Assembly (NCBI GenBank): GCA_021789495.1
Contig: JAJYJM010000023.1
Coordinates: 1 to 35,040 of the forward strand
Reading direction: 5' to 3'
DNA: 35,040 nucleotides
From: Nitrospirota bacterium
Lineage (GTDB): Bacteria; Nitrospirota; JACRHJ01
Numbering within the stretch: position 1 is the first letter of the stretch; each line of letters starts with the position of its first letter. Position numbers and translations under genes: made by a program. This document shows positions 1 to 35,040 of the stretch, piece by piece. Below the pieces are notes generated by a model. That model had not been told where the DNA came from and searched no databases. It saw only the letters and a list, made by a program, of their open reading frames with translations.

Positions 1-1554
1 CGTCTCCATCCCCTGCGCCTGCTCGGCGGACGCGGTCATAACGAGGCAATCGATAACAAGGTCTTCTTTAGGAATTCCGTGCGCGAGGCAAGCGTCCAGA
101 ATCTTTTGCGCTATTTCAAGGCGTGCTTCTGCGGTCTGCGGTATGCCGTTATCGTCAATCGTAAGTCCGACAACCGCCGCGCCGTATTTCTTCACGAGCG
201 GAAGTATCGATTCCAGCCTCTCCTTGTCGCCCGTTACGGAATTTACAAGGCACTTTCCCCCGACTTCTTTCAGTGCCGCCTCGATTGCCTTCGGGTCGGT
301 GGAATCTATCACAAGCGGCAGGTCCGTCGATTCCTGAGCCGCGCGCACAACCCTCGGCATGAGCGCCGCCTCGTCCGCGCCGGGAAGACCGACGTTTATG
401 TCTATTAGCGCCGCCCCGGCCTGGGTCTGCTCCCTGGCTTCTCGCTTCACGATATTAAAGACGCCCTTCGAGAGTTCCTCTGATAGCGCCTTCCTGCCCG
501 TAGGGTTTATGCGCTCGCCGATAACCGCAGGCATAAAAAATGCGCCGACGGATACGAGTTTTGTCCGGCTGGCAAGACGAGTGCCGCCGGTAGACCGGCT
601 TCGGGCAGTTACGCTGCCGTCGCTCTTTTTACGCACCGCCTCAGCTATTGCCTTTGTGTGCGCCGGATTGGAGCCGCAGCAGGAGCCGATTAACCTTACT
701 CCCAGGCCGAGGAACTTCTCCGCCCACTGCCCCAACTCTTCGGGCGAGGCGGGATAGACGGTTTTGCCGTCGATGAGCTTCGGAAGCCCCGCGTTCGGCT
801 GGAAGATGAGCGGAACGGACGCATAACAGGACATCAGCTTAGCCACTTCGTATAGCCCTTCCGGCCCAAGGGAGCAGTTCGCGCCGACTATATCCGCCCC
901 TGCCGCCTCCAGAACTGCGACCGCCACATCCGGCGGCGTGCCAAGGAGTGTCCGGAGGTCTTTCTGGAATGTCATAGTTACCGCGACAGGCAGTTTCGAC
1001 GCCGCCTTCGCCGCTATGACGGCACAACGGGCCTCTTTCAAGTCCGACATCGTCTCGATAAGCAGTAAATCCGCCCCGGCATCGGAGAGCGCCTCTGCCT
1101 GCTCGTAAAAGTTGGCGTATGCCGCATCGAAAGAAAGCTCGCCCACTGGCTCAAGGAACTTCCCCGTCGGCCCCATGTCGCCCGCGATATATATATTTCG
1201 AGAGGAAAATCCCCCCGACCCCCCTTTAACAAAGGGGGGCAAAGGGGGATTTACGGTTTCCCTCGCCGCCTTGACCGCCGCGCGGGATACTTCCGCGACC
1301 CTGTCCCCCAGGCCGTACTCGGAGAGTTTTATCCGGCTCCCGCCGAAGGTGTTCGTGGTAAGTATGTCCGCCCCGGCTTCGGCATATTTCCGATGTATTT
1401 CAGTAACGATTTCAGGATGTCCCAGGTTAACCGACTCAGGGCAGGCCCCGGCCCCAAGGCCGGATTCCTGGAGCATCGTCCCCATCGCGCCATCGACGAC
1501 AAGAACCCTGCCTTGCCCGCGTATTAATTCATTGATAAAATTGTTTTTATTCAA
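1..1554 (-). CDS. metH: Cobalamin-dependent methionine synthase, homocysteine and pterin domains (3'-truncated by window edge)
   Basis: This enzyme transfers the methyl group of methyltetrahydrofolate to homocysteine through cobalamin. The first 518 codons are present and the frame is still open at base 1. Residues 1-305 form the homocysteine methyltransferase barrel, opening with VLVVDGAMGTMLQESG. The expected zinc ligands are visible: Cys227 in GANC and Cys292/Cys293 in IGSCCGSNPAHT. From about residue 335 the pterin-binding domain begins, with VIGERINPTG, DINVGLPGADE and NSVTGDKERL. The start is TTG at 1554, with AGGGA a few bases upstream; there is no ATG that would leave the domain intact. 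Residues 102-119 (NPPLPPFVKGGSGGFSSR) are an in-frame palindromic repeat that other MetH proteins lack. The cobalamin-binding domain would lie off the window, so a two-domain folate/homocysteine methyltransferase remains possible. It is divergent from the DUF502 gene. Confidence 0.92.
   Translation of the reverse strand, partial: MNKNNFINELIRGQGRVLVVDGAMGTMLQESGLGAGACPESVNLGHPEIVTEIHRKYAEAGADILTTNTFGGSRIKLSEYGLGDRVAEVSRAAVKAARETVNPPLPPFVKGGSGGFSSRNIYIAGDMGPTGKFLEPVGELSFDAAYANFYEQAEALSDAGADLLLIETMSDLKEARCAVIAAKAASKLPVAVTMTFQKDLRTLLGTPPDVAVAVLEAAGADIVGANCSLGPEGLYEVAKLMSCYASVPLIFQPNAGLPKLIDGKTVYPASPEELGQWAEKFLGLGVRLIGSCCGSNPAHTKAIAEAVRKKSDGSVTARSRSTGGTRLASRTKLVSVGAFFMPAVIGERINPTGRKALSEELSKGVFNIVKREAREQTQAGAALIDINVGLPGADEAALMPRVVRAAQESTDLPLVIDSTDPKAIEAALKEVGGKCLVNSVTGDKERLESILPLVKKYGAAVVGLTIDDNGIPQTAEARLEIAQKILDACLAHGIPKEDLVIDCLVMTASAEQAQGMET
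1207..1252. repeat. Palindromic dispersed repeat inserted in the metH coding sequence
   Basis: The repeat is bounded by AAATCCCCC and GGGGGATTT, and has a perfect 9-bp core stem CCCCCCTTT-AAC-AAAGGGGGG at 1219-1239. On the coding strand it reads NPPLPPFVKGG. This is the signature of a repeat often seen mis-annotated as NPPLxPLxKGG proteins in diverse bacterial genomes. The metH frame is open across it. Confidence 0.85.
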
Positions 1555-1629
1555 GCGCCGTCCCTGTACCCGCTTTAAGGTGCCCGCAAAGGCGAAAAAA
1601 CCAAAGAATGATAAGTAGTTGAAGAAAGA

Positions 1630-1658
1630 ATAATACTATAAAAAGCGTGGCAAAGCAA
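1630..1658 (-). promoter_or_regulatory. Putative sigma70-type promoter for metH
   Basis: On the minus strand, TTGCTT (1653-1658) and TATTAT (1630-1635) are separated by 17 bp. This predicts a leader of about 70 nt before the TTG start. I see no SAM or cobalamin riboswitch fold in the 222-bp gap. The -35 match is weak. Confidence 0.35.
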
Positions 1659-1669
1659 TAAGAAAAGAC

Positions 1670-1698
1670 TTGAGATTAAGAGCGAAAAGGCTTATCAT
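1670..1698 (+). promoter_or_regulatory. Putative sigma70-type promoter for the DUF502-glmU-glmS run
   Basis: TTGAGA (1670-1675) and TATCAT (1693-1698) have exactly 17 bp between them, and each matches consensus at 5 of 6 positions. Transcription would begin near 1705, just before the hairpin at 1712-1746, giving a leader of about 70 nt. Confidence 0.5.
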
Positions 1699-1711
1699 GT
1701 AAAGTGTTTGC

Positions 1712-1746
1712 GCTCCGGACGGCTGGTTCACCCGGCTGTCCGGAGC
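1712..1746 (+). promoter_or_regulatory. Hairpin in the 5' leader of the DUF502-glmU-glmS run
   Basis: GCTCCGGAC (1712-1720) pairs perfectly with GTCCGGAGC (1738-1746); a few further inner pairs are possible. It sits about 7 nt after the predicted transcription start and 30 nt before the ATG. No T-run follows on either strand, so it does not look like a normal intrinsic terminator. It could be an mRNA-stabilising 5' hairpin or a protein-binding site. Confidence 0.5.
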
Positions 1747-1776
1747 GGCCAATAATTTGGACAATAACGGTTAAGT

Positions 1777-2532
1777 ATGGCCGAGGATTATAAGAGCTCA
1801 ATAAAGAAGAAGATGCTTGCGGGGCTTTTTGTCACTTTTCCGCTTGCGCTCAGCATCCTCGCCGTGGTCTGGTTATTCCGGATACTTGACGGTATACTTG
1901 GAGGAGTGCTGTACAGGCTCCTGGGCCGCCAGTATCCGGGCCTTGGGCTTGTCCTGTCGCTTTTCGTCATATATATCTTCGGAACGCTTGCCACGACCGT
2001 CCTGGGCAAGAAGATGCTTGACAGGCTGGAGCGCTTTATGCTCCGCCTGCCTGTTTTTAAAAGTTTTTACAGCACGTTTAAACAGCTTGGCGACGCTTTC
2101 TCTCCGGAGAACCGCTCCGCCTTTAAAAAATTCGTCATAGTCGAGTATCCCCGCGAGGGTGTGCATTCGTTCGGCTTCCTGACGAAGGAGTGCAGTATCC
2201 AGGGACGCAGGGATTTATCTGCAGGCGGCGGGGAGAACAGGCAGTGCCATTATACCGTATACATCCCCACGAATAACCTCTACCTTGGAGACGTGAGGCT
2301 GTTCCCTAAAGACCAGGTAATACTTACGGATATAAGCATAGAAGAAGGAATAAAGATACTGCTTTCGGCAGGGATTGCCGCCCCGAACCTTATAATCAGG
2401 GAGGACATGACCCACGTAACCCATATAATTAAGGTCCCCGCCTCAGGCAAGACTGCGCCTGATCTGTCGCCCGCCGTGGACGGAAGCCCCGTGCCGGGCG
2501 AACCGGCTGCTGTCCTCAAGGAGAACCCTTAA
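1777..2532 (+). CDS. DUF502 family membrane protein
   Basis: This is a 251-residue integral membrane protein of the DUF502 family, whose function is not known. Two hydrophobic segments lie at about residues 13-38 and 53-80, separated by a short loop with YPGLGLV. They are followed by the family blocks LPVFKSFYSTFKQL and FVIVEYPREGVHSFGFLT. The soluble C-terminal part ends in a low-complexity Pro/Ala tail from about residue 220. It is the first gene of the run leading into glmU: its TAA is immediately followed by the glmU GTG. Conserved linkage to amino-sugar genes would suggest an envelope role, but that is inference. The Shine-Dalgarno before the ATG is poor. Confidence 0.88.
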   Translation: MAEDYKSSIKKKMLAGLFVTFPLALSILAVVWLFRILDGILGGVLYRLLGRQYPGLGLVLSLFVIYIFGTLATTVLGKKMLDRLERFMLRLPVFKSFYSTFKQLGDAFSPENRSAFKKFVIVEYPREGVHSFGFLTKECSIQGRRDLSAGGGENRQCHYTVYIPTNNLYLGDVRLFPKDQVILTDISIEEGIKILLSAGIAAPNLIIREDMTHVTHIIKVPASGKTAPDLSPAVDGSPVPGEPAAVLKENP

Positions 2533-3918
2533 GTGAAGGGTCTCTGTTGCGTTGTCCTTGCCGCAGGCCTTGGGACGAGAATGAAATCAGGGCTTGCAAA
2601 GGTATTGCATCCTCTGGCCGCCCGCCCGATGCTTGTGCACACGCTGGGAAATGTTCTGGCGCTTAAGCCTGAGAAGATTGCGGTCGTTATCGGCCATCAG
2701 GCGGACAAGGTGCGCGCACTCCTGCCGCCTGGGGTAGTCCCGGCCATCCAGAAAGAACAGAAGGGCACGGCGCACGCCGCAGGAATCGGCCTTGACGCAT
2801 TGCGGGGCGCGGACGGGGTTCTTCTGCTGGTGTCGGGAGATGCACCGCTTCTGGGTGCGGAGACGCTCAAGGGTCTTGTCTCATATCATAAGCGCAAAAA
2901 GGCCGATATAACTGTCCTTACCGCCTTTCTGGACGAGCCGTTCGGCTACGGCAGGATTGTCCGGGAAGGCGGTAAGATAAGTAAAATTGTCGAGCAGAAG
3001 GACGCAAGCCCTTCGGAGCGCAAGATAAAGGAGATAAATTCCGGGACGTATTGTTTCAATATAAAGAGTCTAAAGCAGGCGCTGCGGCATGTGCGCTCCG
3101 CGAACGCACAGGGAGAATTTTATCTCACGGATGTCATAGAGATTGTGAGGCAGGGCGGCGGCAGGGTCGCGGGAATGCCGGTAGAAGACCCTGCGACTGC
3201 GCTTGGCATAAACTCGCGCGTGGAACTTGCGGCGGCGGAAAAGATTATCCGCACAAAGATAAACCGCAGTTTTACGGCCTCCGGCGTTACGATAATTGAC
3301 CCGGAGAATACTTACATATCTGCTGATGTGAAAATAGGCCCGGATACGATAATCCATCCCGGCAACACCATAGACGGCAGGACGGAGATAGGCGGGGGGT
3401 GCATATTGATGCCGGGGAATATTATCTCGGACAGCATAATCGGCGGCGGGGTCAAAATAAAGGGATACTCTGTAATCGAAGACTCGAAAATCGCGGACAA
3501 AGCTCAAATAGGCCCTTTTGCCCACTTAAGACCAGGGAGTACAGTCGGGATAGACGCCCGCGTCGGCAATTTTGTAGAGCTTAAGAAGGCCTCCCTCGGA
3601 GAGGGGTCGAAGGCGTCGCACCTGTCATACCTGGGCGACGCCCTCGTCGGCAGGAACGTCAACATCGGCGCGGGAACCATAACCTGCAACTACGACGGCT
3701 TCTCTAAATTCAAAACCGTCATAGGAGACGATGTTTTCGTAGGAAGCGACAGCCAGTTCATCGCCCCGGTAACTATCGGGAAAGGCGCGCTTATCGCCGC
3801 CGGGAGCACGATTACGGAAGACGTTCCAAAAGACGCCCTCGCTCTCTCGAGGACTCCGCAGACGAACCGGAAGAACTGGGCAAAAGAGAACAGGGGCAGG
3901 AAGATAAAAAAGAAATAA
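2533..3918 (+). CDS. glmU: Bifunctional GlmU: UDP-GlcNAc pyrophosphorylase / glucosamine-1-phosphate N-acetyltransferase
   Basis: GlmU acetylates glucosamine-1-phosphate and then attaches UMP to give UDP-GlcNAc, the precursor of peptidoglycan and lipid A. The 461-residue length is normal. Residues 1-230 are the uridylyltransferase domain, with LAAGLGTRMKS and the nucleotide-contacting Lys of AKVLHPL. The usual family text at that point is SDLPKVLHPL; here it reads SGLAKVLHPL. From about residue 250 a left-handed beta-helix of hexapeptide repeats carries the acetyltransferase active site, including RPGSTVG, VGNFVELKK, HLSYLGDA and GAGTITCNYDG. The start is GTG directly abutting the DUF502 stop, with AAGGAG at 2518-2523 at good spacing. 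The Lys-rich tail is ordinary. Confidence 0.97.
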   Translation: MKGLCCVVLAAGLGTRMKSGLAKVLHPLAARPMLVHTLGNVLALKPEKIAVVIGHQADKVRALLPPGVVPAIQKEQKGTAHAAGIGLDALRGADGVLLLVSGDAPLLGAETLKGLVSYHKRKKADITVLTAFLDEPFGYGRIVREGGKISKIVEQKDASPSERKIKEINSGTYCFNIKSLKQALRHVRSANAQGEFYLTDVIEIVRQGGGRVAGMPVEDPATALGINSRVELAAAEKIIRTKINRSFTASGVTIIDPENTYISADVKIGPDTIIHPGNTIDGRTEIGGGCILMPGNIISDSIIGGGVKIKGYSVIEDSKIADKAQIGPFAHLRPGSTVGIDARVGNFVELKKASLGEGSKASHLSYLGDALVGRNVNIGAGTITCNYDGFSKFKTVIGDDVFVGSDSQFIAPVTIGKGALIAAGSTITEDVPKDALALSRTPQTNRKNWAKENRGRKIKKK

Positions 3919-3923
3919 ACGGT

Positions 3924-3953
3924 GGATTATTCGGTTGCGCCTCAGTAATGACA
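3924..3953. repeat. Degenerate dispersed intergenic repeat between glmU and glmS
   Basis: GGATTATTCGGTTGCGCC followed by CTCAGTAATGACA resembles the widespread GGATTCTTCGG...CTCAGAATGACA intergenic repeat. Its flanks TGGATT and AATCCA are inverted. It fills most of the 61-bp gap between glmU and glmS. The identification rests on recalled family consensus, so confidence is moderate. Confidence 0.4.
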
Positions 3954-3979
3954 ATCCATCCATGCGGGGTTAAATTTTT

Positions 3980-5812
3980 ATGTGCGGAATAATCGGATAC
4001 ATAGGCGGACAGAACGCCGTGCCCATACTCATCGACGGCCTGAGGAAGCTTGAGTATCGCGGGTACGACTCTGCGGGAATCGCTTTCTTCAAAGACGGCG
4101 GGCTGAACGTCAGGAGGAGCGTCGGGAAGCTCAAGAACCTTGAGGCGTCCATACAGGGCCAGCTTTTGTATTCGAATATAGGTATTGGGCACACCCGTTG
4201 GGCGACGCATGGCCGCCCCTGCGAAGAAAACGCGCATCCGCACCGTTCCGGCAAGTTCGTCGTGGTGCATAACGGGATTATCGAGAACTATGTCCAGCTT
4301 AAGGAGAAACTGAAAGGCCTGGGGCACGTCTTCAAGTCCGAGACGGATACGGAGGTCATCGCCCATCTGATAGAGGAACACGCAAAGAAGGGCGGGAACC
4401 TCGCAGTGGCCACCAGGAAGGCCCTCCTGGAGCTTAAAGGGGCGTATGCAATAGGAGTGGTGGGCGAGGACGAGCCGGATACGCTCGTCGCTGCGCGGGC
4501 CGGCTGCCCGCTGGTGATCGGCATGGGAAGGCAGGAATATTTCATAGCCTCCGACCTGCCGCCCATCCTCAACTACACGAAAGAGGCGATATTCCTCGAC
4601 GACTTCGAGATGGCTGTCCTTTCCCGGAACGGTGTGGTGGTGACGGACCTGAAGGGAAAGCCCAGGGAAAAGGAAATATCCACGGTGCTCTGGAACCCCG
4701 TAATGGCGGAGAAGGGCGGATACAAGCACTTCATGCTGAAGGAGATATACGAGCAGCCCAGGGCGATTACGGACACATTCCGGGGCAGGGTGTCCCCTGA
4801 GACCGGGAGCGTCTACCTGGACGAAATCGGCCTTTCGGAGGCCGAGATAAGGAAAATAAAAAAGGTGACGCTGGTCGCCTGCGGGACGTCCTGGCATGCC
4901 TGTCTTATAGGAAAGGCCATGCTCGAAGAGCTTGCAAGGATACCGTGCGAGGTGGATATAGCCTCCGAGTTCAGATACCGCCGGCCCATAATCGACAAAA
5001 ATACGCTGTTTGTAGCGATTACACAGTCCGGCGAGACTGCGGACACCCTTGCCGCCATGCGCGAGGCGAGGGCCGGAGGTGCCCGGACGATAGCCATATG
5101 CAACGCTGTCGGGAGCACTGCGGCGAGGGAGGCCCAGGGCGTGGTATATACACATGCCGGGCCGGAGATTGGCGTCGCCTCCACGAAGGCGTTCACCTCC
5201 CAGCTTGTCGCACTGTTTCTCCTCTCGCTTCGCGTGGGAATATCGCGCGGGAACCTCGATTTCGCACAGGTAAAGGAATACCTTGACGAGCTTGTGAAGA
5301 TACCCGCGAAGGCGGAAAAACTCCTGCTTGATACGGATGACGGGGTTAAAAAACTTGCCAAGGATTTCTTCAGGCATACGGACTTCCTATACCTGGGGCG
5401 CGGCTACAGCTATCCGGTGGCCCTGGAAGGGGCGCTTAAGCTGAAGGAGATTTCATACATCCATGCGGAGGGCTATCCCGCCGGAGAGATGAAGCACGGG
5501 CCGATAGCCCTCATCGACGAGAAGATGCCCGTGGTGGTCCTGGCGCCGAAAGACCCGGTCTACGAGAAGGTATCGTCGAATATCGAGGAGGTGCGCTCGC
5601 GCGGCGGGAAGGTTATAGCCATCGTTACCGACGGGGATAAATGCCTTAATACGAAGGCGGACTATCTTTTCTGTGTCCCGGAGACGATCCCGTGCCTATC
5701 CCCGATACTGACGACTATGCCCTTGCAGCTGCTGGCGTACCATATTGCAGTGCTGCGCGGAAGCGACGTGGATCAACCCAGGAACCTGGCCAAGAGCGTT
5801 ACGGTGGAATGA
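3980..5812 (+). CDS. glmS: Glutamine-fructose-6-phosphate aminotransferase (isomerizing)
   Basis: GlmS makes glucosamine-6-phosphate from fructose-6-phosphate and glutamine, the committed step to UDP-GlcNAc. The 610-residue length is typical. The N-terminal nucleophile Cys2 follows the initiator Met (MCGIIGYIGG). The glutaminase domain has GHTRWATHG and HNGIIENY. Two SIS sugar-isomerase domains follow, marked by VACGTSWHA with SQSGETADT-type text, and by GRGYSYPVALEGALKLKEI with HAEGYPAGEMKHGP. The C-terminus LAKSVTVE is the canonical end that closes the active site. It lies 61 bp after glmU on the same strand, so the two likely act together. I see no glmS ribozyme structure upstream. Confidence 0.98.
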   Translation: MCGIIGYIGGQNAVPILIDGLRKLEYRGYDSAGIAFFKDGGLNVRRSVGKLKNLEASIQGQLLYSNIGIGHTRWATHGRPCEENAHPHRSGKFVVVHNGIIENYVQLKEKLKGLGHVFKSETDTEVIAHLIEEHAKKGGNLAVATRKALLELKGAYAIGVVGEDEPDTLVAARAGCPLVIGMGRQEYFIASDLPPILNYTKEAIFLDDFEMAVLSRNGVVVTDLKGKPREKEISTVLWNPVMAEKGGYKHFMLKEIYEQPRAITDTFRGRVSPETGSVYLDEIGLSEAEIRKIKKVTLVACGTSWHACLIGKAMLEELARIPCEVDIASEFRYRRPIIDKNTLFVAITQSGETADTLAAMREARAGGARTIAICNAVGSTAAREAQGVVYTHAGPEIGVASTKAFTSQLVALFLLSLRVGISRGNLDFAQVKEYLDELVKIPAKAEKLLLDTDDGVKKLAKDFFRHTDFLYLGRGYSYPVALEGALKLKEISYIHAEGYPAGEMKHGPIALIDEKMPVVVLAPKDPVYEKVSSNIEEVRSRGGKVIAIVTDGDKCLNTKADYLFCVPETIPCLSPILTTMPLQLLAYHIAVLRGSDVDQPRNLAKSVTVE

Positions 5813-5973
5813 AAGGAAATTGTTGCATGATGTCGGAACATTCAATCTCACTCCATGGGATTCGCCGGGGCATCTCTAACGGTGTGCTCCCTATGCGGCT
5901 CATCCAGAATTACATTCGCTCCAAATGTCCCGGCCATAATTTAACGGCTTTTCAGGAAGGCGGCGTTATATGA
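5809..5973 (+). CDS. Possible 54-residue small protein between glmS and the helicase
   Basis: An ORF opens at ATG 5809, overlapping the glmS TGA as ATGA. It closes with a TGA at 5971-5973 that overlaps the helicase ATG in the same ATGA arrangement. Both junctions are the form seen in translationally coupled genes. The product starts MKGNCCMMSEHSISLHGIRRG and contains three cysteines; I recognise no domain. A second candidate start at 5827 has AGGA upstream. Third-position GC is visibly lower than in the neighbouring genes, which argues against coding or for a recent insertion. It may instead be a 157-bp spacer that is open by chance. Confidence 0.35.
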   Translation: MKGNCCMMSEHSISLHGIRRGISNGVLPMRLIQNYIRSKCPGHNLTAFQEGGVI

Positions 5974-8135
5974 AGGTTTTGGGCGACCTGAACAAAGAGC
6001 AGAGGGAGGCCGTAACCTGTTGCGACGGCCCTCTTTTGATTCTGGCGGGCGCCGGGAGCGGCAAGACCAGGACCATCACCTACAGGATTGCGTATCTCAT
6101 AAACAACATGGATGTGCGGCCAGGGGAGATATTCGCGGTAACCTTCACGAACAAGGCCGCGCGCGAAATGCTCTCCCGCGTGGAGGAACTTCTCGGTCGC
6201 TCCGCGAAGGGGATGTGGGTATCCACGTTTCATTCAGCGTGCGCAAGGATACTCAGGGAGGACATAGGCATCCTGGGATACCCGAAGAACTTCACCATCA
6301 TGGACGCCTCCGATTCGCTCTCGCTTATAAAGTCCTGTATGCACGACCTCGGGATAAGCGACAGGCTGTTCTCTCCGCGCGAGGTGGCGGGCAGGATAAG
6401 CTCCTTCAAAAGCGCAATCGTCACGCCGGAGGAGTTCTCCGGGGCCGCCCAGCAGTTCGGTTTCGAGTCCAAGGTTGCGAAGATTTACCCGCTATACCAG
6501 GAGCGGCTGAAAACTTCGGGAGTGCTGGACTTCGACGACCTCCTGATGCTCACCGTCCAGATCCTGCAAAAACACCGGGGCGCGCTGAACAAATACCAGG
6601 ACGCCTTCAGGTATATTATGGTGGACGAATACCAGGACACCAACGCCGCCCAGTACAAACTGATAAAGCTCCTTGCCGGCAAGAACAGGAACGTCTGCGT
6701 CGTCGGGGACGACGACCAGTCCATATACGGCTGGCGCGGCGCGGACATCAGGAACATACTGGAGTTCGAGAAAGACTACCCGGAGGCCAGGGTCGTAAAG
6801 CTGGAGCAGAACTACCGCTCCACGCAGAGGATCCTCGACGCCGCATGGTCTTTGGTATGCAACAACCCTGGCCGAAGGCCGAAGAAGCTCTGGACGGAGC
6901 TTGGACACGGCGAGAAAACGGAGCACGTCCGGGTGCCGGACGAGGAAGCTGAGGCCGCCTGCATTGCCAAGGAAATATCGAGACAGCTAAAAGAAGGCCG
7001 TTCTTTGAAGGACTTCGCCGTCTTGTACCGCACGAACACCCAGTCCCGCACGATTGAAGAAGCTTTCCGACGCGAGGGCATACCGTATGTAGTCGTGGGC
7101 GGCATGAAGTTCTATGACAGGAAGGAGATAAAAGACCTCATAACATATCTGAAAGTCGTCTCCAACCCGAAGGACTCTGTGAGCCTGAAGCGCATAGTGA
7201 ACTGCCCGCCGCGCGGGATTGGCGAGGCTACCATGAAAAAGGCCACGGAGCCGGGGCCGCACCAGAACCTGCCGCTTGTCGAAAACCTTCTGCGGCTTTC
7301 CGAAGACGAGTCCATGGGCGCTGGGCCGAGGCGAAGGATAAGCGAGTTTCTGGCCATGCTTTCCGAGCTTGTGGAGATGAAAGCGGGGCACGGCCCGGGG
7401 TATCTGCTCGAAAAGATAATAGCCAAAACGAAATATCTTGAACATCTGCGGGAGAGCCTTGGGGCGGAATCCCAGGGCAGGATAGACAATATAAAGGAGC
7501 TTCTGTCGTCCGTCGGGCGTTTCGAGGAGGAGACAGACGACTCGTCCCTTGAGGCATACCTCGCCCAGGTATCGCTGATTACGGACTGGGACAATCAGAA
7601 GGCCTCGAGCCAGGCGGTGACGCTTATGACCCTGCATCTCTCCAAGGGCCTGGAGTTCCCCGTGGTGTTTATCGCGGGGATGGAGGAGGGACTTATCCCG
7701 CACGCGCAGTCGAAGTCCGACGAGCGGGAGATGGAAGAGGAACGAAGGCTTTTATACGTCGGGATGACGCGCGCCAGGAAAAAGCTTTATCTGATTTCGT
7801 CCGTAACGAGGCGGTTGGCCGGGCTTACGCAGTCGAACAGGCCTTCTCGCTTCCTGGAAGAGATACCGGCGGAGCTTATCCGCTCCCGTGAAATCGGTAT
7901 TTCAAGGAAACATGCGGAATCGCATGCGCCTGTAATCATGCCCTGCGCCTCCGAAACGAGGACAGCCGCCCCCAGCCCGTTCAAAAGCGGCTGCCAGGTG
8001 CGACATCCGTTATGGGGATGCGGGGTAGTGGAGAAGTCCGAAGGCAGGGGAGAGAACCAGAAGCTTACAGTGCACTTCGCAAGCGTCGGGAAGAAGAAGC
8101 TCCTTGCCAGAGCGGCGCACTTGAAGCTTACGTAA
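5970..8135 (+). CDS. pcrA: UvrD/PcrA-type ATP-dependent 3'-5' DNA helicase
   Basis: This SF1A helicase unwinds DNA in repair and removes recombinase from stalled forks. The 721-residue protein has all the motifs in order: Q motif LNKEQREAV, Walker A AGAGSGKT (residues 26-33), FTNKAAREM, Walker B VDEYQDTN, motif III GDDDQSIYGWRGAD, motif IV LEQNYRST, motif V TLHLSKGLEFPVVF and motif VI LLYVGMTRARKKLYL. The C-terminal region GCQVRHPLWGCGVV is the Tudor-like module typical of PcrA/UvrD, which contacts RNA polymerase or the mismatch and excision-repair machinery. The ATG follows AGGAAGG at good spacing. A hairpin repeat at 8148-8172 lies just after the stop. Whether to call it uvrD or pcrA cannot be settled from sequence alone. 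Confidence 0.95.
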   Translation: MKVLGDLNKEQREAVTCCDGPLLILAGAGSGKTRTITYRIAYLINNMDVRPGEIFAVTFTNKAAREMLSRVEELLGRSAKGMWVSTFHSACARILREDIGILGYPKNFTIMDASDSLSLIKSCMHDLGISDRLFSPREVAGRISSFKSAIVTPEEFSGAAQQFGFESKVAKIYPLYQERLKTSGVLDFDDLLMLTVQILQKHRGALNKYQDAFRYIMVDEYQDTNAAQYKLIKLLAGKNRNVCVVGDDDQSIYGWRGADIRNILEFEKDYPEARVVKLEQNYRSTQRILDAAWSLVCNNPGRRPKKLWTELGHGEKTEHVRVPDEEAEAACIAKEISRQLKEGRSLKDFAVLYRTNTQSRTIEEAFRREGIPYVVVGGMKFYDRKEIKDLITYLKVVSNPKDSVSLKRIVNCPPRGIGEATMKKATEPGPHQNLPLVENLLRLSEDESMGAGPRRRISEFLAMLSELVEMKAGHGPGYLLEKIIAKTKYLEHLRESLGAESQGRIDNIKELLSSVGRFEEETDDSSLEAYLAQVSLITDWDNQKASSQAVTLMTLHLSKGLEFPVVFIAGMEEGLIPHAQSKSDEREMEEERRLLYVGMTRARKKLYLISSVTRRLAGLTQSNRPSRFLEEIPAELIRSREIGISRKHAESHAPVIMPCASETRTAAPSPFKSGCQVRHPLWGCGVVEKSEGRGENQKLTVHFASVGKKKLLARAAHLKLT

Positions 8136-8147
8136 TTTTGATACGTC

Positions 8148-8172
8148 ATTCCCGAATGATTTAGTCGGGAAT
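8148..8172. repeat. GTCATTCCCG-type palindromic repeat, possible bidirectional terminator
   Basis: ATTCCCGA (8148-8155) pairs perfectly with TCGGGAAT (8165-8172) around a 9-nt loop. With flanking GTC and CC it matches the widespread GTCATTCCCG...CGGGAATCC intergenic repeat. It lies in the 56-bp gap between two convergent genes, so it may serve as a terminator for both. There is no strong T-run. Confidence 0.6.
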
Positions 8173-8191
8173 CCGGAATTTAATGAGCATG

Positions 8192-8908
8192 TTACGAGTT
8201 CGCGCTTAGTATTGCGGGGTTCACCTTTATCTTGGCGCGTTTTCTCAGGCCTTCCGTGAACGTTTCCACCTGCTTCTCCTGCATTAACAGAGTCAGCATA
8301 CCGGAAAGATTTTTCTCCTGCGCCTGAAAATCCTTTTCGTCGAACGGCTTGTTCTGCAAGGCGAGTTGGGACTTGTAATAATCCCTGGCCTCGTCTTCCG
8401 TAACATAAACGGAACTCTTTACCATATCCTGCAATTTCTCCGTCAAAAGGTCGTTCTTTAGATGCTGCTCATATATCGCGGGCGTCATGCCGTTCTGCTG
8501 AAGAACCCGTATATAGAGATTCTTGCTGAATGAGCCGTTCTCATCCTGAAAGGACTTGTTCTGAACGACGGCGTCTGAAATTTCCTTGCCGGACACGGAA
8601 AGACCTTCCTTTTTCGCCTCCGCCAGGAGGAGCTTTCTGTCTACCATGCCCCTGATTGTATTCATGCCCAGCTGTTTAGCTATATTGTCGGGTATGTTTC
8701 CCTTGTAGAGGTTGCTATAGATCTCCTGCGTCCTGTCCAGGGCGTCCTGGTATTGCGGCATGGTTATAACCTGGCCGTCCACCTTCGCGGCATAATCCTC
8801 AACCGCCTGCCTGCCAAGCATATACCCGCCCGTTATGATAAACGTGAGGGTAACGACAGTGAGGAGAACCTTGATTATTATCGGATGCCTGTGTATGAAC
8901 TCTATCAT
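8192..8908 (-). CDS. Membrane-anchored SurA-N-like periplasmic chaperone
   Basis: The 238-residue protein has one N-terminal membrane anchor at about residues 12-32 (VLLTVVTLTFIITGGYMLG), leaving the rest outside the inner membrane. The following region resembles the SurA_N chaperone fold: VDGQVITMPQYQDALDR, then MVDRKLLLAEAKKEGLSVSGKEI and a long helical stretch to about residue 190. It ends before any parvulin domain, so it has the layout of PpiD or SurA with the PPIase domain missing. A chaperone role in outer-membrane protein transit is inferred from this family. The ATG has AGGAG five to six bases upstream. It follows moaC on the same strand, separated by a hairpin at 8943-8974. Confidence 0.8.
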   Translation of the reverse strand: MIEFIHRHPIIIKVLLTVVTLTFIITGGYMLGRQAVEDYAAKVDGQVITMPQYQDALDRTQEIYSNLYKGNIPDNIAKQLGMNTIRGMVDRKLLLAEAKKEGLSVSGKEISDAVVQNKSFQDENGSFSKNLYIRVLQQNGMTPAIYEQHLKNDLLTEKLQDMVKSSVYVTEDEARDYYKSQLALQNKPFDEKDFQAQEKNLSGMLTLLMQEKQVETFTEGLRKRAKIKVNPAILSANS

Positions 8909-8942
8909 TATGACTCCTTTAAACTGGTCCGGATTTCTTTTG

Positions 8943-8974
8943 GTTACTTTTCTTTCTCCGGAAAGAAAAGTAAC
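8943..8974. repeat. Perfect 14-bp hairpin between moaC and the chaperone gene
   Basis: GTTACTTTTCTTTC (8943-8956) pairs perfectly with GAAAGAAAAGTAAC (8961-8974) over a TCCG loop. The text resembles a dispersed repeat with GGTTACTTTTCTTT ends found in many genomes. It lies in the 88-bp gap after the moaC stop. No T-run follows it on the minus strand. Confidence 0.7.
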
Positions 8975-8996
8975 TTACCAAAAAAGTAGCGATTTT

Positions 8997-9485
8997 TCAA
9001 GAGTTTTTTGGTTTCCGCACGAAATGCCCGGAGCGCCCGCCGGACTTCTCCAGCAGGTGTATGTCCGTAATCTCCATGCCGCGGTCTATCGATTTGCACA
9101 TGTCGTATATAGTGAGCGCCGCGACTGCTGCCGCCGTCAAGGCCTCCATCTCGACCCCCGTCCTGGCCGTAACCTTTGCCTCAGCCCGAATCTTGACCGA
9201 ATGCGCCTTTTCGTCCAGAATAAAGTCCATAGATACCTTCTCAAGCGGGAGCGGATGGCAGAGCGGAATAAGCCCGGAGGTTTTCTTCGCGGCCATGATG
9301 CCTGCCAGACGCGCGACTTCAAGGACGTCGCCCTTGGCGGCCTTTTTGCCCTTTATGAGTTTAAACGTCTCCGGCGCCATCAACACCCTGCCCTCGGCGA
9401 CGGCTATGCGCTCCGTTACGTCCTTCCCGGATACGTCCACCATCCTGGACGCGCCTTTTTCGTCGAAATGGGTAAGATTTGACAT
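8997..9485 (-). CDS. moaC: Cyclic pyranopterin monophosphate synthase MoaC
   Basis: MoaC converts the MoaA product 3',8-cyclo-7,8-dihydro-GTP into cyclic pyranopterin monophosphate in molybdenum-cofactor synthesis. The 162-residue protein shows the family blocks [42 protein letters not shown] and [15 protein letters not shown], which carry the active-site Lys, His and Asp residues. The length is standard. It starts 7 nt downstream of the moaA stop on the same strand, so the two are cotranscribed and act in sequence. Other Mo-cofactor genes must lie elsewhere. Confidence 0.97.
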
Positions 9486-9492
9486 TTTAAAA

Positions 9493-10494
9493 TTATCCCC
9501 CGATTTTGCTCATGGAGCGGCGGTATTTGTCCTTTATGCCGCCCGCGATGGAATGACCTTCGGGTTTTACGGCGAGGGCCAGGGATATAAGCCTCGACAG
9601 TTCCGCGTCGCCGCACCCGGACCGAAGCGGCGTTTTTATATCTATCTCCGTCTCAGAGAAAAGGCATGGTCTGAGCTTGCCGTCCGCCGTCAATCTCAAC
9701 CTGTTGCAGCTTCCGCAGAAGTGGTTTGAGAGCGCGCTTATAAAGCCAAGAATCCCCTTTGCGCCGGGCAGCCTGTATAGTTTAGCCGGGCCGCCGGCCT
9801 TCGTTTTTTGCCCTCCCGGGCCGCCTTGTTCTATTGGAATAAGCTCCCCCAGGGCGGAGATTTTGTCCCTTATTTTGTCCGCCGTGATTATCCTGCTGTC
9901 GTCCCAAGTGGCGATGCCGCCGACCGGCATGAACTCTATGAACCGGACGTGATAAGGCTTTGTAAGCGTAAGACGCGCAAACTCGCAGATTTCGCCGTCG
10001 TTTATGCCTTTTATCGCCACGACGTTTATCTTTATGGGGTCAAAACCCGCCTCCTCCGCCCGGCGTATACCCTCCAAAACGGCGCCCAGCTCCCCGCCCC
10101 TGGTGAGTTTTCGGAACCGCTCCGGGTTAAGCGAGTCAAGGCTTATGTTTATGCGCCTTAAGCCCGCCTCGTATAATCCTTCCGCCATCTTATCGAGCAG
10201 GGTGCCGTTGGTGGTGAGCGAGAGGTCGTCGATGCCGGGTATGGCGGCGATTTCCCGTATCAGACTCACCACGTCCTTCCGGACGAGCGGCTCTCCGCCG
10301 GTCAGGCGCACCTTGCGTATTCCCTTCTCCGCCGCCACCCGGACTACCCGCAGTATCTCCTCGTAGCGAAGTATCGCCTCGTGGGAGAGCCCCGGGACGC
10401 CCCCTTCCGGCATGCAATACACACAACGGAGGTTGCACCGGTCCGTAATGGAGACCCGGAGGTATTCTATATTCCTGTTTGCCCGATCCAGCAT
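9493..10494 (-). CDS. moaA: GTP 3',8-cyclase MoaA (radical SAM)
   Basis: MoaA performs the first step of molybdenum-cofactor synthesis, cyclising GTP by radical chemistry. The 333-residue protein has the radical-SAM cluster C20-x3-C24-x2-C27 ([15 protein letters not shown]), followed by [11 protein letters not shown] for SAM binding. The second, substrate-binding [4Fe-4S] cluster is supplied by C260, C263 and C277 ([10 protein letters not shown]...LRPCLF). The C-terminus ends in Gly-Gly, as MoaA requires. It leads a moaA-moaC unit and is divergent from the hydrogenase-like operon. Its predicted promoter puts the transcription start within a few bases of the ATG, and the Shine-Dalgarno is weak, so it may be nearly leaderless. 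Confidence 0.97.
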
Positions 10495-10503
10495 TCTGTC
10501 TTT

Positions 10504-10532
10504 ATTCTAATTTTAAAAGGGACAGAAGGCAA
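10504..10532 (-). promoter_or_regulatory. Promoter of moaA
   Basis: On the minus strand, TTGCCT (10527-10532) and TAGAAT (10504-10509) are spaced 17 bp apart. The -10 box ends only 9 nt before the moaA ATG, which predicts a leader of about 2-3 nt. Confidence 0.55.
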
Positions 10533-10543
10533 GAAATTAAAGC

Positions 10544-10572
10544 TTGACACGCGCGATTTTAAGGATTAAACT
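10544..10572 (+). promoter_or_regulatory. Promoter of the hydrogenase-like operon
   Basis: A perfect -35 TTGACA (10544-10549) is followed after 17 bp by TAAACT (10567-10572, 4 of 6). Transcription would start near 10579, about 40 nt before the ATG at 10620. It is back-to-back with the moaA promoter. Confidence 0.55.
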
Positions 10573-10619
10573 CCCGCCGACGTTTTTTGTTCTATGGGAA
10601 CCTAAGTATAGTCTTTGAG

Positions 10620-12593
10620 ATGGAAACGGACCGTCCGGAAACAGCTTCGTCCAAAACCACCGGAAAGATTTCCAGCGCCTGCTATCTCCTGTATGCAGCC
10701 GGATGCCTGATTCCGGGGCTTCTCGCCCTTCGGGACCTGCTCTTCGGCTATTCCTGGCATGTCTCCCTGCCGCTCTCCGGCGGCCTGGCTTTAAGCTTCG
10801 GGGGCGGCGGACTTTCGGCATATTTTGTCGTCATACTCTCGCTGCTCGTTTTTTGCGTATCCATATATTCGGCTGGATACGCAAGGCATTCCAGCGCGCC
10901 CTGGTCAGCGCTTATCCTCTACGGGATTTTCGTCTCCTCCATGTATGCCGTGTTCTACTCGGCTAATATCCCGGCGTTTCTTATCTTTTGGGAGACAATG
11001 TCTCTCTCGTCGTATTTTCTCGTCGTCTCGGATACGGAAAATATTGAAGCTTCGCGCGCCGGACTTCTATATGGCGTGATGACACATGTCGGCACGGCGT
11101 TTATCATGGCCGCTTTCATGGTCATGTTCTTCGCCACGGGGTCGCTTGAGTTCCCGATAATAAAGGCGGGGCTTGCGGGCGCGGGAGGGCTTCGCTCCGT
11201 CATATTCGTCCTTGCGCTTATAGGCTTTGGGACGAAGGCGGGCATCATCCCGCTTCATACATGGCTCCCAAGGGCGCACCCGGCGGCTCCGTCGAACGTC
11301 TCCGCGCTGATGTCCGGCGTGATGATAAAGTCGGGCATCTACGGGATACTGCTCGTCTCGCTCGATATTCTCGGCGGAGGGGCCGGCCTGCCGGCGCCGC
11401 TGTGGTGGGGCGTGGTAGTGCTCTCCGTGGGGGCGGTGTCCTCCGTAAAAGGGATTATGTATGCGTTGATGGAGCGCGACATGAAGAGGCTCCTGGCATA
11501 CAGCAGTGTCGAAAACGTCGGGATAATCCTGCTCGGCGTCGGCGCATCCATGATATTTTCTTTCAATAATCTTCCTTCGCTTGCCGGGCTTGCCCTCGCC
11601 GCCGCGCTGTATCACACGCTTAACCACGCGGTCTTCAAGGGACTTCTGTTCATGGGGGCGGGTTCAGCAGTCCACGCCACGGGCACTAAGAACATGGAGG
11701 AGATGGGCGGGCTTATAAAACGGATGCCCTGGACGGGTTTTTTCTTCCTTGTCGGCTCGGTCGCAATATGCGCGCTCCCGCCTTTCAACGGCTTCATGAG
11801 CGAATGGCTGACGTTTCAGTCCCTTATCATGGGGATAAAGACCTCCGTCGTCCTTACAAAGACCTTCATGCTCCTTGCCGGGGCCGCGCTGGCGCTCACC
11901 GGGGCGCTTGCGGCGTCGAGTTTTGTAAAGGCGTTCGGGATAAGCTTCCTGGGGGTTCCCAGAAGCCATGAGGCTGAGGCGGCGAAAGAAGCCCCTGCAA
12001 CCATGCTCCTTGGGATGGGTATTTTGTCTGCTGTGTGTCTCCTGCTCGGAATATTTCCCGGATACATGCTGAGGCTTCTCTCCGGCATACCTCTGCCGGG
12101 CCTTGGGAGCCTTCCGCAGTTCGCTCCCGGCGGTCTCGCCGTTACGGGCGTCGCCTGCTCCGGCGTTCTGCCGATAGTTCTGCTCGGCGCGCTTCTTGCC
12201 GGGGCCGCATTTATTTTTATTTTTCCGCTTGTCGCCGGGGGCAGGAGGAAGTCCATATGCGCCGACCCGTGGGACTGCGGCATTCGAAAACTTACGCCAA
12301 GGATGCAGTATACGGCGACCGCGTTTACTCATCCGCTTCGCCGGATATTCAAGAAAATATACAAGCCCAGGAAGGAAGTGCGGATAGAGTATATTGTGAA
12401 GCCGTTTTTCACCCGTGAGATAGAATACCGCTCCGAGATTACGCCGCTTGCCGAATCCTATTTCTACAGGCCGCTTGTCCGCGCGCTCCACAACGTTGCG
12501 CATTCGGCAAAGAGGCTCCAATCGGGCAATCTACAGCTTTATCTGGGATACATTCTGGGGACTCTTGTAATCCTGCTGGTGGTCTGGGGGTAG
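10620..12593 (+). CDS. hyfB: HyfB-like proton-translocating antiporter subunit of an Ehr-type complex
   Basis: This is a multi-pass subunit of the NuoL/MrpA antiporter family, of the type found as HyfB/HycC in hydrogenase-4 and related complexes. From the ATG at 10620 it has 657 residues. The family's charged membrane residues are present: Glu125 in FWETMSLSSY and Lys206 with His213 in GFGTKAGIIPLHTWLP. The C-terminal part has the HyfB-type sequence DPWDCGIRKLTPRMQYTATA, followed by a final helix. A TTG at 10587 would add 11 residues but lies only 8 nt from the predicted transcription start, so ATG is preferred although its ribosome site is weak. It is the first gene of six; one base separates its stop from hyfC. 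The partner subunits suggest it pumps ions without hydrogenase activity. Confidence 0.9.
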   Translation: METDRPETASSKTTGKISSACYLLYAAGCLIPGLLALRDLLFGYSWHVSLPLSGGLALSFGGGGLSAYFVVILSLLVFCVSIYSAGYARHSSAPWSALILYGIFVSSMYAVFYSANIPAFLIFWETMSLSSYFLVVSDTENIEASRAGLLYGVMTHVGTAFIMAAFMVMFFATGSLEFPIIKAGLAGAGGLRSVIFVLALIGFGTKAGIIPLHTWLPRAHPAAPSNVSALMSGVMIKSGIYGILLVSLDILGGGAGLPAPLWWGVVVLSVGAVSSVKGIMYALMERDMKRLLAYSSVENVGIILLGVGASMIFSFNNLPSLAGLALAAALYHTLNHAVFKGLLFMGAGSAVHATGTKNMEEMGGLIKRMPWTGFFFLVGSVAICALPPFNGFMSEWLTFQSLIMGIKTSVVLTKTFMLLAGAALALTGALAASSFVKAFGISFLGVPRSHEAEAAKEAPATMLLGMGILSAVCLLLGIFPGYMLRLLSGIPLPGLGSLPQFAPGGLAVTGVACSGVLPIVLLGALLAGAAFIFIFPLVAGGRRKSICADPWDCGIRKLTPRMQYTATAFTHPLRRIFKKIYKPRKEVRIEYIVKPFFTREIEYRSEITPLAESYFYRPLVRALHNVAHSAKRLQSGNLQLYLGYILGTLVILLVVWG

Positions 12594-12594
12594 A

Positions 12595-13542
12595 ATGGAA
12601 AGCCTTCAGTTCATGCTGATACTGCTCCTCTCGCCGCTCGCGCAGGGGATAATAAAGAAGATAAAGGCCATGATGCAGGGGAGGCGAGGGACGCCCGTGC
12701 TCCAGCCGTATTATGACCTGGCAAGGCTTTTTAAAAAAGACATGGTGATTCCCCGCACCGTCTCGTGGATATTCCACGGCGCGCCCTATGTCGTGTTTGC
12801 GTCCGTGCTCGCGGCGTCAATGCTTGTGCCGGTTTTCTCCGCCGGCCGGTCTACCGGCCTCTGGGCGGGGGGCGGGGTTGGTTTTTCCGGGATTGGCGAT
12901 ATTATCGCCACAATTTATACCCTTGCGCTCGGCAGGTTCTTTTTGGCGCTCGGAGGGCTTGACGCGGGCACGGCGTTCGGCGGCGAGGGCTCGAGCCGCG
13001 AGATGACCGTGGCCATACTGGTGGAACCGAGCATGATGCTTGCCATATTCACTGCGGCGGTTGCGAGCGGTTCTACAAACCTTGGCGTAATAGCAAACTC
13101 CGGGAGTTTTTTCTTCTCGCCCGCGCACGTCCTGGCCCTGGCGGCGTTTTTTGTCGCAATTATTGCCGAGACGGGCAGGATTCCTGTGGATAATCCCGAT
13201 ACGCACCTTGAGCTTACGATGATTCACGAGGGGATGCTCCTTGAGTATTCCGGGAAATACCTGGCCATGATGGAATGGGCGCATTACATGAAACAGATGC
13301 TGCTCTTTACCCTGGCGGCGGACCTCTTTTTCCCTTACGGGATGGCAGGAGCAGGCGCCGGTTTCGGGATCGCGGCGGCGGCAGGCTTCTGGGCGGCAAA
13401 GATGCTGATATTGTGCTTCGGGATGGCCCTCGCGGAGTCCACGAGGGCCAAGATGCGTTTTTTCCAGCTCCCGTCGCTTCTGGGCGCGGCGTTCGTTCTC
13501 TCGGCGCTTTCGATGATAACCTTTGTAATGACAGGAAAATAA
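12595..13542 (+). CDS. hyfC: HyfC-like (NuoH-family) membrane subunit
   Basis: This 315-residue subunit belongs to the NuoH/HyfC family, which joins the membrane arm to the peripheral arm of complex I-like enzymes. Family features are SPLAQGIIKKIKAMMQGRRG near the N-terminus, LQPYYDLARLFKKD at residues 36-49, and ETGRIPVDNPDTHLELTMIHE at 192-212, which carries the conserved acidic residues that face the quinone or cluster cavity in relatives. Several membrane helices follow. It begins one base after hyfB and ends one base before hyfE, so it is translated in the same unit. Group 4 hydrogenases and Ehr complexes both have this subunit; it does not by itself tell which this is. Confidence 0.92.
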   Translation: MESLQFMLILLLSPLAQGIIKKIKAMMQGRRGTPVLQPYYDLARLFKKDMVIPRTVSWIFHGAPYVVFASVLAASMLVPVFSAGRSTGLWAGGGVGFSGIGDIIATIYTLALGRFFLALGGLDAGTAFGGEGSSREMTVAILVEPSMMLAIFTAAVASGSTNLGVIANSGSFFFSPAHVLALAAFFVAIIAETGRIPVDNPDTHLELTMIHEGMLLEYSGKYLAMMEWAHYMKQMLLFTLAADLFFPYGMAGAGAGFGIAAAAGFWAAKMLILCFGMALAESTRAKMRFFQLPSLLGAAFVLSALSMITFVMTGK

Positions 13543-13543
13543 A

Positions 13544-14206
13544 ATGCCGAAAGCGTGGGTGGTCGTCTATTCCATAACGGATTTCATAACCGTCGGTATG
13601 CTGCTTACGGTAGTGGCGATGAACTCGCTCAAGAGGATGGAGAGCTTCATTCGGGCGTATACCGTAAACTCGCTTCTGCTCGCCGCGCTAATGGCCGTAA
13701 GCGCGTTCTACCTGGACGCAGCGCATCTCTATATAGCCGCCGCCGTTACGCTCGCCTCGAAGGGCGTAGCCATACCGCTCCTCCTGAAAAAGGTCGTGCG
13801 AGAGCTCAAGATTACGCACGAAGTGGAGCCTAATATCAACACTCCGCTCGCGCTCGTAATATCGTCCGTTCTGGTGGTGATAGTCTACTCCTCGCTCTCG
13901 AAAGGTATTTTCATAGAAGGTTTCACGGAGAATACGCTCAAGGTCTCCATCTCCATAATCCTGATAAGCCTCTTTATTATGATAACGAGAAAGAAGGCCG
14001 TAACCCAGGTAATCGGGCTTCTGCTCATGGAGAACGGGCTTTTCCTGGCCGGGTTCTCTCTGACTTACGGGATGTCTACGATAATCGAACTCGGCGTCGT
14101 CTTCGACGTGCTGATGGGCGCGATAATACTCGGGGTTTTCTTAAGCCAGATAAAGAAGACGTTCATAGACCTGGACCTGGACAAACTGACGACCCTGAAG
14201 GGATAA
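13544..14206 (+). CDS. hyfE: HyfE-like (NuoK-related) membrane subunit
   Basis: This 220-residue membrane protein has the HyfE layout: an N-terminal extension of about three helices, then a NuoK/MrpC-like part with VTQVIGLLLMENGLFLAG near residues 148-165 that carries the conserved membrane Glu. The C-terminus DLDLDKLTTLKG matches the usual short polar end of HyfE proteins. It is packed between hyfC (one-base gap) and hyfF (one-base gap). In hydrogenase-4 and formate hydrogenlyase-2 it is part of the ion-translocating arm. Confidence 0.9.
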   Translation: MPKAWVVVYSITDFITVGMLLTVVAMNSLKRMESFIRAYTVNSLLLAALMAVSAFYLDAAHLYIAAAVTLASKGVAIPLLLKKVVRELKITHEVEPNINTPLALVISSVLVVIVYSSLSKGIFIEGFTENTLKVSISIILISLFIMITRKKAVTQVIGLLLMENGLFLAGFSLTYGMSTIIELGVVFDVLMGAIILGVFLSQIKKTFIDLDLDKLTTLKG

Positions 14207-14207
14207 C

Positions 14208-15755
14208 ATGCTTCTGCCCCTGATACTCATACCGCTCGCCGCCGCCCTCGTATGCCTGTTGATTGACAACAGGCGCGTCTATGAATACGCGACGGTATTG
14301 TCATGCGCCGCTATAAGCGCCGTCGCGCTTTTCATCGCCTGGAGTGCGCTGTCAGGCGGTATGACGACCCAGCCCGGCGGCGCGATATATGCCGACGCGC
14401 TCTCTGCGTTCATGATCGTCGTAATAACCCTGCTTTCCCTTGCAACGTCCGTATACTCCGTCGAATACATGGGGAGTGAGCTTGAGCATGGCCACATAGA
14501 CAAAAAGGCCCACCGCTACTACTACGTTTTGTATAACCTCTTCATCCTTACGATGCTCCTTGTCCCGATAGCCGACAACCTGGCCGTAATGTGGATGGCC
14601 GTAGAGGGAACTACGCTCGTTTCCGCGCTTCTGGTGGGGCTGTACCGGAAGCGCTCCTCCGTCGAGGCCGCGTGGAAGTATATCATCCTCTGCACAGTCG
14701 GTATAACGTTCGCCCTGCTCGGCACGTTTATATTCTATTACGCCTCTTCCGGGGCGTCCGGGGGCGGCAGAGGAGCCCTTGAATGGACTGCCCTTCTGGC
14801 GATGGCGCCCAGGCTTAACCCGGCCACTGTAAGGCTCGGTTTCATACTCGTCGTCGTGGGCTACGGCACGAAGGCGGGCCTGGCCCCCGTGCACAACTGG
14901 CTCCCGGACGCCCACAGCGAGGCCCCGACGCCGATTTCCGCGCTTCTATCCGGGATACTCCTTAACTGCGCGTTCTACGGGATACTCAGGTTCGCCGTTA
15001 TCGCAAGGGCGAGCCTCGGACATCCCTTTGTCCGGGACATGATGTTTCTGTTCGGCATATCCTCGGTTGTCGTGGCGTCGATATTCATGTTAATCCAGAG
15101 GAACGCGAAAAGACTCCTCGCATACAGCAGCATCGAGCACATGGGAATAATAGCCCTGTCGTTCGGCGTTGGCGGGCCGTTCGGGTTTTACGCGGCGCTT
15201 CTGCATATACTTAACCACGCAATCGGGAAGCCGCTCATGTTCTTCGTGACCGGGCGTATAAAGGGACGCTACGATACTGTCGAGTCCGAGCAGGTCGCGG
15301 GCGTTATGAAGACCATGCCGTTGGTCGGGGCGGTCGGTTTTGTGGGGATAATGGCCCTTGCGGGCGCTCCGCCGTTCGGCATGTTCATAAGCGAGTTCCT
15401 GATGCTGAAGGCCCTTGCGGCGGGCAGCCACTGGGTTGTCATGGGCGTTTTCCTGGCGGCGGGCGGGATGGTTTTCTACGGGCTTCTTAGGAGCTTCGGC
15501 GGGATGTTCCTGGGAGCGCCTATGTCGCCCGCGCCGGTCGGACAGTCCATGCCGGCACACTCCACGGCATCGGCCCGCATTCCGCTGCCGGTCGGCGCGG
15601 ACGTGAACCGCAGGCTCTCCGCTCGCCGCTTTCGCGGACTCTTATCCGGCATTGTAATGTTTATTATGGCCGGCGCGCTCCTTGTGCTCGGTCTGTATAT
15701 ACCCGGCCCGATGGACAGGCTTATAACCCTCTCCGCCGGGATAATAGGGAGATAA
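14208..15755 (+). CDS. hyfF: HyfF-like proton-translocating antiporter subunit
   Basis: This is the second antiporter-type subunit of the operon, 515 residues, of the NuoL/N/MrpD family. It keeps Glu133 in WMAVEGTTLVSA and Lys222 with His229 in GYGTKAGLAPVHNWLPDAHSEAP, the residues that form the proton path in complex I. A second conserved segment is AKRLLAYSSIEHMGI. A stretch at about residues 443-475 (SPAPVGQSMPAHSTASARIP) is polar and looks like an exposed loop before the last helix. It starts one base after hyfE. After it the operon has an 85-bp gap containing hairpins, the only sizeable gap among the six genes. Confidence 0.9.
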   Translation: MLLPLILIPLAAALVCLLIDNRRVYEYATVLSCAAISAVALFIAWSALSGGMTTQPGGAIYADALSAFMIVVITLLSLATSVYSVEYMGSELEHGHIDKKAHRYYYVLYNLFILTMLLVPIADNLAVMWMAVEGTTLVSALLVGLYRKRSSVEAAWKYIILCTVGITFALLGTFIFYYASSGASGGGRGALEWTALLAMAPRLNPATVRLGFILVVVGYGTKAGLAPVHNWLPDAHSEAPTPISALLSGILLNCAFYGILRFAVIARASLGHPFVRDMMFLFGISSVVVASIFMLIQRNAKRLLAYSSIEHMGIIALSFGVGGPFGFYAALLHILNHAIGKPLMFFVTGRIKGRYDTVESEQVAGVMKTMPLVGAVGFVGIMALAGAPPFGMFISEFLMLKALAAGSHWVVMGVFLAAGGMVFYGLLRSFGGMFLGAPMSPAPVGQSMPAHSTASARIPLPVGADVNRRLSARRFRGLLSGIVMFIMAGALLVLGLYIPGPMDRLITLSAGIIGR

Positions 15756-15757
15756 AA

Positions 15758-15816
15758 CGCCCTCTCCCAGGGCGCTAAAAGCGGCGCCCGTTCCCCTCTA
15801 CCGCAGGTGGAGAGGG
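15758..15816 (+). repeat. Hairpin-rich intercistronic gap between hyfF and hyfG
   Basis: Three stems are visible: CGCCCT/AGGGCG (15758-15774), GGCGC/GCGCC (15771-15788, an alternative pairing to the first) and CCCTCT...AGAGGG with inner ACC/GGT (15794-15816). The CCCTCT/AGAGGG text resembles a dispersed intergenic repeat. The gap is the break between the membrane-arm and peripheral-arm genes, so it might set their relative expression. Confidence 0.5.
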
Positions 15817-15840
15817 TTATAGCGAAAAAGGGGTTAATTT

Positions 15841-17358
15841 TTGTATCCTGAAAACGAAAACTACATAGAGGTCTCGCCCGCAGACTTCCCCCGGAAGTGC
15901 GCGGAATACTCCCGCAGGCATTTCCTGCGCATGATATTTGCCGCGGACGAACGCGAGCTGGACGGACACTTCCGGGTGTATGCCGTGTTCTCGCCTATGG
16001 GAGAGGACCGCTTCGACATCCTGACGATGAAGCTCGGGGAGGATAATCTTTCCTATGAGAGCATAACGCCGCTTGTCCCCGCCGCGCATTGGTACGAGCG
16101 CGAGATGCGCGACATGTTCGGGATAATCCCGGAGGGGCACCCGGACGGAAGGCCGCTTTGTATGCACGGCATGTATGGAGGCGTCTATCCCCTGCGGCGG
16201 GACGTGTCAGCCGCCGACATAAAAAAGGCCGTTGATCTCTCTCGGGAGGACGGCTATTCCTTCATGCGCGTGAAGGGCGAAGGGGTGTACGAGATACCCG
16301 TCGGCCCCGTCCACGCGGGTATTATCGAGCCGGGGCATTTCCGTTTCAGCGCGGTGGGCGAGACGATATATCACCTTGACCCAAGGCTCTTCTTCACGCA
16401 CAAGGGCACGGAAAAATTATTCGAGTCGAGAGGCTTTATGGACGGCGTGGAGTTGTCCGAGAGGATATCCGGGGTGTCGTCGTTTTCCCACTCCTCGGCC
16501 TACTGCATGGCCGTGGAGCGCATGGCGGGTATGGAAATTTCCCCACGCGCAAAGGCTGTCAGGACGCTCGTAATCGAGATGGAGAGACTTTACAACCACA
16601 TCGGCGACATCGGGAACATGTGCGCCGGGACGGGTTTTGCCTTGGGATACGCCAAGGGGGCGCTCCTCAAGGAGTCTCTTATGGCCCTGAATGACAGGCT
16701 CACGGGCAGCAGATACTTAAGGGGGATAAACGTAACAGGAGGCGTTACGCGCGACGTGTTCGACGCCGCAGACGATATAATCTCCACGCTCGACGGCGTA
16801 AAGACCGGCTTCAAACATTTCATGGAATTCCTGCTGGACTCGGTCTCGCACATAGAGCGGCTGGAGGGCACGGGTCTTCTGTCCCGCGAGATTGCGCTAA
16901 AGATGGGCGCGACCGGCCCGGCGGCGAGGGCGTCGGGCATATCGGACGACATCAGGCGCGCCCACCCGCATCTCTCGTACGGGAGCCTTGTATTCGAGGC
17001 GCACACATACCAAAAGGGCGACGTATACTCCCGGATGATGGTGCGGCGGGAAGAGGTTGAATGCTCCTTTTCGATTATAGACTCGCTCATCGAGTGCCGT
17101 CACGAAGGAGAGCTTAGGATACCTGCCGGAAGATTCCCGGCGGGCGGGTCTGCGCTTGGGTATACGGAGGGGCCGCGGGGTTCGATTTTTTACTGGATAA
17201 AGGCCGCCGGGGACGGCAGTCCGCTCAGGGTAAAGGTCCGTTCCGCGTCGTTTTGCAACTGGCCGCTTATATCCTACGCCATACACGGGAATATCGTGCC
17301 GGACTTCCCCCTGGTGAACAAGAGCTTCAACCTCTCATACTCAGGCTGCGACTTATAG
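15841..17358 (+). CDS. hyfG: HyfG-like large subunit (NuoCD fusion) lacking all NiFe-binding cysteines
   Basis: This 505-residue protein fuses a NuoC-like domain (residues 1-120, with WYEREMRDMFGIIPEGHPDG at 84-103) to a NuoD/hydrogenase large-subunit domain (GPVHAGIIEPGHFRF onward). In active group 4 hydrogenases the text ERICGIC...H and DPCxSC holds nickel and iron. Here the first reads ERISGVSSFSH, with Ser210 and Ser213 in place of the cysteines. The C-terminus reads NLSYSGCDL, with Ser499 and Gly502 in place of the second pair. The remaining Cys503 is offset and is not a substitute. His217 is kept. The protein ends there, with no cleavable tail for HycI-type maturation. The start is TTG at 15841, the first possible start after an in-frame stop at 15835, with AAGGGG upstream. 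It is therefore not a hydrogenase by sequence; what it reacts with is unknown. Confidence 0.92.
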   Translation: MYPENENYIEVSPADFPRKCAEYSRRHFLRMIFAADERELDGHFRVYAVFSPMGEDRFDILTMKLGEDNLSYESITPLVPAAHWYEREMRDMFGIIPEGHPDGRPLCMHGMYGGVYPLRRDVSAADIKKAVDLSREDGYSFMRVKGEGVYEIPVGPVHAGIIEPGHFRFSAVGETIYHLDPRLFFTHKGTEKLFESRGFMDGVELSERISGVSSFSHSSAYCMAVERMAGMEISPRAKAVRTLVIEMERLYNHIGDIGNMCAGTGFALGYAKGALLKESLMALNDRLTGSRYLRGINVTGGVTRDVFDAADDIISTLDGVKTGFKHFMEFLLDSVSHIERLEGTGLLSREIALKMGATGPAARASGISDDIRRAHPHLSYGSLVFEAHTYQKGDVYSRMMVRREEVECSFSIIDSLIECRHEGELRIPAGRFPAGGSALGYTEGPRGSIFYWIKAAGDGSPLRVKVRSASFCNWPLISYAIHGNIVPDFPLVNKSFNLSYSGCDL

Positions 17359-17361
17359 GCT

Positions 17362-17889
17362 ATGCTCAGACAGATAATCTTAAACCTTTTCGGCAAGAAG
17401 CCTGCGATTGGCATGGACGCCATCCGGGCCATGGTGGGCGACGTTGCAGGCGAGCCGGGGGCCGGCGGCCCTGCGCGGCTGGACGCGGTATTCAAACGCT
17501 CGATTCGCATAAGGCAGGTGGACGCGGGCTCCTGCAACGCCTGCGAGTGGGAATGCACGGCGCTCGGAAACCCGATTTACGACGTCTCCCGTTTCGGGAT
17601 CGATTTCGTCGCCTCGCCAAGACATGCGGACGTTATTCTGGTTACGGGGCCTGTGTCGCTTGGCATGGCACAGGCGCTTAAGAAGACGTATCTCGCCATG
17701 CCGGAGCCGAAAATCGTTATCGCCTGCGGAGACTGCGCAAGGGACGGCGGCGTATACAGGGGGGCTTACGGCGTGCTGGACGGGGCGGCATCGGTTGTGC
17801 CGGTGGACGGATACATACCGGGATGCCCTCCAAGCCCGGCGGCAATCATGAAATGTATAATGGACATATTGGAATCAGCCGCAAAGTGA
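17362..17889 (+). CDS. hyfI: HyfI-like (NuoB-family) iron-sulfur subunit
   Basis: This 175-residue subunit belongs to the NuoB/hydrogenase small-subunit family and would hold the one cluster nearest the active site of the large subunit. The four expected ligands are Cys58 and Cys61 (GSCNACEWEC), Cys125 (CGDCARDGGVY) and Cys155 (PGCPPSP). Extra cysteines occur at 65, 122 and 165. The cluster site is therefore intact although the neighbouring large subunit has lost its metal site. The gene starts 3 nt after hyfG and is the last of the operon. Only 6 bp separate its stop from that of the convergent histidine kinase gene, leaving no room for a separate terminator. Confidence 0.92.
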   Translation: MLRQIILNLFGKKPAIGMDAIRAMVGDVAGEPGAGGPARLDAVFKRSIRIRQVDAGSCNACEWECTALGNPIYDVSRFGIDFVASPRHADVILVTGPVSLGMAQALKKTYLAMPEPKIVIACGDCARDGGVYRGAYGVLDGAASVVPVDGYIPGCPPSPAAIMKCIMDILESAAK

Positions 17890-17895
17890 AAGGTA

Positions 17896-19404
17896 TTACG
17901 CCGCCTCGCCTGCTTTCAGGTCTTCCGGGATAAACAGCCTGAACGTGCTGCCTTTGCCCTCAGCGCTTTCAAGCTCGACCCAGCCCTTGTGCGCCTCCGT
18001 TACGGCCTTGACAATTGCAAGCCCCAGGCCGGCGCCGGCGGAGCGGGAACCTTTGGACATCCGGTAGTATTTCTGGAAGACCTTGGACTGCTCCGAAGCG
18101 GGTATGCCGGAGCCGGTGTCGCTTATGGATATGACCAGGAAATTCCTGCCGTCCTGAAAAGTCCTTTCCGCCTTCAGCCAAATGCGCCCTCCTTCAGGGG
18201 TATAGTTTAGGGCGTTCTGGAGCAGGTTCGAGACGGCGCGCTGTATAAGTCTCGCGTCCATGTATATTGCCGGAATGTCGGGGGCAAATTCCGCCTCAAG
18301 TGTCTGGGCTTTTCTGCCCGCCATATTTTTAAAATCAGTGATTACCCCTTTTAACGCCTCGCGCGCATTGACGACGGCAATATCCGGCGTAAGCCCCCCG
18401 GAATTCAGCCTGGAATGCACGAGGAAATCCTCCACAAGCCGTCGCAGCCTCTCGCCGCTTCTGAGGATTGCATCAGCCATCCCGGCGGTTTCGACGTCCG
18501 TGCCGGTTTTCATTATGGAGATGAGTTCGGCGTTGGCCAGTATGGTCGTCAGGGGGCTTTTGAAGTCGTGCGTTATCATCGCCAGGAAGTCCATCCTCTG
18601 CCGCTCCAGGAACCTCCTTTCGCTTACGTCGAGAGCCGTGCCTATAATGGCCGGCCTGCCCCGGTAGAGCGTGAAGGCGGCCTTGCCCTCGACCTCGATG
18701 GGCGTTCCGTCCTTCTCAAGCCATACGCCCCGGTATCCGAGACTTGAGTGCTGCCCGTTCAGGATGCTCTCTATTCCCTGCCTTGCCATCTCCCTCTGGT
18801 CGGGATGCACGCACTCCAGCATGTTATTCATCCCGGTCAGTTCGCCTACGGAATATCCCAGCATCTGCGCAAGCTCCGGGTTCACATACTGAAAACGAAT
18901 GTCCTGGATGAGGTATATCCCGATAAGGGCGTCCTCGGAAAGCGTTCTGAACTTGGCCTCGGACTCCTTGAGCGCGGCCTCGATTTTCTTGTTTTCGGTA
19001 ATGTCTCTGAGTATCCCGGTGAACATCCTCCTGCCGTCCACGCGCATCTCCGTAACGGCGAGGTCGAGCGGGAATTCGCTCCCGTCCTTTCGCAGCCCCT
19101 TCACTTCGCGGCCTATGCCTATGATTTTTTTACGGCCCGTGCGGAGATAATTGTTTATGTAGGCGTCGTGTTCGGAGCGATACGGCTCCGGCATGAGCAT
19201 TTTGACGTTCCTGCCTATGACTTCAGAACTCTCGTAGCCGAAGATTTTTTCGGCGGCGGGATTGAACTTTATGACGGTGCCGTCGGAGGTTATTGTTATA
19301 ATGCCGTCCAGGACGGCGTTTATGACGGCGCGGTTGACCTCGCTCTCGAAGACGGCTTCCGTCTCTCTTTCGGTCTTTTCCGCAGGAATTTCCGGCTTTT
19401 CCAT
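17896..19404 (-). CDS. PAS-PAS sensor histidine kinase with FixL-like first PAS domain
   Basis: This is a soluble 502-residue histidine kinase with no membrane segment. PAS1 (residues 25-140) closely resembles the FixL heme domain: LMPEPYRSEHDAY carries His79, and IIGIGREV carries Arg99 exactly 20 residues later, the spacing of the heme ligand and oxygen-sensing Arg in FixL. PAS2 covers about 150-265. The HisKA domain has the phosphoacceptor His279 (ITHDFKSPLTTI). The ATPase domain has the N box (Asn397 in NLLQNALNY), G1 DTGSGIP (429-435) and G2 GAGLGLAI (457-464). No response regulator gene is adjacent. It is convergent with the hydrogenase-like operon. Many PAS domains keep part of this text without heme, so oxygen sensing is a hypothesis. 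Confidence 0.9.
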   Translation of the reverse strand: MEKPEIPAEKTERETEAVFESEVNRAVINAVLDGIITITSDGTVIKFNPAAEKIFGYESSEVIGRNVKMLMPEPYRSEHDAYINNYLRTGRKKIIGIGREVKGLRKDGSEFPLDLAVTEMRVDGRRMFTGILRDITENKKIEAALKESEAKFRTLSEDALIGIYLIQDIRFQYVNPELAQMLGYSVGELTGMNNMLECVHPDQREMARQGIESILNGQHSSLGYRGVWLEKDGTPIEVEGKAAFTLYRGRPAIIGTALDVSERRFLERQRMDFLAMITHDFKSPLTTILANAELISIMKTGTDVETAGMADAILRSGERLRRLVEDFLVHSRLNSGGLTPDIAVVNAREALKGVITDFKNMAGRKAQTLEAEFAPDIPAIYMDARLIQRAVSNLLQNALNYTPEGGRIWLKAERTFQDGRNFLVISISDTGSGIPASEQSKVFQKYYRMSKGSRSAGAGLGLAIVKAVTEAHKGWVELESAEGKGSTFRLFIPEDLKAGEAA

Positions 19405-19433
19405 ATTGCTCTCTTTAAGAATCCGCTTAGACC

Positions 19434-19442
19434 ATTATACCA
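19434..19442 (-). promoter_or_regulatory. Extended -10 promoter of the PAS-PAS kinase gene
   Basis: On the minus strand the sequence reads TGGTATAAT: a perfect -10 (19434-19439) with the TGn extension. There is no good -35 at normal spacing. Transcription would start about 23 nt before the ATG. Confidence 0.5.
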
Positions 19443-19516
19443 CGACTCCGGTTAAAAAAATCAATAGCTGTTTGGAGTTATCATATATCCTCAAGGGCGG
19501 CGAAACAGTATGCACA

Positions 19517-19553
19517 TCAATTAATTCTCTTTAATAATCAAAATGTTAATTGA
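19517..19553. promoter_or_regulatory. Inverted repeat upstream of the small membrane gene
   Basis: TCAATTAA (19517-19524) and TTAATTGA (19546-19553) are perfect inverted copies with centres 29 bp apart. The right copy overlaps the -35 box at 19550-19555. This is a plausible paired operator, but the region is AT-rich and chance is not excluded. Confidence 0.35.
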
Positions 19554-19579
19554 CAATCACGAGGGAGAGCCGTTAACCT
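19550..19579 (+). promoter_or_regulatory. Putative promoter of the small membrane gene pair
   Basis: A perfect TTGACA (19550-19555) is followed after 18 bp by TAACCT (19574-19579), a poor -10. The gene downstream has an excellent ribosome site, AAAGGAGG at 19596-19603. Confidence 0.35.
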
Positions 19580-19609
19580 TAAACCGAAGAAAAAGAAAGG
19601 AGGCATATC

Positions 19610-19906
19610 ATGCACGCCTTGTTTTATTCTTTAAACGCCGCCGCACTGTGCGCCATTCTTATCGCATGGTATAAAATCACCGCATTCAGGAGAAGGATAC
19701 CGGGCGGACTTGTAAAGACCGCGTGTAATATCCTTGGCGAATTTGTCGGCCTTTTTGCGTTCGGCTTTCTCGCTTTAATGTCCTTCCCGTATCTCCCCCG
19801 CGAATACCGGGAGGTGCTCATCAGCCTTGTCTTTATCAGCGGCGCGGTGTTTTCGATTGCCATTATCAACTTCTTCAGCAGACTTGCGGACGACTCCGGT
19901 TTTTAA
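19610..19906 (+). CDS. Small membrane protein of unknown function
   Basis: I do not recognise this 98-residue protein. It has three predicted membrane helices, near residues 3-22 (ALFYSLNAAALCAILIAWY), 42-62 (LGEFVGLFAFGFLALMSF) and 69-90 (VLISLVFISGAVFSIAIINF), with a basic loop KITAFRRRIPGG after the first. AAAGGAGG lies 6 nt before the ATG, the strongest ribosome site in the window, so it is very likely translated. The next gene begins one base after its stop, so the two form a unit. It is divergent from the PAS-PAS kinase. Confidence 0.75.
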   Translation: MHALFYSLNAAALCAILIAWYKITAFRRRIPGGLVKTACNILGEFVGLFAFGFLALMSFPYLPREYREVLISLVFISGAVFSIAIINFFSRLADDSGF

Positions 19907-19907
19907 A

Positions 19908-20132
19908 ATGGACAGGGGAGATGCGCTCAAGAAAATAACGTGGGACATCCTGGGGAAGCGTCCGGGCAGGGGTTTTTATATAAAGGCCGACCGCATGATA
20001 GACGACGCGGCATGGTCCAATCCGTCGCTCTTGTCTGCGGCGAGGGAAATAGAGAAAATAGTCCGACTTTTTGTAGGGATAGAATGCGCCGACATGCTCC
20101 AGAAAAGGTACAGGGAGTTTTTCAAGGGTTGA
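19908..20132 (+). CDS. Small soluble protein of unknown function
   Basis: This 74-residue protein starts at ATG 19908, one base after the stop of the small membrane gene, and is read in a different frame. It begins MDRGDALKKITWDILGKRPG and is basic and helical, with no membrane segment and no motif I recognise. A longer reading from 19827 would overlap the preceding gene by 80 bp and is not needed. Its last 11 bp overlap the end of the convergent P-type ATPase gene. The tight coupling suggests it works with the membrane protein before it. Confidence 0.6.
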   Translation: MDRGDALKKITWDILGKRPGRGFYIKADRMIDDAAWSNPSLLSAAREIEKIVRLFVGIECADMLQKRYREFFKG

Positions 20133-22623
20133 TTATCTTAAGGAGTTCAAACCAGGAAACACTTAAAGCCCCCGCTCCGGAGCAGATAAGTAAGTCGACG
20201 GGACTGAGTTTGTCGAAATTGAATGTTTCGCGCAGGAAAGGCAGGTATAACACAAACGCCAGAAAAACAACCGCCCCGGCAAGCACCCGCCAGAGCGCGG
20301 CATTTGGCCTGCGGAAGGTTGAAAAAACAGTCCTTGACCATGAGCGGTTTATCAGGATAAGGGCCAGGTTGGCTGTAATCAACGCAGTAAAGAACATGGC
20401 GCGTGCCTCGCCTTCGCTCCGGTGCGTTTTTATGGCGAAAAAGAATATCCCCAGAACGAAGATCAGCACGCTGACGCCCTGAAGAACGCTCATTGAAACC
20501 GTTTTAATCCCGAAAATGTTTTCGTTTCGGTTCCTTGGCGGGCGTTCCATGATGCCGCTTTCTTCCGGCTCCGCCTCGAAGACAACGGAACATGCCGGGT
20601 CGATTATCATCTCGAGGAATAGTATGTGCACGGGTAAAAGCGCTGCCGGCCATTTCAGGAGCACGGGAATCAGGGCCATGCCCGCAATCGGCATATGTAT
20701 GGCAAAGGTATAGGAGACGGCTTTTTTTATGTTGTCGAATATCCGGCGGCCCATCCTTACGGCCTTCACAATCGAAGAAAAATCATCATCGAGCAGGACA
20801 AGGTCGGCAGACTCGCGCGCCACGTCGGTGCCCCGCTCCCCCATGGCGATTCCGATATGGGCTGATTTCAAGGCGGGCGCATCGTTTACCCCGTCGCCGG
20901 TCATGGCGACAATCTCTCCGTTGCCCTTCAGCGCGTTTACCAATCTCAGCTTCTGCTCCGGTACGACCCTTGCGAATATGTCCGCCGATTTTATATGCTC
21001 TCGAAGCTCGTCGTCGTTCATTTTATCGAGCCCCGGCCCCGCTATTACATCCAGGCGCTCAAAGCCGACTTCCCTCGCGACATTACGGGCAGTGCCGGGA
21101 TAATCTCCGGTAATCATAATAACCCGTATGCCGGCTCTTCGGCAGTCCCTTACCGCGTCCGCAGCCATTGGCCGCACCGGGTCTGAAAGACCTATCAACC
21201 CTGTAAATTCAAATACGAAATCGTGCTGGCTGTCGGGCAGGACGTCCTGCCCGTAGAACGCTTTCGCTACGCCGATTACCCGAAGCCCCCCATCTGTCAT
21301 CCTGTTGATATTCGACGACAGTTCCGATATCTTTTCGCTGTCAAGGTGACACAGATCGGCTATCGCTTCCGGCGCTCCCTTCGCCGCTATAATATAACCA
21401 GGCTTGCTTCCGGGTTTCCATGCGCGCGACACGGAAAGCAGGCTTCCGGACAGGGGATATTCCCGAACCAGCGTCCAGTCAACGTGCATACGCGCAGATT
21501 CCTTCTCTCCAAGCTGCCTTATGGACACCTCCATCGGGTCGAAAGGGTCTGTTTGGCTGGCAAGGATGCCAAACTCCACAAGTTCGTGGAATTTTTCCGG
21601 GAGAGGCTCCGAAGGATTTATGGCATATATTTCCCTTCCGGCGCAAACCTCGCTTACGGTCATGCGGTTCTGCGTCAAAGTCCCGGTTTTGTCGACGCAT
21701 AGAACGGTGGCAGCACCGAGCATCTCGATTGCCTGAGTGCGCCTGGTAAGCACCCGGTTTCGTGAAATCCGCCAGGCGCCCAGGGCCAGGAACACGACAA
21801 GTATGACCGGAAGTTCCTCCGGCAGGATAGACATGGCAAGTGTTATGCCAGCGAGGATTCCGCCAAGCCAGTTCCCGCGCGTAAAGCCGTAACCGATTAT
21901 TACAACCGCGCACAAGGACAAGCCGCCTGCGGCGAGTATTTTAACTATCCTGGATGTCTGTTTCTGCAGAAGGGTGTCTTCTCCGTTTATCGATAGAAGC
22001 GACCTGCCTATCCTGCCAATTTCAGTCCGGATGCCAGTGGCCTTGACCTCGGCTATTCCCCGGCCCTGCACGACCAGCGTTCCTGAATATATGAACGGCA
22101 GGTCGTCCCCGCCCGGAGGGCCGATTTCCGCCGGACCATTGGCGCAGCTCTTGCGAGCCGGCGCAGACTCGCCCGTCAGCAACGATTCGTCTATATACAG
22201 GTTAAGGCACGAAAGAATAGTCGCGTCAGCCGGGACCCTGTCTCCCTCTTTCAGTACCAGCATGTCTCCCCGAACTACATTCCGGCCTGGGATACGCTTC
22301 TCGATTCCCTCTCGGATTACGATTGTGCGCGGGCTGGACATCTCTCGCAGGGCTTCGAGGGCGCGCTCTGTCTTCCGTTCCTGGTAAAAAGTTATTCCCA
22401 TCACCGCGAAAACAAACGTCAGAAGCATCAGCGCTTCCCTTACGTCTCCGATGATGAGGTAAAGGATGCCGCCTGCAATCAACAGCAGGAACATCGGTTC
22501 GCTTATTATCTTGAAGATGATAGACAGGATACTTCTGCGGCGCTCGGAAGGGAGTTCGTTATGGCCTTCTTCATACAGAATCCTGCTGGCCTGCGCCTCG
22601 GACAATCCCTGAATATTGTTCAT
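20122..22623 (-). CDS. P2-type cation-translocating ATPase
   Basis: This 833-residue pump of the SERCA/PMR1-like P2 class uses ATP to move a cation across the membrane. It has the N-terminal cation-ATPase domain (GLSEAQASRILYEEGHNELP), the actuator TGES (150-153), the phosphorylation site DKTGT (Asp311), KGAPEAI for nucleotide binding, and TGDGVNDAPALK for the hinge. The M4 text is ILPEELPVI (residues 266-274). In M6, where SERCA has N-x3-D, this protein has FLEMIIDP, so Glu replaces Asn. The M5 Glu of SERCA site I is replaced by a hydrophobic residue. Calcium is the default family guess, but the ion cannot be fixed. It starts 3 nt after the metallophosphoesterase stop, without a clear Shine-Dalgarno, so translation is probably coupled. 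Confidence 0.92.
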   Translation of the reverse strand: MNNIQGLSEAQASRILYEEGHNELPSERRRSILSIIFKIISEPMFLLLIAGGILYLIIGDVREALMLLTFVFAVMGITFYQERKTERALEALREMSSPRTIVIREGIEKRIPGRNVVRGDMLVLKEGDRVPADATILSCLNLYIDESLLTGESAPARKSCANGPAEIGPPGGDDLPFIYSGTLVVQGRGIAEVKATGIRTEIGRIGRSLLSINGEDTLLQKQTSRIVKILAAGGLSLCAVVIIGYGFTRGNWLGGILAGITLAMSILPEELPVILVVFLALGAWRISRNRVLTRRTQAIEMLGAATVLCVDKTGTLTQNRMTVSEVCAGREIYAINPSEPLPEKFHELVEFGILASQTDPFDPMEVSIRQLGEKESARMHVDWTLVREYPLSGSLLSVSRAWKPGSKPGYIIAAKGAPEAIADLCHLDSEKISELSSNINRMTDGGLRVIGVAKAFYGQDVLPDSQHDFVFEFTGLIGLSDPVRPMAADAVRDCRRAGIRVIMITGDYPGTARNVAREVGFERLDVIAGPGLDKMNDDELREHIKSADIFARVVPEQKLRLVNALKGNGEIVAMTGDGVNDAPALKSAHIGIAMGERGTDVARESADLVLLDDDFSSIVKAVRMGRRIFDNIKKAVSYTFAIHMPIAGMALIPVLLKWPAALLPVHILFLEMIIDPACSVVFEAEPEESGIMERPPRNRNENIFGIKTVSMSVLQGVSVLIFVLGIFFFAIKTHRSEGEARAMFFTALITANLALILINRSWSRTVFSTFRRPNAALWRVLAGAVVFLAFVLYLPFLRETFNFDKLSPVDLLICSGAGALSVSWFELLKIINP

Positions 22624-22626
22624 GTG

Positions 22627-23733
22627 TTAACGGAGTTTTATGTCAACGATTTCGGGCGTGTTACCAGTCCGCATGGGCGGGCCCCAGCCTCCGACGCCGT
22701 CCGTTACGTAGAGCGAATAGTCTCCCCAGGTGAAGAGGCCGTAGTCGCGGCCCTTGTATATCGCATGAGTTATGAAGTTCACCGGGAATATCTGGCCCTT
22801 GTGCGTATGGCCGCAAAGCTCAAGGTTTACGCCTGCCTCGCGGGCCTGGCCGATCATCACCGGGGCGTGATAGAGCAGTATCGTGGGCATCCCCGGCACG
22901 AAACCGGGCATGTTTTTTATTGTATTTAAAATGTTTTTGGTCTGTCCCCTTTTCGGGTAGCTGATTCCTATCAACTGAAGACCCCGGATGTCCTTAAGCG
23001 AGTCGTCGAGGATTGTTACTTTAGTCGTTTTAAGTATGGCATAGGCCTTCCTTACTCCAAGGTAAGTCTCGTGGTTCCCGGTCACGAAATAGACCCCGTC
23101 AGGCGCGTCAAGGTCGTTTAACGGGGCCACAAGGCCGGGCGAGGCGCCGTCCATGCCGTCGAAGAGGTCGCCTGTGATGACTACCATGTCCGGGTGCAGG
23201 TTATTCGCCATCGCTACGACTTTCCTTAAGTAGTTCTGCTTGTACATAAATCCCAGGTGAACGTCCGAGATCTGCACGATTGTCTTTCCCTTCCAGGCAT
23301 CGGGCAGGTTCCGGATATTTACCTGAATCTTCCGGACGCGCGGATGAAACGCGTTCCAGACGCCGTACACGGAATAGGCAAGGGCTATGAAAAGGAATAT
23401 GCCGCCGACTAGGGCGGTAGGGGTCTTATGGCCGACGGCGGAGAGAATCCATATTATAATCCATGCGGCGATAGAGGCCATCAGGAGGTTTATAAGCAGG
23501 CCGAGCCAGAAACCGGAGGCGGCATAATAGGCCCGCGTGAATATGTTTTCTTCCCGGCGGGCAAGAAACGTCGCAAAAATAAAACTCAGGGATAAAAATA
23601 TGAATATTGCGAGAGACCAATGCCTGCCTGCCGGGGAGGTTATACCGAAGAACTCGACGAACGAGTAATAGCAGAAATATGTAATGCCGAGGAGGACGGC
23701 AAGGGCGATGGATATGAAGAGGATAAAAGGCAT
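22627..23733 (-). CDS. Membrane-anchored metallophosphoesterase (YaeI/YkuE-like)
   Basis: This 368-residue protein has about four N-terminal membrane helices (residues 1-130) and then a calcineurin-like phosphoesterase domain. The metal-binding motifs are in order: ISDVHLG, GDLFDGMDG, GNHE, LLYHAP and CGHTHKGQ. In relatives this fold hydrolyses phosphoesters or phospholipid headgroups such as UDP-diacylglucosamine-type lipids; which one applies here is not known. It is immediately upstream of the P-type ATPase gene with a 3-nt gap, so the two are cotranscribed. A TATAAT box ends only 6 nt before the ATG, so the message may be leaderless. Confidence 0.88.
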   Translation of the reverse strand: MPFILFISIALAVLLGITYFCYYSFVEFFGITSPAGRHWSLAIFIFLSLSFIFATFLARREENIFTRAYYAASGFWLGLLINLLMASIAAWIIIWILSAVGHKTPTALVGGIFLFIALAYSVYGVWNAFHPRVRKIQVNIRNLPDAWKGKTIVQISDVHLGFMYKQNYLRKVVAMANNLHPDMVVITGDLFDGMDGASPGLVAPLNDLDAPDGVYFVTGNHETYLGVRKAYAILKTTKVTILDDSLKDIRGLQLIGISYPKRGQTKNILNTIKNMPGFVPGMPTILLYHAPVMIGQAREAGVNLELCGHTHKGQIFPVNFITHAIYKGRDYGLFTWGDYSLYVTDGVGGWGPPMRTGNTPEIVDIKLR

Positions 23734-23739
23734 GCCGGT

Positions 23740-23745
23740 ATTATA
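23740..23745 (-). promoter_or_regulatory. Possible -10 box of a leaderless metallophosphoesterase transcript
   Basis: A perfect TATAAT on the minus strand ends 6 nt before the ATG. No convincing -35 is seen. The region between 23734 and 23811 holds nothing else I can identify. Confidence 0.3.
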
Positions 23746-23811
23746 AAATAGTTGAGGACGGAATGTAATTCAATTTTACCGGATTAGCAGGGCTTAATAG
23801 AAATTCCCGCG

Positions 23812-26145
23812 TTAAGCCGCCGCTTCGGCTTCAGGCCGGGCCGGGAGATACAGCCTGAATACGCTGCCCTGGTCCGGCCGGCTTTCGACTTCCACGCGGC
23901 CCCCGTGCGCCTCGGCCACGGCCTTGACGATGGCAAGCCCCAGGCCCGTCCCGCGAACCCCGGCGGCCCTCCCTGAACGGTAATATTTGTCGAAAATACT
24001 GCCCAGCTCTTCCGCCGGGATGCCGATGCCGGTATCGGCGACCGATATAACCAGGAAGTCGCGGCCTGCTTCGGTGGCAGGGGATGCCTTCAGGACAATA
24101 TTACCTCCGCGCGCGGTGTAGTTTATGGAATTCTGAAGGAGGTTTGATACTGCCCGGACAATCAGCCTGTGGTCCATCATGAAGTCCCTGGGAAGCCCGG
24201 CGCCGATTTCCACGCTAAACTGAAGCTCCTTCTCCTTCATTTGCTTTTCCATCCCTGCGTAAGTCTCGCGGAGGACTGCCGCAATATCGCACAGGGAAGG
24301 CTGGATTGCAAGCTTTCCGGCCTCGGTCCTGGAGATTGTCATGCAATTTTCGAGCAGCGCGCTCAGCCTGTTTCCGCTGGTGCACATCGCCGCCAGCATC
24401 TCGTTTACCTCGGAGCCCTGCGGCATGGTATTTAAAAGCTCGGCGTATCCGAGTATGGCGGTAAGCGAAGACTTTATGTCATGCGTGATCATGGCGTAAA
24501 AATCTTCCTTCTGCCGCTCCGCCTGTTTCTGGCCGGTAACATCCTTCTGCACCCCCCAGGCCCGCATCAGAAAGCCGTTTTCGACTACGCCGATATAGTT
24601 GTTCAGGAAAACGTGAGTATTTCCCTGCACGTCCTTTTCATACGTTTCTTCTTTTTCCAGCTTGTAGCCGGAGCGGATGAGGTCTTTCAGGTAGTGGATA
24701 TTTCGCGGGTCTGAGCGGGGCATGGTATCGCCGAGCCTTGTTCCGACCATATCCCCTGCCTTCTCGAAACCGTACATGCGGGCCATGGCGTCGTTGCATT
24801 CAGCAAGGTAAGCATACCTGTAAAACAGCTCTATCTGTTCGTCTTCCGGCATGGATATATCGACCGGCTTTTCCAGTTCGTAGCGCCAGATTCCCTCCAT
24901 GCTGTTGGCGATGAACGCACGATAGCGGGCCTCGGACATAAACAGGGCCTCTTCGGCCTTTTTCTTCTCGGTGATGTCCTCTCCGGAGCTCAGGGTGAAA
25001 AAGCCGCCGCTTTTCTGGTATTTTAATGCCGAATTACGCCAGTCGATAACCCTTTCCTCGCCCGACTTTGTCAAAACGGCATTCTGATAGTTCTCGACCG
25101 GCGCAGTGTCTCCCGCGATCATTTTCCTGAATACGTCCCGTATTTCATCCCGGTGGTTCTCGGGTATAAAGTTATCGAACCAATTCCGGCCCACTATCTC
25201 TTCTTCGTCGTATCCCAATACCTCGCAGCCCTTCCGGTTTATCTTCACGACCGTCTCGTCGGGCGCAATCACCAGCATTATCGAGCGGACGGTATCGAAT
25301 ATCTTTCGCACCCTGTCCCTCTCCTCCGTCAGGGCTCTCTCGGCGCGCGTCCGTTCCGTGACGTCGATAAGGGTGCCTATTATGGCGGGCTGTCCCTTGT
25401 ATGTCGTGTAAGAACCCAGCACCTCGATGAAGGAAACGCTCCCGTCCCTTTTCACTATCCTGAACTGGTAATCGGCCGTCTTCAGATGTCCTTCGAGGCG
25501 ATTTTTCATATTTTCCCGGACGATCTCCCTGTCTTCCGGATGCACGGTCTCAAATATATCCTTAGCGCCTGTCAGTTCTTCCCTTGAGCGTCCGTGTATC
25601 TCCGCCGCCTTCCGGTTCAGATATACGAACTTCCCTTCCTGTATCAGATAAACTCCGGCAAGCGCCTCCTCGGCCAAGTCGCGGAACATCGCCTCAGACT
25701 CCTTTAGCGTTTCCTCCGCCGCCTGACGGGAAGCAAGCTCATCCCTTTTCGCCGCCTCTGCATTCCTCTGTCTTATCGCCTGGCCGATGGAGTTCAGTAT
25801 GCGCGCAAAATGGGCGAAGCCTATCTCCTTGGTGAAGTAATCGTTCGCCCCGTTCTTGAAGGCATTGCGCGCGATCTCTTCGTTTCCCTGGCCGGTTACG
25901 AAGATAAACGGGATGTCGTTTCCGCGCTCCCGGAGGGCCTTCAGCAGTTCCATCCCGTTCATGTAAGGCATCTGGTAGTCGGAAAGTATGCAATCGGCAA
26001 GGTGGTCATCCAGGTATTCAAGACATGCCTGGCCGCTATCAAGAACATGAATATCGAGGTGCGGAGCCTCCTTAAGGAGCATAAGCCGCATCAGGTTCGC
26101 TATTTCCGGCTCGTCATCGACTATTACTATGGACAGGGATTCCAT
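23812..26145 (-). CDS. REC-PAS-PAS-PAS sensor histidine kinase
   Basis: This 777-residue soluble kinase begins with a receiver domain (residues 1-125) with Asp10/Asp11, phosphoacceptor Asp56 (LSDYQMP) and Lys106. The usual Pro after that Lys is Glu. Three PAS domains follow, at about 150-268, 275-395 and 402-545. The HisKA domain has His555 in ITHDIKSSLTAI, where Ser takes the place of the common Pro. The ATPase domain has Asn672 (NLLQNSINY), DTGIGIP (704-710) and GTGLGLAI. An N-terminal receiver on a kinase implies that another kinase acts on it, so it probably sits midway in a phosphorelay. GAGGAG precedes the ATG. Its domain order and kinase core resemble the PAS-PAS kinase at 17896-19404, suggesting the two are related by duplication. 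Confidence 0.93.
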   Translation of the reverse strand: MESLSIVIVDDEPEIANLMRLMLLKEAPHLDIHVLDSGQACLEYLDDHLADCILSDYQMPYMNGMELLKALRERGNDIPFIFVTGQGNEEIARNAFKNGANDYFTKEIGFAHFARILNSIGQAIRQRNAEAAKRDELASRQAAEETLKESEAMFRDLAEEALAGVYLIQEGKFVYLNRKAAEIHGRSREELTGAKDIFETVHPEDREIVRENMKNRLEGHLKTADYQFRIVKRDGSVSFIEVLGSYTTYKGQPAIIGTLIDVTERTRAERALTEERDRVRKIFDTVRSIMLVIAPDETVVKINRKGCEVLGYDEEEIVGRNWFDNFIPENHRDEIRDVFRKMIAGDTAPVENYQNAVLTKSGEERVIDWRNSALKYQKSGGFFTLSSGEDITEKKKAEEALFMSEARYRAFIANSMEGIWRYELEKPVDISMPEDEQIELFYRYAYLAECNDAMARMYGFEKAGDMVGTRLGDTMPRSDPRNIHYLKDLIRSGYKLEKEETYEKDVQGNTHVFLNNYIGVVENGFLMRAWGVQKDVTGQKQAERQKEDFYAMITHDIKSSLTAILGYAELLNTMPQGSEVNEMLAAMCTSGNRLSALLENCMTISRTEAGKLAIQPSLCDIAAVLRETYAGMEKQMKEKELQFSVEIGAGLPRDFMMDHRLIVRAVSNLLQNSINYTARGGNIVLKASPATEAGRDFLVISVADTGIGIPAEELGSIFDKYYRSGRAAGVRGTGLGLAIVKAVAEAHGGRVEVESRPDQGSVFRLYLPARPEAEAAA

Positions 26146-26166
26146 AAATCACTCTCCTCAACATCA

Positions 26167-26172
26167 ATTATA
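26167..26172 (-). promoter_or_regulatory. -10 box of the REC-PAS kinase gene
   Basis: A perfect TATAAT on the minus strand lies 21 nt before the ATG at 26145, leaving a leader of about 15 nt that contains GAGGAG. The -35 region is not convincing. Confidence 0.45.
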
Positions 26173-26261
26173 TAACAAAAACGATGAGATAAATTACAAA
26201 GGCTAAAATTTTGTTTTGACAGTTGCGGGCGGACGGATTCCGGGCACTGAGGCGGGTATTT

Positions 26262-26474
26262 TTACTCCTCGGAATGTGTATAAGACAGGATCTTTTCTAT
26301 CCGCAGGACCTCTTTTTTCAGATACTCAAGGTATTCCGCGTCCTGCCTTGTCTGCCTGCCGGGTATGTGTGCGGAGGAGTGAAGGAGGTTAAAACTTAGT
26401 GTTTCCTCCATGTCCTCAAGGTCTTCTTTCAGGCGCTTCAGTTCGGCCTCCAGCGCGGTTCTGTCGGGTTCCAT
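26262..26474 (-). CDS. Small coiled-coil protein at the end of the efflux operon
   Basis: This 70-residue acidic protein starts 3 nt after the stop of the outer-membrane efflux gene, so it is part of that operon. Residues 5-30 (LEAELKRLKEDLEDMEETL) show strong heptad character, and a second helix (YLEYLKKEVLRIEKIL) follows a short linker with HIPGRQTRQDAE, suggesting a helical hairpin. There is no signal peptide, so it is cytoplasmic. I know no family for it. GGAGGGG lies rather far upstream. Confidence 0.65.
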   Translation of the reverse strand: MEPDRTALEAELKRLKEDLEDMEETLSFNLLHSSAHIPGRQTRQDAEYLEYLKKEVLRIEKILSYTHSEE

Positions 26475-26477
26475 TGT

Positions 26478-27887
26478 TCAGATTGCCCCTCCGCCGAGGA
26501 CCTTGTACAGGGTGGCGAGGTTTATAAGGCGCGCGAGGCGCGCGCTGATAAGATCCTGCTGGGCAGCGTAGAGGGAGCGCTGGGAGTCGAGCACGTTCAA
26601 GTAGCTGTCCACGCCCTCTTCGTAGCGGGCCTTCGAGAGGCGGTAGCTTTCGGCGTCGGCATCGGTGAGGGCCTGCCGGGCCGCCACCTGCTCGTCGATG
26701 GTTCCCCGTTCGGCGAGTGCGTCCGCCACCTCCCGGAATGCGGTCTGGATAGCCTTTTCGTAGTCCGCCACCGCGATTTTTTTGTCTGTTTCCGAGACCT
26801 TCAGGTTGGCCCGGTTGCTGCCCGCGTTGAATATCGGCACGGTTATCTGCGGCGCGAACTTCCAGGCGAAAGAGCCGGGTTTGAAAAGCCCTGCGAGGTC
26901 ATTACTGCCGAGGCCGACAGAGGAGACAAGCGTGATGCGTGGAAAGAAGGCTGCCCTCGCCGCGCCGATGTTCGCGTTGGCCCCCTTTAAAAGGTCCTCC
27001 GCCTGAAGGATGTCTGGGCGGCTTAAGAGCGCCTCGGAGGGCAGGCCGGGGGTAATGTTTTTCAGATACGTGAGCCTGTCGGAAAGCTTCTCCGGCAGGA
27101 GATTTGCCGCAACCGGCGCGCCCGCAAGGAGGTCCAGCGCGTTTTCGTCCTGGGCCGCCACGGTCATGTAATAGGCGATGTCGAACCGCGCGGCTTCGAC
27201 GCTGGTTTTGGCCTGCTGCACGTCGAGCGCGGAGGCTATTCCGTCCTCGAAACGGCTTTTGACGAGGCGGTAGTAATCCTGCTGATTGGTGAGGGTTTCC
27301 TCCGCAAGCCTGTATCTCTCCTGGTCGGCGGCAAGGTACAGGTAATCGGAGGCAACCTGGGCGACAAGACTGATCTGGACGCTCCGGTGGGCCTGCCTTG
27401 TGGCGAAATACTGGTTAAGCGCCTGCTCCTTGAGGCTCCGTATCCTGCCGAAGAGGTCGAGCTCGTAGGAACTTAAACCCAGGCCCACATCGTATTCCTG
27501 AACCGTTTCGTTGTGCCCGGTTACGGAAAGCCCCCTTGGAACGCCCTGCAAATCCGCGTCGGCAAAAGCGTCTACTTTTGGGAACAGGTTTGACCTCTGT
27601 ATCCGGTACTGGGCCCTGGAACGCTCGATGTTGAGTGCCGCAAGGCGAATATCCCGATTGTTTTTCAGAGCCAGGGATATAATATTTCGCAGGTTCCGGT
27701 CGAGGAAAAACTTCTTCCACGGTATGTCCGCCACGGCCTTCGCCGGCTCGCCCGCCTCTTTTTTATATGCCGGGCCGCCCGGCCAGGCGCCGGGCACGGG
27801 GGGCGCGGGGCGTGTGTATTTCGGGGCCATCGTCGCACAGCCTGCGAGGATAACTGATGCAAAGATAACGATAAATTTCCTTATCAT
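26478..27887 (-). CDS. RND efflux outer-membrane lipoprotein (NodT/OprM family)
   Basis: This 469-residue protein is the outer-membrane channel of a tripartite efflux pump. A lipoprotein signal ends in LAGC, with Cys17 as the lipid anchor. It has two outer-membrane efflux repeats typical of the family: [21 protein letters not shown] near residue 60, and the second half with [20 protein letters not shown] and [12 protein letters not shown]. The start ATG overlaps the stop of the RND pump gene by 4 nt (ATGA), so the two are translationally coupled. The lipid modification and sequence place it with NodT/OprM rather than the signal-peptidase-I TolC group. Confidence 0.95.
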
Positions 27888-30800
27888 TCTTCAAAAATCT
27901 CCGATGGGCCAGCCATTTTTGCCCCGCCCGGCTGGGCGTTTTCCGCGTCGTTTCCCGCCCCTGCGGTGTCTTTTTGCCTCACCGGGAATGCCCGTCTTAC
28001 GACGACAAAAAAGACCGGAACGAAGAAGATTGCGAGCACCGTGGCCGAGAGCATGCCGCCCATGACGGCGGTGCCGATGTCGTTCTGGGCGCCGGAACCC
28101 GCGCCGTTGCTGATTACCATCGGCAGGACGCCGAGGATAAAGGCCAGGGATGTCATGAGGATTGGCCTTAAGCGCAGCCTTGCCGCTTCGAGCGTCGCCG
28201 CGAAGAGGTCTTTTCCGTGTTCCATCTGGCTCTTGGCGAATTCGACTATAAGTATGGCGTTTTTCGCGGACAGGCCGATGGTTGTGAGCAGCCCAACCTG
28301 GAAATACACGTCGTCGGAAAGCCCGCGCATTCCAGCCGCCGTCAGCGCGCCGATTACGCCGAGCGGCACGACGAGCATCACGGAAAACGGCACCGCCCAG
28401 CTTTCGTACAGGGCGGCGAGGCAAAGAAATACCACAAGGAGCGATATGGCGTAGAGCGCGGGCGCCTGGGCGCCTGACAGCTTCTCTTCGTAGGAAAGCC
28501 CCGTCCACTCGTAGCCGATACCGGCGGGAAGCTTCGCCGCCATGCCCTCCATTGCCTTCATCGCCTCGCCGGAGCTCTTTCCGGGCGCGGGCTGGCCGAG
28601 GATTTCAAGGGACGGGAAACCGTTATACCGCTCCAGGCGCGGACTGCCGTAAGTCCAGTGCGCCGTGGCGAAGGCGGAAAACGGCACCATCTCCCCTTTG
28701 TTGTTGCGGACGAACCAGTAATCCAGGTCTTCGGGTTTCATGCGGAACTTCGCATCCGCCTGCATATATACCTTCTTTATTCGCCCGCGGTCTATGAAAT
28801 CTCCTATGAACGCGCTCCCCCAGGAGGACGATATGGTATTGTTGACACTGTCGAGGGACAGCCCGAGCGCGCCCAAGCGCTCGTCGTCTATGTCGAGCTT
28901 GAACTGCGGCGTGTCTTCCTCTCCGTTTGGCCGGACTCCCATGACAGCCGGGTTCTTCGCGGCCATGGCGAGGAGCTTGTTTCTCGCCTGCATGAGCTTC
29001 TCGTGCCCAAGGCCCCCCCTGTCCTGCAATTCAAAATCAAACCCGGAGGCGTTTCCAAGCTCGCGCACCGCCGGGGGCGCAAAAGCGTACGCCACGGCGT
29101 CCCGTATCTTCGAGAATGCGGCCATTGCCTTCGTTACCACCGCCCCCACCTTCAGGTCCGGTCTTTGCCGCAGGCTCCAATCCTTCAGCTTCACGAACGC
29201 AAGGCCCATGTTCTGGCCGCTGCCGGCGAAGCTGAAACCGGCGACGGTAAAGAGGCAATCGACGGCATCCTTCTGGTCCACGAGGTAATGGTGTTCCAGC
29301 TGCTTGAGCACATTGAGCGTCCTCGCCTGCGTGGCGCCGACAGGAAGCTGAACCATGCTGTAAAGGAAGCCCTGGTCTTCGTCCGGCAGAAACGCCGTCG
29401 GCATCCGCAGGAAGACGAAAGCCATGACCGCCACGAGCGCAAGGTATATGAGCATGTAGCGCTTCGTTTTGCCGACAATCCTCCCGACCTTCGCCTGGTA
29501 GTTCCTGCTCGACCAGTTGAACAGGCGGTTGAAATAGCGGAAAAAGCCGGAGAACCAGCCGCTCTCAGCCGCCATGTGTCCCTTCTGCACGGGCTTCAGA
29601 AGCGTTGCGCAAAGCGCGGGCGTAAGTATCATGGCCACCAGCACGGAGAGTATCATCGCGGAGACAATCGTCACGGAAAACTGGCGGTAGATGACGCCCG
29701 TCGAGCCGCCGAAGAAGGCCATCGGGACGAAGACGGCGGAGAGAACCAGCGCTATGCCGACGAGCGCACCGGTAATCTGCCCCATCGATTTCCGTGTCGC
29801 CTCCTTCGGGGAAAGTCCCTCCTCTGACATTATCCTTTCCACGTTCTCGACGACGACGATCGCATCGTCCACCAAAAGCCCAATGGCGAGGACCATGGCG
29901 AACATCGTCAGGGTGTTGATAGAGAAGCCGGTGGCGGCGAGGACGGCAAAAGTCCCAAGCAGGACGACCGGCACGGCTATCGTCGGGATAAGGGTCGCGC
30001 GGAAGTTCTGGAGGAAGAGGAACATGACGAGAAATACCAGCAGGATAGCCTCCAGGAGCGTCTTTATGACCTCCTCGATGGATATTTTCACAAACGGAGT
30101 CGTATCGTACGGGAAAACCGCCTTCGTTCCCGGCGGAAAATACTTAGACAGTTCGGCGACCTTCGCCCGGACAGCCGCGGCGGTCTTGATGGCGTTCGCA
30201 CCCGGCGCGAGTTTGATTGCAAGCCCGGCCGCCGGTTTGCCGTCGTACCTGGCTATGGAGTCGTAGTTCTCGCTCCCGATCTCCGCCCGCCCGACGTCCT
30301 TAAGCCTTATTGTGGAGCCGTCGGGGTTGGTCCTGAGCACGATGTTCTCGAATTCCGCCGGAGTCTTGAGCAGTGTCTGCGCCGTAATGGTCGCGTTCAG
30401 CTGCTGGTCCGGGACGGCAGGCGTCCCTCCAAGCTGGCCCGCGGAGACCTGGGCGTTCTGCGCCTCTATTGCGGCGCGCACGTCGTCCGGGGTCAGGTGG
30501 TAGTTGTTCAGCCTGTTCGGGTCGAGCCATATGCGCATGGCGTGCTGGGAGCCGAAGAGGTTCATGTCCCCGACTCCATCGACGCGGCTTAACGGGTCTT
30601 GTATATATGCGGCGAGATAGTCGGCAAGATCGTACCTGTTCAGCCGTCCGTCCTCGGAGATAAAGCCCATGACCATCAGGAAGTTCTTCGTCGCCTTGGT
30701 CACCTGCACGCCCTGCTGCTGCACGCTCTGAGGCAAAAGCGGCATGGCGAGTTGGAGCTTGTTCTGCACCTGCACCTGGGCTATGTCCGGGTCTGCCCCG

Positions 30801-31090
30801 GCGTCGAAGGTGAGGGTGATGGTCGATGTCCCGGTGGAGTCGCTGGTGGAGGACATGTAGAGCAGGTGGTCTATGCCGTTCATCTTCTGCTCAATGACCT
30901 GGGTTACGGAGTCGTCCACGGTCTTGGCCGACGCGCCGGGATACACGGCGGTTACAGCTATCTGCGGAGGCGCGATGGGCGGATACTGCGCCACGGGAAG
31001 GATTTTTATAGCCAGAACTCCCGCAAGCATTATGATAATGGCTATGACCCAGGCGAATATCGGGCGGTCGATGAAAAATCTCGGTAACAT
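27884..31090 (-). CDS. RND multidrug efflux inner-membrane transporter (HAE1, AcrB/MexB-like)
   Basis: This 1068-residue proton-driven pump exports hydrophobic drugs, dyes or lipids from the periplasm and membrane. It opens with [20 protein letters not shown]. The proton-relay residues Asp408 and Asp409 lie in [16 protein letters not shown], and the matching Lys is in [15 protein letters not shown]. The first periplasmic domain shows [15 protein letters not shown] and [19 protein letters not shown], as in AcrB and MexB. That assigns it to the HAE1 group rather than to the heavy-metal HME group. The C-terminus is a short polar tail. It lies between its adaptor (11-nt gap) and the outer-membrane channel (4-nt overlap), forming a complete pump. 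Confidence 0.97.
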
Positions 31091-31100
31091 GGCAGCCTTT

Positions 31101-32270
31101 CTAATGCTTTGCCGATACGGTCGTGTCGAGGCTTGCCGGGACGGTTTTCACGACCGAGCCGGGCTTTGCCTTCTGCACGCCTTCCACGATAACGCGGTCG
31201 CCGGGTTTCAGGCCGCTGTCCACAAGCCACTTGTCCCCGATTGTGCGGCTGACCTTTATAATCTTCTGCTCCACCTTGCCGGACGGGTCCACCAGGAGCG
31301 CCGTCGCGTCGCCCGAATAGTCCCGCGTTACGCCCTGCTGGGGCACGAGGATTGCGTTTTCATCAACCCCTTCCTCCAGTATCGCACGGACGTACATCCC
31401 CGGCAGAAGCACCTCCTTCGGGTTCGGGAATATCGTGCGGACTGTAACGGAACCGGTGCTCTCGTCCACCGTCACGTCCGAAAACCTCAGTGTCCCGGAG
31501 AGCGGATAGGGCGTCCCGTCTTCCAGGACGAGCTCCACACGGGCCCGGCCGGCGCCCCTTCTCATGCGTCCCTTTGCCAGGTTCCGCTTAAGCTTCAGGA
31601 GGTCGGAGGCGGACTGGGTGACGTCCACGTAAACCTTGTCGAGACGTTGTATAGTCGCAAGAGGCGCGGCCTGGTTCGCGGTAACGAGCGCGCCGGTCGT
31701 TACGGAAGACAGCCCGATGCGTCCGGAGATGGGCGCCGTTATCTTCGTGTATGCAAGGTTAATCCGCGCCAGGTCGAGGGCAGCCCTGGCCGCCTCCACC
31801 TGCGCCTCGGCCTGCTTAAGCTGGGCCGAGACCTCGTCCTCGTCCTGCTTGCTTACCGCGTTTATTTTGACAAGTTTGGCGTAACGCCCGGCCTTGAGCC
31901 TAAGCGGGACGACATTCGCCGTGGCGTTGTCGAGCGCGGCCTTCGCGCTTGCGTATGCGGCCTGGTAAGTCGCCGGGTCAATCTGGTAGAGGACTTCTCC
32001 CGCCCTCACGTCGGTGCCTTCGGTGAACAGGCGCTTCAGGATGATTCCCCCGACCTGCGGCCTGACCTCCGCCACAAGATATGCCGAAATGCGTCCGGGA
32101 AGCTCGGTCGTAAGCGTTACCCGCCGGGGTTTTATTGTTACCACCCCGACCTCCGGGGGAGGCATTTTCATCTTCGAGACGGCCCCGGCTTTCTTGCCGC
32201 AGCCGCTTATCAATATCGCGCCCGCCGCAGCGACGGCAAACGCGGACAACATCCCGCTTTTAAAGCTCAT
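31101..32270 (-). CDS. RND efflux periplasmic adaptor lipoprotein (membrane fusion protein)
   Basis: The adaptor couples the RND pump to the outer-membrane channel. From the ATG at 32270 it has 389 residues; GAGGTG a few bases upstream supports this start over a TTG at 32288. A lipoprotein signal ends in LISGC (Cys24). The biotinyl/lipoyl half-motifs flank the helical hairpin: [19 protein letters not shown] before it and [15 protein letters not shown] after it. The beta-barrel and membrane-proximal parts ([23 protein letters not shown]) follow. It lies 87 bp after tetR on the same strand. Confidence 0.95.
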
Positions 32271-32357
32271 AAACACCTCACTCCGCAATAAACAACTCCA
32301 AAAACAGCGTCTCCGGACATGTTCCGGCGCCGCAAATCTTAACCCCGGCCCGCAAGA

Positions 32358-32930
32358 TTAACGCCTGATGGCATCCCAGCAGGCCTCTACGCAGCGCGAT
32401 ATGAGTTCGTCGTCCAGTTCGATGAAATGAAGGATGTGGTCCCTGCATATGTCGAGCAGAGGCCCGAAGGCGAGCCCGAAGAGTACCGGAAGAGGCAGGT
32501 CTTTTACTATCCCGGAATCAAGCGCCTCACCGAAAAGCTCGGTAATAAGGTCCCTGTTGTCTTTGTTGAAAAACTTTTCCCGGCAGTGGGCCACACCGTA
32601 AGGGGAGTTATGGAACTGCTCCAGGAACCGGAACTCAAGAGGGGCGCCGATGCAGTAGCGGACGAGCACCCCGCCTATGTGCAGGAAACGCTCGCGCACC
32701 GGCGCGCCTTCAGGGTAATGCTCCATCACGGCGGCGAAAAAACGTTCCTCGAGGTAGAGAAATACCTCGTTTATCAGGACGTCCTTGCTCTCGAAATAGC
32801 GGTAAATCGTCCCCGCCGCAACGCCCGCGCGCTCCGCGACAAGGGCCATCGGCGCTCCGTGAAAGCCCTGTTCCGCGACAAGGTCGAGGGTTGCGCGGAC
32901 GATTGCGCAGCGTTTGTCGGCTTTCTCCAC
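32358..32930 (-). CDS. TetR/AcrR-family repressor of the efflux operon
   Basis: This 190-residue regulator has the TetR N-terminal helix-turn-helix at about residues 8-54 (FHGAPMALVAERAGVAAGT followed by IYRYFESKDVL) and a ligand-binding C-terminal domain of about nine helices with several His and Cys residues. The start is GTG with AGGAG five bases before it. It is the first gene of the operon tetR-MFP-RND-OMF. A perfect 14-bp palindrome at 32943-32956, between its promoter and start, is the likely binding site. This indicates autoregulation, with pump expression released when a substrate binds the repressor. Confidence 0.93.
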   Translation of the reverse strand: MEKADKRCAIVRATLDLVAEQGFHGAPMALVAERAGVAAGTIYRYFESKDVLINEVFLYLEERFFAAVMEHYPEGAPVRERFLHIGGVLVRYCIGAPLEFRFLEQFHNSPYGVAHCREKFFNKDNRDLITELFGEALDSGIVKDLPLPVLFGLAFGPLLDICRDHILHFIELDDELISRCVEACWDAIRR

Positions 32931-32942
32931 GTCTTCTCCTGA

Positions 32943-32956
32943 AATGAACGTTCATT
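32943..32956. promoter_or_regulatory. TetR-type operator
   Basis: AATGAACGTTCATT is a perfect palindrome, 12 bp before the tetR GTG and directly after the predicted -10 box. TGAACGTTCA-like cores are typical TetR/AcrR operators. A repressor bound here would block transcription initiation. Confidence 0.75.
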
Positions 32957-32957
32957 C

Positions 32958-32987
32958 TTTTTACCATATCCGCCGGTTCAAAGTCAA
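32958..32987 (-). promoter_or_regulatory. Promoter of the tetR-efflux operon
   Basis: On the minus strand, TTGACT (32982-32987) is followed after 18 bp by TAAAAA (32958-32963). The operator overlaps the expected transcription start. Confidence 0.45.
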
Positions 32988-33071
32988 GGGCTAAAACCTT
33001 GAAAAATCTTGGCGGGCTAAATTTAAATTATAAGTAATTTTGGTCAGTACAGAACGGAGCAGCCTTTTCTG

Positions 33072-33101
33072 TTGACATTGCGGAGGCATATCTGGTAATG
33101 T
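33072..33101 (+). promoter_or_regulatory. Putative promoter of the polysaccharide-export gene
   Basis: A perfect TTGACA (33072-33077) is followed after 18 bp by TAATGT (33096-33101), which is only half-matching but is preceded by TGG as a possible extension. The leader would be about 120 nt and contains the features at 33091-33179. Confidence 0.35.
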
Positions 33102-33110
33102 CTGGTTATG
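33091..33110 (+). repeat. Tandem 10-bp direct repeat at the promoter
   Basis: TCTGGTAATG and TCTGGTTATG lie back to back with one mismatch and overlap the presumed -10 region. One-turn spacing suits an activator or response-regulator site, but it is only two units long. Confidence 0.35.
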
Positions 33111-33163
33111 GTCAAATATTAGAGAAAACGCATACAAGACATAGGCTTAGGTTCGCTTATATA

Positions 33164-33179
33164 TATCTAAACATAGATA
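33164..33179 (+). promoter_or_regulatory. Small AT-rich hairpin in the leader of the export gene
   Basis: TATCTA-AACA-TAGATA forms a perfect 6-bp stem with a 4-nt loop, and can extend to GCTTAT/ATAAGC if six bases bulge. It lies 50 nt before the TTG start. Confidence 0.3.
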
Positions 33180-33228
33180 AGCCGGTATTGGGAACGTAAG
33201 ATAAGGTTGACGACGAGGTGGTAGTAAA

Positions 33229-35040
33229 TTGTATTCGGCATCTGTGAAAGCCAGATTACACCACAATAGTAAGGCTTCGCGGAGAAACCATTTTTTTGTA
33301 TTTTGGGCATTGCTGTACATATTGTTATGTATTGCAATCCCGGCAGCCAAAGCCGAAGACTATGCCGGTTCCCAGGCAATCGGCATAGACTCGACGCCCG
33401 TATGGCAAGTACAGTCAAACCAGTCGCACCAGCCCAGTGTGTTATCCTATCCGGCGCGTCAGCCCCGGATTCTGCTCCCTGCCTCGACCGCGAAAAGGAA
33501 TCGCAAAGTCCTGCCCAGGGAAGGCCCCTCGCTGTTTGAACAATACGTTTCCGGCACCATAGACATAACCGATACCCAGCTTGGCATAATAAGACGTCTT
33601 GGAAGGGTGGAGTTCCGATACGGCAAGGATGGACTGTCGGTTAACCAGGCTGCCATTGCGGTCAGAATAGTAAAGGAACGCCGGTCGGGACGCGGCGGCG
33701 CCGGACGTCCGGAGATAATCGATGCCGGATACCTGGTCGGCGCGCCGGAGGATATAGAATCCACGCTTGGGTTTTTGGGGATAGAGAACCCGTTTGGAGC
33801 CTCCACCAACATCAAGCAATTCGGCTACGATATTTTTAATCAGGCCCCTTCAAGTTTTGCTCCGGATAATATTGTGCCCGTCGGCCCCGATTATCTTCTT
33901 GGGCCTGGGGACGAGCTTAGAATAACCGTCTGGGGCAAGGTCAATGCGGAGTTTGACCAGGTTATAGATAGGGACGGCGGCATAAGCATCCCCCCCATGG
34001 GGATAATGCACCTCTCCGGCCTCACCTTCAAGGAAGCCAGGGACTATCTGGCGCGGGAGTTCTCCCGGTATTACATCCCCTCCCAGGTCAAATTCAATGT
34101 AAGCATGGGAAGGCTCAGGACAATCAAGGTCTTTGTCATCGGCAACGTGCGGAAACCGGGCAGCTTTACCATATCGTCACTGTCAACCCTCATAAATGCC
34201 TTGTTTGCGGCAGGCGGGCCCGCCAAGGACGGCTCAATGCGCGACATCAGGTTAATCAGGGACGGCAAGACCCTGGTGCATTTCGACCTGTATGATTTTC
34301 TGCAAAGAGGCGACAGTTCCAAAGACGTAAGACTCATGCCGGAGGACGTGATATTTGTCCCGCCGGTCGGCCCCCTGGTCGGCGTGGCGGGCAGCGTAAA
34401 GATGCCCGCCATCTATGAGATGAAGGGCGACACGAGGGTGATGGACCTTATAAAAGAGGCGGGCGGCACCGACAGCATAGCTTATAATTACCGCCTTCAG
34501 CTCTTAAGGATTAAAGACGGCAGGAAGCAGGTGCGCGTTGAAATGAACCTGTCGGACATAGAAAAAGACCCGGACAAAAATTTTCTGCTGACCGACGGAG
34601 ATCTTGTAACCATATTCCCGGTTCCCCAGGTATTGGAAGACACCGTAAAGATATCCGGGGCAGTCAAGGCGCCGGGTGCCTTTGGACTCAGACCCGGCAT
34701 GAAAATAAGCGATCTCCTGACTTATGCCGGCGGAACGCGTCGCTATGCCGACATGGAAAACGCCGAGCTTACAAGGCTGAACATAACACCCAACGGTCCT
34801 GAGATTAAAAGGTTTACGGTCAATCTGCGGAAGGCTGAGCAGGGAGACCAAAAGAGCGATATAACGCTGAAACGCGATGATTATCTATTGGTAAGAAGCG
34901 TGCCTGAATGGTCGTCCTATCACGCTGTGAGTATAAACGGAGAGGTGCTTTTCCCGGGAAAATATATAGTAATAAAGAAGGGCGAGACCCTCTCGTCTCT
35001 TATAGCGCGGGCCGGCGGATTTACGGACAAGGCGTATCTC
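33229..35040 (+). CDS. Polysaccharide export protein with SLBB domains (Wza-like; 3'-truncated by window edge)
   Basis: The first 604 codons are present and the frame is open at the right edge. Such proteins form or line the channel that takes capsular or exopolysaccharide through the envelope. A signal peptide (VFWALLYILLCIAIPAAKA, cleavage after AKA near residue 42) shows export. After a linker of about 150 residues, the Poly_export domain begins at DYLLGPGDELRITVWGKV, followed by SLBB repeats at KVFVIGNVRKPGSF, VGVAGSVKMPAIYEMKG, VKISGAVKAPGAFGLRPG and SINGEVLFPGKYIVIKKG. At least four SLBB units make it larger than Wza, as in the long multi-SLBB exporters. TTG 33229 is chosen because an in-frame TGA lies at 33208 and GAGG precedes it; GTG 33244 is an alternative. 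It probably opens an exopolysaccharide locus to the right. Confidence 0.9.
   Translation, partial: MYSASVKARLHHNSKASRRNHFFVFWALLYILLCIAIPAAKAEDYAGSQAIGIDSTPVWQVQSNQSHQPSVLSYPARQPRILLPASTAKRNRKVLPREGPSLFEQYVSGTIDITDTQLGIIRRLGRVEFRYGKDGLSVNQAAIAVRIVKERRSGRGGAGRPEIIDAGYLVGAPEDIESTLGFLGIENPFGASTNIKQFGYDIFNQAPSSFAPDNIVPVGPDYLLGPGDELRITVWGKVNAEFDQVIDRDGGISIPPMGIMHLSGLTFKEARDYLAREFSRYYIPSQVKFNVSMGRLRTIKVFVIGNVRKPGSFTISSLSTLINALFAAGGPAKDGSMRDIRLIRDGKTLVHFDLYDFLQRGDSSKDVRLMPEDVIFVPPVGPLVGVAGSVKMPAIYEMKGDTRVMDLIKEAGGTDSIAYNYRLQLLRIKDGRKQVRVEMNLSDIEKDPDKNFLLTDGDLVTIFPVPQVLEDTVKISGAVKAPGAFGLRPGMKISDLLTYAGGTRRYADMENAELTRLNITPNGPEIKRFTVNLRKAEQGDQKSDITLKRDDYLLVRSVPEWSSYHAVSINGEVLFPGKYIVIKKGETLSSLIARAGGFTDKAYL

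Follow-up and report, generated by a model that had tools for sequence, protein, structure and literature searches.

Palindromic repeats that have become part of proteins are best known from Rickettsia (RPEs, reported by Ogata et al. 2000); here we describe coding palindromes in a Nitrospirae lineage that is uncultured, where core enzymes carry them. RPEs are described as palindromic repeats of about 100–150 bp that lie in frame within conserved Rickettsia protein genes (PMC2229807, PMC10969869). GTAG/CGTC-tagged REPs are palindromes of 20–40 bp which are partly intragenic in several species; the intragenic copies include some in DNA repair (excinuclease) genes and tRNA synthetases, and loops or linkers have been proposed as neutral sites; the paper mentions neither Nitrospira nor Leptospirillum (PMC3733652). 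ERIC and Correia/NEMIS are described as small mobile sequences that bring open frames of their own and have fused in frame with genes of the host (PMC2229807). TMECO, which has the pattern CCCTCNCCC-loop-GGGNGAGGG-loop-GGGNGAGGG, is reported to be always intergenic in E. coli K-12, with no transposase or integrase remnants and no mobility genes nearby, and to show local instability (Holder et al. 2015, PMC4666352).

The stretch of DNA analysed here, referred to as the window (35,040 nucleotides in all), contains a metH gene with a 46-nt inverted repeat. This is probably a short non-autonomous inverted repeat that was inserted in frame, is translated as NPPLPPFVKGGSGGF and is tolerated in a loop. 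Like the RPEs as described, it is a dispersed palindrome lying in frame in a conserved gene, where it encodes a peptide and probably does little damage. It differs in being a 46-nt unit of triplex type in a Nitrospirae MAG, rather than an element of about 100–150 bp in Rickettsia; the described length sets the two apart, and we call their sequences unrelated by description alone. The unit ends in neither GTAG nor CGTC, and no association of the repeat with Y1 tyrosine transposases was found in 61 genomes, both of which distinguish it from REPs. ERIC and Correia/NEMIS have other sequences, are longer and in some cases have TA target duplications (PMC2229807). In anatomy it resembles intrastrand triplex motifs of TMECO type, which have a C-rich, a G-rich and a third arm, short loops and many copies in many genomes (PMC4666352). 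The hairpin part of TMECO has no match in the window, and the arms of the metH unit have a sequence other than that of TMECO. A further difference is that TMECO is reported as always intergenic in K-12 (PMC4666352), whereas the triplex-type repeats described here are found inside protein genes and in frame with them; motifs of this type can form part of proteins.

In-frame palindromes in proteins are already known from RPEs and intragenic REPs, and the metH case is another repeat in another lineage. A literature search largely confined to papers outside subscription did not turn up any account of this repeat within coding genes, of in-frame triplex motifs, or of Nitrospirae in such a context, and among the matches listed for the exact repeat peptide and DNA words there were unrelated papers only.

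The metH fragment and its 46-nt unit

The window is the entire contig C16 of the Nitrospirae genome studied here (G000; 2.08 Mb, 53 contigs, 97% complete), which was compared with four congeners (G001–G004) and a family member (G005). The first 518 codons of metH occupy 1..1554 on the minus strand, with an assumed TTG start, and the open frame runs off the start of the contig. Assignment to the cobalamin-dependent methionine synthases follows from the homocysteine and pterin domains (Pfam S-methyl_trans, unbroken across residues 18–307, and Pterin_bind, from residue 347) and from the aligned zinc cysteines. The latter are Cys227 (codon at 874..876, minus strand) and Cys292 with Cys293 (676..681, minus strand), which are expected to be zinc ligands, as in the T. 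maritima enzyme. In a 30-sequence alignment Cys227 is invariant and Cys292–Cys293 nearly so, in agreement with an earlier note on this DNA that regarded the zinc cysteines as intact. The last 109 codons of metH, also open, match the extreme end of contig C52 (G000:C52:53325-53651); the middle part was not found, the gene being split by an assembly gap. With metH cut in this way, its open frame is documented for these two terminal segments. The same note had stated that a metH pseudogene accompanied by a second intact copy would refute its reading; a search of G000 found a single gene with a homocysteine domain and no second copy of that domain.

The inverted repeat lies at 1207..1252, and its minus strand corresponds to MetH residues 102–116, NPPLPPFVKGGSGGF. 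The unit is laid out as AAATCCCCC-CGA-CCCCCCTTT-AAC-AAAGGGGGG-CAAA-GGGGGATTT, with AAATCCCCC and GGGGGATTT as its outer arms and AAATCC and GGATTT as its ends. The perfect core reported earlier, with 9-nt arms around AAC, was found again at 1219..1239, and CCCCCCTTT-AAC-AAAGGGGGG had no match at up to three mismatches in 100 dinucleotide shuffles of the window. The repeat is also in frame within the homocysteine domain, as had been claimed: all 518 codons are open and the S-methyl_trans match continues across it. The size of the addition must be corrected, since the repeat accounts for 15 residues (102–116) rather than about 18 (102–119), and set against the relatives the protein has become longer by 6 to 13 residues net.

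The ribosome would read through the repeat as NPPLPPFVKGGSGGF, in which case the predicted tryptic peptides of MetH include ETVNPPLPPFVK and GGSGGFSSR. As a near-palindrome, the unit is almost its own reverse complement, and both orientations therefore encode nearly the same peptide; the opposite orientation of the metH unit, read by eye, would encode NPPDPPLTKGGKGGF. Entry in either orientation would consequently give, in one frame, almost the same stop-free Pro/Gly-rich peptide, NPPxPPFxKGGxGGF. This carries a warning for annotation, in that peptides such as NPPxPPFxKGG can derive from repeats.

The palindrome described earlier is real, but its triplex-type structure had been missed. The published search for triplex motifs specifies three arms (a pyrimidine arm, a purine arm and a third one) with stems of 6–15 nt and loops of 1–6 nt, and allows one mismatch in stems above 7 nt or, in other passages, of 7 nt and above (PMC4666352). 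We used a scan written for this analysis rather than the authors' program, with stems of at least 8 nt and a purine-rich middle arm. The core together with the third arm fits the rules for an intrastrand triplex on both strands, with a 9-nt stem and 1 and 0 mismatches. The same fit is found in 80 of 108 other copies of the repeat, as against 5 of 108 when each copy's flanks were shuffled, and an in-frame copy in a gene of the PF09936 family fails the scan. The metH repeat thus fits the rules for a triplex-type sequence, more than a palindrome, and could fold as a hairpin or an intrastrand triplex. The RNA hairpin predicted for the coding strand has an energy of −34.0 kcal/mol, and none of 200 shuffles was as low. 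Ten first-order Markov controls of the window gave no match in the triplex scan. The sole other match in the window, at 8933-8970, is A/T-rich (CTTTTCTTTCC...GGAGAAAGAAAAG) and lies between two minus-strand ORFs.

The metH loop in relatives and in a predicted structure

The repeat is absent from metH in all five relatives, G001–G005, whose metH genes are 67–85% identical to that of G000 at the DNA level. The segment between the anchors AAVKAA (AAVALA in G005) and GPTG is 30 residues long in G000, 24 in G004, 23 in G002 and 17 in G001, G003 and G005. In all four congeners the loop holds other text, including an unrelated dispersed palindrome, GCCGGTNNACCGGC; metH of G004 has a further 15-nt insert, CCGGCAGACCGGCTT, which the window and G002 do not have. 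The earlier note had counted unrelated text at these residues in sister genomes against an insertion, and such text was found in all four congeners. The insertion stands nevertheless, since what was inserted is itself a member of a repeat family. Instead, at the level of sequence comparison, it shows that the metH loop (about residues 101–121; 1189..1254, minus strand; between helix 83–101 and strand 122–127) is hypervariable. The congeners do not provide a cleanly empty site: other text fills their loops, which blurs the precise boundaries of the insertion and would mask a target duplication. Against these relatives, and as far as the aligned genes indicate, the 46-nt repeat is shown to be an in-frame insertion in metH that occurred in the lineage of this species.

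An alternative source of such a pattern would be the assembly itself, if the assembler of this MAG had joined repeat text into metH. The genome is a 53-contig draft in which metH is itself cut by a contig end, but the frame is kept, both flanks are metH of the genus, the metH copy is identical to neither of the remaining copies in G000, and independent genomes have in-frame copies as well. An artefact of this kind appears very improbable.

An AlphaFold2 model of MetH residues 1–311, made with 30 sequences, has a mean pLDDT of 88 and a fold that matches T. maritima MetH (rmsd 2.0–2.4 among the chains listed); in a sequence alignment with the T. maritima enzyme, a gap falls at the position of the insert. 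Mapped onto this predicted structure, as the earlier note had proposed, the insert falls between the helix and strand named above, in a loop of low confidence (pLDDT below 50 at residues 109–114). In TIM barrels, active sites are found at the C-terminal ends of the strands and helix-to-strand loops on the opposite face. A helix-to-strand position would therefore put the insert on the side of the barrel opposite the zinc site, a placement that would let the enzyme tolerate it. The loop suggested earlier thus has a counterpart in the model, while tolerance by the enzyme is our interpretation: the insert is probably a harmless surface loop. We infer a working enzyme and a nearly neutral insert, with selection retaining only in-frame, stop-free copies in such loops. 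In sister species the same loops are occupied by unrelated palindromes. The suggestion that metH underwent an RPE-like event with a different repeat is borne out by the absence of the insert from the five relatives, by related copies elsewhere and by the low-confidence loop of the model.

It could be argued that the insert is functional, its hairpin or triplex regulating metH or the new loop altering the enzyme advantageously. The strong fold in the message would suit such a role, as would the presence of some dispersed palindrome in the metH loop of all five genus members. However, the text, length and type vary among the sisters, and a large number of unrelated genes also contain the repeats; this looks like tolerance and not like a metH-specific role. 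We consider a function to be quite unlikely.

Distribution and mobility of the repeat

The pattern CCCCCTTTNNNAAAGGGGG, at up to one mismatch, is present in 30 of the 61 genomes of the phylum sample, and copy numbers range from none in G001–G003 to 3 in G000, 11 in G004, 55 in G005 and 173 in G048, the highest. A reversed-pattern control gave no matches in most genomes and at most 27 (G020). The description of the repeat as dispersed therefore suits the phylum sample well and G000 poorly. The other two copies in G000, on contigs C8 and C7, are 54 and 52 nt long and not identical to the metH copy, which is the only one of the three in a protein gene; copies within other genes, which the earlier note had proposed to count, are found in core enzymes of relatives. 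A looser search of G000 with AAATCCCCC-N5-CCCC and two mismatches matched 78 times in the forward direction, compared with 28 times for the control, and was set aside as largely chance.

The relation of the repeat to reading frames was followed at 87 loci, the copies listed for six genomes and a subset of the total, where open frames are unproven as genes. In 24 of these, a single frame stays open through 50 codons or more to either side of the copy, and in another 24 both sides are open in different frames. Thirteen of 20 scanned ORFs with repeat copies, MetH included, match Pfam, a proportion that is no unbiased rate because 19 of the 20 were chosen for a wide open frame on both sides. In nine of the 13, conserved sequence flanks the copy on both sides: MetH, MetG, the PF09936 RNA methyltransferase, MnmG, LipB, an SNF2-type helicase, a CCG iron-sulphur protein, an FG-GAP/ASPIC protein and a TPR membrane protein. 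The in-frame copies in MetG, MnmG, LipB and the RNA methyltransferase belong to genes of relatives, and a further scan likewise identified MetG, MnmG and LipB.

These in-frame copies bear on whether the repeat might be skipped, through ribosomal bypass of the hairpin or removal from the message, to leave a MetH of ordinary length. The coding-strand hairpin is very stable, and bypassed inserts are known elsewhere. Bypass needs no open frame, however, whereas the copies in metH and in other conserved genes are in frame and stop-free. A scan of 10 of the 24 different-frame loci found no gene split out of frame by the repeat; it is a weak test, since at six loci at least one side matches nothing, and only the four in which both ORFs match different families are informative. 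Skipping seems extremely unlikely, and we retain the reading in which the repeat is translated.

REPs are typically small palindromes able to insert into genes (PMC3733652), and G000 has one match to a Y1 transposase. The repeat could accordingly be a REP element mobilised by a Y1 tyrosine transposase (RAYT). Yet Y1 counts do not track repeat counts across the 61 genomes (rho 0.17, p 0.19): G028 has 100 copies of the repeat and no Y1 match, while G009 has 12 Y1 matches and no copy. Moreover, the repeat core, at up to two mismatches, was found at none of 30 Y1 loci, and the GTAG or CGTC end is missing from the unit. Mobilisation by RAYT is not supported by the untracked counts and the Y1 loci without copies, and we regard it as quite unlikely. 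A search for a target duplication, which a MITE or other transposon derivative might show and which the earlier note had recommended looking for, found nothing constant among 13 copies viewed with their flanks; an ATCC repeat was seen at the metG copy alone. The most plausible routes of movement are an event at the DNA level that the repeat, once folded, would trigger, or a putative enzyme acting in trans.

Two further features of the distribution were observed. Many AAATCCCCC repeats in G005 occur as hairpin pairs 33–48 nt apart (L166, L168, L172, L183, L184, L186), and these paired hairpins resemble REP dimers. Among viral contigs, at least 30 stretches hold the exact repeat (L308–L337), and these may be host flanks of proviruses.

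A second palindrome and shared loops

The palindrome found in the metH loop of all four congeners, GCCGGTNNACCGGC, is genus-specific and, going by its sequence, unrelated to the 46-nt repeat. It has 95 copies in G000, 33, 56, 52 and 92 in G001–G004 and 1 in G005, and a reversed control gave 0 or 1. This second family, and the reuse of loops described below, were missed in the earlier account. The window holds two copies. One, at 586..599, lies within metH, in the linker that follows its homocysteine domain, reads SRSTGG and is also present in G002 and G004; the other, at 12845..12858, lies in the open frame 12571-13539 and reads GRSTGL.

Most copies of GCCGGTNNACCGGC in genes are presence counts and not demonstrated insertions. 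Of the 95 copies in G000, the 50 that were listed were examined. In 49 of them the frame that scores best as coding runs through the palindrome without a stop, and in 27 the sequence on either side scores as coding and has 30 or more open codons. Of 31 ORFs with GCCGGTNNACCGGC, hand-picked among those with long open frames, 23 match NCBIfam, including PurL, CobQ, YggS, UvrC, Der, Mfd, GatA, MnmA, PdxA, XerC and RsmD, among others. In RsmH, RNase J and an RND adaptor, GCCGGTNNACCGGC precedes the matched domain and may lie before the true start. A YggS-family gene (L274 1501-1535, G000:C4) was seen to contain two adjacent 21-bp palindrome copies, reading EAGPPAS-EAGLPAP, and this pair, spaced by 21 bp, matches the 14 residues by which the protein exceeds the family profile.

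In the PF09936 methyltransferase, the same variable stretch holds the AAATCCCCC repeat in G004 and GCCGGTCGACCGGC in G000. The MetG linker has the AAATCCCCC repeat in G004 and two different TMECO-type motifs in G002 and G005, all in frame (L154 2027-2073 in G004; L233 3702-3739 in G002; L234 2794-2828 in G005). Before the tRNA-binding domain, this linker was thus seen to carry a triplex-type repeat in three relatives, with at least two sequence types. Along with MetH, this hints that unrelated repeats may use the same permissive loops; the loops concerned are few, three in all. The occurrence of unrelated repeats in one loop across sister species is unusual. They amount to replicates, set up by nature, of an experiment that asks which loops can accept an insertion and whether folded DNA repeats drive loop evolution.

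It is possible, though we put it forward only tentatively, that triplex and hairpin repeats are a general source of loops in this lineage, such that the loops of core enzymes swap repeats and GCCGGTNNACCGGC decorates dozens of proteins likewise. Folded repeats would break or re-copy DNA locally, and the MetH, MetG and RNA methyltransferase loops would, as a result, exchange repeats in frame. If this is true, the density of GCCGGTNNACCGGC in core proteins recalls Rickettsia.

Elsewhere in the window, an 84-nt stretch with inverted GC-rich runs (15756-15840) lies between two plus-strand ORFs; it is absent in G004 and mostly unlike the sequence of G002.

Follow-up and report, generated by a model that had tools for sequence, protein, structure and literature searches.

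What does a hydrogenase-like membrane complex do once its nickel-iron site has been erased? The question is raised by a six-gene operon at 10620-17889 of the window (the whole stretch of 35,040 nucleotides that was analysed), from the 97% complete genome of a Nitrospirota bacterium, a relative of nitrite oxidisers. The original prediction described the operon as an energy-converting hydrogenase related (Ehr) complex. We found Ehr in 224 of 396 Nitrospirota genomes, by a threshold under which a few genuine group 4 hydrogenases are counted as well; roughly every second Nitrospirales genome has been reported to carry such complexes (PMC12342949). Our main reading, to which we assign a probability of roughly 0.4, is that the complex may be a ferredoxin-fed ion-translocating oxidoreductase derived from a six-gene hydrogenase.

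The operon and its former NiFe site

Six open reading frames were found in the predicted order hyfB-C-E-F-G-I, with the following features.

10620..12593, + strand: hyfB-like antiporter subunit (PF00361, 2e-52; NCBIfam hydrogenase 4 subunit B, 667 bits; 41% identity to E. coli HyfB)
12595..13542, + strand: hyfC/NuoH-like linker subunit with the E-channel (PF00146, 1e-44; 37% to HyfC)
13544..14206, + strand: hyfE-like membrane subunit (NCBIfam hydrogenase 4 membrane subunit, 1.5e-25, under the model's curated cut-off; 24% to HyfE)
14208..15755, + strand: hyfF-like antiporter subunit (PF00361, 4e-55; 42% to HyfF; E133, K222)
15841..17358, + strand: large subunit EhrL, HycE/HyfG-like, a NuoC+NuoD fusion with a TTG start and without a C-terminal extension (36% to HycE)
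16468..16479, + strand: EhrL codons S210-S213, first NiFe CxxC position, replacing HycE C241 and C244
17335..17346, + strand: EhrL codons S499-G502, second NiFe CxxC position, replacing HycE C531 and C534
17362..17889, + strand: small subunit EhrS, HyfI/NuoB-like (PF01058, 1e-29), with proximal [4Fe-4S] ligands C58, C61, C125 and C155
17362..17523, + strand: EhrS N-terminal segment, site of a HycF/HyfH-type ferredoxin domain in relatives, here without cluster ligands

Identities are BLAST values against E. coli K-12, in which the large subunit also matched HyfG (34%) and the small subunit HycG (42%) and HyfI (44%). The Pfam and NCBIfam families were Proton_antipo_M (best for HyfB and HyfF), NADHdh, HyfE, 30 kDa with 49 kDa/NiFeSe, and Oxidored_q6. 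The hyfB-like frame is also open from a TTG at 10587. A promoter scan gave no signal above chance.

The alignment placed S210, S213, S499 and G502 of EhrL exactly on the four metal-binding cysteines of HycE, as had been claimed. These residues recur in more than 30 loci of the window clade (one locus, L014, has D at 213), and many Nitrospirota families have conserved the same substitutions. Sequencing errors, which the original prediction had named as a possible refutation, were excluded because of this conservation. A 967-residue F-G fusion in locus L124 was rejected as an open-frame artefact, with F in a different frame. The absence of the C-terminal extension was likewise rejected as an Ehr hallmark, because the Cys-bearing sister described below also ends at CTDL.

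Could EhrL nevertheless make or use H2 with altered ligands? The AlphaFold model (pLDDT 85) had the formate hydrogenlyase subunit HycE as its top structural match (7z0s_E, E 4e-40, TM 0.89), and second-shell residues also match. The HycE proton-path residues E193, H284, E437 and R478 (PMC9474812) are kept as E163, H253, E405 and R446. Despite this likeness, such a hydrogenase is extremely improbable. Besides the four cysteines, which any group 4 [NiFe] hydrogenase has as NiFe ligands, the canopy Asp is replaced by N497. The maturation genes noted as missing from the window proved to be missing more widely, as HypD and HypC were found nowhere in the 97% complete genome, nor was a second NiFe large subunit that would represent a separate true group 4 hydrogenase. 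HypD was also absent from seven single-contig genomes carrying Nitrospira-type Ehr; it was present in 5 of 10 genomes checked as a marker for the Cys-bearing sister.

The erased active site might instead mark a decaying, functionless relic, and one paper has termed the Geobacter Ehr nonfunctional (PMC13194489). This reading is contradicted by the selection data and is highly improbable: all six frames are open and, judged by dN/dS of 0.04-0.17, all six genes are under purifying selection.

Probable descent from a cysteine-bearing hydrogenase

The nearest hydrogenase was a six-gene operon of anammox-order Planctomycetota (L161-L164, L170, L171 and L174). In trees whose rows lacked the named Geobacter EhrL, a single branch divided all Cys-less rows from the others (94/93 for six concatenated subunits, 69/93 for EhrL alone), and Ehr together with the Cys-bearing sister was separated from the rest at 100/100. 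The tree proposed as a check placed the window EhrL among the Ehr large subunits and away from HycE/HyfG and NuoD. The window operon falls in a Nitrospirota/anammox clade distinct from the Nitrospira-type one, in which many loci carry an extra antiporter gene. Given the loss of the NiFe ligands, the preserved ion path and proximal cluster ligands, the purifying selection and this grouping, we consider the assignment to Ehr almost certain.

A quick concatenated tree nested the Planctomycetota operon within Ehr, raising the possibility of convergent loss of the NiFe site. The careful concatenated tree, built without long-branch rows, placed it outside, as sister of all Ehr (94/93). Because of this placement we prefer a single loss of the NiFe ligands, which is probable rather than proven.

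The ferredoxin domain appears to have had a different history. The original prediction emphasised that the operon has no ferredoxin subunit, and BLAST with the E. coli proteins indeed found neither HyfA nor HyfH homologues in the window (for HyfD, the matches were cross-hits to the HyfB and HyfF genes), no CxxCxxCxxxCP motif was present there, and ferredoxin subunits of the HycB/HycF type that characterise formate hydrogenlyase were likewise missing. The emphasis changes on comparison, since HyfI of the Cys-bearing sister, like that of several Ehr lineages, carries a fused ferredoxin domain. Relatives retain two, one or no clusters of this fused domain, and the window clade lacks it. In the Nitrospira-type clade, the N-terminus of EhrS outranked all 2402 decoys as a match to HycF (E 5e-4), and a HycF-type remnant was significant in two other Ehr clades only; in the window clade itself the candidate remnant ranked 457th among about 2400 and was rejected for lack of significance. 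Among HycF-like matches in the window genome, two NuoI ranked on top, the others being weaker and mostly partial.

Equal-weight parsimony favoured two gains of the fusion (2 changes) over repeated losses. We prefer loss, given the fusion in the sister and the HycF-like N-terminus that clades T2 and T3 keep. On these comparisons HyfI probably once carried the domain as a fusion, which later disappeared, apparently more than once. The description of a pump with no recognised electron donor is thereby refined: the tethered domain of the relatives shows which part has gone.

Proposed electron supply and ion translocation

The membrane arm is of the complex I/Hyf type, with hyfB, C, E and F adjacent. 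As predicted, E125 and K206 of HyfB (E136 and K217 if numbering starts at the 10587 TTG) and E133 and K222 of HyfF are more than 95% conserved, and the same holds over 70 sequences for all four proximal ligands of EhrS. The HyfB glutamate and lysine are retained across lineages, and the HyfC E-channel residues E136, E144, E192, E206, E212 and E217 in almost every lineage.

From these data, the ancestor would have been a six-gene hydrogenase with its ferredoxin subunit (HyfH/HycF) fused to HyfI, in which the NiFe ligands were lost first, probably once, and the ferredoxin domain afterwards. Free ferredoxin, or less probably another soluble carrier of low potential, would then dock on EhrS at the site of the former tethered domain and exchange electrons with the single remaining EhrS cluster. 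In the pocket that once held NiFe, a small acceptor (menaquinone or some other lipid-soluble carrier being the likeliest) would take up or release electrons, and protonation of Glu163 would drive ion translocation through the HyfC E-channel and the HyfF and HyfB antiporters. The complex might also run in reverse, with membrane potential driving ferredoxin reduction. A redox-coupled ion pump of some kind is rather probable; soluble ferredoxin as its partner is a more tentative proposal.

The conserved ion path, proton path and proximal ligands, the selection on all six genes, the absent NiFe ligands and Hyp genes, and the ferredoxin fusions and remnants of relatives argue for the ferredoxin-fed pump. 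Moreover, 2-oxoacid:ferredoxin oxidoreductase genes adjoin Nitrospira-type Ehr in 5 of 14 loci, and the window genome has two such enzymes. That neighbourhood, however, belongs to another Ehr clade and is not seen at the window operon. The search for conserved partner genes found none adjoining the window-type operon across many families, two-component regulator genes being the most recurrent neighbours. The residues that hold quinone in complex I, NuoCD His224 and Tyr273, are also missing, EhrL having Ile162 and Gly211.

Neighbouring genes bear as well on a formate-linked complex, in which Ehr would serve as docking partner of a cytoplasmic formate dehydrogenase. Such an FDH-Ehr complex was proposed for Saganbacteria and Riflemargulisbacteria (PMC6349859), and Geobacter Ehr proteins increase on formate (PMC7894505). 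This arrangement seems improbable here, as the window has no HycB/HyfA-type adaptor and a Pfam scan of neighbouring genes found no formate dehydrogenase.

The main rival is a redox-free translocator, either an Mrp-like cation/proton antiporter or a system of pH or osmotic homeostasis, whose [4Fe-4S] cluster would be structural or regulatory. Across the family, redox centres vanish stepwise and the ion path is maintained. L169 lacks the NiFe ligands and the ferredoxin domain and has T/C/D/D at the proximal ligand positions; L016b and L167b have D/C/D/N. All three retain the HyfB residues and nearly all HyfC residues. Stress-type neighbours also recur at other Ehr loci (universal stress proteins, sigma-54 regulators, MscS, lysine 2,3-aminomutase with GNAT). 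Against this reading, all four proximal ligands exceed 95% conservation in most clades, that of the window included, the neighbours differ from family to family, and L169 has K at the position of HyfF E396. We regard it as rather unlikely for the window complex and continue to favour the ferredoxin-fed pump.

Proximal cluster ligands have thus vanished from some Ehr lineages in which the ion path endures; redox coupling is therefore no general property of the family, a point against the ferredoxin-fed pump. It is a rather doubtful idea that Ehr as a whole is a redox pump shedding its centres, roughly from NiFe through the tethered ferredoxin clusters to the proximal cluster, with L169-type end members as redox-free translocators. 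If true, electron transfer would not be required to drive or gate a complex-I-type membrane arm. The sister with its tethered ferredoxin, the two-, one- and no-cluster intermediates and the forms without a proximal cluster would make a natural series on the redox centres that a complex-I-type pump needs.

Comparison with known systems

Respiratory complex I shares with the window complex the membrane arm, the E-channel and the NuoB cluster position. It differs in the NuoCD residues H224 and Y273, the quinone-headgroup ligands replaced by I162 and G211, and in its NuoI and NADH module: no NuoE, F or G was found among the annotated window genes, and the window lacks a ferredoxin motif of the NuoI type. 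The genome has two complex I loci, separate from the Ehr operon. E. coli formate hydrogenlyase and hydrogenases 3 and 4 (Hyc, Hyf) resemble the complex in fold, subunit homology and proton-path residues, whereas they have the NiFe ligands, separate HycF/HyfH and HycB/HyfA, maturation genes and a large-subunit C-terminal extension. Closest among Cys-bearing forms is the Planctomycetota operon, identical in gene order but with all four NiFe cysteines and a two-cluster ferredoxin domain at the HyfI N-terminus.

Known Ehr complexes include those of Geobacter sulfurreducens (GSU0739-0745, likened here by published description rather than by alignment), Nitrospirales, Sulfobacillus and ammonia-oxidising archaea. 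They have in common a hydrogenase-4-like large subunit without the NiFe cysteines, together with HyfE-like and NuoL/NuoH-like subunits (PMC7894505, PMC12342949, PMC4378227, PMC10432482), and the group-4-type EhrL without NiFe-binding Cys motifs agrees with this pattern. Ehr as a kind is already known; the Cys-bearing sister with its fused ferredoxin domain and the stepwise losses go beyond the original prediction.

Window operon and its lost NiFe site

All six genes of the energy-converting hydrogenase related (Ehr) operon are present in the predicted order, hyfB-C-E-F-G-I, and each matches its stated family, with identities to the E. coli K-12 reference proteins (from NC_000913) of 41% for HyfB, 37% for HyfC, 24% for HyfE, 42% for HyfF, 36% for HycE and 42% for HycG. 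In the alignment, S210, S213, S499 and G502 of the large subunit, EhrL, sit at C241, C244, C531 and C534 of HycE, confirming Ser and Gly in place of the four metal-binding cysteines. These residues are conserved in 20 loci from Nitrospirota and anammox Planctomycetota found by protein search, and in further loci taken from whole genomes, the exception being locus L014 with D at 213. Because the four substitutions recur across many loci, sequencing errors that would restore the cysteines are excluded. Neither a HyfA or HyfH homologue nor the ferredoxin motif CxxCxxCxxxCP was found in the 35 kb window, in line with the predicted lack of hyfA and hyfH in the operon. The operon is flanked by:

8997-10494, reverse strand, upstream: moaA (Pfam) with a moaC-like ORF, in divergent orientation to the operon and common to close relatives only
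17896-32288, reverse strand: PAS histidine kinase, P-type cation ATPase, phosphoesterase, hybrid kinase and RND efflux operon

The [4Fe-4S] ligands of the small subunit, EhrS (C58, C61, C125 and C155), and the ion-path residues E136/K217 of HyfB (E125/K206 in the original numbering, 136/217 when counted from the TTG at 10587) and E133/K222 of HyfF are more than 95% conserved in 70 sequences, and dN/dS is 0.04-0.17 in all six genes (Nei-Gojobori, against two close relatives); the original prediction of a complex preserved by selection with these residues kept is thus borne out. The HycE proton path defined by the FHL structure (E193, H284, E437 and R478; PMC9474812) is kept in full in EhrL as E163, H253, E405 and R446, and the canopy residue D529 corresponds to N497. 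The AlphaFold model of EhrL (pLDDT 85, with low values for residues 138-188 and for the final five) has FHL HycE as its top PDB match. NuoCD H224 and Y273, the quinone ligands of complex I, correspond to I162 and G211. With both sets of ligand positions altered, the EhrL pocket is not a NiFe site, nor is it a quinone site of the standard kind.

Host genome and Ehr clades

The genome to which the window belongs, as contig 16, measures 2.08 Mb and is 97% complete; its kin are Nitrospirae MAGs, and two complex I loci were found in it. This genome contains no other NiFe large subunit, and HypC and HypD are absent from it. Since G003, a sister genome within the genus, has HypD, its absence is no genus-wide trait. 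Among 30 Nitrospirota genomes that carry window-type Ehr, eight are without HypD, and three of the eight (G000, G200 and G239) are at least 97% complete; seven single-contig genomes with Nitrospira-type Ehr (G054, G140, G144, G148, G188, G209 and G246) also have no HypD. Two NuoI proteins top the HycF-like matches in the window genome, the remainder being weaker, and two gamma subunits of 2-oxoacid:ferredoxin oxidoreductase are encoded. One such gamma gene lies on contig C6 from 14862 onward, and one complex I locus starts about 10 kb away from it.

When 396 genomes were searched with a profile, 224 had a match at 1e-60; at least one of these is a true group 4 hydrogenase (L116/L125, which carries RICGIC and DPCFSC), the positive control of the search. 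The window clade (T1), the Nitrospira-type clade (T2, a label resting on family code plus published Nitrospirales counts) and a third clade (T3) are each supported in trees. Many T2 members have an extra antiporter gene, and 2-oxoacid:ferredoxin oxidoreductase genes, called from CO_dh-family, PFOR_II and TPP/PFO_beta_C domains, adjoin T2 in 5 of 14 loci. The six genes of T1 form a unit complete in itself, with no constant partner gene beside it, and what adjoins it differs between families: sigma-54 two-component genes, universal stress proteins, TauE, SulP, or lysine 2,3-aminomutase together with ATP-grasp and GNAT. The last arrangement, with a D-Ala-ligase-like ATP-grasp, follows the Ehr operon in one Nitrospirota family (L106-L109) and resembles an osmolyte pathway. 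For other phyla an Ehr complex linked to formate dehydrogenase, FDH-Ehr, has been put forward (PMC6349859); around the window operon, no formate dehydrogenase was recognised among the genes scanned with Pfam.

Ferredoxin domain and a probable history of losses

Anammox-order Planctomycetota carry six-gene operons in the same order as the window, with all four NiFe cysteines and a HyfI whose fused ferredoxin domain has eight ligand cysteines (Pfam supported):

L161-L164, L170, L171, L174: Cys-bearing six-gene operons with HyfH-HyfI fusion

The activity of this group is uncertain because HypD occurs in only 5 of its 10 genomes; several hosts lack it, including G433, a single 4.4 Mb contig. It is possibly the same as the 'group 4f hydrogenase' that was described from Ca. 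Jettenia (PMC6828613).

In some Ehr loci, EhrS has a HycF-like domain at its N-terminus; the ligands suffice for two clusters in L124 and for about one in L056, L127, L129 and the second operons L016b and L021b. L124 (genome G013, of the window's own family) is a distant Ehr type present in place of the window-type Ehr. The domain is absent from T1, T2 and T3. The T2 N-terminus has HycF as first match among 2402 decoys (E 5e-4) and for that of T3 the fused L056 form ranks highest, followed by HyfH. The T1 N-terminus gave no significant match in the same search.

A tree of six concatenated subunits, built without the long-branch rows, places the Cys-bearing group as the sister of all Ehr (94/93); in a quicker tree that includes the long branches it falls inside Ehr. 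The history we prefer, on inference, is one fusion, a single loss of the NiFe ligands and more than one loss of the ferredoxin domain. If the Ehr rows are taken by themselves, simple parsimony allows two gains of the fusion in place of repeated losses. A single clade of all fused rows was rejected (p 0.001).

Second operons directly follow the window-type operon in several genomes:

L016 12508-19810; L021 3581-11164; L167, second operon: six-gene operons in anammox-order genomes, EhrS with a one-cluster ferredoxin domain kept and three of four proximal ligands lost, the reverse of the adjoining window-type operon
L014 12156-19523; L101; L009; L022: Nitrospirota, T3 clade where readable

The three anammox-order copies have D/C/D/N at the proximal ligands (two read residue by residue). 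L169 (8062-15644, genome G453) has six open frames and T/C/D/D at these positions, leaving a complex without a predicted redox cofactor. All HyfB key residues and most E-channel residues remain in L169 and the tandem copies. Redox centres are thus lost one step at a time, and most of the ion path is retained.

Mechanism and relation to known complexes

L169 and the tandem copies favour the main rival explanation, in which Ehr is a redox-free ion translocator. For T1, the best-supported model is an ion pump coupled to redox chemistry through one [4Fe-4S] cluster. A soluble carrier, probably ferredoxin, would feed the EhrS cluster, docking where the tethered domain had been. The sequences show the conserved cluster ligands, the ion path and the selection, and from them we infer donor, acceptor and direction.

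In the literature searched, whose coverage is incomplete, neither the HyfH-HyfI fusion series nor the loss of the proximal cluster was found described, and we claim no priority. Published accounts place Ehr complexes, with no function assigned, in Geobacter, Nitrospirales, Sulfobacillus and ammonia-oxidising archaea, and a hydrogenase classifier left them out as non-hydrogenases; the original prediction, an Ehr-type complex known by sequence with its reaction not established, agrees with these accounts. The window operon thus adds a member to a known kind of complex.
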